NCBI RefSeq assembly: GCF_040183065.1
Contig: NW_027185499.1
Location: 1,054,001-1,118,000, forward strand
Direction: 5' to 3'
DNA from: Periplaneta americana
Lineage: Eukaryota; Arthropoda; Insecta; Blattodea; Blattidae
Length of the DNA: 64,000 nt
The first letter of the stretch is position 1. Every line of letters starts with the position of its first letter. Shown piece after piece: positions 1-64,000 of the stretch. The notes beneath the pieces were generated by a model. That model did no database searches, was not told the origin of the DNA, and saw only the letters and a program-made list of their open reading frames with translations. The position numbers and the translations under genes are program-made.

Positions 1-735
1 TCCACCTCCCTCAAATTCATTTTAATATTATCATCATACCAACTATGTCTGTGACTCCCAAAGGTCTTCTTCTCTCCTGACTCCCAACTAACATTCTATA
101 TGTATTTTTGGATTCACCCATACGTGCTACATGCCCTACCCATCTCTAACGTCTGGATGTATTGTCCAAAATTATGCTACGTAAAGAATACAATCCGTGC
201 ATTCTGTATTGTGTAACTTTCTCCATTCTCCTGTAACTTCATCCCTCTTAGCCCCAAATATTTTCCTAAGTATCTTATTCTCAAACACCCTTAGCCTCTG
301 TCCCCCTCTCAAAGTTAGAGTCCAAGTTTCGCTACCATACAGAACAACTGGTAATATCACTGTTTTATTAATTCTTACTTTCAGCTTTTTTGAGAGCAGA
401 CTGGATGAGAAACGCTTCTCAACCGAATAATAAGAGGCATTTCCCATATTTATTTTGCGTTAATTTCCTTCTAATTTATGTTTCTATTTGCTGCTGTTGC
501 TCCAAGATATATCCACATCTTCAAAGGATAAATTTGCAATTGTTCTATTTCCATTCCCTTCTATGTTCTGGTAACGAGGCATAATGAATTTGTATACTTC
601 TTCTTATTGGGATTTACTTCCAAACATATCTCTTTACTTGTTTCAAATGAAATTCCAGTGTTTTCCCTAATAAACTTGTGGATTTTCTCCTAACTAATTC
701 GCGTCATTAGAATAGAAAAGCAGCTGATGAAACAA
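1..735 (-). mobile_element. LINE-A non-LTR retrotransposon, 3' portion of RT ORF (relic)
   Basis: The minus strand encodes the thumb and C-terminal part of a LINE reverse transcriptase, including the family-typical [19 protein letters not shown] and [19 protein letters not shown] stretches. It is broken by stops and frameshifts. The left side runs off the window. The same family, called LINE-A here, recurs at 13519, 19186, 20221, 21916, 37110, 42190, 50607, 55375 and 61366. Its clade was not settled by eye; the later WAGHVARM motif and lack of a nearby RLE domain suggest an APE-type LINE. Confidence 0.85.
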
Positions 736-1600
736 CACTTTAGGTCCTAGGGAAATTCTATCAATACTGCCGTCAAATAGCTGTTCACAAAACAATTAAA
801 TTACCGATAATGCATGCGCGAATAACAAATTCTATCTGACGGGAATATGTGTGCCTATGAATGATTATGCATTAAGGGAGGCGGATAAAAAAGATGCAAT
901 AACTCGTTGTATCCATTGTGGGGATTGAAGAAAATTGATATATTTAAAGTAATGCATATAGTCCGAAACCGGTATCAACACCTGTGTTCTAAAATGAAAT
1001 CAATTTTTCAATTTTTTTTTCAGTAAACACATTTGATACGGGCCGCAGTGGTACTGCTATTAAGGAAGAGCCTCTAAGCAATATATACTATTACCTGTAT
1101 ACATATATATTTACTTACGTTGTTATAGACGCTGGTGATCAAAATTTCCTTTCTTGGGACAACCTAGAAGAGGAAAAGAAACTATTATAAATCATGTTAA
1201 AACATAGCACTGCGTCGGTAAATGCCAGCAGTACTTATTGATTTATCACTAATGCTAATAAGAACAAACCAGGAAAACAATCTACTCCCATGTTCGTCAG
1301 AACAACTGTAATTAATTCCATCTTCGAAGACCATGGCGTAATAAACCACATCAAAGCATGCATAAATAAGATAGAAACCAATATTCTATTTCGCAATTTT
1401 TCCCAATTGTCTATTGGATCAAATATTATATCCGTGTAAAAACGCTTTTGCACGAAAGATTTCAGTTCAGACTGTGACCCCGACTTGTCCACATCAAACA
1501 TCCCGCACTTCCAAATTACACTTTCTTACTCCAAGCATGACGCACACAGGTTTGCTAGGATTTGGTCCAACGCCGAACATCGGGTGAATCGCACAACACA
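735..1600 (-). repeat. A-type intronic segment, copy 1
   Basis: This stretch aligns collinearly with 41650-42188, 48430-49165, 54840-55375 and part of 61870-62700. Shared landmarks are the 'gtccgaaacc ggtatcaaca' motif, the block reading IKEEPL on the plus strand, exon A, the block 'actgcgtcgg' ... 'ccagcagtac', and the block ending near 'cccgcacttc'. It is the most diverged A copy; I judge the flanks to be roughly 85-90% identical to the others. It carries exon A1. Confidence 0.8.
1119..1163 (-). CDS. Micro-exon A1 (45 bp, phase 0-0)
   Basis: On the minus strand a pyrimidine-rich acceptor CTTTTCCTCTTCTAG precedes the exon and GTAAGTAAATAT follows it. The 15 codons read VVPRKEILITSVYNN, and the other two frames contain stops. 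The flanking intron is clearly homologous to the other A copies, yet the peptide has no resemblance to A2-A4. Function unknown. Confidence 0.65.
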
Positions 1601-2186
1601 TTTTGAAAACCGGCGTCTGCGAGACGTTCGCAATGTAAACATCACGTGCTTAACTTACTGCAAAATGAGAAACAGGTAAGTATTGTAATGCCAATTTAAA
1701 CTGTGACATTGCACAGAGAACTCGCTGTGCAGTACTTGAAAACAAACCAACTACAGTTATTTTCTTCGCAGTTGTTGCGTTTAAACCGAGATATCAGACC
1801 ATTTCAGGGACAGATGGGTACATGTCGCACACATCACACCGTTGTTGTGTTTTTGACATTTTACTTCAATTACTAAGCGCTGTGGATCAAAAGTAACTAT
1901 TACTCCATTTGACTTCTGGGTATTGCCTCTCATAACTCCATAATTAATCACCATACCATGGCGGTGCTTATCTCAAATTTCATCGCCACAAAATCGTCTG
2001 TCACGCTCCGGTCTTCGAAGATGTCATATATATCAACATATTTGTGCATTGAACATATTGGACATTTGAAATTAACACTTTTTAAGCTAAATGTTTAGAG
2101 GAACAAAGGACAACAGTGGACTAAATGCAATATTCCACTGTTTTTATTAATTCTGTTAGTAAGGATTGTGCTCTAGTGGCTGGTTA
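1601..2186. other. Unassigned AT-rich intergenic or intronic DNA
   Basis: I see no supported gene, repeat match within the window or terminal structure here, apart from the host sequence that was split by the hAT insertion at 2187. Confidence 0.4.
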
Positions 2187-3350
2187 GTATAAGCCAGCGT
2201 TTCTCAAACTATGGTCCGCGGACCACCTGTGGTCCTCGAGGTCTGCTCTTGTGGTCCTTCGAAAAAGACAGAAGAAAAAATAAAATTCAAACGAATTGCG
2301 TATCACACAATAGCTGAAAATCTCAGAGTTTGAAAATGACACAATCATGGCAATCGCCTTTCATTTTTTCCCCCAGTACTTACACCAATAATAGAACTTG
2401 CCAAATTGCAGCTTTACTTGTTGAAAATCGGACATGTTTTTTTTTTTATTTCTGTTTTTCTGGATGATATAAGAAATTTTAGACTCCGCCTATTTTAAAA
2501 TCCGGGCGAATCAGATCCAGAAATACAAATTATAATACCTTTCTAATTATATTTTTTGCAGCCAATCACAAGCAACTTACAACACATTCTGTGCAGTATT
2601 GATTCATCGCTTGCCTGTTACTTGTTTAAAATCCTTCTTATGTGGTAGTTGTCCATGTCTCTGTTAAATAGTGTCCATTATACATCTTTGAAAAGAATGG
2701 AACATGATGATACGCTTCATTTAGGCAGTGCTAATAATTCAGAAGCTGTGTGTGAAGATATTAATATCAGTGATTCTAGTGCCATGAAAGAAATATCTAG
2801 TCCTAGTGATAGCTGTTCAAAGAAAAAAATACTTTCGTAAATATAACAAGAGTTATTTGGAACTTGGATTTACTTGGCGTGGCAATGAGAGTGAAACAAA
2901 ACATCGGTGCGTTGTTTGTTACGAAGTGCTTTCAAACGAGTGTATGAAACTCTCAAAATTGAAACGGCACTTAGAGACGAAACACAGAAGTGTAAAAAGT
3001 AAACCTGTCGGATTACAGTATTAATGTGAGTACTAATATTTACTTAATTTTTTAATTAACATTTAAATATTATCCAAACTCTAATCGACTTGAATTATTA
3101 AAAAAAACTAAAATGAATTTTTTTCTATTAACATTAACTTAATTAGTTAATACTAATATAAAATTAATTGAAATAAATTTATTCTAATTAATTAATTACG
3201 TTTTAAAATACAAGTAAACTGGCATTAAAATATGCTACAAAAATGATAAATTTGCTTTCGAAGAGAATAAGAATAAGGTGGTCCGCAGAACTGTTCTGAC
3301 TTAAAAAAGTGGTCCCCACTTTAAAAAGTTTGAGAAACGCTGGTATAAGC
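2187..3350 (+). mobile_element. hAT transposon, internally deleted, with 8-bp TSD
   Basis: The element spans 2195-3342 between two copies of the 8-bp duplication GTATAAGC (2187-2194 and 3343-3350). Termini are inverted: CAGCGTTTCTCAAACT at the left, and its complement AGTTTGAGAAACGCTG at the right. The TSD length and CAG-type termini fit hAT. Only the N-terminal BED region of a transposase survives, so it is non-autonomous. Confidence 0.9.
2694..3024 (+). pseudogene. BED zinc-finger N-terminus of ZBED5-like hAT transposase
   Basis: Two frames join near 2820. The first gives MEHDDTLHLGSANN..., the second YLELGFTWRGNESETKHRC followed by CVVC spacing and KRHLETKH. The CxxC...HxxxxH arrangement and the 'SYLxxGFTW' lead-in are typical of ZBED5/SCAND3-type hAT proteins. 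A frameshift separates the two parts and the RNase-H catalytic core is absent. Confidence 0.8.
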
Positions 3351-4189
3351 GAATTGTGACACTTTAAATATCTGTCCAATTTCTCTAAATGACACCCTGC
3401 TACTGAAGCGATACCTTCTGGTAAATACCCGGCTAAGAAGATGGTTTTAATTTCAAATCTACAACTTGTTCATTGCATAAAAAATTGAACAACGTTACAA
3501 TTAAATGTGATGTATGTAATAAAGGATAACTATGGACTTTTTGTAAGTCATTTAAACATCTCCCATTAATGTATTTAGATCCACCAGCGCATTATCATCA
3601 TTTAGTAGCAATTACGTTTCTCGAATCTGTGGTTAAACTTCGCTGAAGTTTCAAACTTAACATTAATTATTTCTCTAAATATTCTTCTACGTCGATTATG
3701 TTGATAAATATTAAGTTCATCAACACCAGAAGAAGAATACATGCTTTTCTTCTTTTAACAAAACACACTTCAGACAATTTTAGGATCTAAAATAATGCGG
3801 TATAACCTCCAAGAGTAGGATAAGAATTTGTTACAAAATTTGTAACAAACCATTTGTAAAATTGTAAACAAATCACAATTATCATGGCCTTGAACCTGTT
3901 ACTTTCTACTTCACTTACAAATTTACAAGAATGTCTTTGTGAAACAAAAATTTGTGAATTTGTAGATCTGTAACTTTTCTTGCATGTAATTTGTAATTTG
4001 TTCACTCGTGAAATATCGACCGCAATGAATGACGTAACATTGGAATCTGCATTGTGAGCGATGTAGATAAGAAAAAGAAACCGGTTGGTGGGAAATTACA
4101 AATGTCCAATCGCCTGCCTTTGTCTGATGTAATGACACAGAACTCGCAGATAACACAAATACACTCTCATTAGTTCACAGCAGTTCAGT
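3351..4189. other. Unassigned host DNA with short inverted AT-rich motifs
   Basis: Between about 3825 and 4010 there are many overlapping copies of 'atttgtaa' and its complement, which may be a decayed foldback element. No terminal repeat or target duplication could be fixed. Nothing coding is supported. Confidence 0.35.
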
Positions 4190-4745
4190 AGTTATACAGG
4201 TACAGTTATCGGAACTGTTAAGTTGTGTTTTTCAGGATGCCTTATAAATTTTCGACTAAAGGATATGTCGATATTGTGTATATGTATGGTTTGTGCGATG
4301 GAAGTTCCTTGCGTGCCGTCGCTGAATATGAATGACGCTTTCCGAACAGAAGGGTACCATATCGAAGGGTACTTACTGTATATGGGGTTGGATGAAAGAC
4401 TTGATATAGCAAAGGAATGGGAAACAGAAGAAGCGCTAATCGACCGTATTTTGGATGCGGCATAAACAACAGGCACATGCATCTCTCCCGAGCGACGAGC
4501 GCCATTCACGCCCGAGCGCAACAGTGCATTGAAGCAGAAGGAGGTACCTTTGAAAATGTGCGAAAAAATCGACCACTACGTCTAGAAATTTGTCCGTTAT
4601 CTGTGTCGTGAAATCAAAGAGCCGTATCTCCGTAACCGTTCGAAAACGGACCTATATTCATATGAACATTTTGACTCAGAATGACTTCAGAATTCACATC
4701 ATAAATTTTTTACCTTTCCTCGTGAATCACCCTCTATATCTGAAA
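4190..4745 (+). pseudogene. Relic of DUF4817-type transposase (N- and C-terminal ends fused by deletion)
   Basis: One frame gives YVDIVYMYGLCDGSSLRAVA followed by a stop and RFPNRRVPYRRVLT, the helix-turn-helix-like DUF4817 start of mariner-related transposases. After a shift, another frame gives IDRILDAA, then ATSAIHARAQQCIEAEGGTF, resembling the usual C-terminus of the same proteins. The catalytic middle is missing. The right edge, 'gaatcaccct ctatat', resembles ends of such elements; I could not pair it with a left TIR. Confidence 0.6.
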
Positions 4746-4779
4746 ATACATTACCTATCAAAACTTCGTATGTAATTGA

Positions 4780-5060
4780 TTATTTTTTACAGCAAAAGTT
4801 AATTATAAAAATCATGTATTGCTATTTGTGGTTTGTTTAATAACTATTTTACAAGGACACTTTACATTTTTAAATTATTAGGAGCATTAAGTGGTTTTTG
4901 GTATCTTTCCGAACTTTCAAAAACGTCTCCTGTAAAGTTTCAAATTTGCACATATCAGTTTATGGCTCCCCACCACAGGTAGTACATGACCTGTTGTATC
5001 CCCTTCGAGAAGATTCGACGTAATTGATTGAACCATTAGATGTGCTATTCCTCAATGTAG
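4780..5060. repeat. A-type intronic segment, distal part (matches 49400-49630)
   Basis: Sequence around 'gcacatatca gtttatggct' ... 'gtacatgacc tgttgtatcc' ... 'ttcgagaaga ttcga' aligns with 49400-49630 at roughly 75-80%. This shows that the intron downstream (plus direction) of the A exon was duplicated together with it. Confidence 0.7.
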
Positions 5061-5270
5061 GGCATTAGAGGATTTATTTTAATTATTGTAACACATCCTC
5101 ATTCCTTTAACGGCCCATTTCTTTATACCCTGCCATTCTTCTCATGCTTCCTTCATTCTTCCTTTTGTTCACGTTTCACATTCGTAACTTAATACAAGTC
5201 TTGATAATGTTTCATAAAGTGATAATATAGTATATCTTCGCACCTAGGATGGCTTCAATACATTATTAAA

Positions 5271-5498
5271 TTCCCATAGTACTGTATGACTTGAGGCTTT
5301 CCCGGCGTTTGATGTAGAATAACTCTTCTCGGGTTCTCAGCCAGGTGAGTTGGAGATTTGTTTCCAAGCTTTCGATGGCTAACTCTGCCATCTTCTTCAT
5401 TCCCTGAAGAAGATGGCAGAGCTAGCCGTCGAAAGCTTGGAATCAAATCTCTAACTCACCTGGCTGAGAACCCAAGGAGAGTTATTCCCATAGTACTG
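5271..5498. mobile_element. Palindromic insertion flanked by a 14-bp target duplication
   Basis: Two copies of TTCCCATAGTACTG (5271-5284 and 5485-5498) flank about 200 bp that form a near-perfect hairpin centred near 5405. Both arms read outward as ...KLGxKSxTHLAENPRRVI, a phrase I associate with arthropod Penelope-like or related retroelement termini (recalled, not searched). The long TSD points to retroposition rather than a cut-and-paste MITE. Confidence 0.7.
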
Positions 5499-6025
5499 TT
5501 CTACTTGACAATTTTATCTCGCATATCAAGTTCTTCGACAAATGAAAGCTTGAAAACTAAATATGTAAAGCTGTTAATTTTTTCCAACAATTTATTATTT
5601 CAACATATTTTGCTCCGTACAGAATATTTTCCACAAAAAACGAGAACTTTAGATGTATCAGTATTTATATCCATAGAATAATTTTGTTAAATCATTTGAA
5701 AGTTAAAACTGAACGTTGCAGATTATTCCCTGAAGAAGTTGTAAGAGTCAAACAATATACAATCTAGTTGTACCATTATTTTGAATTATAGCTATACTTC
5801 CATTAGGTGAATTTCTCTTTAACAAATTCCATCTTCCTTCCGTGGTATAACCTTATTTTACAAACGAGGCTCTGGAGACAGAATCATGGCGATAGAGAAA
5901 ATATGCTGTAAGTACCTGATATGCGTCTCTACACGCTTGGTAGCAGCCCTGCTACTAGACTAGATCCCTATTGGCTGGCAACCAACCGGCAGGAATTCTA
6001 TTGCTATCACATCTCATAAGGAAGA
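5499..6025. other. Unassigned AT-rich DNA
   Basis: No gene, terminal repeat or match elsewhere in the window was recognised. A short open frame on the plus strand up to 5681 is an extension from the palindrome and has no support. Confidence 0.35.
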
Positions 6026-6674
6026 TATAAGCTGGCGAATATAGTTTTAGATAAAATAGTAGAGCAGGTTTAGCAAATTTAAGATTGGGGGCATGGAAGG
6101 GTAATAAAATTGTCAACGAAGAAGGAGAGCGCCTTTGTCCACTGTGCAAAGAAAGGGACTCCTATAAACATAATTTATTACAGTGTGTCAAATTGGAACA
6201 TGTACGAAGAAAATATCTACCACCCTCGATGCTAAATCACAACAGGAGTTCGCTTGCATGTCTCGGCCTCATGTAGAATAGAGAATACGAACTAAAGACT
6301 GAATGGTTCCTCTTGAAGGCGAGACAGATTAGAACTTCAGCTGTTGAAGTTTGCGACACGAACTGACGAAGGGATAACGGTATTTACCCAATTATACACT
6401 TTATGTCTGTTTTAGGTTAGGATATATTATATAATGTGTTTTGTTGTGTCATTTTCATTTTAATAAGTGTGTTTTTTAGAGAGTGGTTGGATATAATCAT
6501 AGGTGAGGGGAGTCAAACCTACAAAGTAGAACTTGTTTTAGGTACAAAGCACGTGCGGTCAGAAGACCCGTGCATTGGATTTTAGAGAAAATTATGATAA
6601 TATAAAATCTGTATGTATAATATTACTCAATAAATCCATCTATTTATGTATAAGCTGCGAATATAGTTTTAGAT
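6026..6674 (+). mobile_element. 5'-truncated LINE-E with 26-27 bp target duplication
   Basis: The direct repeat TATAAGCTGGCGAATATA... (6026-6052) returns at 6649-6674 with one base deleted, bracketing a 5'-truncated LINE. The insert ends with AATAAATCCATC and a TATTTATG-type tail. The TSD is unusually long but falls within the LINE range. Confidence 0.85.
6054..6276 (+). pseudogene. LINE-E C-terminal CCHC zinc-knuckle fragment
   Basis: The open frame reads RAGLANLRLGAWKGNK and then CPLCKERDSYKHNLLQC, a CxxC...H...C knuckle found near the C-terminus of R1/Jockey-like LINE ORF2 proteins. It has no upstream RT because of 5' truncation. The frame stops at 6276. Confidence 0.75.
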
Positions 6675-7428
6675 GTTAGGGTTTTCAGAGGTCCTAAAAT
6701 TGATTCAGATCTTCACTTGTTAGTCTGTTGTTTATGTTTAAAACCCACATCGCTTAAAAAAAGAAATCTACCCTAAAAAATAATGCCGTCATTGATTCAA
6801 AGTGAGTCTGTTCAGGAATTCCTGAAGAATTTCGTTACATCAGAGACGACTAGATCATATAATACAGTAAGCTTCAGTTCTATAAAATCCTGAGAAATGA
6901 AGGATGCTTCAAACAATTCTAAAGCAGAGAGAGCAAAGGGCAGTACTGGAATCAACAGACAGAGGAACAGAAAGAAGGGACTAAAAATTTGGGATGAAAA
7001 CGTGGCAAAAGTGATCTTTGACAAAAATGAGTCATATTCGAAATTCCTTACCACAGACATACATATAAAGATAAAACTGAATAGCTCATAAATATAAGCA
7101 ACAGCCTAAAAATAAGTACTCAGAAAGTCTAGACTACCATTGTTATAACTATTATTTTAAATTATTCTAAATATTATTATTACGTATCTATTTTCAATAA
7201 TTATAGACCTGGTTGAGTATAGAAAAGACCTCAAAGTCTCAGATATCTCAGGTAAAATAAAATAATTTTTTTATTATTATCACTGGTTAATGTTATTGAA
7301 CGAATAATAAGTGTTTTATACTGTGTTAATAACATAGAATTACCCGTCTGACTAGTTTCTACGTCATTGTCCGAAGCTCAGTCTATTATCATCATTATTA
7401 TTATTAATATTATCATTATTATCAATAA

Positions 7429-7467
<39 letters not shown>

Positions 7468-7512
7468 CATTAACGTGATCATTATCATTATTATCATTAA
7501 CATGTTCATTAA

Positions 7513-7577
<65 letters not shown>

Positions 7578-7640
7578 GAGTCTGTGTACTTAACTTCGTA
7601 GCAGAAGAAAAGCACAGGAAATTAGTCCTGAAACCGTAAT
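6675..7640 (-). repeat. B-type intronic segment, upstream part, copy 1
   Basis: The block around 6970-7090 (plus-strand reading VAKVIFDKNES) aligns with 13080-13170, 18940-19040, 35220-35310, 39600-39730, 45960-46080, 52840-52960 and 59160-59270. It is followed by the same (ATT)n position as in the other copies. The B exon that should lie to its left is not recognisable here; LINE-E and the palindromic insertion disrupt this interval. Confidence 0.7.
7380..7577. repeat. (ATT)n microsatellite
   Basis: Two long ATT runs are separated by imperfect ATC/ACATG interruptions. It sits where other unit copies also carry ATT arrays. The poly-Ile and poly-Asn frames read from it are artefacts. Confidence 0.95.
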
Positions 7641-7768
7641 ATTTTACGAGTATATTAATAGTTTACATCCAAATAACATGAAGTAAGATTATATGAATAT
7701 TCGAACATAAATTTAAGGATAAATATTTTCTTTAGGTAACTTTCCTTAATAGTACATTATTTAACGAG

Positions 7769-7868
7769 CCTATAATGATGGTAATTAAGAATCGAGTATG
7801 GATATTTATGAAACCAGCGCAAGCGAGTTTCATAATTTTCATACGAGTTTCTTAATTACCATTATAGG
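7769..7868. repeat. Short inverted repeat (hairpin)
   Basis: CCTATAATGATGGTAATTAA at the left pairs with TTAATTACCATTATAGG at the right, with a roughly 60-bp loop containing further 'gagtttcata' inverted motifs. It may be a small foldback element or the edge of the neighbouring TIR element. Confidence 0.6.
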
Positions 7869-7886
7869 CGAGTTTCATACGACTTT

Positions 7887-8445
7887 TTATGCTCGACCAT
7901 ATTTCTAACTTGAAATTACCGGTATTGAGATGTATACATTTTATTTGTATCTGACAAGGTCGGAAGTGACCTTGTTCTAGGTCGTGAATTGTGAGATGTG
8001 CGCAGACGCGAAAGTATTGATTTTTTCCGAGCAATAATAATGTCATTGACCTTGACGTAGTCCCGTTAAAGTTGATAATATTATAATATTATAACCTTGA
8101 TTATTGAATTCGACATTGAATAACGAGATGACAAATTGAATTTATTTGAATATTATTTACAATTAAAGCTAATTATTATAGTAACAGAACATAACCTTCT
8201 GCGACAGTATTGGATTTCCAGCCTCCGTGACAAAGCTAATTCTCTTTCGATTGCATATCCGAGAATAATCGATACTTGCGGTTTTATAACGGTACAAAGC
8301 TGACTTGTCATTGGCTGAACACATGTAAGCTGAGTTATCATTGGCTGAAGACCTGTACTTTAATGAGTAGGTGTACTTTAATGGCGTGCATTAAAGGACT
8401 GCTACCAGTTGTATAATTAGTACATTTCGGCATGGTCGAGCATAA
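7887..8445. mobile_element. Putative MITE with TIR TTATGCTCGACCAT
   Basis: A 14-bp perfect inverted repeat (7887-7900 and 8432-8445) encloses about 560 bp with no transposase. The homologous intron elsewhere (16130, 32480) resumes just outside, near 'gaaacatcac gaagg', consistent with an insertion. No clean TSD was read. Confidence 0.55.
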
Positions 8446-8770
8446 ATAATATTGAAACATCACGAAGGAATTTAATTCGATCATTCATCCCTTGACCATG
8501 GTCTCTAAAAGCAACGCTGTAGTTTTCCTTATTCGTTATTTTTTCTATAATATGATAGTAATTTTGCTCATTTGATGCAGTTCAAAAATTCATTCGTTAA
8601 TTCTGTATGATACCGGTTTCATTAAAATTGTTTAAAATTAGTTTTAATAAATTTTTATTAATAAATTTTTTTCTGGTTTAGATGGAACTTTCTCATCCTC
8701 TATCACAAGTTTCAACTGATTGCAGTAGCAGGGTTATGAGCATGTAAACTTAAACTAGTTACATTGGTCA
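8446..8770 (-). repeat. B-type intronic segment, left part, copy 1
   Basis: 'gaaacatcac gaaggaattt' through 'gcatgtaaac ttaaactag' matches 16130-16460 and, with a shorter left part, 32480-32710 and 43640-43800. It is interrupted on the right by LINE-B. Confidence 0.75.
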
Positions 8771-8779
8771 TTTAGAAAG

Positions 8780-9255
8780 TTTTATTTAATTATTTATTTA
8801 TTTATTTATTCACTTATTTAAGTATTCATGTATTTATTTATTCATTTATTTATTTATTCATTTATTTTTTTGTATATTTATTTATTTTGCTAATAATTGT
8901 AACATAAAATATAATATATACAGAAAACTTTAGCTCGCCCCTGAAAGAGTAGAACTTGTGCTCAGGGGCGGATTCCTGAACTGAAATTAAGACGTATATA
9001 ATAAAATTTGTCTTATTTCTACTATGCAATTAGAATATATAAGTTTAAATTTACAATTTTTAAATTTTTATAAAAGCCATACCTAACTTTTTAAATTTAA
9101 TACTAGAACTATTAGAATTGACAAGATTAAGATATTTAAATATAAATTTGTTATATATTCTTGGGCCTAAATTACTACTATGATTAAATACTGTAGCAGT
9201 GTTGCATTTTGGTTCAAACAATTTATACCTTTTGTTTCATAACTATGAGAATATG
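8780..9255 (-). mobile_element. LINE-B 3' end (minus strand) with ATTT-rich tail
   Basis: The minus strand matches the 3' end of the LINE at 28010-28390: C-terminal codons for a 'GPRIYNKF' stretch, then AAATTTAAATTTATATA and a tail of TAAAT units (8780-8880). It is inserted between intron landmarks that are adjacent at 16460-16490. Confidence 0.8.
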
Positions 9256-9263
9256 ATTTAGCT

Positions 9264-11085
9264 TAAAAAACAAAACCCATTACCACAGTCAGAAGTGTGT
9301 CACAAGTTCCCCTTTGTTATCTACTCTTTTTCAATCTATGCATTGATCATATTTTGAACGAACTTAGTGAACAGGCATGACTACTCAGAATGGATTTAAC
9401 TTAAGTCCATCTGAAGATCAATTTAACTGTAATGGGCTTCACAGATGATATTGTTATCATTGGTAAAGACAAAAAACCTGCTTTAGCACTCTTCAATCAT
9501 GCAGTTCAACAATTCCATGAAATTGGACTAGATATTAACATTAACAAGTGTAAAGGCATGTGTATTAAAAAGGGTCAGCTGTTTGAAGAAAATTTCAACA
9601 TCTCGTCTGGAAATGAAATAGCTGGTTTGCAAAAAGGTGACTTCATTCGCTATCTAGGAGTCAATTTTTATGACGAGATTAATTTTGATCATCTTTCAAC
9701 ATTGACTAAATTAAGAACAAATGTAGAATTGCTTATTTCTTCACCACACTTATAAGCGGATCAAAAATACATCATTAACACCTCAATCTGTCCTAGACTA
9801 CAGTAATATATATTATTTCAGACAGAGCTTCCAAAAAAGTTTGTAATAAATTCATTGTGGATGCAAATATTATGATAAGGCGTGTGCTGAAAGAAATATT
9901 GCAACTGCCTAACGACCTTCCTATATATATGTTGCATACACACACAAAATTCAAGGGATTAAATTTATTTTGTTCAGCATGGGAATTATACTTACAACAT
10001 ATAAATGCATGTAAGATATTGCTTAAATCAAATAATTCCTTCCTACATGCTACAAGGCAATTAACCCAAGAAATTACATCCAGTCTCACAGCACTCAATA
10101 TCCCCGAATCACAAAATATTTTAGACAAATACGGCACTGTAGATACGCAAAGGTACGGCAAGTACTAAGATAAAAAGCGTTTGAGAACTGGAGCCAGAAA
10201 AAACATAAAGGCACAGGCGTGCTCTGATATCAACAATATACCCCGGCCAATAAGTGGATCCGGAATCACAAGGGTCTTTCCTGTAGTGAGTGGAGGGAAG
10301 CAATCAAGATGAATGCGAACGTATCAGCTGTGCGTAGTGTACCTGGCAGGTCTTCGGGCAGTAATCTCTGTCGACGTTGCGACAGGGAGGTTGAAACTCT
10401 TACCCATGTCCTGAGGGACCTATCCACACGGTGAACTTCTACGAAATACGCGGCATCATACAGTAAGATCTATAATAGCAACTGCCTTAAGGAACAAAGG
10501 CTATTCAGTATATGAAGAAGTACACGGCATATCCAGTGAGGGCAGTAATCGAAGAATCGACATAATTGCATTTAAACCCCCCTCTCTTGAAGGTTACATC
10601 ATAGACCCTACTGTGAGATTCCAATCGCATGAACACCAGCCAGAAAAACTACACGAGGAAAAAAGGAATATATATGCACCTTTCATCAGTTTTTATAAGG
10701 ACCAATACCATCTGTAATCAATCGTCATTACGGAACTAATGACAGGAGCCCGTAGAACCATATCTCGATTCCTAGTCGAATTCTGTAAACATTTTGGCCT
10801 GTATAAAGATATTTTAAGAGACCTAACGATTGCAAAACTCAAAGGATCAATTGCAATTTTCATGCATCATACATATGGACCAGGACTTTAATTCGCATCT
10901 TCTCGACGTTATTTCGTTTTATTAGCATGTGTTTCAACATAATTCAAATTGTTATTTTTCACTCTAACAACAATATATCACTAAGCCTCAAGACATGTGC
11001 TGTATTTATTGTATCATGGTACTCTTTGTCAATGGCAACCTGTAGTGGTTACAGGATAAAATGATTAAATAAAATATTTGACCTT
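9264..11085 (+). mobile_element. R2/NeSL-like LINE-C with restriction-like endonuclease, 5'-truncated
   Basis: Inserted in the intron between 'tttagcttaa aa' and 'ccttggcggg', which adjoin in other copies (16490, 32730). Content in order: end of the RT domain, a basic helix-rich region, a CCHC knuckle, a PD-(D/E)XK-like endonuclease and a C-terminal tail, then about 190 bp of 3' UTR. This domain order after the RT is diagnostic of RLE-type LINEs, not APE types. Confidence 0.8.
9300..10891 (+). pseudogene. RLE-type LINE polyprotein remnant (RT, knuckle, endonuclease)
   Basis: RT motif near 9433 reads MGFTDDIVIIGKDKKPALA (FADD box changed to FTDD). 9857-10168 encodes the post-RT region LPNDLPIYMLHTHTKFKGL. 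Near 10345 SSGSNLCRRCDREVETLTHV starts the zinc knuckle. Near 10540-10620 RRIDIIAF and GYIIDPTVRF supply the two acidic positions of a restriction-like endonuclease. The C-terminus RFLVEFCKHFGLYKDILRD ends at a stop at 10891. Several stops and frameshifts make it inactive. Confidence 0.8.
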
Positions 11086-11370
11086 GGCGGGGTTAGTTTC
11101 TTCGAAGTATTATGAAATCTATGATATTGTTATTTATCCCATATGTGAAGTAGTAGTTCATTACAGTTTATGAAATGGATAGAAAGAACCAAATACAATT
11201 AAAAAATATTCATGCTGTTTTCTTTTATGAAGCAAATATGTTTATCGTTAAACTGTACCTCTTGTTACAATGGTTATGGCTTTAAATTTATTTTTATTAA
11301 AATATATCTCCAAAGAGGTTATGAAATAATATTTTGTCCCTTGAAATCTTTAGTAAAACGCTAATGAGTG
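11086..11370 (-). repeat. B-type intronic segment, middle part, copy 2
   Basis: 'ccttggcggg gttagtttct' and 'tatgtgaagt agtagttcat' match 16500-16780, 32750-33050 and 43825-44060. Confidence 0.8.
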
Positions 11371-11537
11371 AATAAATTGTGTGCAGTTTACTTATGTACA
11401 CCGTCCAGTTCCACAACAGCTTTAAGCAAGAGAACAAACAGAATAATTGCTTATCACATGTGGAAATGTCTTAGAGAAAAAACGACGCAGGTGATTTCGA
11501 AATGCCCCTCTCTACATGTACATAACTTCCACTCTAA
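11371..11537 (+). mobile_element. LINE-F C-terminal fragment, copy 1
   Basis: Encodes a degenerate TPSSSTTALSKRTNRIIAYH...PSLHVHNFHS, homologous to 33054 and 16810. The fragment was already present in the intron before the segment was duplicated. It ends at the Harbinger-like insertion. Confidence 0.75.
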
Positions 11538-12374
11538 AGGTACGGTCACACGTCGCTACTTTTGCAGCGCTGCAGTACAAAAAACTGCGCAACTCTTATA
11601 CTGCGATGTGTGAACAACGGTGCAACCCGAAAAGTAGCGGCTGCCGATCCTGCTGCCCGCTACTTTTCCATGCTGCGCGCAACTTAAAAGTAGCGACGTG
11701 TGAACAGGGTTCTCAGGGTTGCAGCCGCAGCATTTTTTATTTCTGTTTTGTTGAAACTTTTGCTGCGGTTGCAACCAGTGTTACCACCCAAATGTGCGAA
11801 TGACACTTTTATTGTAGGGATATATTTTAATGTTAAATGTGATGAAAATAAATTATTTGTAACAGCTATTAAATACACAACACAGTCTGAGCATAATTGC
11901 TGACGATATAATTCATTTTTTAAATTTTCCGTAGCGTAGTTCCAAACAGGATGGTTGCCAACATTGATTACGTGAATATACTGTTGGTTATCATTTAAGT
12001 AAATAGGCGTTTTTAAAAGCTTTACAGTAAAAATAATGTCAATTTTGAATACTAGATACGACAGAAAAACAAATAATAGAAAAGGAATCTTTCGCATGAG
12101 TTTCTTAATAATGCGAACATAACCACAAAATGTATATTGAGGAGTCAACACGGAGATGGAAACCTGCAGCATGACTGCGGCTGCAAAAGTAGCGCCTTGT
12201 GTGTGAACAGACTCGCAACCTCCAGTTGCAACTTTTGCAGCACTCGGGTTGCGCAGCACGAAAAGTAGCGTGCAGCGCGCTACTTTTGGCTTACGTGTGA
12301 ACACGACACGCAACTTTTGCAGCTGCAGTACAAAAGTTGCGCTGCAAAAGTAGCGATGTGTGACCGTGCCTTAA
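11535..12374. mobile_element. PIF/Harbinger-like non-autonomous element, 3-bp TSD TAA
   Basis: Element 11538-12371 has termini AGGTACGGTCACACGTCGCT and, inverted, AGGCACGGTCACACATCGCT, followed by CTACTTTTGCAGCG at both ends. It is flanked by TAA at 11535 and 12372, and the empty target is visible at 33200 ('ccctaattca'). Further inverted subterminal modules with 'aaaagtagcg' lie at 11640-11760 and 12180-12310. TAA duplication and AGGC/GCCT ends fit Harbinger. A 209-codon minus frame shows no transposase motif. Confidence 0.75.
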
Positions 12375-12394
12375 TTCATGTAAGGGTTACTCAC

Positions 12395-12454
12395 CCACTG
12401 CCTATATCCTGATGTGTCATAGCTCTCCTCATGCTCGTTTAAGTCAGTGTTATC
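12395..12454 (-). CDS. Micro-exon B1 (60 bp, phase 0-0)
   Basis: Acceptor TTCGTTCGCAG, donor GTGAGTAACCC on the minus strand. Twenty codons read DNTDLNEHEESYDTSGYRQW; both other frames hit stops early. Flanks align with the other B copies, but the exon itself does not. Confidence 0.65.
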
Positions 12455-13230
12455 CTGCGAACGAAATGAGGAAGAAGAATATCAGGCATAGTACAAAATT
12501 GTGAAATCATTTTCAGGCCTAAAGAATTTTCCAGAACGAAAGATGCGTACACATTTTAGTAGGGTGGAATGTAGACTTCAGTGTTCTCAGAAAACGCCCA
12601 ATGTCCAGAAATAGATTTATTTGAAATGTACTATGGCTTTCAATCAATCTCATAGAGTTATCTTGCCTAACATCTTAAGAACAAGAATACTATGCTTAAT
12701 AGTAAATAAAAAGAACCGTCAGTCTCAGCAACAAAAAGTATCATAGAAAATTAAATTATCAAACCTCAAGAAATCTGATAATATGACTATCATAGACATT
12801 AATCATGTACCTAAAGCATAAAAGGTTCTCATATTTCAGTGCCAAATACAGAAATGATGAAATTTAGTAATGTTGGGTGTTTAAATTTTCTTTTTCTTTT
12901 ATTACTATTTCTCAATTATGTTTTGTCTAAGTTTTACAACTTATCTGCAAGTACATCTATTCATATACAAATTAAAAATTAAGTAATTCATTTCCCTATA
13001 TACCTAAGCAAGAAAAACTACAATAAATATTAACAATATTTAACAAGGCAGCAGAGGAATATATTGTAAAGAAAAGAGAGTGAAACAGGAAGATGTGGCA
13101 AAAGTTATCTCTGACAAAATAAGTCATAGGCTATTTGAAATTTCTGTCCACAGATATATAAAGATAATATTTTATAATATTAAATGGAGCAACAGTCTAA
13201 AAGGTAGTAAGAACAAAGCAAAGACTATTA
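12455..13230 (-). repeat. B-type intronic segment, upstream part, copy 2
   Basis: Shares 'ttttcaggcc taaa', 'gtagacttca gtgttctca', 'agtctcagca aca' and the VAKVISD block with the copies at 17029, 33947, 44462, 51447 and 57645. Roughly 75-80% similar by eye. Confidence 0.8.
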
Positions 13231-13518
13231 CTAGTATTATTACTATTATTATTATTATTATTATTATTATGATTAAATTATTATTATTATTATTATTATT
13301 ATTAATACTATTATTAACATTATTATTATGTATTTTAATTGCAGTCCTGGTTGAGTGAAACAAAAGGATTCACACAATAAAAAACTTAGGTAAAAGAGAA
13401 TAAAAAATAGTATCATTATCTTTATCAATGTCTGCATTATCATTAATATTATTACCACTATTATTATTATAATAATTATTATTATTATTAATTTTGTTAT
13501 TATTATTATTACTATTAT
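13228..13518. repeat. (ATT)n microsatellites around a LINE 3'-tail relic
   Basis: Two ATT arrays (about 13233-13330 and 13440-13518) flank 'cctggttgag tgaaac', the degenerate end of a LINE or SINE whose better copies read 'gttgagtgga agagaaggcc'. Confidence 0.85.
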
Positions 13519-15933
13519 TACTTACTTACAAATGGCTTTTAAGGAACCCGCAGGTACAATGCCTCCCTCACATAAGCCCGTCATCGGTCCCTATCCTGTA
13601 CATGTACAAAATTAATCCATTCTCTATCATTATGTCCCACCTCCCTCAAATCTATTTTAATATTATCCTCCCATATACGTCTCGGCCCCCCCAAAGGTCT
13701 TTTTCTCTCAGTCTCCCAACTAACACTCTGGATTCGTCCATACGAGCTACATGCCCTGCCCATCTCAAACGTCTGGATTTAATGTTCCTAATTATGTCAG
13801 GTGAAGAATATAATGTCACAAGTTCTGCGTTGTGTAATTTTCTCCACTCTCCTGTAACAACATCCCTCTTAGCCCAAAATATTTTCCAAAGAAACTTATT
13901 CTCAAACACCCTTACTCTCTGTTCCTCTATCAAAGTGAGAGTCCAAGTTTCACAACCATACAGACAAACCGGTAATATCACCGTTTTGTAAATTCTAAAT
14001 TTCAGAATTTTTTATAGCAGACTAGATGACAAAAGCTTCTCAAACAAATAATAAACGCATTTCCGATATTTATTCTGATTTTAATTTCCTCCCGAATGCC
14101 ATTTATATTTTTATTACTGTTGCTCCAAGATATTTCAATTTTTCTAGCTCTTCGAAGGATAAATCTCCAATTTTTATATTTGCATTTCGTACAATATTCT
14201 GGTCACGAGACATAAACATATGGTTTGTCTTTTTGGGGTTTACTTCTGAAAATATCGCTTTCTTTGTTTCAAGTAAAATTTCCGTGTTTTCTCTAATCCT
14301 TTCTCGATTTTCTCCTAAGATATTCACGTCCTCTGCATAGACAAGAAACCGATGTAACACGTTTAATTCCAAACCCTGTCTGTTATCCTGAACATTTCTA
14401 ATGTCATAATCTAGAGCGAAGTTAAAAAGTAAGGTGAGAGTGCATCTCCTTGCTTTAGCCTGCTATGAATTAGGAAATCATGAGACAGATGCTGGCCTAT
14501 ACGGACTCTGCTGTAAGTTTCACTGATACACATTTTAATTAATCGAACTAGTTTCTTGAGAATACCAAATTCAATAAGAATATTATATAAATCGTCTCTC
14601 ATAACCGAATCATATACCTTTTTGAAATCTATGAAAAACTGATGTACTGTACCCTTACACTCTCATGTTTCTCCAATATCTGTCGAATACAAAGTCTTAT
14701 TAATAGTCGATCTATTACGCCTAATATAGCACTAATGATGTCCAATAATAAATATTGAGTTAATCTTCCCAAAAGAATATTGGACAAAATTTTGAACGAC
14801 GTCAACAAAGTTATTCCTTAAAGACACTACAGTTAGTCTTGTAGCCCTTTTTAAAAATAGGTACAATTATAGACCCCTTTCATTGTTCTGGTATAATTAC
14901 CTTTTCCCATATAGCAAGTACAAGCTTATAAATTTCGCTAGGCAATGCGCTTCCACCGTCTTGTATTAATTCTTTTGGAATTTGATCGGTAACTGGAGAC
15001 TTGTATTTTTTTTTTTTCAGATTTTCTATCGCAATTTCGACTTCAGAAAATGTTGGTTCGGATATAAATGGCTCAGCAGTTTCTATCTGAAATTCGTATC
15101 GATCATTTCTATTTGACCTATGTACATTTGAATAAGGAATATGCAAAAGGGACCAAGCCCGAAAACGTAAATTTTAAGAACACAACACAAAACCTTTTTG
15201 TATGGATCTGGATTTATAACAGTCCAAACATGTTGATACACAATTTAATGTGTACATTCTATAAAAAGTGGTTCCTTTTAATGCCGAAATCCAGAAAGAA
15301 TGTATGGAGAGCCAGAAACGGGTATAAACTCAATTTGCAAAGAAATATGGACTTGATCGCTTTTGCAAATTCCTGATTCATTTAGTAATTGCCAAAAATA
15401 GTTTTTCCATCTGTTCAGAATTGAATGAGAAGGGTCTGCAAGTAAGTCGCCATTCCAATCCTTGCCACGTTTGCCCTTGCCTGATATCCGTTCTTAAATC
15501 TCTTTATACCCTCATATAAATCTCGAATGTTCGTATTGTTACTATTTGTTTCTATCTCATTCAGTTTTTCTTTCAAGTAAACTCCCTTTTTATTTCCGTT
15601 TATCATTGAAATAATTGTCTCTATCCTCCTCAACTAGATCCTGTAAGAATTGCTTGTTTCTTTCTTTCTACTACCGTGCAACAATCTTCATCAAACCACG
15701 ATTTAATTTTCTTAGTTTCATAATAACCTATTCTCTGCTCGGCTGCAGTTTTGATACTATCTCTGATATTTTCCCACATACTATTAACATCTAACTCTTC
15801 AACTTCATCAGAGCTTTCTTAAGTGGAAAACCTATTTGAAATTTCGACTTGGATAATGTTGCTTAGTTTCTTTTCCCTTTTATTTCACGACATTGAATCT
15901 ACTAATATTAACTTGTTGCTCTACCCGCTTGGC

Positions 15934-15935
<2 letters not shown>
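13519..15935 (-). mobile_element. LINE-A, longest copy (about 2.2 kb without insert), APE domain missing
   Basis: On the minus strand, from right to left: a linker region (VNSMWENIRDSIK-like), NIRDLYEGIKRFKNGYQAR, RT fingers (AIENLKKKKYKSP, PKELIQDGGSALPSEIYKL), palm (KQGDALSP; the YADD box reads [14 protein letters not shown] near 14330), thumb ETWTLTLIEEQRVRVFENKF, and C-terminal RWAGHVARMDESRVLVGR. It has many stops and frameshifts. Both ends abut (ATT)n arrays. A 250-bp element is inserted at 15130. Confidence 0.85.
15126..15383. mobile_element. 250-bp TIR element with 4-bp TSD ATTT inside LINE-A
   Basis: The element at 15130-15379 has inverted ends GAATAAGGAATATGCAAAAG and GAATCAGGAATTTGCAAAAG. 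ATTT at 15126 and 15380 is the duplication. Removing the insert and one ATTT restores the LINE reading QLLNVHR. No coding content was recognised. I could not place it in a superfamily from its ends. Confidence 0.85.
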
Positions 15936-15981
<46 letters not shown>

Positions 15982-15996
15982 CATCATCATCATCAC
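15936..15996. repeat. (ATT)n with ATC end
   Basis: An ATT array grading into ATC units, abutting the 5' end of LINE-A. Confidence 0.95.
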
Positions 15997-16804
15997 AGGA
16001 AATAAATTACTCCTATAATCATTATATTTTAGATTGATAATCTATATCCAAAAAATATGAAACAAGATATTATTAGTATTCAAACATAAATGCAAGGATA
16101 TTATCTTTCGGTATGTTTTCCTTAAATAACAGTGAAACATCACGAAGGCATTTAATTCGATCACTCACTCCTTGACAGTATTGTCTAAAAGTAACACCCT
16201 AGTTTTCTTTATTTATTATTTTTTCTATATGAAAGTAATTTTGCTCAACGCATTTCAGTAATTCATTCTTTAATTCTGTACAGTACTGAATTTGTATTTA
16301 TTTATTTTTTTAAGAAAGGAACAAAATGTTTCTACTGCAGTCAGATGAGATCTCTTCAGCTTTCTTGCGTGGCATACACCGATTTGTTTAGATGGAACTC
16401 ACAAGCTTCAACTGTTTGCAGTAGCAGGATTTTGAGCATGTAATCTTAAACTACTTATATTGATCACTTACAACTGATATGTTTCAGCTTAAAACTGTAC
16501 TTTTGGCCTTGGCGGAGTAGTTCCTTCGAAGTATTATGAATCCGTAATATTTTTCTTGATCGCATATGTCAAGTAGTAGTTCATTACAGTTTACGAAATA
16601 GGAAGAACCACAAAGAACTAAAAAAATATTGATAGTTTTTTTTATCACAAAGGAAATTTCTTCATCGTAAAATTATATCTCTTGATAAATGATTTTGGCT
16701 TCAAAATTATCTTCATTAATATATCTCCAAAGGCATTATCAAATAATACTTTCTCTCTTGAAATCTTTAGTAAAATATTAGTAAGTGATTAAGTTGTGTG
16801 AACT
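15997..16804 (-). repeat. B-type intronic segment, left and middle parts, copy 3
   Basis: Collinear with 7660-8760 plus 11086-11370 without their insertions, and with 32480-33050. It contains 'gcagtcagat gagatctctt' and 'ccttggcgga gtag'. It serves as the empty-site reference for LINE-B and LINE-C insertions. Confidence 0.8.
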
Positions 16805-16935
16805 TAACTTATGTACACCGTCCAGTTCGACAATAGCACTAAGCTGGGGAACGAACACAATAAATGCTTATCAAATGTGGGAATCTATTAGAGAAAAACG
16901 ATTCAAATCCCCCTCCCTACATGTACGCAACTTTC
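16805..16935 (+). mobile_element. LINE-F C-terminal fragment, copy 2
   Basis: Sequence 'tgtacaccgt ccagttcgac' to 'cgcaactttc actct' matches 11390-11535 and 33055-33195. The 3' half present at 33195-33783 has been deleted. Confidence 0.75.
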
Positions 16936-16968
16936 ACTCTACTTCAAATACATAGAAGAGTTACTCAC

Positions 16969-17028
16969 CTTATCATGTCCCGAGGCAAAGGATGCTGATG
17001 CAGGATCTCGCTTTGTGTCGGAAGTATC
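16969..17028 (-). CDS. Micro-exon B2 (60 bp, phase 0-0)
   Basis: Acceptor TTCGTTTTGCAG, donor GTGAGTAACTC. Twenty codons read DTSDTKRDPASASFASGHDK, a Ser/Asp/Lys-rich segment likely to be unstructured. The same two positions (D, T) begin B3, but the rest is unrelated. Confidence 0.7.
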
Positions 17029-17430
17029 CTGCAAAACGAAATTAAAAGAAGACTAGTAGGCATTTTACAAAATCGTGGAATCTTCTTCAGGCCTAAAAAA
17101 ATTTTCTAACACATCGTAGTAAGTTTAAATGTAAACATCAGTGTTCTCAAAAAATCGCCAATGACCAGAAAAAGTTTTACTTGAAAAATGTTGGGGTCTT
17201 CAATCAATCCCACGGTATTCCTTTTCCCATCATCTTATGAATAAGAAGAGTATGCATAATAGTAAACGAAAGGAAACTTCAGTCTCAGCAACGACAAGTG
17301 CCATGCAAATTGAGGAAAGCATTTGAAAGAAAATTAAATTATCAGATCGTAATAAATCTGATATTATGACTACCATAGACCCCAATCACATCCCTAAGAC
17401 ATATAAAGACTTTTATATTTCAGTGTTCAA
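17029..17430 (-). repeat. B-type intronic segment, upstream part, copy 3
   Basis: Aligns with 33947-34343 and 44462-44870. On the plus strand it carries a MHNSKRKETSVSATTSAMQI reading with one internal stop, equivalent to the open MPNSKQKETSV frame at 34180. Continues at 18677 after the pogo-like insertion. Confidence 0.8.
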
Positions 17431-18676
17431 TAGGGGAAACTCGGCAAATTTGGCAATATGGGAAATTTGGCAATATTCTTGTATTTCTTTTATTGCCAAA
17501 TTTCCTCCAGAGCTTTAAGAAGTTCAATGACACCTTCATACAATGCAACATCTGACTGTACTTTAGTTTTCGTTTCATCCGAAACCACGCATTATAGTGG
17601 CAGATATTGTTACTAATAGAAAGAAGTGTTCAATACTTCCTGTAGACGTGGTGGTTGTATGGACATGTGTATACAAAGACGGAAAGAAAGTGTTGTTCAT
17701 TACCTACGTTTGTTTGTGCATTACATATCAAAAACTGAGATTCCATATTATAAGGTAAGCCATTTATATAATTAATATTTTCTGTTACTACCTCATCAGG
17801 GCTTAGCTGGTTTTATGTTCTTCTTAGCAAAAAATGTCTTCTCCAGGGTAGTGTGAATTAGCCATTTTCCTTTATAGTGATATATTGCTGCTCTGTTTGA
17901 ACAAGAATGTGTACTCGATGGTAAAATTTAAGAGTAGGGACGTATGAGGGATTTTTACAGTCTTCAATGCAGCACTGTGTGTGGTGTGTTGCAGATATGC
18001 CAATGGAACGAGGACATTATTCTGAAAAATATTCCAAAGTTGATTTGTAGGCTGTGGTTGGAAGTGTTTTGAAAGATAAACAGTCGACTTACAAGGCTTC
18101 TAAGAAGTACAATGTGCCCTTTAACAACTTAAAGAGGATTCAGTATGCATCCTCAGGACCTGATGACGATGTCATTCCCAAGAAAGGACGACCCCTAGCT
18201 CTAACCGTCGGGGAAAAGCAAAAACTGGTGACATATGTAATCAAAATGCAAGAACTTGGGTTTGGGCTATCGGCAAAAGAAATTAGAAGACAACCCTTCA
18301 ATATAATTAATAAGAGTGGTCGGAAAAATCCATTCAATTTTTTTTTTTTTTTTTTTTTTTGTCACTGTAAATGAAGTCTTATAAACCTTGTACCTCTGTT
18401 TTATTTTGAAAAATTTGCTTTTTAATCCTATTGCCTAATTACCCCTGTACTATTGCCAGTTTATCCTGATGAAGTGCCAAATCTGCAAACATGTCATTTG
18501 TTATTTATTAGCGTATTATGTGTAAAGTAATTTAGATTTGTAGAATTTTCTTTCAGAGGTTTATTGGGATTTAATGTTTAAACACATTCCATAATAGAGG
18601 AATATCTAATTTCAGAATATGTAACTACAAACTGTGTCAAAATACAAATATTGCCAAATTAGACGAGTCTCCCCTA
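17431..18676 (+). mobile_element. pogo/Tigger-like Tc1-mariner element, internally deleted, TSD TA
   Basis: The element at 17433-18674 starts GGGGAAACTCGGCAAATTTG and ends with the near-complement; TA duplicates at both sides. The empty site 'gttcaatata ag' is preserved at 45717. A T(19) run at 18340 follows the HTH-coding part. The DDE domain is absent. Confidence 0.85.
17997..18374 (+). pseudogene. pogo-type psq/CENP-B N-terminal HTH of transposase
   Basis: MPMERGHYSEKYSKVDL, a stop, then VGSVLKDKQSTYKASKKYNV, then RPLALTVGEKQKLVTYVIKM and GLSAKEIRR. This is the pipsqueak-type helix-turn-helix plus the second HTH found at the start of pogo-family transposases and their domesticated relatives. 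An in-frame TAG at 18050 and loss of DDE make it a pseudogene. Confidence 0.8.
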
Positions 18677-19116
18677 TAAGAACCTTCAAATTGAGTAATG
18701 TAAAGTGCTTAAAATTGTATTTATTACTATTGATATTTCTCAATTACATTTTGCCTAAAATTTATAACTTACAGTATATCTAAGAACTTCTACTCAAATA
18801 AAATTAAGAATTAAGAAACTCAATTCTCTATATTCCTGTTACTAACACGATCTGCAATAAGTATTAATAATTATAATGAAGACAGCCAAGGATTATACTA
18901 TAATGAGAAGACAGCAAAACACAACGGGAGAATTGAGAATTTGTATGAAGATGTGGCAAAGGTGATTTCTGACGAAACAGTGCCATATTTGAAATTTCTT
19001 TCCCCAGATGAATTTGAATAATTCATAAAAAAACCAGCACCAGACAAAAGAGAACTAAGAAGAAAACACAGATTATTTCTATTATTGTTATTACAAATAT
19101 CATAATTATTATTTTA
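18677..19116 (-). repeat. B-type intronic segment, outer part, copy 3
   Basis: Includes 'ttgagtaatg taaagtgctt', 'gcctaaaatt tataac' and the block read on plus as EDVAKVISDETVPYLKFLSP and a stop. In this copy that frame is open from about 18810 to 19021, longer than in most others. Confidence 0.75.
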
Positions 19117-19121
19117 AGTAC

Positions 19122-19160
<39 letters not shown>

Positions 19161-19185
19161 CATTATTATGATTATTATTATTATT
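19117..19185. repeat. (ATT)n microsatellite
   Basis: An ATT array immediately preceding the 5'-truncated LINE-A. Confidence 0.95.
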
Positions 19186-20145
19186 CCAATTCACTGCGGG
19201 CTAAAGCAGGGAGATGCACTAACACCTTTACTTTTTAACTTCGCTTTAGAATATGCCATTAGGAAAGTTCAGGATAACAGAAAGGGTTTGGAATTGAACC
19301 GGTTACATCAGCTTCTTGTCTATGCGGATGACGTGAATATGTTAGGAGAAAATACACAAACGATTACTGAAAACACGGAAATTCTACTTGAAGCAAGTAA
19401 AGAGATAGGGTTGGAAGTAAATCCCGAAAAAACTAAGTACATGATTATGTCTCGTGATCAAAATATTGTACGAAATGGAACTATAGAAGTTGGAGATTTA
19501 TCCTTCGAAGGGGTGGAAAAATTCAAATATCTTGGAGCAACAGTAACAAATATAAATGACACTCGGGAGGAAATTAAACGCAGAATAAATATGGGAAATG
19601 CGTGTTATTATTCGGTTGAGAAGCTTTTATCATCTAGTCTCCTATCAAAAAATCTGAAAGTTAGAATTTATAAAACAGTTATATTACCAGTTGTTCTGTA
19701 TGGTTGTGAAACTTGGACTCTCACTTTGAGAGAGGAACATAGGTTAAGGGTGTTTGAGAATAAGGTGCTTAGGAAAATATTTGGGGCTAAGTGGGATGAA
19801 GTTACAGGAGAATGGAGAAAGTTACACAACGCAGAACTGCATGCATTGTATTCTTGACCTGAGATAATTAGGAACATTAAATCCAGACGTTTGAGATGGG
19901 CAGGGCATGTAGCACGTATGGGCGAATCCAGAAATGCATATAGAGTGTTAGTTGGGAGACCGGAGGGAAAAAGACCTTTGGGCAGGCCGAGACGTAGATG
20001 GGAGGATAATATTAAAATGGATTTGAGGGAGGTTGGACATGATGATAGAGACTGGATTAATCTTGCACAGGATAGGGTCCGATGTCGGGCTTAAGTGAGG
20101 GCGGCAATGAACCTTCGGGTTCCTTAAAAACCATTTGTAAGTAAG

Positions 20146-20147
<2 letters not shown>
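19186..20147 (+). mobile_element. LINE-A, best-preserved 3' third
   Basis: The frame is open from 19168 to 19857, covering [19 protein letters not shown], the catalytic [14 protein letters not shown] box and thumb [19 protein letters not shown]. It is stopped by a TGA where other copies have TCA, then reopens for RWAGHVARMGESRNAYRVLV and RRRWEDNIKMDLREVGHDD. One more stop (TAA for TAT) lies at 20092. The 3' end 'ccttaaaaac catttgtaag' runs into (ATT)n. Confidence 0.9.
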
Positions 20148-20201
<54 letters not shown>

Positions 20202-20212
20202 TATTATTATAT
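20148..20212. repeat. (ATT)n microsatellite
   Basis: An ATT array between two tandem same-strand LINE-A copies. Confidence 0.95.
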
Positions 20213-20220
20213 TGGGAGTA

Positions 20221-21805
20221 AAAGGGCACAGTACATCAGTTATTCGTAGACTTAAGAAATTCATGTGACTCTGTTAAGAGAGACGTTTTACTTAATACTC
20301 TTATTCAATTTATTATTTCCAAGAAACTAGTTCCATTAATTAAAATATGTCTGAGTGAAATTTACAGCAGAGTCCTTTTAGGCCAGTTTGTGTCTTACGC
20401 TTTTCAAATTCATTGGGTGTAAATCAACGAGATGCACTATCACCTTTACTTTTTAACTTTGTTGTAGATATGCCATTATGGAAGTCCAATAAAACTGGGT
20501 GGGCTTGGAATTGAACGAGTTACATCGGTTCCTTCTTCATGCGGATGGCATGAATGTGTTAGGAGAATACTCATAAACGATGAGGGACAACACGGGAAAT
20601 TCAGTTGAAGCAAGTAAGGAGATAGGTTTGGAAGTAAATAACTCCCTCCCAAAAAAGTAGTTGATTATGTCTCGTGTCTAGAACATGGTACGAAATTAAA
20701 ATATAAAAATTAAAAATTTATCCTTTGAAATGTGGGATAACTGAAATACCGTGGAGGAAGAGTAACAAAATATAACTGACACTTGAGAGGAAATTAAACG
20801 CAGAATAATATGGGAAATGTTTGTTATTATTCGGTTGTTCTGTATGGTTGTGAAACTGGGACTCTCACTTTGAGAGAGGTATAGAGGTTAGGATATTCGA
20901 GAATAAAGTGCATAGGAAAATATTTGGGTCTAAGAGGAATGAAGTTACAGGAGAATGCAGAAGTTACACAACGCAAAATTTCACGCATTGTATTCTTCAC
21001 ATTAAATGAATTTCTTTGAGATGGGAAGTGCATGTAGCACGTACAGGTGAATCTAGAAATGCATACAGAGTGTTAGTTGGCTTGAGGGGAAAATACCGTT
21101 GGGGAAACCAAAGTGTACTTGGGAGGATAATATTAAAATGTGGTCCTGCATACGAATGGGCCCTCAATTAATTTTCTGTTTTTGTTTCTTTCTACGTCAG
21201 AATTGAAAATCTAACATTTAAAACAAAAGTTTGTTGTCGATAGAAATAATTTCAACATTTTACAACGATTTCAAGTTAATATTATGAATTGCTCTTCTCT
21301 GGCTTTAAAGTTACGGTAAGTAACATTGAACGTAAAAATAATCATCATTCTAAAATCCAGAAATAACATTTTCAAGCAAGTCAAGATTTTATTTATCCTG
21401 TAAAATTATGAGTTCGGAATTGGCATCCCTAAGCGTGGCAAAAATTATGTTTATTTAACGACGCTCGTAACTGCAGAGGTTATATGAGCGTCACCAGTGT
21501 GCCGGAATTTTATTCCGCAGGAGTTCTTTTACATGCCAGTACATCTACTGACATGAGCCTGTCGCATTTAAGCACACTTAAATGCATCTACCTGGGACGG
21601 GGTCAAACCGCAACCTCGAGCACAGAAGACCAGAGCTATATCGACTACGCTACCCTCCGCATGGTCACAAATACATTTGAGGGAGGTGAGATATGATGGT
21701 ACAGTAGGGACTGGATTAATCTTGCTCAGAATGGAGACCGATGTTCTGCTTATGTGTGGGCGGCAATGAACCTCCGGGTTCCTTAAAAGCCATTTGTAAG
21801 TTAGT
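20221..21805 (+). mobile_element. LINE-A, heavily decayed copy, split by a SINE
   Basis: 20221-21140 preserves RT landmarks in shifting frames (for example VHQLFVD, LVPLIKICLSEIYSRV). 21676-21805 continues the C-terminus and ends at 'gggttcctta aaagccattt'. Indels occur every 50-100 bp, so it is older than its neighbours. Confidence 0.85.
21141..21675 (-). mobile_element. tRNA-derived SINE (family 3) and adjoining insert in LINE-A
   Basis: The minus strand from about 21670 to 21450 reads a tRNA-like head (box A 'gcgtagtcga tatagctctg', box B 'gaggttgcgg tttgaccccg') and ends in GAGCGTCGTTAAATAAAC, the tail shared by the other SINE families here. The left 300 bp (21141-21450) is not explained by the SINE. 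Confidence 0.65.
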
Positions 21806-21838
21806 GTCATTATTATATTATTAATATTATTATTATTA

Positions 21839-21915
<77 letters not shown>
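21806..21915. repeat. (ATT)n microsatellite
   Basis: About 110 bp of ATT between the third and fourth LINE-A modules. Confidence 0.95.
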
Positions 21916-22962
21916 GAGTTTGGTATTCCCAAGAAACTACTTCGATTAATTAAAATCTGTCTCAGCGAAACGTACAGCAGAGTTCGTATAGGTCAGTTTC
22001 TGTCAGATGAGTTTTCAATTCACTGTGGGCTAAAGCAAGGAGATCCACTATCACCTTTACTTTTTAACTTTGCTCTAGAGTATGCAATTAGGAAAGTCCA
22101 GGATAACAGAGAAGGTTTGGAATTGAACTGGTGACATCAGCTGCTTGTCTATGCGGATGACGTGAATATGTTAGGAGAAAATCCACAAACGATTAGGGAA
22201 AACACGGGAATTGTACTGGAAGCAAGTAAATAGATAGGTTTGGAAGTAAATCCCGAAAAGACAAAGCATATGATTATGTCTCGTGACCAGAATATTGTAC
22301 GAAATGGAAATATAAAAATTGGAAATTTATCTTTTGAAGAGGTGGAGAAGTTCAAATATTTGGGAGCAACAGTAACAAATATAAATGATACTCGGGAGGA
22401 AATTAAACGCAGAATAAATATGGGAAATGCCTGTTATTATTCGGTTGAGAAACTTTTATCATCCAGTCTGCTGTCAAAAAATCTGAAAGTTAGAATTTAT
22501 AAAACAGTTATATTACCAGTTGTTCTGTATGGCTGTGAAACTTGGACTCTCACTTTGAGAGAGGAACAGAGACTACGGGTGTTTGAGAATAAGATTCTTA
22601 GGAAAATATTTGGGGCTAAGAGGGATGAAGTTACAGGAGAATGGAGAAAGTTACACAACGCAGAACTGCACGCATTATATTCTTCACCTGACATAATTAG
22701 GAACATTAAATCCAGACGTTCGAGATGGGCAGGGCATGTAGCACGTATGGGCGAATCCAGAAAAGCATATAGTGTGTTAGTTGGGAGGCCGGAGGGAAAA
22801 ATACCTTTAGGGAGGCTGAGACGTAGATGAGAAGATAATATTAAAATGGATTTGAGGGAGGTGGGATATGATGATAGAGAATGGATTAATTTTGCTCAGG
22901 ATTGGAACCAATGGCGGGCTTATGCGAGGACGGCAATGAACCTCCGGGTTCCTTAAAAGCCA
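21916..22962 (+). mobile_element. LINE-A 3' half
   Basis: The frame is open 22240-22830 ([20 protein letters not shown] to RWAGHVARMGESRKAYSVLV) with stops before and after. Upstream it covers FGIPKKLLRLIKICLSETYS and the YADD box. The 3' end is 'gggttcctta aaagccagta' followed by a TAAG tail. Confidence 0.9.
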
Positions 22963-23042
22963 GTAAGTAAGTAAGTAAGTAATTAAATAAGTAAGTAAGT
23001 AAGTAAGTAGGTAAGTAAGTAAGTATTATTATTATTATTATT
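22963..23042. repeat. (GTAA)n tail followed by (ATT)n
   Basis: Tetranucleotide GTAA/TAAG repeats that extend the LINE-A 3' end ('gtaagtaag'), then a short ATT array. This suggests slippage-type 3' tails for this LINE. Confidence 0.9.
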
Positions 23043-23582
23043 ACCACTACGTATGTGTTTGTACTAATTATAGATCTAGATGAGTGGAAGAGGAGGTTTG
23101 TAACCTTTGAAGCACTGTTATCATAATATTGATGCCAAAATATGAAATATATTTAGTTTCCATATTATAAAAAAATGCACAAATTCAAATTAAATCCCTA
23201 CTGTTCTCCCCATATCAACAAAACTTGGAAAACTACAGCGTGAATATCAATAGCTATATCTTTTACGATAATAGTATCTTCTGTATTTTTAACATTAGCA
23301 TTACATCGATTTTATTTATTAGACCAGTTTTTTTTTCTCCTGAAAAGTTATGTTTTTTTGGGCAGGGCATAGTTGCGCCCCACGGTCAGATAAAATGCAG
23401 CAGATAAAAAAGGGTCCCTGTTTTGTGGCATAGTTGCGCCCTGTTCCCATCAGGTAGAGAAAAGGGGATGACATAGTTGCGCCCCGATGAAATAGGTAGA
23501 GAAAAATACACTACGGAAACCCGAGCCTTGTAATCAACCAACCTTATTGATTTCTTATGAGATTTAATATTCATTATCGATA

Positions 23583-23800
23583 CCGTTAAAATGAACACCA
23601 TGAAGTTGGCAATATTTTGTTAACTATATTTATACTATTTATGAATAGATTATCGATAGCCTACCGTTAAAATGAACACCATGAAGTTGGCAGTACTTTA
23701 TTAACTGTTTTTCTACTGTTTATGCAGTAATTATCAATAGCCTACCGTTAAAATGGACACCATGAAGTTGGTAGTACTTTATTAACTGACATATTGAAAT
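23583..23800. repeat. Three imperfect copies of an 81-bp tandem repeat
   Basis: Copies begin with 'ccgttaaaat gaacaccatg' at 23583, 23664 and 23745, spaced exactly 81 bp. They lie between the left terminal motif cluster and the FLYWCH ORF, so may act as promoter or transposase-binding repeats of the element. Confidence 0.9.
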
Positions 23801-23892
23801 GAATGACCTGTTGGAATATGGGGCCTAAGCAGTCTTGACATTTTGTTAGTGATTTTCACACCGTCTGTTGCGTATATAGAGGTTAATTTAAA

Positions 23893-24036
23893 ATGAATGT
23901 TAAGTTTAGTGAAAAGGGTAAAGAGTTAATAATTCACAATGGTTCTAAGTTTCAATTTTCGAAACCCTATACCGTAGGGTTAAGATATCGATGTACAAAC
24001 AAAAAATGCAGTTCATTTATTGTGTGTGATCGATAA
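23893..24036 (+). CDS. 47-codon FLYWCH-type zinc-finger ORF inside the MULE-like element
   Basis: Starts MNVKFSEKGKELIIHNGSKF and continues with RYRCTNKKCSSFIVCD before TAA. The 'hydrophobic-x-Y-R-C-xx-x-x-C' end matches the first half of FLYWCH fingers, which precede the DDE domain in insect MULE transposases. The rest of a transposase is absent, so this is a remnant, although the short frame is open. Confidence 0.6.
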   Translation: MNVKFSEKGKELIIHNGSKFQFSKPYTVGLRYRCTNKKCSSFIVCDR

Positions 24037-24462
24037 AAAAGTGTTACCGGTATTTTAAATAGTAAAATTGATCATATGCTAGGGCTACATGATTTCAATG
24101 CAGCTATCACTGTAATATTTGTATGTAATTTGTTTATATTATGACAATAACTCTCGTGTGTACTATGTCCATTGGGGCGCAACTATGCCATGTCCATTCA
24201 GCTACCTGGTTTCTTCGGGGCGCAATTATGCCATGTCCATTCTGCTACCTGGTTTCTTCGGGGCGCAACTATGCCATGCCTAGGCCTCCCAATTGACAGC
24301 GGGGCGCAACTATGTCATATCGTTTTTTTTATTTACACTACTTATCTATCTCATGTGCAATGTGTCAGCTCTTTCCAAATTATATACTTAATAGGGATAT
24401 ACAGTCTATAGCTCATTTCGAATCTCAGTTACGAATAAGAAGTATTCTTTCTTTTTTTTTCC

Positions 24463-24653
24463 AGGGCCGTATTCATAGACATTCTTAGCGCGGACTTCCG
24501 GTGGATGATCGGCGAACCAACGTTTTTCGTATTCATAAACCAGTGTTAGCGATATAATATAATATGAATTCCGTACAAGTAACCAGTCGATAGCCGGGGC
24601 TAGTTTAGCATTCTCGTAGCGCGGACTAGCGAAATGTCTATGAATAGCATCCT
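24463..24653. mobile_element. Small MITE with imperfect TIR GGGCCGTATTCATAGACATT
   Basis: The left end GGGCCGTATTCATAGACATT pairs with the right end (complement GGATGCTATTCATAGACATT), and inner 'tagcgcggac' motifs are also inverted. About 190 bp, no coding. Superfamily uncertain (Harbinger or ISL2EU-like). Confidence 0.7.
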
Positions 24654-26029
24654 AGTCTTCATATTTATATGTGTAAAAACAATGGAGATATTTGATCTTT
24701 TCCACTGTCAAATGCTGCTTCATTAAACAAAACTTCAATTAATTCATGGTGTTAAGACAAAAAAGGAGAATATCGCCACAATATTCCATGTTATTTGAAT
24801 AAAAGGGGCAGAAGAGGGCGCAAGTATGATGTCTAAATTCTAACAGTTACTGTCAATCAAAATATTTTAACCAAATGACACCTTCCTCAAGCTCAATTCT
24901 CTGTTCAATTGGCAGATGTTCCGTGAAGAATCACACACAATTACGGCCTCCTGAGTGCTAGTCATCAGTTTTGAGGTATGCAGATTCCCATCCAGACGAG
25001 GGTGACGGGCTTTAAAAGTATTAAAATTCCAAAGCATGGAAAGAAGGAAAGTTGAAAATTCTGAGTTGACATCTGTGTCATATAAAAGAACCCTGTTCTT
25101 AAAGAAGAGAGTTCTTAGCAAAATTTATGGGCCATTTCACGAAACTGTAGCTAGCATAATAGGGGCTCATATAATCTGTTATCATATCATTAAGTTCCTT
25201 AAAATTCACCTGACAAAGAAAGAGAACATCACAATGGAAGTCTTGTTTGCGAATAAAAGCAAATTTCGAAGAATTTTACATTGAAGAAACATTTACCATT
25301 CACTTCGCTTACAAAGAAAAACATATAATGAAAAATAATATTTTATGACATCGGTTTTTTAATATTTGGAATAATATTATACTAATAATTTCAAAAATAT
25401 ACACTTTCTTCAAATTATATTGTATTAATAAATAGTTTAATAATATAGTGTAAAGTGTTCCACGTACCGATTTACGTTTCCTACGTCTGGAACACAGGCG
25501 AAACCACGACAAAAACCGGTGCTGGAAACGTAAACAATTTACCATTATGAGTACAGGAAATCCTAGAAAGTAGATGTTCTTCGAATAGGTGCTTTAATCT
25601 TCAAAGATATCTGACCTATCATATTCTGTTAGTATAAGCGAAATTTCTAACCACGCCATAGGCTAAATAAAAACCAAAGATGTAACTATTTGACAAACTT
25701 TTAAATGGTTCCGTTAGTTCTCAATAGGAAACACTATTACTGGGATAGTTAAAGATGAGTTAGGTAAAATGCTGACGTAATTTAGGTATTAAGTATCTTC
25801 ATAATTAACAATATCAGCGGTTTCTCGCTGAATCTAGTACTCTTTACAATCAATAGAGAGGAATGAAATTTTGAATTCTATAATGTTGGTGTTCACTTCA
25901 GATTGAGGTTCTGGCTGATACGCACATCCATTATCAGGCAGTACATCTCACTTGACGGTATGTGTTAAAGGAAGAACAATTGTTCGTATGCATCTGAAGT
26001 CAGATTAGTGTAGCCTAATATGTAGCTAA
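24654..26029. other. Unassigned single-copy-looking DNA
   Basis: A minus-strand frame of 84 codons at 24867-25121 (MLRTLFFKNRVLLYDTDVNS...) and one of 78 codons at 25309-25545 resemble no family I know. Nothing in this interval matches other parts of the window. Confidence 0.4.
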
Positions 26030-26750
26030 TAGGATATGTATGCAAAGGATCTGGCCACTCTACACCATTATCCCTTGGCCTAGTTGCCTCATAAGTGGTG
26101 CCTTGTTGGTATCACTTGTGAGGTTGAAATCTGTCTTCGGACAGTTGACTAAACAACAACAATAAGAATGTGGGTACCTATAGTCGCGACGCTGTTATTT
26201 CCGGCGTGACTCCACCTCTTTTCTTACGTCTTAGGAAGTGAAGGCTCTATAAAGTCTAGGTAGGTAGTATCGTTCGCCATTTTTGTTGTTTCGTTCCCGA
26301 GCTACCATACGAGGAATCTATTTGCCACACCGTTAAACATTATCATGTCGTAGCTCCTATGATAATAAATCAAACACACTGTAATTCAGCAAATAATTGA
26401 GCGGAAAATAACGTCTTCGTGTGCTTTCTGCGAACGCCAACGAAAGAGCCAAAATGGCGGGCGATTATATTAAGTATTTATCGAGCCTTAAGAAATTAAT
26501 AACGTCTTCATAAGCGAATGACAAGACGCACACGTTTAAATGTAGCCGACCTGCAACGCGATTGGCTGCCGGAAATTAGAGCGACGGGACTATATATTTA
26601 TGCACTATTGGCGAAACTGACTGCCATCTTCGCCATCTATTCATAGAAGTAATAACTAAAGAAGCCTCATTTACACAAGAAAATTATCGATCAATAATTT
26701 TTAGTATGTGTCAGATATCTTTGAACACCAGTGTACCGAAGAAGATGTCG
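26030..26750. repeat. Probable interspersed repeats (two adjoining)
   Basis: 26040-26165 ends in 'gttgactaaa caacaacaa', which looks like a retroposon 3' tail. 26165-26650 has a higher GC content than its surroundings and a TATA-like 'ctatataaa'-type motif. I believe both are common blattodean repeats, but this rests on recall; there is no second copy in the window. Confidence 0.35.
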
Positions 26751-26984
26751 TAATACGTTTCTTTTGGCCAGAGAATATGGAGCAATCAGCAGGACGGTGG
26801 ATTGAGACCATAACTTAATAATCAATGAATTCTAAAACTGAACTGGGCGAAGAAGAAATTTGCTAAGAATAACTGTATTAATTGAGATGTATAGTAAATT
26901 TGTTAAGAAATGTGTTTTTATGTGTTTACTACAAAATGTATTAAAGTTCGATTAATGAATTATCTTGATAAACATTGCTGATTG

Positions 26985-28440
26985 CTCCATTAAGTGATAA
27001 TCAATTTGGTTTTCGGAAAAAATTCAGTACAGATAACGCAATATATCAAGTTACTAACAAATTTGTTAGAGAATTTGATCAAGGTAATGTATTGGTATTA
27101 TCCTGGACATAAGAAAAGCATTTGATACAGTGAAACATGATATCTTAATTGAGAAATTAGACTTATTAGAAATCAAAGGTAATGCTTTAAACTTAATAAA
27201 ATCGTATCTTAACGACAGAATTAAAATAACGAAAATTCACCATTATTCAAGTGAACCTTCAATTATTTATATAGGTGTTCCCCAAGGCACAGTTCTAGGC
27301 CCTATTCCATTTTTAATATATATTAATGACTCATTAAAAATTTACTTACAACAATACAATGGTGTTCACTATTCTTATATAGATAACACAGTTTTAATTT
27401 TTGATGGAAAAACCTGGTATGATGCATATAATAATTCAAATAATGGACTTAAATTAATAAAAAAAAATGGTTTGACATAAACTATCTTTCTATCAACGAA
27501 AATAAAACCATAATTATTACATTCTCATTATCTGAAAAATGTACTATACCTCCTACATCTATATTAAGTATTAAATTACATAATTCTGATTGTTGTCTTA
27601 TACAGTGTAAATGTTCCATTATTAAAGAGTCGCTGAAGTTAAGTATTTAGGCATAATTTTCGATAATCATTTAAAATGGAACCAACACATTAATTACCTT
27701 TGTAATAAATTACGTAAAATAGTATATTATTTTGTCTTATTGGGGAATTACTTGTCAATAATTTTATTACGCACAATATATTTAACTTTATTTCAATCGG
27801 TAATTATGTATGGGATATTAGGATGGGGTAGCTCATTTAAATCCAATTTCAATCCACTTTATTTATTACAGAAGAAAATAATTTAAATATGTCTTCATAA
27901 ACCTATTGATTTTCGATCTCAAAAATTGTTTTTAAGACTTTAATGTACTTAACATAAGACAAATTTATTATATTGTATTAATAAAATTCATACATAAAAA
28001 TCGAAATAATTTTGAATTGTATTCTCATAGTTATGACACAAAAGGTATGAATTCTTTACAATTGTTTGAACCAAAATGCAACACTGTTACAGTATTTAAT
28101 CATAGTAGTAATTTAGGCCCAAGAATATATAACAAATTTATATTTGAATATCCTAATCTTATCAATTCTAATAGTCCTAGTATTAAATTTAAAAAGTTAT
28201 GTATGGATTTTATAAAAATTGAAAAATTGTAAATTTAAATTTATATATTATAATTGCATAGTAGACATAAGACAAATTGTATTGTATACTTATTAATTTT
28301 AATTCAGGAATCCGCTAAAGTTTTTTTTGTATATATTAGGCTATATTTTATGTTACGATTATTAGCAAAATAAAAATACATAAAAAGAAATAAAATAAAA
28401 ATAAAATATGTTCAAAATATGTTACGTTAAATATTTTGTT
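26985..28440 (+). mobile_element. LINE-B (CR1/Jockey-like), RT domain to 3' end
   Basis: RT motifs in order: NQFGFRKKFSTDNAIYQVTN, KAFDTVKHDILIEKLDLLEI, GVPQGTVLGPIPFLIYINDS, and SYIDNTVLIFDG where YADDTV is expected, so two catalytic positions are altered. The C-terminal FNHSSNLGPRIYNKFIFEYP ends at 28232. The 3' UTR ends in A-rich 'aaaataaaat' units. Frame-shifted in at least two places. Confidence 0.85.
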
Positions 28441-28499
28441 ATTTTACTATTATATTGTTAAAGTACTAATGGGATTGGTTAATTAATATTTTAAAATTT

Positions 28500-28650
28500 A
28501 GATTTATAAAAGGATGTCGATAATACGAGTATGTGGAGACTGAGAATACGACATAGAATAGGAAATATTGTAGAATGCTGGGTTTGCGGTGAAAGGCCTA
28601 CCCTTGGTAGTAAACTATAAATGAATGAATGTATGTATTTATAAATGGAG
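28500..28650 (+). mobile_element. LINE-D 3' end, short
   Basis: 'attgtagaat gctgggtttg' and 'gtgaaaggcc tacc' match the end of LINE-D at 50100-50157, and a short 'gaatgaatgt atgtattt' tail follows. Confidence 0.7.
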
Positions 28651-28937
28651 AAGTGAGAGTACAAAATCGATTTCTTTTTTTTTAAGTCGCTAAACGCAAA
28701 GATATAACAAGCTTATATTTAATTAAAATATTATATTTTAATCCATATTTTATTAATTTTTTTACTTAACAGTTTTAAGAAGTACCCACAAAGTAAACTA
28801 ACACAATAACATTACACATTTTTGTAAAAACAAACTCTATTCTTACAACAATGATAACAGTTGAATAAATTAGGTAAAAAGGAAAACAATCTGCTAAAAT
28901 AACATGAAATATAATATTTCCACCCTGAATTACTCAC

Positions 28938-28970
28938 ACGCAAATTTGTGCCTAAAATACGAAGAGTCTC
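28938..28970 (-). CDS. Possible further micro-exon (33 bp)
   Basis: On the minus strand TTATTACTAG precedes and GTGAGTAATTC follows eleven open codons, ETLRILGTNLR. Length divisible by three and splice borders match the array, but the surrounding intron does not align with A or B segments. It may be chance. Confidence 0.3.
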
Positions 28971-28984
28971 CTAGTAATAATGAG

Positions 28985-29470
28985 AACCAACCAAACATTC
29001 ATATTGTCATCCATTGATAGCGTTCTGCAAACACATCTTTCTCCAATCTTTCCTATTCTTTTTCCATCCTCTTAATCTCCGAATATGGTCCATATAATTT
29101 GACATATTCTTCTTCTCTGAACTCTTCTCCCGTTAACCATTCCTTCCAGTAAATCCTTCAGTAGGCAGTTCCTTCTCAGTCAGAGACCCAACCAATCCCT
29201 TTTCCTTTTCCTGATCAGTTTCAGCATCATTCTTTCTTCACTCACTTTTTCCAACCCAGCTTCCTTTCTTATTCTGATTGTCCATTTCACATGCTCCATT
29301 CTTCTCCATATACACATTTCAAATTCTTTTGGTCGTTTCTCTTCACTTCGTCGTAATGTCTATATTCCAAGTTCGCAGTTTTTCTTCGTAAAGATAAATA
29401 CGGTAGCTTCCCTTTGCTTTCCGCACACCACTCTCTCTTTAGCACCTTAAAAGCTGCCAGTGGACCCCAA
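28985..29470 (-). mobile_element. LINE-D 3' region (minus strand)
   Basis: Minus reading: KRPKEFEMCIWRRMEHVKW, EAGLEKVSEERMMLKLIRKR, then KRDWLG. These are the C-terminal landmarks of the LINE also present at 49730. Frameshifted. Confidence 0.8.
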
Positions 29471-29641
29471 CGTGTAGGTGATGAGAGTGCATTTGAGTAA
29501 TTAGCCCTCCAAGATAAGGAAAATTGTTATGGATTTTCTCAAAACACAGATTCCTCGACAGTTTGTCTTCTCGAAACAGACATTCAATGTAATATGAATT
29601 CTCAGTAATGTATTTTTAAAATGCTTTAGCTAATGATAGTA

Positions 29642-30350
29642 TTTCAAAGGTTCAAGACGTCCTTCTTCATGCTGACCATAATCTACTTTGGCCAGGTAAT
29701 TGTGTTAAATTTTATTTGGATACAGGTTTGATTTTAATATCTCAACTTCAACGTGTTGTCCAATGAAGGTGTCCGCCACTGATAACAGTAGGCCTACTTT
29801 GTTGTTTGATTATCTTTAAGCCAACACTCGTTGGGTTGTAATTTTAGATAACATGAAAAGTAATAATTGAAATCAATTTATCCTTAAAATATTATTGCTA
29901 CAAAATATATGACAACAAAGTAGCTTTTAGATGGCAATAGAATGAATCTTGTGGGCTGTGATCGGAAACGTGAACGCCAAAGTTGAAACTTGGCCAACTC
30001 TCCGTTCCCGATCCCGAGCTCTGACAAGCTTTTCGTTAATTGTGAATGCTCACATTTAAATGTACACATTTTAACAATTTTACCGTTTTCGTTTTCAAAG
30101 GTTCAAGACGTCCTTCTTCATGCTGACCATAATCTACTTTGGCCAGGTAATTGTGTTAAATTTTATTTGGATACAGGTTTGATTTTAATATCTCAACTTC
30201 AACGTGTTGTCCAATGAAGGTGTCCGCCACTGATAACAGTAAGCCTACTTTGTTGTTTGATTATCTTTAAGCCAACACTCGTTGGGTTGTAATTTTAGAT
30301 AACATGAAAAGTAATAATTGAAATCAATTTATCCTTAAAATATTATTGCT
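29642..30350. repeat. Local duplication X-Y-X' (451-bp offset)
   Basis: X (29642-29899) and X' (30093-30350) are nearly identical. Y (29895-30095) between them is a second copy of 31057-31256, which lies inside the TIR element to the right. The junctions share 'ttgct' and 'tttcaaagg' microhomology. Confidence 0.9.
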
Positions 30351-30404
30351 ATTTCATTATTACACATTTATTTTAATAATATTCATTTCCTTCTTATTAG
30401 AATT

Positions 30405-31295
30405 AATGATGGTTCACAATAAACCGGGAACGAGAACCAGAATGAAAACGAGAAGCAGATGAAGTGAATATGAAAATGTTTTATTCACAATAAACCGAGA
30501 ACGTAGACGACTATGCATATCGATATGCATGTCAATAACGATATATAAAGTCGGTATTACGCATTCTGATGTTATTCGTGTATAATTGACCAATGGCATT
30601 CTCTCATGAGTACGAGGCAGCCAACGTAAACACAGGTTAACCAACTTCGAAATTTCAACTGAAACATTTCATTAGGTACGGTACTATAAATATGCCCATC
30701 CATCTTTATTATCACAACCTATTTTAAATCTACCATAACGTAAAATAATTAGAGAAGAAACATTTGTAATAGAACAAAAATGAACAACAGCAGTTATTGA
30801 ATTGAAGCATGAATATGTAGTGTGTAATACAACCAATACAGTAATAAAATATGATTCCCTTACGATGGGTGTTCAAAGATGCAGCTATTGATAGCCACGT
30901 ATTCTCCTTCATTTTCTCATCTTTATACGAGGCGCGCCGCTTATCGTAAACGTAAGGATTTTCCTCAACACTCAATATTAGAATCTCATCAAATAAAACT
31001 TGCTCCATGATGCACAGCACAGAACAAAATAATGCATAGGTTATGTCACGGTCTTCTTGCTACAAAATATATGACGACAAAGTAGCTTTTAGATGGCAAT
31101 AGAATGAATCTTGTGGGCTGTGATCGGAAACGTGAACGCCAAAGTTGAAACTTGGCCAACTCTCCGTTCCCGATCCCGAGCTCCGACAAGCTTTTCGTTA
31201 ATTGTGAATGCTCACATTTAAATGTACACATTTTAACAAGTTTACCGTTTTCGTTTTCGTTCCGATTCTCGTTTCCGGTTTATTGTGAACCAGCC
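30405..31295. mobile_element. TIR element with ends GGTTCACAATAAACCGG
   Basis: 30411 begins GGTTCACAATAAACCGGGAA and 31291 ends with the complement of GGTTCACAATAAACCGGAAA. A further internal copy of 'ttcacaataa accga' lies at 30482. No transposase motif was found. TSD not clean (TAA/TTTA region), so the superfamily is open. Confidence 0.75.
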
Positions 31296-31589
31296 TTTAG
31301 TTTCATTATTACACTTTAAAACTCGGTATCATTCTCGTAGTACAATTCGCCCACTTTTCTTCCATTTTAATCTCCGCTCACGAGTATTTTTATCAGCTTT
31401 CTGCGTTGTATTATTAAGTTACGCTTCTTCTAATATGACCAGGGACATCACTTCATTTTTACTTCAATTTTTATTGTACCTGAGTTTTTTAATCTACTTC
31501 ACTCCCACCCCTTCTACTAGTGAACTTCCACCCGTCTTCCGCACAGAACCAAGGCCGCATATGCAAAGTCGTCTTACGGTCACAGTAAA

Positions 31590-31990
31590 CAGTACTGAGT
31601 GAGTGAGTGAGTGAGTGAGTGAGTGAGTGAGTGGGTGAGCGAGTGAGTGTGTGGGTGGGTGAGTGAGTGAGTGGGTGGGTGGGTGGGTGGGTGAATGAGT
31701 GAGTGAGCGAGCGAGTGAGTGGGTGAGTGAGTGGGTGGGTGAGTGGATGAGTGAGTGAGTGGATGAGTGAGTGAGTGAGTGAGTGGGTGTGTGAGTGAGT
31801 GGATGAGTGAGTGAGTGGGTGAGTGAGTGGGTGAGTGAGTGGGTGAGTGAGTGAGTGAGTGAGTGAGTGAGTGAGTGAGTGAGTGAGTGAGTGAGTGAGT
31901 GAGTGAGTGAGTGAGTGAGTGAGTGAGTGAGTGAGTGAGTAGGTGGGTGGGTGGGTGGGTGGGTGGGTGGGTGAGTGAGTGAGTGAGTAT
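31590..31990. repeat. (GTGA)n tetranucleotide array, about 400 bp
   Basis: Mainly GAGT units with GGGT and GTGT variants. The long minus-strand LTHS/PTHP frames read through it are an artefact of the repeat. Confidence 0.95.
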
Positions 31991-32470
31991 AGTACGTTCC
32001 AGTGAAAAAAGGACATTCATTATTTAATCATATTTTCGTACAGGTACTGTGCGTTCTTTTAGTTACGTCGCATCCCGATTTTCCTCACCCGCTTCCGCTG
32101 GGCTGTCCTAGCCCTGTTTTGAAAATATTTTCTGTTAGGAATTGGAAGTCTACGTAATATTATACAACTGCTTAAAATAACTTAAATAAGAGGACCTCGT
32201 TAAGTAATTAACTGTCACGTCATTTCTACGATCCAACGACATAAACATTTGGACGGACAGTAGATAGTATGTCTGAGTAAATTTATCTGTGCGGATCGGG
32301 CAGAAGTGAATATTGAATTTACAGTACGTAAGGTACTCTTTTATAGAGTAGGTACGGAATTATGACAACATGAGTTACTGGTACGAAGGACGAAACCGGA
32401 AATTGGAATTGGGTACAATAGGCTATAGTGCGATAATATGCACAAAAGAATTGAAGCCTCTATCGAAATA
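31991..32470. other. Unassigned DNA
   Basis: No recognised gene or repeat. Slightly less AT-rich near 32060-32120. Confidence 0.35.
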
Positions 32471-33050
32471 AATAGGCACAGTTATTTTGCTCATTTGATG
32501 CATTTGCATAATTCATTCGTTAATTTTGTATTATTAAGGGATTATTAAAATTGTTTATAATATATTATTTTAATGTAATTTATTGTAATTAAATCTTTTT
32601 CCATAACAAAGGAACAAAATGCTTCTACTGCGGTCAGATGAGATCTCATCAGCTTTCTTGCGTGACCTACATCGATTTGTTCAGATGGAACTTCCTCATC
32701 CTTTACCACTGATATGACTTAGCTTAAAACTGTATAGGACTATATAGCCTTGGCGAGGTTAGTTTCTTCGAAGTATTATAAATCCATTATCTTTTTCTTG
32801 ATCCCATATGTGAAATAATAGTTCATTACATTTTATTAAATCGATACAAAGAACTACGTAGCCTACATGCAACCAAATATATTCATGCAATATTATTATT
32901 TGATAAAGCAAATATGTTTATCGTAGAATTTTACCTCTTGATATAAATGATTATTGTTTTCAATTAATGTTTATTAAAATACATCAGCAAAGAGGTTATC
33001 AAATAACATTTTCTCCCTTGAAAACTTTAGTAAAATGTTAACAAGAGAAT
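32471..33050 (-). repeat. B-type intronic segment, left and middle parts, copy 4
   Basis: Contains 'gcggtcagat gagatctcat', 'ccttggcgag gttagtttct' and 'aaatgttaac aagagaataa', collinear with 16130-16804. Confidence 0.8.
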
Positions 33051-33782
33051 AAATTGTGTGCACTGTCCAGTTCGACAACAGCACTAACCAAGGGAACAAA
33101 TACAATAATTCCTTATGAAATGTGGAAATCTATTAGAGAAATAACGTCGCAGGTGAATTTCAAAAGCCCTTCCCTACCTGTACGCAACTTCCACCCTAAT
33201 TCAGTTGCTAGAATTTGGAACTCGCTTCCGAATGATGTAAGGGGTTGTTGGACAATAACTTCATTTAGGCCAAAATTACATAAATTCTTACTTAACAGAT
33301 TAATTGCTGATTAATATTTGTTACTTATAATGAAACTAACATCTGTGCATTATTATTATTATTATTATCATTAATTTCTCTAAATAGATTTACAAAACCT
33401 CTAATGGCAATTACATTAATTTTATCATTATAGAAATATATTTTAGATTTATATATATTTTTTTTTATCCCTGTAACATAGTCCTAGTAAGCTTATATTA
33501 AATTCATTTTCATAATTTTACTAGCTATCTCAAATCTCAAATTAATCATAATTGATTGAATTAAATTAGCTCATAAATTAAGTTACTACTTTACCTTATA
33601 GGTTTATCTAAATTTAAATAAATATGTAGTCTACTAGTCGTTAAAACTTAACTGAAGAATATAGCTGGAGAACCTTTAAGTGTAGTGTAAATATTTGTAA
33701 TTTAAATAAGTATTGTATTGATTAAGGCTGGTTGAGTGGAAGAGAAGGCCTTATGGCCTTAACTCTGCCAGCGAAAATAAAA

Positions 33783-33783
<1 letters not shown>
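33051..33783 (+). mobile_element. LINE-F, complete 3' end with (ATT)n tail
   Basis: An 86-codon frame carries the C-terminal LINE signature SVARIWNSLPNDVRGCWTIT and FRPKLHKFLLNRLI before the stop at 33314. The 3' UTR ends in 'ggttgagtgg aagagaaggc' ... 'gccagcgaaa ataaaa' and then (ATT)n. This 3' terminus recurs, decayed, at 7205, 13345, 39815, 46237, 47675, 53045 and 59405. Confidence 0.8.

Positions 33784-33784
<1 letters not shown>

Positions 33785-33842
<58 letters not shown>
33785..33842. repeat. (ATT)n tail of LINE-F
   Basis: An uninterrupted ATT array directly after the LINE 3' terminus. Confidence 0.95.
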
Positions 33843-33843
<1 letters not shown>

Positions 33844-33868
33844 TCATACAAATGGAAGAGTTACTCAC

Positions 33869-33946
33869 CATCGGACCCCGCACCGATTTTTTGTTGGGCG
33901 ACATAGGTTGTTCGTTTTCCTTTCCTGCGTTTGCCTCGAAGGTGTC
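33869..33946 (-). CDS. Micro-exon B3 (78 bp, phase 0-0)
   Basis: Acceptor TTTCGTTTCTCAG, donor GTGAGTAACTC. Twenty-six codons begin DTFEANAGKENEQ and end SPNKKSVRGPM; charged and proline-containing, likely disordered. It is 18 bp longer than B1 and B2, still a multiple of three. Confidence 0.7.
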
Positions 33947-34343
33947 CTGAGAAACGAAATCAATAGAAGATTAGCACGAAATTTACAAAAGCGTGGAATC
34001 ATCTTTAGGCCTAATGAATTTTCCAGAACGAAATATGCGTATTGCAATAGGGTGCAATGCTGACTTCAGTGTTCTAAACAAGTAACCAATGACCACAAAA
34101 AGTTTTATTTGAAAAATGTTGGAGCCTTCAATCAAACCCATAGCGTTCTCTTGTCAAAACATCTTACGAACGAGAAGAGAATGCCTAATAGTAAACAAAA
34201 AGAAACTTCAGTCTCAGGAGCGAGAAGTGTCATGGAAATTGGAAAAACCATATCAAAGAAAATTAAATTATCAGATCATAAGAAATCAGACATTTTGACT
34301 GTCATAAACATTAATCACATCCCTAAAACATATCAGACTCTTA
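33947..34343 (-). repeat. B-type intronic segment, upstream part, copy 4
   Basis: Collinear with 17029-17430. On the plus strand an open frame (34109-34465) reads MKNVGAFNQTHSVLLSKHLT then MPNSKQKETSVSGARSVMEI and KKIKLSDHKKSDILTV; the equivalent frame is interrupted in other copies. Confidence 0.8.
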
Positions 34344-34947
34344 TACTGGGTGTTCAGTTCAAAGTGTGTCATGGCTCGCTGTATGCTGTCATATGGCTAG
34401 TCGATGAGCCTAGAGAATTCAATCTTCCTACACTTCCGCAGCAGAGGTGTATTACCTATGAGTGAGAGAAGTTGCATAGCGAGGACGGCGTTCATTCTGA
34501 AGAGTACCTACTGATATGTACGGCAACGCCGGTAGTGGCAGGAATGTGAACTGTTTGAAAACATGTACTGAGGTGGGTTTTTTACTTACTGTCAGGATAT
34601 GGGGAGAGGGTTAAGACGATTTCTTACGTATTTGTTAACATTAACATGGACGGTCAACATAGACACGGAGCATTTGATTTGTGTTGTGGAATGTTGCCGT
34701 ACGCAACCGATAACAAATACTCTGCGTACGACTTGGCCTCGCAAAACACAGTTCGAAAGAGGTTATGGTAGCACACAGACCGTACAGACCGCCATCTGTT
34801 GCTACGACGTTCAAGTTACACGTTTTCAAGTTCAGATTGAACCCCTTGATTAATAGGCAACTTCTCTGACATAAAAGCTGAAACTCGCTTCAAATCGCTG
34901 ATTCACAACAGTGACGTCATGACACACTTTGTAATGAACACCCAGTA
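34344..34947. mobile_element. 600-bp MITE, TIR CTGGGTGTTCA, TSD TA
   Basis: 34346-34945 starts CTGGGTGTTCAGTTCAAAGT and ends with the complement of CTGGGTGTTCATTACAAAGT, flanked by TA. Position and TSD match a Tc1/mariner-type MITE. It is absent at the equivalent site of the other B copies. Confidence 0.85.
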
Positions 34948-35360
34948 TTTCTGTGTTCAATATAACATTATCAAATTGAGTAACGTAAAGTGCTTAATAG
35001 TTTTTTTTATTATTAATCATATTTCTCAAATATATTTTGCCTAAAATTTATAACCTATCTCTAAGTATTTCTATTGAAATAAAATTGAAGATTTAAAGAA
35101 TTCATTTCTCTATACTCCTGTAAAAAACACGAACTACAATAGATATTAATAATTCTAATGAAGGCAGCAAAGAAATATATACTGTAATGAGAAGACAGTG
35201 GAATAGAATGAAGAGTTTGAGAATTTGGATATAGAAGTGGCAAAAGTGATTTCTGATGAAAAAGTGCCATATTTGAAATTGCTGTCCCCAGATAAAATTG
35301 AATAATTAATAAAATACAAGCAACAGGCGAAAGAGAATTAAAACAAAGCTCAGATCATTA
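34948..35360 (-). repeat. B-type intronic segment, outer part, copy 4
   Basis: Contains the EFENLDIEVAKVISDEKVPY plus-strand reading and stop, followed by the conserved 'gaataattaa taa' block and an (ATT)n array at 35361. Confidence 0.75.
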
Positions 35361-35361
35361 C

Positions 35362-35421
<60 letters not shown>

Positions 35422-35430
35422 CATCATCAT
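35361..35430. repeat. (ATT)n microsatellite
   Basis: An ATT array with a short ATC end, again immediately before a LINE-A fragment. Confidence 0.95.
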
Positions 35431-35449
35431 CATTATTACTACCAATTTT

Positions 35450-35705
35450 ATTGGCATTATTGGGACAATCAATGAAGTTTTAGGCGTAATAGATCGGCTA
35501 TTGATCATATTCTTTATATTCGACAGATATTGAAGGATAATTCGCAATATGAGTTTGCACTACATCAGCTATTTGTAGATTTAGAAAGTCATATGACTCG
35601 GTTAAGAGAGGTTTTATATAATACTCTTATTTAATTTACAAGTACTATTCATAAGAAACTAGTAGCATTAATTAAAATAATAAAATTTACAGCAGAGTCA
35701 TTATC
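35450..35705 (+). mobile_element. LINE-A RT fragment, left part
   Basis: Reads RNRSAIDHILYIRQILKDN, then LHQLFVDLESHMTRLREVLY with shifts. It stops at the TIR of the hAT-like element. The other part resumes at 37110. Confidence 0.8.
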
Positions 35706-37109
35706 AAAGCTCGGAACTTGGGGACTTGCGTGTCGTGCGCTTGAGTAAGGTTACAGGTACAGCGTACACAAAGCTCACGCTGCAAGAGCTCAGGGACAGT
35801 CGTGTGTACTAAGAAAGTGGTCACATCGAATGACAGGAAGACGGACGAAGAAACTGTGTCATGTCGAAGCCAATGACATTAAGAGAATTACAGGTAAATG
35901 GTCTGTCTGAGGAATGAGAAAATACGTGTTATTCGAATGGGTGTTATGGAAGTTTGAAAATACATTTCTTAAATTTTAGGTACAGAATTTCGTGGAGGAA
36001 TTCTGAGGAGATACATTATTTTCTTCGAATGAAGAGTTTATATTTTGTAAGTTGTGCCACACATAAACTAGAGCTGGAAACGGGCATTCATTGAAAGACA
36101 TTGCAGTCCTTTAAATTGATGGAAAATTTGTCCATAGCCATGGATCAAGTCGTAGAGGGACCTTCCCTAGTAGTGATACACTAATTGAAAACTATTTGCG
36201 AGAAAAATTTAGGATATAAGTTACTCATCTTTCTCAGATACGAGATCTGCTGAAAATCGAACAGGAAACAGTGACAGTGAAAATATTCAGTATTTTATTT
36301 AGGCCCAAGACTTTATAATAAAATTTCAAAACATTTTCCAAATTTGAAATTTTTTAAAATTGAAACTTTTAAAAAAGAAATTTGTAAAATTATCCATGAT
36401 ATATAATAGTAACAAATGTACTTTTTTACCTTTTATTTCTATCGACTATATTCATGTTTTTATTGAATATTACTGGCTTCTGTCGGATTGTCAATTTATA
36501 TTAAATGTGTATTTTTCTCTCGTTTACTCTTTCTTCTTTATTCTTGCTCTTGTGTTGTATTTATTGGTTTGAATTAAGTTACTTACTGTATTTAGTAAAC
36601 TGTCCTTGTAAATTTTATGTTATATTATTCACTAAGACCACACAGTACACGTGCCTGGCTCTTACGGTAGTGGCTAGAAACATTTTTATTTTATAAATGC
36701 AATTTGTACTCACTAGGTAGCTAGTTAAAATAAATAAAATAAAAAAATTTTAAGTTTCCTCCCGTCACTTCATATGACGTGGAAATAAGTTTCCTTTGTT
36801 TCAAATCATGTTTAACTAAGAGACGAAGAATTTATGGGTTCAAAAATCTTCGAATGCATGTAGTCATACACTGTAATAAAATGTACAGAGCAGAACTGTA
36901 AATTTGATGTATTTTGCATGTTTATTTATATATATGCTATAAAATTAGGTGTTTCAACCTATCATAATATTACATTATGTTGTTCCAGCCAGGAACCACT
37001 TTTATAGCAGACCTGACAGTACCTCTGTGCTGGAAGCGGGAGTTTGTTGACATTGAAGTCCGGTCGCTTAGCCAAGTTCAAAGACATAAGTCCCCAAGTT
37101 CCGAGCTTT
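35706..37109 (+). mobile_element. hAT-like element (BED finger) containing a LINE-B-type fragment
   Basis: A 22-bp perfect inverted repeat beginning AAAGCTCGGAACTTGG bounds the element. Near 35985-36070 the reading VQNFVEEF, stop, GDTLFSSNEEFIFCKLCHT resembles the CGGBP1-like BED region of hAT proteins. The LINE-A bases expected at the left junction are missing and no TSD remains, suggesting a small deletion. Confidence 0.7.
36290..36750 (+). mobile_element. LINE-B-related 3' fragment nested in the hAT-like element
   Basis: The codons RPRLYNKISKHFPNLKFFKI (frame with one stop) correspond to GPRIYNKFIFEYPNL of LINE-B. A 3' UTR and 'aaataaaata aaaaa' tail end near 36750. Confidence 0.65.
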
Positions 37110-37358
37110 CCGACGCTTTTCAAATTCACTGCGGTGTAAATCAAGAGATGCACAATAACCCTTATACTTTCAACTTGTTGTGATATATGCCATTATGCAA
37201 GTCCAAGGAAATCTGGTTGGTTTGGAATTGAACGGGTTATCTCAGGTCTTTATTAATGCGGATGACGTGAATGTGTTAGGAGAAAATCTATAATCGATTA
37301 GGGAAGACACGGGAAATTTACTTGAAACAAGTAAGGAGATACGTTTGGAACTAAACCC
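37110..37358 (+). mobile_element. LINE-A RT fragment, right part
   Basis: Continues the RT from 'cttttcaaat tcactgcgg' through the 'gcggatgacg tgaatgtgtt' YADD-box region. It joins unit-type intron DNA at a CCCCGACTTG junction (37358), which is probably a microhomology-mediated rearrangement. Confidence 0.8.
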
Positions 37359-37424
37359 CGACTTGGCCACATCAAACATCCCGCACTTCCAAATTACACT
37401 TTCTTCACTCCAAGCATGGCGCAG
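37359..37424 (-). repeat. Short piece of A-type intronic segment
   Basis: 'cccgacttgg ccacatcaaa' to 'ctccaagcat ggcgca' matches 1480-1550 and 49070-49140. Confidence 0.8.
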
Positions 37425-37694
37425 TTCCGGTTACTTTTGGGTCCACCCTCGTATGTGGATATCGGATGCTTTCAACAAGAAGGTGCCACATGCCACACAC
37501 CAAACGAATCCATGAAGCTAATTGAATGTTTCATTGACGACCGGATAATTTCCAAGAAAATGTGGCCACTGACAAGGGAAGGGTTTCGGCTCAAACAGGA
37601 ATTTCGTATCCAAAATTTGTATACAGGCCCATCTTTACATCTCTGTAAAGCTCCCAAAAGCATTCGTTTTTGTAATGTGTGGTTTGTCTGTTAG
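37425..37694 (+). pseudogene. Mariner/DUF4817-type transposase fragment
   Basis: YVDIGCFQQEGATCHTPNES then FIDDRIISKKMW matches the central DDE region of mariner-related transposases (family form FQQDGATCHT). The second catalytic Asp is Glu here, and the sequence after MWP no longer follows the family. Confidence 0.75.
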
Positions 37695-38426
37695 AGCACT
37701 GTACAAGTTGAGGGGTAGGGAGAGCACTGCACAAGTTAAGGGGATGGGACACCTTACCCGTAAGCCTAGCCTAGCCTAGAAGCTAATGCGCGTGGTAAAA
37801 TGTTTAAAGCCCATTTAAGAACATTTATCTCCAACGTTCTGTCTGAAAATATTGCAGGTAATCAAAACTGTACACTGTTGTATGAGTCACTGAATGCGCA
37901 CAAGGACGCAACCTTAATAAATTAATCATTCCAAGGCTAGGATATGGAATGTATGATCATTCCACCTAAAAAAGTAAATATATCCAGCCTCTGAATATCT
38001 ATTTACTTAGACAATACAAAATATATGCTCGGAGGATAACAGATTACATAAGGACTCTTGCTGAGAATCCAGTACTTAACTTGGGAAATCGAGTGTTTAT
38101 AATGAAAACGCACTCTGTTATTCATAACCAGTTGTCTGCTCCAGTGTACTGACCTATGCTTCTGTATTCCCGGCTGTCAGCTGGTTACGTGGATTGTGAA
38201 CAAGTCTCGGAGTTCAAAAATGTAATTCAGGTGGCATTTGATTTTTCAGCACTGGAGTGTGGTTCAGAAGATTGTTCAGGTGTGCTTCTGCGTGTTGTGC
38301 TTATTGCTCTGCTCCATGCTGTTTCATGCATTTTATAGAGAATCCTCACGTACATTTTCAAAGAAGTGTACCAACCAAACGAAGAGTTACACAAATGAAT
38401 GCTTTTACGGTCTTTGTACAATGTTA
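37695..38426. other. Unassigned DNA
   Basis: A short 'cctagcctagc' repeat near 37768. No gene or element recognised. The plus frame at 38156-38338 is unsupported. Confidence 0.35.
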
Positions 38427-39186
38427 ATATAGCCTATGTTTTTCTCCAGGTTATGAAGGTTAATAGTGCAAACTTTGGTACATATCAGTCAAAGCGTGTA
38501 GATCTGTATAGATAACTTTCACTTTTACCATATATATTAAGATTTCAGTATAATTGTATTTTGATTTTTTTTTATTATTTATGTAGTAAAACTCTCCTTG
38601 TGGCGGACTAAAATAAAATAACGTACCTAAAATAATGTAAATAAATTATCAAAATAATAAAAAAAAGAGGAGTAAACTGAGCTTCGAACCTGTGACCCCA
38701 TACACTAAAGCCGCTCACATTACCACGACGATACAGAGAACTACGTATCGAAGAGATTGAATTAATGTATTAGGAATGCTTTCTTATTTGCTATATTATG
38801 TTTGATTTTGAATTTTTTAAAATTAAACAAAAATGTGTTTTATGCCATTTGGTATTGTATATTATTGCCCATGATACATTCAATCAAGAGATCGTCCCTC
38901 ATTTACGTAGTTTTAATTTAATATTATTTTATTTTATATTTCAATAACAATATGGCCGCTTTTACAACGGAAGAAGACATGGCTGGATGACGTCAATAAA
39001 AAAACAATTGATTGTAGATTAGGCCATTTTACTATGATAAATGCCATTTTTCGTTCTAATTTTTATTGTTTTCAATAATTTAACGTCCATCTGTCCAATT
39101 TTAATGTAGCCTATGTTCTTCTCCGGGTTATGAATATTAAATGTGCAAACTTTGGCAAATATCAGTCAAAGCTTGTAGATTCGTAT
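38427..39186. repeat. Direct repeat of about 90 bp, 680 bp apart
   Basis: 38427-38520 ('cagtcaaagc gtgtagatct') and 39104-39186 ('cagtcaaagc ttgtagattc') are about 80% alike. The DNA between includes a possible tRNA-like SINE head on the minus strand near 38685-38750 ('aggttcgaag ctcag'). Confidence 0.6.
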
Positions 39187-39193
39187 TGAGTAC

Positions 39194-39336
39194 ATACACA
39201 CATACATACACACATACATACATACATACATACATACATACATACATACATACATACATACATACATACATACATACATACATACATACATACAAACAAA
39301 CATACATACATACATACATACATACATACATACACA
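39194..39336. repeat. (CATA)n microsatellite
   Basis: About 140 bp of ACAT/CATA units. The repetitive Cys-Met-Tyr-Val and His-Thr-Tyr-Ile frames here are artefacts. Confidence 0.95.
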
Positions 39337-39364
39337 CATTGACTTTTATATATAAGATTATTAA

Positions 39365-39422
<58 letters not shown>

Positions 39423-39853
39423 ATTTTTCAATTATAAATTGTTTAAAATTTATAAGTCAGACTATCTCTAAGTACTTCTGTTCAAATAAAATTCAAGAAA
39501 AAGGAAATTCATTCCTCTATATACTGCTGTAACCTGCACAAACTACAAATGATGTTAATAACCCTAAAGACGACAGCAAAGGGATATAGTGCATTGTAAA
39601 GAAAACAGTGGAACAGGACGAAGGCCTTGAAAATTGGTTGAAAACGAGGCAATAGTGATTTCCGACGAAACAGTGTCATATTTCAAATTTCTGTCTCCAG
39701 ATAAAATTGAATAATTCATAAATGACGAGCACCAGGCAAATGAGAATTAAAAAGGTGGCACAGTTTATTAATGTTACCACCACCACCACCACCAACACCA
39801 ACGTCTTTTTGTTGGATCAGTAGAAGAGAAGGCCTTACGGCCAGATAAAATAA

Positions 39854-39856
39854 ATG

Positions 39857-39950
<94 letters not shown>

Positions 39951-39989
39951 TTATATTATGTTTATTATTTTATTATTATATTATTATTA

Positions 39990-40024
<35 letters not shown>

Positions 40025-40045
40025 ATTTTTATTATTATTATTATT
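39854..40045. repeat. (ATT)n and (AGT)n microsatellites
   Basis: ATT array, then an AGT array of about 50 bp, then ATT again. The same order is at 53095-53235. Confidence 0.95.
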
Positions 40046-40469
40046 GGTACCTATAAATGTGATTTGAGGTGTAATCGATCGGCTTTTGATAGGATTCTTT
40101 GCTTAATTTCACAGAGCACGAAAATTAGAAAGTAAAATTGAACAATTTAACAAGAAAATTTATTTTTTAAATAACACAATACGTTTAAATGAAATAATAC
40201 TTTATGCTATTTATGATGTTATTCAGTATCCAGCTTGTCGAACTTATTACATCGGTAATGAAAGTATTTAATGAAGCTTAGTAAATAATATGTGATTCCA
40301 ATAAAATAACAGAGATTTTGTCATGCGTCTCAAATTTATTCAAAAGCAGAGGCAGGGGCAGACAAGGCCTGACGGCCATATATCTACCAGGTTAAATAAT
40401 TAAACACTAACGGTCTTACTAATAAAGACTCTATATGCAGACGTTTAACAGTCTGATGCAATGAGCAGC

Positions 40470-40736
40470 GCCACCGGCGTGGCTCAGTCGGTTAACGCGC
40501 TTGCCTGCCGGTCTGAAGTTGCGTTCGGGCGCGGATTCGATCCCCGCTTGGGCCGATTACCTGGTTGGGTTTTCTCCGAGGTTTTCCCCAACCGTAATGT
40601 GAATACAAGGTAATCTATGGCGAATCCTCGGCCTCATCTCGCCAAATATCATCTCGACATCACCAATCTCATCGACGCTAAATAACCTAGTAGTTGATAC
40701 AGCGTCGTTAAATAACCAACTAAAATTAAAAAAAAA
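40470..40736 (+). mobile_element. tRNA-derived SINE family 1, with 12-bp TSD
   Basis: Flanked by GCAATGAGCAGC (40458) and GCAATGAGTAGC (40737). The head has box A 'tggctcagtc ggttaacgcg' and box B 'ggattcgatc ccc'. The middle has 'ggttttctcc gaggttttcc'. The tail is AGCGTCGTTAAATAACC plus an A-rich end. Duplicated at 53658 as part of the higher-order repeat; an independent insertion lies at 63266. Confidence 0.9.
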
Positions 40737-41319
40737 GCAATGAGTAGCTCGTTTATAAGTCGTGTGTAAATTCCTTACTAATAATCACTACATACGTCGT
40801 GTATAACAGTATAGCTGTTACACAGCTACGTCATTACTTCATTACGAAAGTAATAGAACATCTGAGGTTCTCTATTGAATCCGGTAGAGCGCTCTAGTGT
40901 GCCGTGTTAAGTATCGATAGTACAACTAGCTCTGATCGATTACCACACTATATTTTGGTCAAAGAGTACAAGCTACAGCAATATTATTCCTATTATTCTG
41001 TGTTCTTTGGTTTGTTCTTCTGTGGTTACAAGGCAACCATCATCATTAAATGACTGTCGACACGAACAGCTGTTAGAGGGGCGGCCAATTTTTCTCTATA
41101 TACAACGCTTAATCAAGGGGTTTTCGTGTATATAACTACTGAAAAGGAATTCCCATTGTATACTTACAGCATGTTTATACACCCATCGCTTATGCAAGGG
41201 TTATTAGTAACGTTTTCTGTCTCAATTCTGCATACGCCTAGTTTAGAAACTACACACGGTTTATTAGTAAGACCGTAATACTAATACAAAAACACTAATA
41301 CTAATACAATCTATAACTT

Positions 41320-42188
41320 ATCAGTCACATTATTTAATAAAAATAAACCAAATCTACACGTTCTCTTCCCTTAACATTTTTACCATAATGTAGACTATAT
41401 TAAGAGATGCTTAATAACAGACAATGATTCACGTTAGAGATATTTATGGTAAGGTGGATATACATTCTATTATTCCACATTCAACGATCTTATCAAGAAA
41501 TATCGAGGATGGAGAAAGCAAAACACGTGCTGAAATTATTCCAAAATTAAAAGAATCAATGGAAAAATTGTCATTTCTTTATAAAACTAATATTTTTTAA
41601 TCTTATCTAGAATTTACACCTTGGTTTCTTTCATATATTTAAAAAATGAGACAATTACTCATTGTATCCATTGTGGAGACTGAAAAAAAAATTGAGATTT
41701 TTCAAGTAAGGCATATAATCCGAAACCAGTATCAACACCCGTATTCTAAAATGAAAATAATTTTGAAATTTTTTTTTTCAATAGACCCATTTGGTATGGG
41801 AGCCAGTGGTACTAATATTAAGGAAGAGCCTCTAAGCTTTATAATATAATACTGCTTGAATACATATATAGTTACTTACATCTTCGAGTAAGTTTGTTTC
41901 TCCTTTTGATCGATGTAAGTTAACCTAGAAAAGGAAAAAAAACTATTAAAATTAATGTTAAAAACATAGTACTGCGTCGGTAATTACCAGCAGTACTTAT
42001 TGATTTATCACTAATGCTAATAAGAACAAACCAAGGAAACAATGTAGGCTACTGCCATGTTCGTCTGACAAACTGTCAAGAAATCCTTACATCTACGCAT
42101 ATAACATATACATCCAGGATGAATACTAAATGCCGTCTTCGAAGACTAGGTCGTAATAGGCCACATCAAAGCATTCATAAATAAGATA
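41320..42188 (-). repeat. A-type intronic segment, copy 2
   Basis: Collinear with 48090-48968 and 54500-55374, beginning near 'aataaaccaa atctaca' and ending at 'cataaataag atagga'. Carries exon A2. Confidence 0.9.
41880..41924 (-). CDS. Micro-exon A2 (45 bp, phase 0-0)
   Basis: Acceptor TTTTTCCTTTTCTAG, donor GTAAGTAACTATA on the minus strand. Fifteen codons read VNLHRSKGETNLLED. Compared with A3, 17 of 45 bases differ while the flanks differ at about 3-4%. Compared with A4, three bases differ (N to K, E to K and one silent). Confidence 0.75.
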
Positions 42189-42189
42189 G

Positions 42190-43636
42190 GAAGGTCTTTT
42201 CCACTCCGATCTCACAACTAACACTCTGTATGCATTTGTGGATTCGCCCATACGTGCTACATGACCTGCCCATCTCACACGACTAGATTTAATGTTGCTA
42301 TTTAAGTCAGGTGAAAATACAATGCGTGCAGTTCTGCGTTGTAACTTCCTGTATTCTCCTGCAACTTCATCCCTCTTAGCCTCAAATATTTTCCTAAACC
42401 CTTATTCCCAAACACCCTTAATCTCTGTTTCTCTCTCTAAGCGAGAGTCCAAGTCTGACAATCATACAGAACAGCTGGTAACATAACTGGTTTATAAATA
42501 CGATGTAAGAGTAATGGAAAGGAGAAAAATTCTCTCCGGCGCCGGGATTTGAACCCAGGTTTTCAGCTCTACGTGCTGATGCTTTATCCAATAAACCACA
42601 CCGGATACCACACCGACGTCGGAGAGAATCGTCTCAGATTAAGCTCCAACTCTTGGGTTCCCTCTAGTGGCCGCCCTCTGCACTACGTCATAAAGTCTAT
42701 GAACGTAGGACCGAAGTCCACACATGTGTTGAGGTGCACTCGTTATGAGTGACTAGTTGGCCGGGATCCGACGGAATAAGCGCCGTCTTAAATCACGAAG
42801 TGATTTACGCATATCATATATATTATTTTAATGTACCGAAGTGCATATGATATTTCCATGCAGATATTCTGCGTCATCATTCGATGTAAAAGTAATGGAA
42901 CGGAGAAAAGTTCACCTCAACACATGTGTGGACTTCGGTCCTACGTTCATAGACTCTATGACGTAGTGCAGAGGACGGCTACTAGAGGAAACCCAAAAGT
43001 TGGCGCTTAATCTGACGCGGTGGTATCCGGTGTGGCTTAGTGGATCAAGCATCAGCACGTAGAGCTGAAAACCCGGGTTCAAATCCCGACGCCGGAGAGA
43101 ATTTTTCTCCTTTCCATTAATCTTACATCGCATGATGACGCAGAATATCTGCATGGAAATATCATATGTACTTCGGAACATTAAAATAATACATATGGTT
43201 TATAAATGCTAACTTTCAGATTTTTTAGACTCAGACGAGATGACAAAAGCTGCTGAACCGAATAATAACAAACATTTCCTATAATTTATTCTGTGTTTTA
43301 TTTCCTCTCGAGTGTCATTTAAATTTGTTATTTTCTCTAAGATATTTGAAATTTTCCACCTTTTTCGGAGAATAAATCTCCAAGTTTTATATTTCCATTT
43401 CGTGCAATATTCTGGTCACGATACGTATTCATTCCCCTTGTCTTTTCGGGATTTACTTCCACACCTATCGCTTTACTTGCTTCAAGTAAAATTTCCGTGT
43501 TTTTCGTAATATTTTGTGGATTTTCTCTTAACATATTCACGTCATTCGAATGGACAAGAAGCTGATGTTACCCGTTCAATTCCAAATCCTGTATGTTATT
43601 CTGAACTTTCCTCTTGGAATATTCTAGAGCGAAGGA
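42190..43636 (-). mobile_element. LINE-A relic split by an inverted SINE dimer
   Basis: The minus strand carries degenerate thumb and palm coding (for example [20 protein letters not shown] near 43480). It lacks the 3' terminus: its left edge joins the A segment directly. The SINE dimer sits at 42500-43196. An identical arrangement is at 55375-56821. Confidence 0.85.
42489..43207. mobile_element. Head-to-head inverted dimer of a tRNA-Tyr-like SINE, 11-bp TSD
   Basis: GGTTTATAAAT at 42489 and 43197 flanks about 700 bp. The left arm carries a tRNA-like head on minus (42535-42600), the right arm the same head on plus (43030-43100). Box B reads 'gggttcaaat cccg'. The anticodon arm TCAGC-ACGTAGA-GCTGA gives GTA, the Tyr anticodon. 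The arms are long imperfect complements, so promoters point outward from the centre. Confidence 0.8.
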
Positions 43637-44384
43637 ATATAACGCTTCTATTGCACTCAGATGAATTCTAATCTGCCTTTTTCGTGGCGCACATCGATTT
43701 GTTTAGATAGAACTTAATCATCCTTTATCACAAGCTCCAGTTGATTGCAGTAGCGGGGTTTTGAGCAAGTAATCTCAACTAGTTTTATTGATCACTGATA
43801 TGACTCTGCTTAAAGCTGTGTATTTGGCCTTTGTGGAGGTAATTTTTCGAAGTATTACGAAATCCACGATTTCGTTATTTATACCGTATGTGAAGTAGTA
43901 GTTCGTTACAATTTATGACATCGATAGAAATAACCCCATACAACTAAAAATTATTCATGCAGTTTTTTTTATAAGGCAAATATATGTCTTAAAATTGCAC
44001 CTCTTGTTGTAATGATTACGGCTTTAAATGTATCTTTTTTCAAATATATCTCCAAAGAGGTTTGCCCTTGAAATCATTACTCATCATCAATATCATCAAC
44101 AGCATGGCTTTGGCCTTTGGCTCTTCCGGCTTCAAGTATTGTGCTTACATGAAATATAATAGTAATATGGCCTATTATAATTGTACTGAGTTTTTATAAA
44201 ATGTTAAAATTTACAGTTCAAAAGACTGAAATATTATTCAATATTAATTAAATTGATCTCTCCATCGTTTACATGGACGTCCTTGGTCTCTTCTGCCCTT
44301 CTGCCGCAGGTGAATTCTAAATGATTCTCCCAAACTATACGCATATTCCACGTCAATTCATGTATATATGAAAAATTTACTTAC
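43637..44384 (-). repeat. B-type intronic segment, left and middle parts, copy 5
   Basis: 'gcactcagat gaattctaat' to 'tctccaaaga ggttt' matches 32620-33000, then a stretch found only here and at 57260-57560 ('catcatcaat atcatcaaca') precedes the exon. Confidence 0.8.
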
Positions 44385-44459
44385 CCCCTGATCACTGGAC
44401 GTGGACGCTCGCTGGTCAGCGTATTCTGTCGCTTTCTGATGTCGCAAATTGGGGGATTG
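44385..44459 (-). CDS. Micro-exon B4 (75 bp, phase 0-0)
   Basis: Acceptor CTTCGTTTTGCAG, donor GTAAGTAAATTT. Twenty-five codons begin QSPNLRHQKATEY and end QRASTSSDQG. Polar, Gln/Ser-rich, no recognised domain. Identical to B5. Confidence 0.75.
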
Positions 44460-46135
44460 CTGCAAAACGAAGTGAAGAATATCAGGCATTGTACAAAAAC
44501 ATGAAAAACGTCTTCAGGCCAAACAATTTTCCTGACCGAAATATAAGTACTCATTGTGGTAAAGTGGAATGTAGACTTCAGCGTTCTCAAAAAATATCTA
44601 ATGACCAGAAAAAAGGTTTTATTGGGAAAGTGCTGGTGCATTCAATTAATGCCATAGAGTTTTCTCGTCAAAACATCTTACGAACAAGATGATATATGCC
44701 AATAGTAAACAAAAAGAAACCTCAGTCTCAGCAACGAAACGTGTCATGCAAATTGAAGCAAACACATCACAGAAAATGAAATCATCAAATAGCAAGAAGT
44801 CTCACATCATGACTCTCACAGACATTAATCAAATACATAAAACATACTGCATAAAGACTTTCAAGCCATCCTAGCATTATAAACAGATTGTTACTACGTC
44901 GAAAGTTGTGCGTAATTGCCTTTATGTGGCACGCGTGCCGATAAAAGCAATGTCGTATTTGCTATAATGTAATACCGGAACGCTTGCTATCTTCGTTTTC
45001 CATTCTACGCGCAAAGTAACAGGAAATGAATTGCAGGACAGAAAGTAACGTAACATTTATTTTCAATCTTTAACACTTTTGTATAAATTTTGTAATATCA
45101 CATAACACAGTTCTGTGGGTCCGACAATTTTTAGTAGCTTATTTTACGACGCTTTATCAACATCTCAGGTTATTTAGCGTCTGAATGAAAATATGATAAT
45201 GACGATAAAATGAGTGCGGAGTCTCGCACCCAAAGTTACCCAGCATTTGCTCATATTCGGTTGAGGGAAAACACCGGAAAATAAACTCAACGAAGTAACT
45301 TGCCTCGACCGGAAGTCGAAACTGGACCACCTGATTTCGCGGCCAGACACGCTAACCGTTACTCCGCGGTTGTGGACGAGAATCTACATTAACAAAATAA
45401 AGGAACATTTGTGACGTAACCTACAAGGTCGTCCATTACTCTTTGCTGCATGTAAAAGCGAGGTGTAACTAATCGATAACAATATATTATTTCAATTTGT
45501 CAGCTATGGATCCCGAATAGAATATCTTTCATATGTTTTTTCCCACAATTTATAATGCTAAAATGCCTTAAATGTATTGTATCAACTCGTAGATAATCTT
45601 ATTATGAAATTCATGAATATTGTAGCACTCATTATCGTTCGTGCGACAAACATTCATCATGCCATAAACAGCAAGATTACCCATTTGTTGCATAAATAAC
45701 TATTATATTTTATTGTTCAATATAAGAATCTTCAAATTGAGTAACGTAAAGTGTTTGTTATTGATATTTATATTTTTCAATTACAATTTGCTTAAAATTT
45801 ACAACTCAGACTATCTCTAAGTATTTCGGTTCAAATAAAGTTGAAGAAAAAGGAAAATCATTCCGCTATAATTATATTGCAGTAACCAATACAAAATACA
45901 AATGATATTAATATCCCTAAACACGACAGCAAAGGCATATATTGCGTTGTAAAGAAAAACATTGGAACTGGACGAAGGGCTTGAAAATTTGGTTGAAAGC
46001 GAGGCAAAAGTGATTACCGGGCTAAAAAGTATCATACTTCAAATTTCTGTCTCAAGATAAAATTGAATAATTCATAAACAACGAGCACCAGCCAAAGAGA
46101 ATTAAAAAGGAAGCACAGATTTAGTACTGTTATTA

Positions 46136-46140
<5 letters not shown>
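44460..46140 (-). repeat. B-type intronic segment, upstream and outer parts, copy 5
   Basis: Holds the plus-strand readings CGKVECRLQRSQKISNDQKK and NSKQKETSVSATKRVMQIEA, a SINE insertion (45133-45375), the 'gagtaacgta aagtg' block and the VAKV-type block (45960-46080, frameshifted here). Confidence 0.8.
45133..45375 (-). mobile_element. tRNA-derived SINE family 2 (minus strand)
   Basis: Minus reading: box A 'gtaacggtta gcgtgtctgg', a degenerate box B, 'ttccggtgtt ttccctcaac', 'gagcaaatgc tgggtaactt', then 'gacgctaaat aacctgagat' and the tail AAGCGTCGTAAAATAAGC. The same insertion, inherited with the segment, is at 51980 and 58312. Confidence 0.8.
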
Positions 46141-46172
<32 letters not shown>

Positions 46173-46254
46173 TCTATTATTATTTTTATAATGTATTATT
46201 ATTATTATTATTACTATTACTATTTTACTTTTTGTTCGTTGAGTGGAAGAGAAG

Positions 46255-47244
46255 ACCTACGGCAGGTATGCTCAAAATTGTAAAAGCGCCGATTACACGG
46301 ATGATGCTGCACTGCATAACACACACAGCGTACGGACTGGGCTCCGCAACTATATTGCAGCACCGACCGTGGCATAGCTCTCACTGTCTTACAAATACGG
46401 ATAAGAAACTGAATTTGAAAAAGGAAAGAGTATACACTGCAATATTCAGTTATTACATTATTTATTATATTTTATACAGTTATGATACTATTATATCATA
46501 AATAATGTTATTTTCATATTCCACATTCAACATGTGTATTCTTTTCTGCAAGTAATCGGAAATCTATTTCCAACTAATTTACTGCAATGCACAAAAGATT
46601 CTCATCTGTTAATCGGGATCTACGTTTGGATTTTTGGATTTAGCAACCTTCATTCTCGAAAATAATTGTTTGCACACATATTTCGAGTGACAGCGAATAA
46701 GCTCATCTTGGGATATTGCGTTTTGTTCATTTTTTAACACTTCTATGCTTGGCAAGTCATATTCTCTGCATTTAGTTCAGAATAATTCTGCGTTACTTTG
46801 TAGATCAATTAACTCGTCCTGGAACTGCACTCTCACAGATTGTACTAAATTTACTATGAAATATTAACAAAAAGATTAATATCACTTTCCGTACGTCTAA
46901 AATCATTAAATCTATGTTCTGTGAATTCACATTTGTGCTGTTCCAGTACAGAGATGTAATTAACTATATTTTGTTCAGGCACCATACATCTCTTTAGAAG
47001 TTCACCATCCGTGAAGGCTTTTTAGTGCCTTAGCTAATTCCCAACATACTACATAACTTGCTCCTAAACAAAGACTCTGAACTGTTCGACTCTCTTCAAT
47101 GTTTGGCCTATCATGAAGTGCTTTCAATTTTTGAAACTTTATTGCACGTTGGACCCCTGAAAAATTATTTTATCATAACATATATTTCTATTGGAATAAA
47201 ATCACCACAATAACAATAGTTGTAGTAGTAATAACAATAACAAC

Positions 47245-47308
<64 letters not shown>

Positions 47309-47677
47309 TTGATATATGAATAGGCCTACATATTACAGAAAACAGCTTCCCTGTCACTTCGGCATGTTCTGGATGGCAGAGCGTATAATGTTTTATGTTG
47401 CTCAGTAGTATTCCTGACAATACCTTACAACATAGTAAACACTTTACGTTTTCACAACAAAAATAGTCTTCCTCCCACACTGTACGGAATGATCGTTTGC
47501 TTACAGAAGGTTTTGACTGTGTCATTGTCCCGCACTGTTCGTGCGTTCACTAAGTAATTGAACTGCCTTCCGCAGTCATCCGTCGAGCTTCGAACGAGGA
47601 ACAGCATGCTCTACATTCGAAGGTTGCGATTACAGAACGTAATCGGGAGTCAGAGAATGAGCATACCTGGCCTACGG
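46255..47677 (-). mobile_element. hAT element, 8-bp TSD, with empty site at 59422
   Basis: The element at 46263-47669 has termini CAGGTATGCTC/GAGCATACCTG, flanked by ACCTACGG and GCCTACGG. The other higher-order repeat copy shows the uninterrupted 'gaaggcctac ggcattaac' at 59420, which proves insertion after the 13-kb duplication. It contains decayed hAT transposase coding and a (TAA)n run at 47240-47305. Confidence 0.9.
46600..47525 (-). pseudogene. hAT transposase remnant (BED finger and dimerisation region)
   Basis: The N-terminal frame (47525 leftwards) reads MTQSKPSVSKRSFRTVWEED, then CLLCCKVLSGILLSNIKHYT and LCHPEH: a C2H(C/H) BED finger of the GTF2IRD2/ZBED type. Further left, RSRLTDENLLCIAVN near 46620 is the usual C-terminal dimerisation motif. 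The middle catalytic part is deleted and replaced by microsatellite. Confidence 0.75.
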
Positions 47678-47701
47678 CATTAACACTGCTAGCTAAAATA
47701 A

Positions 47702-47770
<69 letters not shown>

Positions 47771-47775
47771 TATTG
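47678..47775. repeat. LINE-F-type 3' tail remnant and (ATT)n
   Basis: 'cactgctagc taaaataaat' followed by an ATT array, then a short LINE-A RT piece reading RNR-like codons, as at 59560, 53240 and 40045. Confidence 0.85.
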
Positions 47776-48089
47776 TTGTTATTGGGCACTATAAATTTGT
47801 TTTACGCATAATCGAACGGCTATTAGTCAGATTCTTTGTTTTATTCCACAGATCACGAAAATTAGAAAGTAATATTGAACAATGCAACAATAAAATTTAA
47901 TTTTTAAATAACACAATTCTTTAAATCAAGTAATACCTTATATTATGTATTATGTTATTCAACATCCATCTTGTCGCACTTGTTACATCAGTAATGAAGA
48001 TATTTAATGAAGCTTAGTAAATATGTGATTGTTTATAAATAACAGAGATTTTGTGATGCGACTCAAATTTATTCAAAAGCAGACAATCT

Positions 48090-49170
48090 GTATCAGTCAC
48101 ATCGTTTAATAAAAATAACCCAAATCTACATGATCTCTTCCCTTAACATTTTTACCATAATGTAGGCTATTTAAGAGATGCTTAATAACAGACAATGATT
48201 GACGTTAGATATATTTATGGTAAGGTGGAAGTACATTCTATTATTCCACATTCAACGATCTTATCAAGAAATATCGAGGATGGAGAAAGCAAAATACGTG
48301 CTGAAATTATTCCAAAATTAAAAGAATCAATGGAAAAATTGTCATTTCTTTATAAAATTAATATCTTTTAATCTTATCTAGAATATACACCTTGGTTTCT
48401 TTCATATATTTAAAAAAAAGAGACAATTACTCATTGCACTCATTGTAGAGACTGAAAAAAATTGATATTTTTCAAGTAAGGCATATAGTCCGAAACCGGT
48501 ATCAACACCCGTGTTCTAAAATGAAAACAATTTTGAAAATTTTTCTTTCAATATACCCATTTGGTATGGGAGCCAGTGGTACTAATATTAAGGAAGAGCC
48601 TCTAAGCTTTATAATATACTACTACTTGAATACATATATATAGTTACTTACTTCTTCCAACAGGTTCGTCTCCGCTTTTGTGCGGTGAAGATGAATCTAG
48701 AAAAGGAAAAATAAAAACTATTAAAATTAATGTTAAAAACATAGTACTGCGTCGGTAATTGCCAGCAGTACTTATTGATTTATCACTAATGCTAATAAGA
48801 ACAAACCAAGGAAACAATGTAGGCTACTGCCATGTTCGTCTGACAAACTGTCGAGAAATCCTTAGATGTACGCATATAACATATACATCCAGGATGAATA
48901 ATAAATGCCTTCTTCGAAGACCAGGTCGTAATAGGCCACATCAAAGCATTCATAAATAAGATAGGAAGCAATACTCTATTTTGCTATTTTCCCCAATTGT
49001 CTATAGGATCAAATATTATTTCCGTGTGAAACGCTTTTGTATTGAAGCTTTCAGTTCAGACTGTGACTCCGACTTGTCCATATCAAACATCCCGCACTTC
49101 GAAATTACACTTTCTTGCTCCAAGCATGACGCACACAGTTTTACTAGGATTCAGTCCACATCAGAAGCTG
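48090..49170 (-). repeat. A-type intronic segment, copy 3
   Basis: Collinear with copies 2 and 4 and, beyond 48970, with 1390-1560. Carries exon A3 and is the reference for the exon versus intron divergence contrast. Confidence 0.9.
48652..48696 (-). CDS. Micro-exon A3 (45 bp, phase 0-0)
   Basis: Acceptor TTTTTCCTTTTCTAG, donor GTAAGTAACTATA. Fifteen codons read IHLHRTKAETNLLEE. Nine residues equal A2. About ten of the 17 nucleotide differences are synonymous (CAT/CAC, CGA/CGC, GAA/GAG, ACA/ACG, TTA/CTG and others), so the peptide pattern is kept while codons have turned over. Confidence 0.75.
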
Positions 49171-49644
49171 ATTAAAGTGAGCTATATCTTGAACTTTTCC
49201 TATTGTTGGTTTGGAATATATTATTTCATTAAAAAACACATAATGCATAGTATATTGTTTCTACTTTGATAATAGAGACGTAAGTAGTTTAACAAACAGC
49301 CATGTCTTCACTCATGTAAAATTGAACAAGCACGTTTAACCATATGTTTGAAAAAGGCATTCCCTGTCAAAACTGGATATGGTATTGAACATTTTTTTAA
49401 ACAAAAATTAATGATAAAATTGATCTATTATTATTATTTGCGGTTTGTTTAAGAAATAATTCATAAACACACTCTAAATCTGAAAATTTTTAGCAGCACG
49501 AAGAGGTTTTTCGGAGCTTGCGTAACTTCCAAAACCTTCTCATGTAAAGACGCAAACTTGCATACATATCAGCTTATGGCTCCCCATCACAGAGAGTGCA
49601 TGACCTGTTATATCCTCTTCGAGGAGATTCGATTTTGTAAGTTG

Positions 49645-49650
<6 letters not shown>
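49171..49650 (-). repeat. A-type intronic segment, distal part (matches 4780-5060)
   Basis: The part from 49400 aligns with 4780-5060. 49171-49400 contains nothing else recognised. Confidence 0.7.

Positions 49651-49728
<78 letters not shown>
49651..49728. repeat. (ATT)n microsatellite
   Basis: An ATT array abutting the 5' end of LINE-D. Confidence 0.95.
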
Positions 49729-49729
<1 letters not shown>

Positions 49730-50158
49730 GAAACTAGTGAAGGGCTTTGTGTGGAGTGTGGTATTGTATGGGGCAGAAACATGGACATTACGATTAAGAA
49801 ACAAATAGAAGCATTTGTTTGAAATTTGAATATCTACAAGAATGAAGAGTGTGAAGTGTGTAGACAGAATAAGAAATGAAGTTGTGTTGGAAAAAGTGGG
49901 TGAAGACAGACTGATACTGATACTGATCAGAAAGAGAAAAAGGAATTGGTTGAATCACTGGATGAAAAAAAAAACTGGCTACTGAAGGAAGGAATGGGGA
50001 ATGGGAAACGGGAAAAGAGTTCGGGGCAAATGAAGATTTCAGATGATAGACGATATTAAAATATATGGATCATTATGCGAAGGCTAAGAGGAAGGGAGAA
50101 AATACGAAAGATTGTGGAATGCTGGGATTGCAGTGAAAGACCTGCCCGGAGTCAGAAC
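49729..50158 (+). mobile_element. LINE-D 3' end
   Basis: KKLVKGFVWSVVLYGAETWT begins the surviving RT thumb. Then come RNEVVLEKVGED-type and RKRKRNWLNHW-type stretches in shifted frames, ending 'gagtcagaac' and a GTAT tail. Members at 28500 and 28985. Confidence 0.8.
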
Positions 50159-50233
50159 ATGTATGTATGTATGTATGTATGTATGTATGTATGTATGTAT
50201 GTATGTATGTATGTATGTATGTATCTATGTATC

Positions 50234-50279
<46 letters not shown>

Positions 50280-50342
50280 AGTATGTATGCATGCAGGTAT
50301 GCATGTATGTATGTACGTATGTATGTATTTATGTATGTAGCC
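50159..50342. repeat. (GTAT)n/(AT)n microsatellite, LINE-D tail
   Basis: GTAT units, a central AT run, then imperfect GTAT/GCAT. Adjacent to the LINE-D 3' end, so probably grown from its tail. Confidence 0.95.
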
Positions 50343-50369
50343 TACGTATATACCATTATCATTGTCAGT

Positions 50370-50606
50370 CGTAAACTGGGGTTACTTTGAACACAGAGAA
50401 AACTTTGACCATTTTTTTCAGAAAATCACATTTAGGCTTCTACATGCTGCACTTGTTATAGATGGAGGTAAATTTGGTATGAGAATGATTTTATGATAAT
50501 TTACCTCCATCTATAACAAATGCAACATGTAGAAACCTAAATATGATTTTCTGAAAAAAAAAAATGGTCAGAGTTTCCTCTGTGTTCAAAGTAACCCCAG
50601 TTTACG
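50370..50606. mobile_element. Near-perfect palindromic MITE (CGTAAACTGGGGTTACTTTG)
   Basis: Both 100-bp arms are complementary, with a short centre near 50488. No TSD beyond a possible dinucleotide. Its right end abuts the LINE-A 3' terminus. Confidence 0.85.
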
Positions 50607-51446
50607 GTACTTACAAATGGCTTTCAAGGAATCCGCAGCTGCATTGCCGCCCTCATATAAGCCAGCCATCTGTCCCTATCCTGTGCAATGTTAATCAAGT
50701 CTCCAACATCACAATACATTTTCATATTATCCTCTCATCTGTGACTCGGATTCCCAAAAGGTGTTTTCCCCTCCGGTCTCACAACTAACACTCTATATGC
50801 ATTTCTGGATTCGCCCATACGTGCTACATGCCATACCCATCTCAAACGTCTGGATTTAATGTTCCTAATTATGTCAGGTGAAGAATTCAATGCGTGCAGT
50901 TCTGCGTTGTGTAACTTTCTCCATTCTCCTGTAACTTCACCCCTCTTAGCCCCAAATATTTTCCTAATAACCTTATTCCCAAACACCCTTAATCTCTGTT
51001 TCTCTCTCTAAGTGAGAGTTCAAGTCTCACAACCATACAGAACAACCGGTAATATAACTCGTCTATAAATTCTAGCCTTCAGATTTTTTAACCGCAGACT
51101 AGATGACAAAAGCTGCTCAACCGAATAATAACAAGCACTTCCAACATTTCTTCTGCGTTTTATTTCCCCTCGAGTGTCATTTATATTTTTTACTGTTCAT
51201 TCAAGATATTTGAAATTTTCCTCCTCTTCAGAACATAAATTTCCAAGCTTTATTTTCCATTTTGTACAATATTCTGGTCACGAAACATAATCATATCCTT
51301 TGTCTTTCATGGATATACTTCCAAACCAATCGCTTTACTTGCTTCAAGTAAACATTTTCTTGTTTTCCCTAATCCCTTGTGGATTTTCTCTTAACATATT
51401 CACGTCTTTCCAATAGACAAGAAGCTGATGGTTACCCTTCCACTCC
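50607..51446 (-). mobile_element. LINE-A 3' region (minus strand)
   Basis: Minus frames include NKVIRKIFGAKRGEVTGEWR and SRRLRWVWHVARMGESRNAY. It ends abruptly at 51446 in B-type intron, at the place where a B exon should be. Confidence 0.85.
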
Positions 51447-52555
51447 AAATTCAAAAAATGTCTAATGACAAGAAACAATTTTTTTTGGAAAAGTGCTGGT
51501 GCCCTCAATTAATGCCATAGTGTTTTCTCGTCAAAACATCTCACGAACAAGAAGATATATGCCTAATAGTAAACAAAAAGAAACGTCAGTCACAGCAACA
51601 AAAAGTGTCATGCAATCATAGAAAATTAAATTATCAAATCGTAAGAAATGTCATATTTTGACTCTCATAGACATTAATCAAATACATGAAACATACTGCA
51701 TAAAGACTTTTATGCCATCCTAGCATTATAAACAGATTGTTACTACGTCGAAAATTGTGCGTAACTGGCTTATTGTGGCACGCGTGCCGATAAAAGCAAT
51801 GTCGTAGGCTATATGCTATAATGTAATATCGGAATGTTTGGTGTCTTGGTTATGCATTCTACACGGGAAGTAACAAGAAATTAAATGCAGGACAGAAGGT
51901 AACGTATCTTTTATGTCCAATCTTTAACAATTTTGTATCACTTTGGAATATCACATAAAACGGATCTGTGGTTCAGGGATTTTTAGTACCTTATTTTACG
52001 ACGCTTTATCAACATGTGCGGTGCCTCGCACTGAAAGCTAGCTAGTATTTGCTCATATTCGGTTAAAGAAAAAAAAAAACGGAAAAAATATCAACGAGGT
52101 AATTTGCCTCTACCGGGAATCGAAACTGGGCCATATGATTTCGCGGTCAGACACGCTAACCCTTACTCCTCGGTTGTGGACGAGAATCTATATTAACAAT
52201 ATAAAGGATCATTTATAACGTAACCTACATTACTTTTTACTCAAAGTCAATGCCAAGCACAAATAATCGATAAGAACATATGAATACAATTTGTCATTTG
52301 TGGATTCCGAATTGAACTTCTTTAATAATTTTTTCCCACAATTCATAATGATAGAATGCCTTAAAGTGTTGTATCAAACTCTTAGATAATCTTATTATGA
52401 AACTCATGAAAATTGCAGCGCTCTTTATCGTTCGTGCGACAAAAAAATATTCATCATGCCATAAACATCAATATTATCCGATAGTTGCATAAATAACAAT
52501 TATAATTTATTGTTCAATATAAGAATCTTCAAATTCAGTATTGTAAAAAGTTTGT
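51447..52555 (-). repeat. B-type intronic segment lacking its exon, copy 6
   Basis: Starts inside the block 'aaaaaatgtc taatgac' that lies about 120 bp upstream of exons B4 and B5, so the B exon and its splice sites have been lost at the LINE-A junction. Includes a SINE family 2 insertion (51980-52185). Confidence 0.85.
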
Positions 52556-52575
52556 TATTATTATTATTATTATTA

Positions 52576-52621
<46 letters not shown>

Positions 52622-53090
52622 CATTATTATATTATTATTATTAATATTTTTCAATTATAAATTGCTTAAAATTTATAAGTCAGACTATCTCTAAGTACTT
52701 CTGTTCAAATAAAATTGAAGAAAAAGGAAATTCATTCCTCTATATACTGTATTGCTGTAACCTGCACAAACTACAAATGATGTTAATGACTCTAAAGACG
52801 ACAGCAAAGGGATATAGTGCATTGTAAAGAAAAACAGGGGAACAGGACGAAGGCCTTGAAAATTTGGTTGAAAACGAGGCAAAAGTGATTTCAGACAAAA
52901 CAGTGTCATATTTCAAATTTCTGTCTCCAGATAAAATTGAATAACTCATAAATAACGAGCACCAGGCAAATGAGAATTAAAAAGGTGGCACAGTTTATTA
53001 ATGTTACCACCACCACCACCACCACCACCACCACCGTCTTTTTGCTGGATCAGTAGAAGAGAAGACCTTACGTCCAGCTAAAATAAATGA

Positions 53091-53130
<40 letters not shown>

Positions 53131-53131
53131 C

Positions 53132-53174
<43 letters not shown>

Positions 53175-53657
53175 TTATACTATTTTTATTATTTTATTAT
53201 TATTATATTATTATTAATATTATTATTATTATTGGTACCTATAAATGTGGTTTGAGGTGTAATCGATCGGCTTTTGATAGGATTCTTTGTTTTATTTCAC
53301 AGAGCACGAAAATTAGAAAGTAAAATTGAACAATTTAACAAGAAAATTTATTTTTTAAATAACACAATAAGTTTAAATGAAATAATACTTTATGCTATTT
53401 ATGATGTTATTCAGTATCCATCTTGTCGAACTTATTACATCAGTAATGAAAGTATTTAATGAAGCTTAGTAAATAATATGTGATTGCAATAAAATAACAG
53501 AGATTTTGTCATGCGTCTCAAATTTATTCAAAAGCAGAGGCAGGGGCAGAGAAGGCCTGGCGGTCATATATCTACCAGGTTAAATAATTAAACACTAACG
53601 GTCTTATTAATAAAGACTCTATATGCAGACGTTTAACTGTCTGATACAATGAGCAGC

Positions 53658-53921
53658 GCCACCGGCGTGGCTCAGTCGGTTAACGCGCTTGCCTGCCGGT
53701 CTGAAGTTGCGTTCGGGCGCGGATTCGATCCCCGCTTGGGCCGATTACCTGGTTGGGTTTTTTCCGATCTTTTCCCCAAACGTAATGTGAATACAAGGTA
53801 GTCTATGGCGAATCCTCGGCCTCATCTCGCCAAATATCATCTCGACATCACCAATCTCATCGACGCTAAATAACCTAGTAGTTGATACAGCGTCGTTAAA
53901 TAACCAACTAAAATAAAAAAA
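53658..53921 (+). mobile_element. SINE family 1, duplicate of 40470-40736
   Basis: Flanked by ACAATGAGCAGC and ACAATGAGTAGC. It differs from its twin by a few bases ('ttttttccga tcttttcccc' in the middle). Confidence 0.9.
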
Positions 53922-54499
53922 ACAATGAGTAGCTCGTTTATAAGTCGTGTGTAAATTCCTTACTAATATTCACTACATACGTCGTGTATAACAGTATAGC
54001 TGTTACACAGCTACGTCATTACTTCATTACGAAAGTAATAGAACATCTGAGGTTCTCTATTGAATCCGGTAGAGCGCTCTAGTGTGCCGTGTTAAGTATC
54101 GATAGTACAACTAGCTCTGATCGATTACCACACTATATTTTGGTCAAAGAGTACAAGCTACAGCAATATTATTCCTATTATTCTGTGTTCTTTGGTTTGT
54201 TCTTCTGTGGTTACAAGGCAACCATCATCATTAAATGACTGTCGACACGAACAGCTGTTAGAGGGGCGGCCAATTTTTCTCTATATACAACGCTTAATCA
54301 AGGGGTTTTCGTGTATATAACTACTGAAAAGGAATTCCCATTGTATACTTACAGCATGTTTATACACCCATCGCTTATGCAAGGGTTATTAGTAACGTTT
54401 TCTGTCTCAATTCTGCATACGCCTAGTTTAGAAACTACACACGGTTTATTAGTAAGACCGTAATACTAATACAAAAACACTAATACTAATACAATCTAT

Positions 54500-55374
54500 A
54501 ACTTATCAGTCACATTATTTAATAAAAATAAACCAAATCTACACGTTCTCTTCCCTTAACATTTTTACCATAATGTAGGCTATATTAAGAGATGCTTAAT
54601 AACAGACAATGATTCACGTTAGAGATATTTATGGTAAGGTGGATATACATTCTATTATTCCACATTCAACGATCTTATCAAGAAATATCGAGGATGGAGA
54701 AAGCAAAACACGTGCTGAAATTATTCCAAAATTAAAAGAATCAATGGAAAAATTGTCATTTCTTTATAAAATTAATATTTTTTAATCTTATCTAGAATTT
54801 ACACCTTGGTTTCTTTCATATATTTAAAAAATGAGACAATTACTCATTGTATCCATTGTGGAGACTGAAAAAAAAATTGAGATTTTTCAAGTAAGGCATA
54901 TAATCCGAAACCAGTATTAACACCCGTGTTCTAAAATGAAAATAATTTTTAAATTTTTTCTTTCAATAGACCCATTTGGTATGGGAGCCAGTGGTACTAA
55001 TATTAAGGAAGAGCCTCTAAGCTTTATAATATAATACTGCTTGAATACATATATAGTTACTTACATCTTTTAGTAAGTTTGTTTCTCCTTTTGATCGATG
55101 TAATTTAACCTAGAAAAGGAAAAAAAACTATTAAAATTAATGTTAAAAACATAGTACTGCGTCGGTAATTACCAGCAGTACTTATTGATTTATCACTAAT
55201 GCTAATAAGAACAAACCAAGGAAACAATGTAGGCTACTGCCATGTTCGTCTGACAAACTGTCGAGAAATCCTTACATCTACGCATATAACATATACATCC
55301 AGGATGAATACTAAATGCCGTCTTCGAAGACTAGGTCGTAATAGGCCACATCAAAGCATTCATAAATAAGATAG
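54500..55374 (-). repeat. A-type intronic segment, copy 4
   Basis: About 99% identical to copy 2 outside the exon. Confidence 0.9.
55065..55109 (-). CDS. Micro-exon A4 (45 bp, phase 0-0)
   Basis: Acceptor TTTTTCCTTTTCTAG, donor GTAAGTAACTATA. Reads VKLHRSKGETNLLKD. Three substitutions from its twin A2, two of them amino-acid changes to Lys. Confidence 0.75.
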
Positions 55375-56821
55375 GAAGGTCTTTTCCACTCCGATCTCAC
55401 AACTAACACTCTGTATGCATTTGTGGATTCGCCCATACGTGCTACATGACCTGCCCATCTCACACGACTAGATTTAATGTTGCTATTTAAGTCAGGTGAA
55501 AATACAATGCGTGCAGTTCTGCGTTGTAACTTCCTGTATTCTCCTGCAACTTCATCCCTCTTAGCCTCAAATATTTTCCTAAACCCTTATTCCCAAACAC
55601 CCTTAATCTCTGTTTCTCTCTCTAAGCGAGAGTCCAAGTCTGACAATCATACAGAACAGCTGGTAACATAACTGGTTTATAAATACGATGTAAGAGTAAT
55701 GGAAAGGAGAAAAATTCTCTCCGGCGCCGGGATTTGAACCCAGGTTTTCAGCTCTACGTGCTGATGCTTTATCCAATAAACCACACCGGATACCACACCG
55801 ACGTCGGAGAGAATCGTCTCAGATTAAGCTCCAACTCTTGGGTTCCCTCTAGTGGCCGCCCTCTGCACTACGTCATAAAGTCTATGAACGTAGGACCGAA
55901 GTCCACACATGTGTTGAGGTGCACTCGTTATGAGTGACTAGTTGGCCGGGATCCGACGGAATAAGCGCCGTCTTAAATCACGAAGTGATTTACGCATATC
56001 ATATATATTATTTTAATGTACCGAAGTGCATATGATATTTCCATGCAGATATTCTGCGTCATCATTCGATGTAAAAGTAATGGAACGGAGAAAAGTTCAC
56101 CTCAACACATGTGTGGACTTCGGTCCTACGTTCATAGACTCTATGACGTAGTGCAGAGGACGGCTACTAGAGGAAACCCAAAAGTTGGCGCTTAATCTGA
56201 CGCGGTGGTATCCGGTGTGGCTTAGTGGATCAAGCATCAGCACGTAGAGCTGAAAACCCGGGTTCAAATCCCGACGCCGGAGAGAATTTTTCTCCTTTCC
56301 ATTAATCTTACATCGCATGATGACGCAGAATATCTGCATGGAAATATCATATGTACTTCGGTACATTAAAATAATACATATGGTTTATAAATGCTAACTT
56401 TCAGATTTTTTAGACTCAGACGAGATGACAAAAGCTGCTGAACCGAATAATAACAAACATTTCCTATAATTTATTCTGTGTTTTATTTCCTCTCGAGTGT
56501 CATTTAAATTTGTTATTTTCTCTAAGATATTTGAAATTTTCCACCTTTTTCGGAGAATAAATCTCCAAGTTTTATATTTCCATTTCGTGCAATATTCTGG
56601 TCACGATACGTATTCATTCCCCTTGTCTTTTCGGGATTTACTTCCACACCTATCGCTTTACTTGCTTCAAGTAAAATTTCCGTGTTTTTCGTAATATTTT
56701 GTGGATTTTCTCTTAACATATTCACGTCATTCGAATGGACAAGAAGCTGATGTTACCCGTTCAATTCCAAATCCTGTATGTTATTCTGAACTTTCCTCTT
56801 GGAATATTCTAGAGCGAAGGA
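55375..56821 (-). mobile_element. LINE-A relic with inverted SINE dimer (duplicate)
   Basis: Same structure as 42190-43636; the dimer lies at about 55685-56381 with the same GGTTTATAAAT duplications. Confidence 0.85.
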
Positions 56822-57569
56822 ATATAACGCTTCTATTGCACTCAGATGAATTCTAATCTGCCTTTTTCGTGGCGCACATCGATTTGTTTAGATAGAACTT
56901 AATCATCCTTTATCACAAGCTCCAGTTGATTGCAGTAGCGGGGTTTTGAGCAAGTAATCTCAACTAGTTTTATTGATCACTGATATGACTCTGCTTAAAG
57001 CTGTGTATTTGGCCTTTGTGGAGGTAATTTTTCGAAGTATTACGAAATCCACGATTTCGTTATTTATACCGTATGTGAAGTAGTAGTTCGTTACAATTTA
57101 TGACATCGATAGAAATAACCCCATACAACTAAAAATTATTCATGCAGTTTTTTTTATAAGGCAAATATATGTCTTAAAATTGCACCTCTTGTTGTAATGA
57201 TTACGGCATTAAATGTATCCTTTTTCAAATATATCTCCAAAGAGGTTTGCCCTTGAAATCATTACTCATCATCAATATCATCAACAGTATGGCTTTGGCC
57301 TTTGGCTCTTCCGGCTTCAAGTATTGTGCTTACATGAAATATTATAGTAATATGGCCTATTAAAATTGTACTGAGTTTTTATAAAATGTTAAAATTTACA
57401 GTTCAAAAGACTGAAATATTATTCAATATTAATTAAATTGATCTCTCCATCGTTTACATGGACGTCCTTGGTCTCTTCTGCCCTTCTGCCGCAGGTGAAT
57501 TCTAAATGATTCTCCCAAACTATACGCATATTCCACGTCAATTCATGTATATATGAAAAATTTACTTAC

Positions 57570-57644
57570 CCCCTGATCACTGGACGTGGACGCTCGCTGG
57601 TCAGCGTATTCTGTCGCTTTCTGATGTCGCAAATTGGGGGATTG
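57570..57644 (-). CDS. Micro-exon B5 (75 bp, phase 0-0)
   Basis: Identical in sequence and splice borders to B4 (QSPNLRHQKATEY ... QRASTSSDQG), as expected from the recent 13-kb duplication. Confidence 0.75.
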
Positions 57645-59321
57645 CTGCAAAACGAAGTGAAGAATATCAGGCATTGTACAAAAACATGAAAAACGTCTTC
57701 AGGCCAAACAATTTTCCTGACCGAAATATAAGTACTCATTGTGGTAAAGTGGAATGTAGACTTCAGCGTTCTCAAAAAATATCTAATGACCAGAAAAAAG
57801 GTTTTATTGGGAAAGTGCTGGTGCATTCAATTAATGCCATAGTGTTTTCTCGTCAAAACATCTTACGAACAAGATGATATATGCCAATAGTAAACAAAAA
57901 GAAACCTCAGTCTCAGCAACGAAACGTGTCATGCAAATTGAAGCAAACACATCACAGAAAATGAAATCATCAAATAGCAAGAAGTCTCACATCATGACTC
58001 TCACAGACATTGATCAAATACATAAAACATACTGCATAAAGACTTTCAAGCCATCCTAGCATTATAAACAGATTGTTACTACGTCGAAAGTTGTGCGTAA
58101 TTGCCTTTATGTGGCACGCGTGCCGATAAAAGCAATGTCGTATTTGTAATGATGTAATACCGGAACGCTTGCTATCTTCGTTTTCCATTCTACGCGCAAA
58201 GTAACAGGAAATGAAATGCAGGACAGAAAGTAACGTAACATTTATTTTCAATCTTTAACACTTTTGTATAAATTTTGTAATATCACATAACACAGTTCTG
58301 TGGGTCCGACAATTTTTTAATAGCTTATTTTACGACATTTTATCAACATCTCAGGTTATTTAGCGTCTGAATGAAAATATGATAATGACGATAAAATGAG
58401 TGCGGAGTCTCGCACCCAAAGTTACCCAGCATTTGCTCATATTCGGTTGAGGGAAAACACCGGAAAATAAACTCAACGAAGTAACTTGCCTCGACCGGAA
58501 GTCGAAACCGGGCCACCTGATTTCGTGGCCAGACACGCTAACCGTTACTCCGCGGTTGTGGACGAGAATCTACATTAACAAAATAAAGGAACATTTGTGA
58601 CGTAACCTACAAGGTCGTCCATTACTCTTTGCTGCATGTAAAAGCGAGGTGTAACTAATCGATAACAATATATTATTTCAATTTGTCAGCTATGGATCCC
58701 GAATAGAATATCTTTCATATGTTTTTTCCCACAATTTATAATGCTAAAATGCCATAAAGTGTTGTATCAACTCGTAGATAATCTTATTATGAAATTCATG
58801 AAAATTGTAGCACTCATTATCGTTCGTGCGACAAACATTCATCATGCCATAAACATCAAGATTACCCACTTGTTGCATAAATAACTATTATATTTTATTG
58901 TTCAATATAAGAATCTTCAAATTGAGTAACGTAAAGTGTTTGTTATTGTTATTTATATTTTTCAATTACAATTTGCTTAAAATTTACAACTCAGACTATC
59001 TCTAAATATTTCGTTTCAAATAAAATTGAAAAAAAAAAGGAAAATCATTCCGCTATAATTATATTGCAGTAACCAATACAAAATACAAATGATATTAATA
59101 ACCCTAAACACGACAGCAAAGGCATATATTGTATTGTAAAGAAAAACATTGGAACTGGACGAAGGGCTTGAAAATTTGGTTGAAAGCGATGCAAAAGTGA
59201 TTTCCGACGAAAAAGTATCATATTTCAAATTTCTGTCTCCAAATAAAATTGAATAATTCATAAATAACGAGCACCAGCCAAAGAGAATTAAAAAGGAGGC
59301 ACAGATTTATTACAGTTATTA

Positions 59322-59358
<37 letters not shown>

Positions 59359-59400
59359 TTATAATGTATTATTATTATTACTATTACTATTTTACTTTTT
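57645..59400 (-). repeat. B-type intronic segment, upstream and outer parts, copy 7
   Basis: Includes the SINE family 2 duplicate (58312-58560). The plus-strand frame LELDEGLENLVESDAKVISD...KVSYFKFLSPNKIE is open to its stop near 59250. Confidence 0.85.
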
Positions 59401-59452
59401 GTTCGTTGAATGGAAGAGAAGGCCTACGGCATTAACAATGCCAGCTAAAATA

Positions 59453-59488
59453 AATCATTATGATTATTATTATTATTATTACTATTAC

Positions 59489-59543
<55 letters not shown>

Positions 59544-59545
59544 TA
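59453..59545. repeat. (ATT)n microsatellite
   Basis: An ATT array with a few ACT units after the LINE-F-type tail. Confidence 0.95.
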
Positions 59546-59944
59546 TTGTTGGTATTGGGCACTATAAATGTGTTTAAGCGTAATCGAACGGCTATTAATC
59601 AGATTCTTTTTTTTATTTCACAGTGCGCGAAAATTGGAAAGTAATATTGAACAATTAAACAAGAAAATTTAATTTTTAAATAACAGAATTCTTTAAATGA
59701 AGTAATACCTTTTGTTATTTATTATGTTATTCAACATCCATCTTGTCGCACTTGTTACATTAGTAATGAAGATATTTAATGAATCTTTGTAAATATGTGA
59801 TTGTATATAAATAACAGAGATTTTGTGATGTGTGTCAAATTTATTCCAAAGCAGACAATCTATATCAGTCACATCGTTTAATAAAAATAAACCAAATATA
59901 CATGTTCTCTTCCCTTAAAATTTTTACCATAACGTAGGCCAGTC

Positions 59945-60245
59945 TTGCGATGGTGACTAATAATTTCGAGCTAGAACTCTTTTATGCCAGCTGCGCGCGC
60001 GCGGAGCTCTTTTACCTGTAAACATTGCTAAAGGATGTACAGATCTTAAAATGCAGCGCATCATGACGGAACGGAAGCGCTTAAAGCTTTCAAGGAATAT
60101 TTATGCTTCGAACATGGTGATGAAGTCCAGTGTTTGTTGTGTAAAAAAAATATCATTTGCAAAAAAAAGCAACATAAAACGGCATTATGAGACGCAACAT
60201 GAAAAAAATAGCTTTATTCAGGAGAAGAGAGAAATAAATTGATGT
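59945..60245 (+). pseudogene. hAT BED-finger fragment (GTF2IRD2-like)
   Basis: 'cagtcttgcg atggtgac' starts where the A/B intron breaks off, probably the hAT terminus. Frames give KALKAFKEYLCFEHGDEVQC LLCKKN, then after a shift FAKKSNIKRHYETQHEKNS. The C..C..H..H spacing and 'NIKRHYETQH' are typical of hAT GTF2IRD2-type BED fingers. The rest of the transposase is absent. Confidence 0.75.
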
Positions 60246-61214
60246 CGTAATTGTCATCGAAGATAAATTAATTTACATTAAGATCAATAGTTTGTATCTA
60301 GATTCCTTTTATTTCTTTATTTTAAATGTATTGTTGATGTTTTATTTGTTGCTCGTTTCTGGATATTTACTTTTATTGGACTACGTGTATCTTTAATTTA
60401 GAAATAATATTTTATCTTTGATTGCACCTTAACTTATACTATTACTAAGCTCAAAAAGCTAATTCACTTTTATTCCAATAACTATTTTCAAGATTTTGAG
60501 CAAATATGAACTAAACTTTTTGAAAACTTTGATGCAAGAAACTTTTTTAGTAACGTCAATATAAAATATACTTAAAAATATAATTTCAAAACTATTAGAC
60601 CTAATTGTATCAAATTTTGTACCGATGATATTATTATAGATCTGTTGATATAGTTTAAATTTCACAAATTTTGAGCCGAAATTGTGGAAGTTTTCAAAGT
60701 CATACATATCCATACATATCCCCTTAAATGATTGACCCCAAAAATTACGATGTCTCTCAATATATTAATTTAATCAATTTGTTTTTTCGCGTTACGTGCA
60801 TCTCACAAATCACTCTAAGAAAACTCATTACATAATTACGACTGGAGAGTAAGGACTACATTTTCACAATCACACAATCGATATACTCTATTTCAATCAA
60901 TATTGCCATTAATATTTTTTCAATGAATACTCAAAAATACTTAGAGATCACACACGTCGAGCAGGTAGCCCCTATTAGTTTCTCCTAACCAATGAAGTGA
61001 ATTATTTGCATAATAAATAAGTGCTTTTAACAAGAAAATGGTTTACATACAATTAACTTTTCCTATTTCTCTTTTTGTTCCTAAAATACCTCTCCCTTTG
61101 CGATAACCCAAAATAGGTCGAAACATGTTCACAAGGTATGTTAAAATTTAACACAAGAAAGTCTCATCATACATACTCCGAAGTGATACAGTGTTAAAAG
61201 TTGTGTAATCAAAA

Positions 61215-61278
<64 letters not shown>

Positions 61279-61365
61279 ATTGGATAGGTATACTATATTG
61301 TAAATGAAGGTGGCAATTTCGAGCCGAAAACATTTATCTCTTAATATGTGCAAATATAATTTTTA
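60246..61365. other. Unassigned AT-rich DNA with (TA)n at 61219-61271
   Basis: No coding region recognised. 'aggtcgaaac atgttc' near 61110 is a phrase often seen near retroelement 3' ends. The TA dinucleotide array is clear. Confidence 0.5.
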
Positions 61366-61590
61366 AAGAACTCGGAGGTTCATTGCCGCCCTCACATAAG
61401 CTCGCTATCGGTCCCTAGCCTGAGCAAGGTTAACCCAGTCTCTACAATGATATCCCACCTCCCTCAAATTTATTTTAATATTATCCTCCCATCTATGTCT
61501 CGGTCTCCCCAAAGGTCTCTTCCACTCCGGCCTCTCTCCTAACACACTACATGCATTTATGGATTCGCCCATACGAGCTACATGCCCTGC
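61366..61590 (-). mobile_element. LINE-A 3'-terminal fragment
   Basis: Begins 'ctcggaggtt cattgccgcc' (complement of the LINE-A 3' end) and stops at 'catgccctgc ccg', joining unit intron DNA ('tgcttaactt catagcagaa') that matches 7588-7610. Confidence 0.85.
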
Positions 61591-61658
61591 CCGTGCTTAA
61601 CTTCATAGCAGAAAAAACCGCGGAAAACGATATTAGTCATGAAGCCTAAATATTTCAA

Positions 61659-61660
<2 letters not shown>

Positions 61661-61694
<34 letters not shown>

Positions 61695-61728
61695 GTGGTG
61701 ATGGTGATGATGACGACGACGACGACGA
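61661..61728. repeat. (GAT)n/(GAC)n microsatellite
   Basis: ATG/GAT triplets grading into GAC/GACG; the poly-His frame on minus is an artefact. Confidence 0.95.
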
Positions 61729-62121
61729 AAATATGGATTAAAGACCACCGATGAGATATCGTATAAAGTTGGAACATTGACTGAATTCAAGAATTTTCAA
61801 AGTATTGTAAAACACGATGTGAATATTGTGCGCGCACATTTAAAATTATTTACTGAAGGTCTATGGGTCGTTTGCAATATGAATGATGAGAAGTGTTCTC
61901 TTTCTTGTAGCATTTATTTTTATATCTAAAGACAGTAAGTCCTAGAGAAATTTTATTAATTACGAAGCTACTTGCCTATTTCATCAAACAAAATTCAATT
62001 ACCGATAATGAAGGAAGGTATGTAGTTCGAAACTGGTATTAATATCTCTGTCCTGAAATTAAATTTAATTTTGAAAATAAATAAACAAATAAACACGTAT
62101 CATAAGAAATGCACTGCACAC

Positions 62122-62576
62122 AATATACTACACTGTTGAATAATTTTAAAGGCAAAACTTTTCCGGAGCCGGGTATCGGTCCCGGGACCATTCGCTTAGC
62201 GCGCGAACGCTCTACCGACTGAGCTACCCCAGGAACTATACACGACACCGTCACAATTTTTCCTTTTACATCCACACAACTCAAATGAGCTGACCAGATG
62301 CCAGAACTCAACTATGAGTGCACACAAAATACTGTGTGACTTAATTTGTGGCACTCACAGTTGAGTTCTGGCGTCTTGTCAGCTCATTTGAGTTCTGTGG
62401 ATATAAAAGGAAAAATTGTGACGGTGTCGTGTATAGTTCCTGGGGTAGCTCAGTCGGTAGCGCGTTAGCGCCGGGTTCGATACCCGGCTCCGGAACAATT
62501 TTTCCTTGAAATTATTCAAACCTGCTTTACAGGGAGCTCCTACCTGAAAGCCAGATTTGTATATTACTACACTGTT
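62122..62576. mobile_element. Head-to-head inverted dimer of a second tRNA-like SINE, about 16-bp TSD
   Basis: AATATACTACACTGTT (62122) and ATATTACTACACTGTT (62561) flank it. The left arm holds a tRNA-like sequence on minus (62160-62235; 'ggggtagctc agtcggtaga', box B 'gggaccgata cccgg'). The right arm holds a shortened copy on plus (62440-62495). The centre is an inverted 'gagttctggc' spacer. Neither tRNA-like copy looks like a functional gene. Confidence 0.75.
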
Positions 62577-62603
62577 ACTTATGTACATCCATGAGTTACT
62601 TAC

Positions 62604-62648
62604 ATTTGGTTCTTTCCTGAAGTAGAGCCTACCATCTGCATTGGCTTC
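62604..62648 (-). CDS. Micro-exon A5 (45 bp, phase 0-0)
   Basis: Acceptor ATTTTCTTGTTACAG, donor GTAAGTAACTCA. Fifteen codons read EANADGRLYFRKEPN, unrelated to A1-A4 although length and flanking position are the same. Confidence 0.65.
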
Positions 62649-62836
62649 CTGTAACAAGAAAATAAACCAGAAAAATTATAACAAAATATGTATCGGTCAG
62701 ACAAAAGAAATTTCAGAACCAGGTAGAGTGAACATGTTGTAGATTTTCATAACAATTGAAAAAAGAAATTGCAACCCGTTTAATCTTAGAGGGCCGCGAA
62801 CTGACTAACTTTAATAACACACTTAAAATTTTGAAA

Positions 62837-63823
62837 GTAATAGCTAGGGCTAGGATTTTGATGACGTATAAATCATGAAAAAATGACCTAAAAACAATGC
62901 ATTTATGACCTAAAAATCTTTCAAAAATGCCCTTAAAATACCCTAAAAATTGTTCTTACATAATTGGCTTAGTAGGAAAAGAGGTTTTGTACTACTTAAT
63001 ATTTAAACTAGTAATTAAAATTAAATTCTAAGAGTAGTACCAACATTTAAGTTTATTTAATTTTACATAATTTTTTCTAAGTGGTACACTTTAATTAATT
63101 ATTTTACATTATGTAATTTCCATGTAGCTCACCACAAGGCCACTCTTACCCGGAATTAGCAGGAATAGAGGAGTCTATATTGGAGGGGTGGTTGGAGTGT
63201 ACGACGTTAAAATGGCAATATTTGTGTAGAAAAACGATTAAAATATTATACAAAATAATGGGTATTAGCCATCGACGTAGCTTGGTCGGTTAAGGCGCTT
63301 GCCTGCCGATCCGGAGTTGCACTCGGTCGCGGGTTCGACTCCCGCTTGGGCTGATTATCTGGTTTGGTTTTTTCCGAGGTTTTTTCCAACTGTAAAACAA
63401 AGGTCAGGTAATCTATGGCGAATCATCGGCCTCATCTCGCCAAATATAATATCGCTATCACCAATTCCATCGACACTAAATAACCTCGTAGTTGATCTAG
63501 CGTCGTTAAATAACCAAGTAAAAAAATAATGGATATCAATGGACAAAATATGTAGACAAATATTAAAGGAATAAACATTATTTTATATTAATAATGGGGA
63601 TTTATGGCCAAAATTAAATGAAAATTCCTCAAAAATATCCGAATAAAACAAAAGCTGCTCTTATGAGTTGAAACAGGCAAAAAATGCAAAAAAAAAATGC
63701 CCTAACAAATATGTCTTAAAACACTCAGTTTATCACATAACATATAAATACTAAAGCAGCTATGTTTCTGGCTTACTAGAAAAAAAGATGCAATGTCATC
63801 AAAATCCTAGCCCTAGTAATAGC
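62837..63823. mobile_element. Non-autonomous hAT, 8-bp TSD GTAATAGC
   Basis: Inverted ends TAGGGCTAGGATTTTGATGA at 62845 and 63815, exact 8-bp duplications GTAATAGC at 62837 and 63816. The interior has repeated 'gacctaaaaa' motifs and no ORF. A SINE is nested at 63266. Confidence 0.9.
63252..63536 (+). mobile_element. tRNA-derived SINE family 1, independent insertion with 14-bp TSD
   Basis: The SINE at 63266-63522 is flanked by AAAATAATGGGTAT and AAAATAATGGATAT. Box B 'gggttcgact cccg' is better kept than at 40470. The tail AGCGTCGTTAAATAACC is intact. Confidence 0.9.
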
Positions 63824-64000
63824 AGTAAAATTATAATCACCGCTGAAAAGTGTCATATTGCTAAATACTATAATAAGAAACTGTATTGCTTAATGAACTT
63901 ATTCTGAATCAGTTATACGATTGCATCACATATGCAGAATAGCAAGCAGTTCCTCCCGGCAAAGTCAGTTGCGTGTCAGAAGATATATTTCTGTAAACTT

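Follow-up and report, generated by a model that had tools for sequence, protein, structure and literature searches.

Introns are usually expected to diverge faster than exons. In an array of predicted 45-nt exons of the insect Periplaneta americana the reverse is seen at single-base resolution, right up to the splice sites and with saturated synonymous change, and the locus raises the question of how such exons came to differ inside introns that stayed alike. Exon-limited divergence of this kind is explained neither by neutrality nor by positive selection at the surrounding mutation rate. The same position is present in about a dozen amplicons, which act as natural replicates: different outcomes are predicted for them by hypermutation, by exchange of exons and by homogenisation of introns. 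The answer bears on the question, posed by ASSET (exon segment switching in snake toxins), of where new exon segments originate. The window analyzed here, a stretch of 64,000 nt from contig NW_027185499.1, contains the following features (window coordinates):

847..1569, minus strand: A1 block, exon plus conserved introns on both sides
1119..1163, minus strand: A1 predicted exon, 45 nt, VVPRKEILITSVYNN; one of the hypervariable A1-type exons
39357..52580, no strand assigned: 13.2-kb tandem unit, T1 half-unit plus T2 half-unit
41319..42193, minus strand: A2 block, exon plus conserved introns on both sides
41880..41924, minus strand: A2 predicted exon, type T1, 45 nt, VNLHRSKGETNLLED
48091..48968, minus strand: A3 block, exon plus conserved introns on both sides
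48652..48696, minus strand: A3 predicted exon, type T2, 45 nt, IHLHRTKAETNLLEE
52581..59431, no strand assigned: portion of the following 13.2-kb unit, with 97.4% identity to 39357-46264
54504..55378, minus strand: A4 block, exon plus conserved introns on both sides
55065..55109, minus strand: A4 predicted exon, type T1, 45 nt, VKLHRSKGETNLLKD
59863..59937, minus strand: brief similarity (92% over 75 nt) to the downstream edge of an A block
62011..62078, minus strand: brief similarity (82% over 71 nt) to the downstream flank of a B-type block; A- or B-block remnant

The match at 59863..59937 is probably a truncated A block. From about 42191 a dispersed repeat stands in place of the upstream part of the A2 block. 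Both the A2 and the A3 exon are bounded by TTTTCCTTTTCTAG and GTAAGTAAC on the minus strand, and splicing as phase-0 micro-exons is predicted from the borders, frame and codon pattern.

These exons belong to a family of insect micro-exons, 45 nt long in the A type and 42 nt in the B type, whose neighbouring introns are conserved and which is carried on about a dozen large amplicons. An insect genome is supported by 122 7tm_6 matches, compared to matches in 0 of 14 control genomes. Predicted exon lengths of 42, 45 and 48 nt are multiples of three, with one exception of 44 nt (C16_2). Spacing starts at 1.7 kb and reaches tens of kb; cluster II has pairs of one A-type and one B-type exon, 1.7-1.9 kb apart. 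Within one variant, up to 15 identical exon copies occur. All A and B exon peptides examined lack cysteine, Pfam returned no family for two inferred A-B peptides, and a search of the PDB with one such peptide gave nothing better than E 0.56. Open-access titles and the openings of abstracts contained no description of the A/B family.

Gap-free alignment of the A2 and A3 exons (peptides VNLHRSKGETNLLED and IHLHRTKAETNLLEE) bore out the 17 differences in 45 bases counted in the initial annotation. The introns differ at 7 of 269 bases upstream and at 3 of 103 in the nearest downstream stretch (29 of 558 over the entire downstream flank); the earlier counts of 8/265 and 4/105 were correct within a base or so, and the exon excess of about ten times is valid for this pair. 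When divergence was scanned in 45-base windows over 872 aligned columns, the densest window (17 changes) started at 41880, which is exactly the exon border, compared to 5 changes in the densest window outside the exon; a count of 17 was reached in none of 10,000 permutations. A4 differs from A3 at 18 of 45 exon bases, with flanks at 6/269 and 27/558. By contrast, A2 and A4, both of type T1, differ at 3/45 exon bases and at 1/269 and 6/561 flanking bases. Many A2/A3 changes are synonymous, as had been proposed (10 of 17; pS 1.0, pN 0.20), and silent sites are saturated, which argues that this divergence is not ordinary positive selection. This pS/pN comparison and the intron tree leave out C16_2, with its 44-nt exon, and C15_140, whose acceptor lies off the search pattern and whose exon was read by eye.

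Local misassembly of one copy, the error that the initial annotation had set against its own claim, is unlikely, because these exons are also found on several large contigs. More generally, an assembly or haplotig artefact is scarcely credible: some copies do come from small contigs of 1.3-4.1 Mb, possibly alternative haplotypes, but several large contigs carry the exon types again, in similar order and with open frames, and haplotigs would not part exon from flank.

The exon excess recurs elsewhere in the family and is not universal. A5 and A6 form a 4.4-kb tandem duplicate with 162 mismatches. Its exon differs at 14/45 bases, whereas the remainder diverges by about 3.4%, with 0-8 mismatches in each 100 bases away from the exon window. 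Two B-type pairs behave similarly, with 4/42 exon and 0/341 flank differences in X_C18/X_C21, and 5/42 and 2/341 in Y_C18/Y_C9. By contrast, Z_C23 and Z_C15 have identical exons (0/42) and 6/341 flank differences, the 12 T5-type loci vary at 4/45 exon and 36/622 flank sites (p 0.34), and the A6 exon is identical in all 13 of its copies. Small exon differences are found in classes other than the A1 type: 1-3 in T1, 1 in T2, 1-2 and one case of 7 in A5, and 1-3 in T5. In T1/T2/C16 and in A5/A6, exon types track the intron tree; thus, free shuffling is not general.

The 30 loci of the A1-type position carry 16 different exon sequences. Variable sites among 10 loci comprise 19/45 in the exon and 41/639 in the flanks (p 2e-10). 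At variable codons 5, 6, 8, 10 and 13 jointly, pS is 0.59 and pN 0.35, and the residues there vary in kind. Since synonymous change is as extreme as nonsynonymous change or more so, both in A2/A3 and in the A1-type core (pS 0.65, pN 0.24), diversifying selection alone, one of three options in the initial annotation, fails; exon replacement and conversion that uncouples exon from intron, singly or together, are supported. Flank analyses used 20 of the 30 loci, namely 10 from cluster I, not chosen by exon, and 10 from cluster II that were picked from 20, in part for exons that some of them have in common with cluster I. Exon is partly decoupled from flank: over the 20 loci exon distance is nearly independent of flank distance (r 0.11, Mantel p 0.17), and the independence is weaker when cluster I, with its 10 loci, is taken by itself, where the two distances do correlate (r 0.40, p 0.008). 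Moreover, all 190 exon pairs differ at either 0 or at least 4 bases, and none at 1-3.

These distances bear on exon-targeted hypermutation, in which a locally high mutation rate or mutational bursts would be filtered by purifying selection on the protein. Consistent with such a process, pS and pN of the A1-type core both exceed the flank divergence of about 2%, and exon and flank are correlated within cluster I. Yet in-situ hypermutation simulated on the flank tree gave r 0.74 +- 0.07 and 18 pairs at 1-3 differences, with 0 of 1000 runs as low as observed. When the number of mutable sites was set to 18, 24 or 45, under two branch floors, simulated r was 0.66-0.74, and 0 of 500 runs each reached either observed value. 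Furthermore, the same amplicons carry the invariant A6 and a T5 that is not elevated. We therefore regard hypermutation as unlikely. Its remaining support comes from the search for donors and mosaics. The 17 genome copies of the A3 exon at <=3 mismatches all lie at the T2 position of arrays, and no donor was found among them; likewise, no A6 donor was found at <=3 mismatches in a genome search in which flanks were read for 9 of the 13 copies (all except C9:376726, C12:6897973, C13:196743 and C26:76926). Mosaic structure inside A1-type exons was not found in 18 loci (7.19 segments needed, compared to 7.42 +- 0.24 after codon shuffling); B_C12a_2358 and B_C15_168567 were omitted from this test and included in the distance and simulation analyses. 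The missing donors and mosaics, the cluster I correlation and the small differences outside the A1 type also count against exon switching.

If selection favored a changed nucleotide sequence of the spliced RNA as such, for instance because an amplified and possibly selfish family escapes small-RNA silencing, synonymous exon sites would be altered and introns spared. The confinement of the synonymous excess to exons and the presence of about a dozen amplicon copies agree with this explanation, but it predicts neither the gap at 1-3 differences nor the invariance of T5 and A6, and we consider it very improbable.

Individual A1-type pairs show both forms of decoupling. A1_C3 and B_C3_49236 lie about 182 kb apart in inverted orientation and have identical flanks (0/313) around exons that differ at 10/45 bases. 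Conversely, C23 A1 and C15:176859395 share an identical exon, and their nearest flank differences are at -98 and +24; if these differences are older than the transfer, the tract was at most about 167 bp. C12 A1 and C15:168560285 also share an exon, with 0 differences in 150 columns of right flank, whereas the left flank has seven, located between -153 and -35. Very different exons in near-identical introns suggest that exons were swapped as small cassettes between gene copies, and the A5/A6 duplicate and the identical exons in different flanks likewise speak for replacement or conversion. We favor, with little more than even confidence, exon switching, in which gene conversion in short tracts has partly separated old exon cassettes from the introns around them.

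The main competitor holds that exons are static, as ancient lineages separated by balancing or diversifying selection, and that introns alone are homogenised by conversion, as in MHC genes or opsins. Saturated synonymous sites under a retained protein pattern, the identical flanks of the two C3 loci despite distance and inversion, and A2/A3 flanks (2.6-5.2%) that are closer than other collinear parts of the half-units (12-16%) are all consistent with static exons. Against this, the 4.4 kb of collinear A5/A6 sequence is most simply one recent duplication whose exon changed later, and identical exons in different flanks also fit moving exons, without proving which part moved. We judge static exons possible but doubtful. 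Moving exons and homogenised introns, both named in the initial annotation, are kept as options, and the data resolve only in part which dominates.

Under exon switching, an insect gene family, or very long genes, would have its coding sequence split into phase-0 micro-exons of 42-48 nt, each embedded in several hundred bases of conserved intron and probably joined into one protein. Exons would exist as discrete variants, mostly unchanged within a variant and as diverged between variants as very old paralogues, with synonymous sites saturated and the hydrophobic pattern retained. Ectopic conversion, the likely agent, would act among copies within and between amplicons in short tracts that end within or close to the splice borders, which are almost invariant, and would both switch exons into other flanks and homogenise the introns around them; the exon, rather than the flank, presumably moved. 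Selection, perhaps for diverse binding surfaces, would retain different exons in different copies. A more far-reaching version, which we think rather improbable, is a dedicated system in the insect germ line, in which conserved intron borders would act as docking sequences for 42-48-nt coding cassettes. Copying of these cassettes from one large amplicon to another would rewrite the binding surface of a repeat protein exon by exon, much as gene conversion diversifies variant surface antigens or the immunoglobulins of birds.

The closest known systems are ASSET in snake toxins and micro-exon genes. Accounts of ASSET describe switching restricted to exon segments, with intron segments >85% identical. 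Here too exon segments appear to have been replaced, rather than rapidly mutated, while introns stay alike. Unlike ASSET segments, which are parts of larger toxin-gene exons, whole 42-48-nt exons change here as far as the splice sites; some variants are found again within other flanks, no venom link was seen, and the cysteine-free A/B peptides without a Pfam match differ from a venom scaffold with conserved cysteines. Schistosome micro-exon genes are described as a regular alternation of very short exons and long introns (PMC10526429). The serial short exons predicted here, with lengths in multiples of three and long introns, resemble them, as far as sequence alone can tell, but occur in an insect, are related to each other along with their introns and are repeated in large amplicons. 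Bicycle genes have a many-micro-exon structure, and their proteins are named for CYC motifs. In aphids they form a fast-evolving insect gene family (PMC9168663, PMC13041983), as does the family here, whereas A/B peptides, on which alone the comparison was made, are cysteine-free.

In MHC genes and primate L/M opsins, conversion renders introns more alike than selected exons; the exons are long, and the exon-intron contrast fades over hundreds of bases. MHC-like balanced exons have dN above dS at binding sites. Our introns are likewise more alike than exons, but the contrast is confined to the 45-nt exon, and pS exceeds pN at the variable codons. Gibbon opsins are the subject of PMC3213168. Arthropod Dscam has clusters of duplicated variable exons (PMC3364881, PMC3236188), as here, but these encode parts or wholes of immunoglobulin domains. 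As for Dscam-style RNA pairing, a candidate hairpin in the upstream intron, AGTACTGC...GCAGTACT, lacked covariation in 17 sequences (0 pairs changed on both sides), paired no better than shuffles and was rejected as a conserved RNA structure.

A search of 84 kb of C18 revealed no B-type exon, and B queries hit A blocks and short stretches only. Ten ORFs of >75 aa in this region were scanned against Pfam; seven had no match, and three are reverse-transcriptase fragments. C18 and four other arrays diverge by 0.7% over 244,475 aligned columns. The variable islands in these alignments are mostly simple repeats, together with several clusters in which 45 bases contain 6-7 changes, and a stronger non-repeat island at C18 offset 66899-67010 compared to C23.

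Two 45-nt A-type micro-exons in the window, A2 and A3, which belong to exon types T1 and T2, respectively, differ at 17 of 45 positions in a pairwise alignment, compared to 7/269 in the upstream intron and 3/103 directly downstream in the same alignment (29/558 across the entire downstream flank).

41880-41924, minus strand: exon A2, bordered by TTTTCCTTTTCTAG and GTAAGTAAC
48652-48696, minus strand: exon A3, bordered by the same motifs

In a scan of divergence by window, as proposed in the initial annotation, the densest 45-base window among 872 aligned columns starts exactly at 41880, while the densest window outside the exon contains 5 differences, and 0 of 10,000 permutations of the alignment reached 17 per window. 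The earlier claim that these exons have diverged far more than their introns is therefore correct. When synonymous and nonsynonymous changes were counted separately, 10 of the 17 were synonymous, over ≈10 synonymous sites, and 7 were nonsynonymous, altering five residues in mostly mild ways (V/I, N/H, S/T, G/A, D/E). Thus, silent sites are saturated although the peptide is fairly conserved, in agreement with the many synonymous changes and retained peptide pattern described before. Collinear regions within the same half-unit duplication diverge by 12.0% and 16.0%, far below the exon's silent sites. At the mutation rate of the neighboring DNA, positive selection for amino-acid change cannot yield this pattern, so the diversifying selection put forward by the initial annotation fails as a sole cause; selection would still be needed to keep exons different between copies, and in that role it is part of our proposal.

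We searched the 3.23-Gb assembly (91 contigs), in which the window lies on contig C18. A scan for 7tm_6, the odorant receptor family of insects, gave 122 matches in this assembly and 0 in 14 control genomes, which identifies the source as an insect. A splice-border pattern gave 80 matches (reversed control, 0), which were classed by eye as 70 A-type exons (69 of 45 nt and one of 44 nt), a 42-nt exon present six times, and four unrelated sequences. A second pattern, for the hypervariable A1 type, gave 31 matches, 30 of them A1-type exons (control, 2). The flank of the 42-nt exon resembles the A flank (65-73% alike across 300-480 bases in the longer matches). A search with this exon recovered additional members, and all six that were read contain 42-nt B-type exons (ELTYGDKVGTLKKT and relatives). 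One B-type block used as query gave at least 40 matches at 93-100% identity, with 40 of 277 candidates scored and exons read in six members. The loci on C18 fall into two clusters. In the second of these, cluster II, a B-type block comes 1.7-1.9 kb after an A1-type exon and has the same direction.

C18 cluster I, minus strand: A6, A5, A4, A3, A2, A1, X (B type)
C18 cluster II, ≈200 kb from A1, inverted: T5, Y (B type), A1-type exon, B-type block
C15:168560285 and 168562021, same direction: cluster II A1-type and B-type pair
C15:168567154 and 168568861, same direction: cluster II A1-type and B-type pair
C9:2317298 and 2319034, same direction: cluster II A1-type and B-type pair
C9:2324217 and 2326022, same direction: cluster II A1-type and B-type pair

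The B-type block closest to A1 in cluster I lies 20-24 kb downstream of it (C18 1055110 versus 1031499-1031962), and searches with B queries found no B-type exon among A2-A6 on C18. We read the A1-type and B-type pairs as a putative 29-residue repeat divided between two micro-exons, joined by predicted splicing. Judged by listed positions, C3, C9, C12, C15, C21, and C23 show a similar layout, and the repeated segment is at least several hundred kb long. The region is present about a dozen times, as large amplicons (C18, C15, C12, C9, C3, C21, C23, and C26); copies on C15 (≈140-182 Mb) and C12 (2-11 Mb) are spaced several Mb apart, and others lie on small contigs, some of which could be alternative haplotypes.

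The exon excess recurred when further copies were compared genome-wide, as the initial annotation had advised. In the 4.4-kb tandem duplicate containing A5 and A6, there are 162 mismatches, at 0-8 per 100 bases outside the exon window and 17 in the exon-containing window; the exon itself differs at 14/45, and the shifted A6 donor (GAG|GTAACT) predicts a 48-nt exon with the frame kept. Among 10 cluster I A1-type loci, 19/45 exon sites are variable compared to 41/639 flank sites (p = 2e-10). B-type locus X differs between C18 and C21 at 4/42 exon and 0/341 flank positions, and locus Y between C18 and C9 at 5/42 and 2/341. By contrast, T5, an A-type exon type, shows the equal divergence that had been named as evidence against the idea (4/45 exon and 36/622 flank sites variable at 12 loci, p = 0.34). 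B-type locus Z differs between C23 and C15 at 0/42 exon and 6/341 flank positions. The A6 exon has 13 copies within 3 mismatches, all identical, and 801-bp pieces around eight of them match the C18 copy at 96.4-100% identity; the copy on C3 has four differences. For the A3 exon, 15 copies are identical and two carry a single change. Single copies on C7 and C14 differ at 5/45 exon positions and by 7.5-14.3% in the flanks, and small differences occur in several classes (1-3 in T1 and T5; 1-2 in A5, plus one with 7). The T5, A6, A3, and C7/C14 comparisons and these small differences imply that the exon often stays stable and that large changes are limited to some positions or lineages.

The 30 A1-type loci contain 16 different exons, with variable sites at 9/15, 5/15, and 10/15 of codon positions 1, 2, and 3, respectively. 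Residues are constant at codons 1, 4, 9, 14, and 15; codons 7, 9, and 12 are I/V/L/M with one exception; and codons 5, 6, 8, 10, and 13 vary, codon 8 being L, F, E, V, R, or I. Such alternation of fixed hydrophobic and variable residues would be consistent with a strand exposed on one side, as found in proteins for binding or recognition. Searches with inferred A-B peptides matched no Pfam family, and a PDB search gave no significant match.

Exon and flank distances were compared at 20 of the 30 loci, 10 from each cluster, and showed almost no correlation (r = 0.11, Mantel p = 0.17). Exons are identical in 11 of 190 pairs and 4-14 apart in the others, with no pair at 1-3. Exons simulated along the flank tree with an elevated rate gave r = 0.74 ± 0.07 and 18 pairs at 1-3 differences, and none of 1000 runs fell as low as observed by either measure; with 18, 24, or 45 mutable sites, r was 0.66-0.74 (0/500 each as low). 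A1-type exons appear to change by jumps and not by drift. Hypermutation targeted to exons on the flank tree is thus improbable, as both observed values lie below every simulated run, although the correlation in cluster I alone (10 loci; r = 0.40, p = 0.008; 0/45 pairs at 1-3) speaks for it. Because of this correlation, and because cluster II loci were selected partly by their exons, the uncoupling of exon from flank is partial. The same correlation favors homogenization of introns by conversion while exon lineages stay in place, which we consider rather unlikely but better placed than hypermutation, and it lowers the weight on exon switching.

At two C3 loci, exons that differ at 10 positions sit in identical flanks (0/313). 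Conversely, C23 A1, C9:2324217, and C15:176859395 have one exon in common, with flanks 3-6/313 apart; the nearest flank differences between C23 A1 and C15:176859395, at -98 and +24, limit the shared tract to about 167 bp or less if they predate the transfer. The C12 A1 exon also occurs at C15:168560285, where the right flank differs at 0/150 columns and the left flank has seven differences reaching -35. Together with the A1-type comparisons, these cases imply that exons and introns have partly separate histories. We somewhat favor, as the best explanation, old exon cassettes partly uncoupled from their introns by short-tract gene conversion (exon switching). Ectopic conversion in short tracts, ending in or near the borders common to nearly all copies, would account for both exon transfer and intron homogenization. 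In older groups (T1/T2/C16 and A5/A6), exon types track the intron tree, which free shuffling would not be expected to give. A genome search allowing up to 3 mismatches, with flanks read around nine of the 13 A6 copies, found no donor for either A3 or A6, so these exons may stem from a donor that was lost or not assembled, or from a local burst of change. The closest known parallel comes from the three-finger toxins of snakes, whose genes undergo exon segment switching: introns stay alike while exon segments change, and the origin of new segments is reported as unknown (PMC2474615). Micro-exon genes share exon size with the insect family. Unlike these systems, this insect family changes whole micro-exons, and exons compared at one position across many amplicons are either identical or very different, with a measured gap in between. 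A dedicated cassette-switching system in an insect seems unlikely.

A stretch upstream of A exons, reading MFDMDKSESQSELK... (window 48899-49158 and 1309-1569), is conserved in A1, A3, A5, A6, and the C26 copy; its A1 version had no Pfam match. At 66899-67010 from the window start, past its end, a non-repeat island differs at 21/45 positions between C18 and C23 within nearly identical DNA. Other elements are as follows; the tRNA-Tyr-like pairs are possibly a SINE.

42534-42605 (minus) and 43026-43097 (plus): inverted tRNA-Tyr-like pair in a 13-kb unit
55719-55790 (minus) and 56211-56282 (plus): inverted tRNA-Tyr-like pair in a 13-kb unit
62201-62471: self-complementary stretch of about 270 bp
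62160-62234: tRNA-Ser called by ARAGORN, overlapping the self-complementary stretch
31596-31988: minisatellite-like GAGT/GGGT repeat, open in three minus-strand frames
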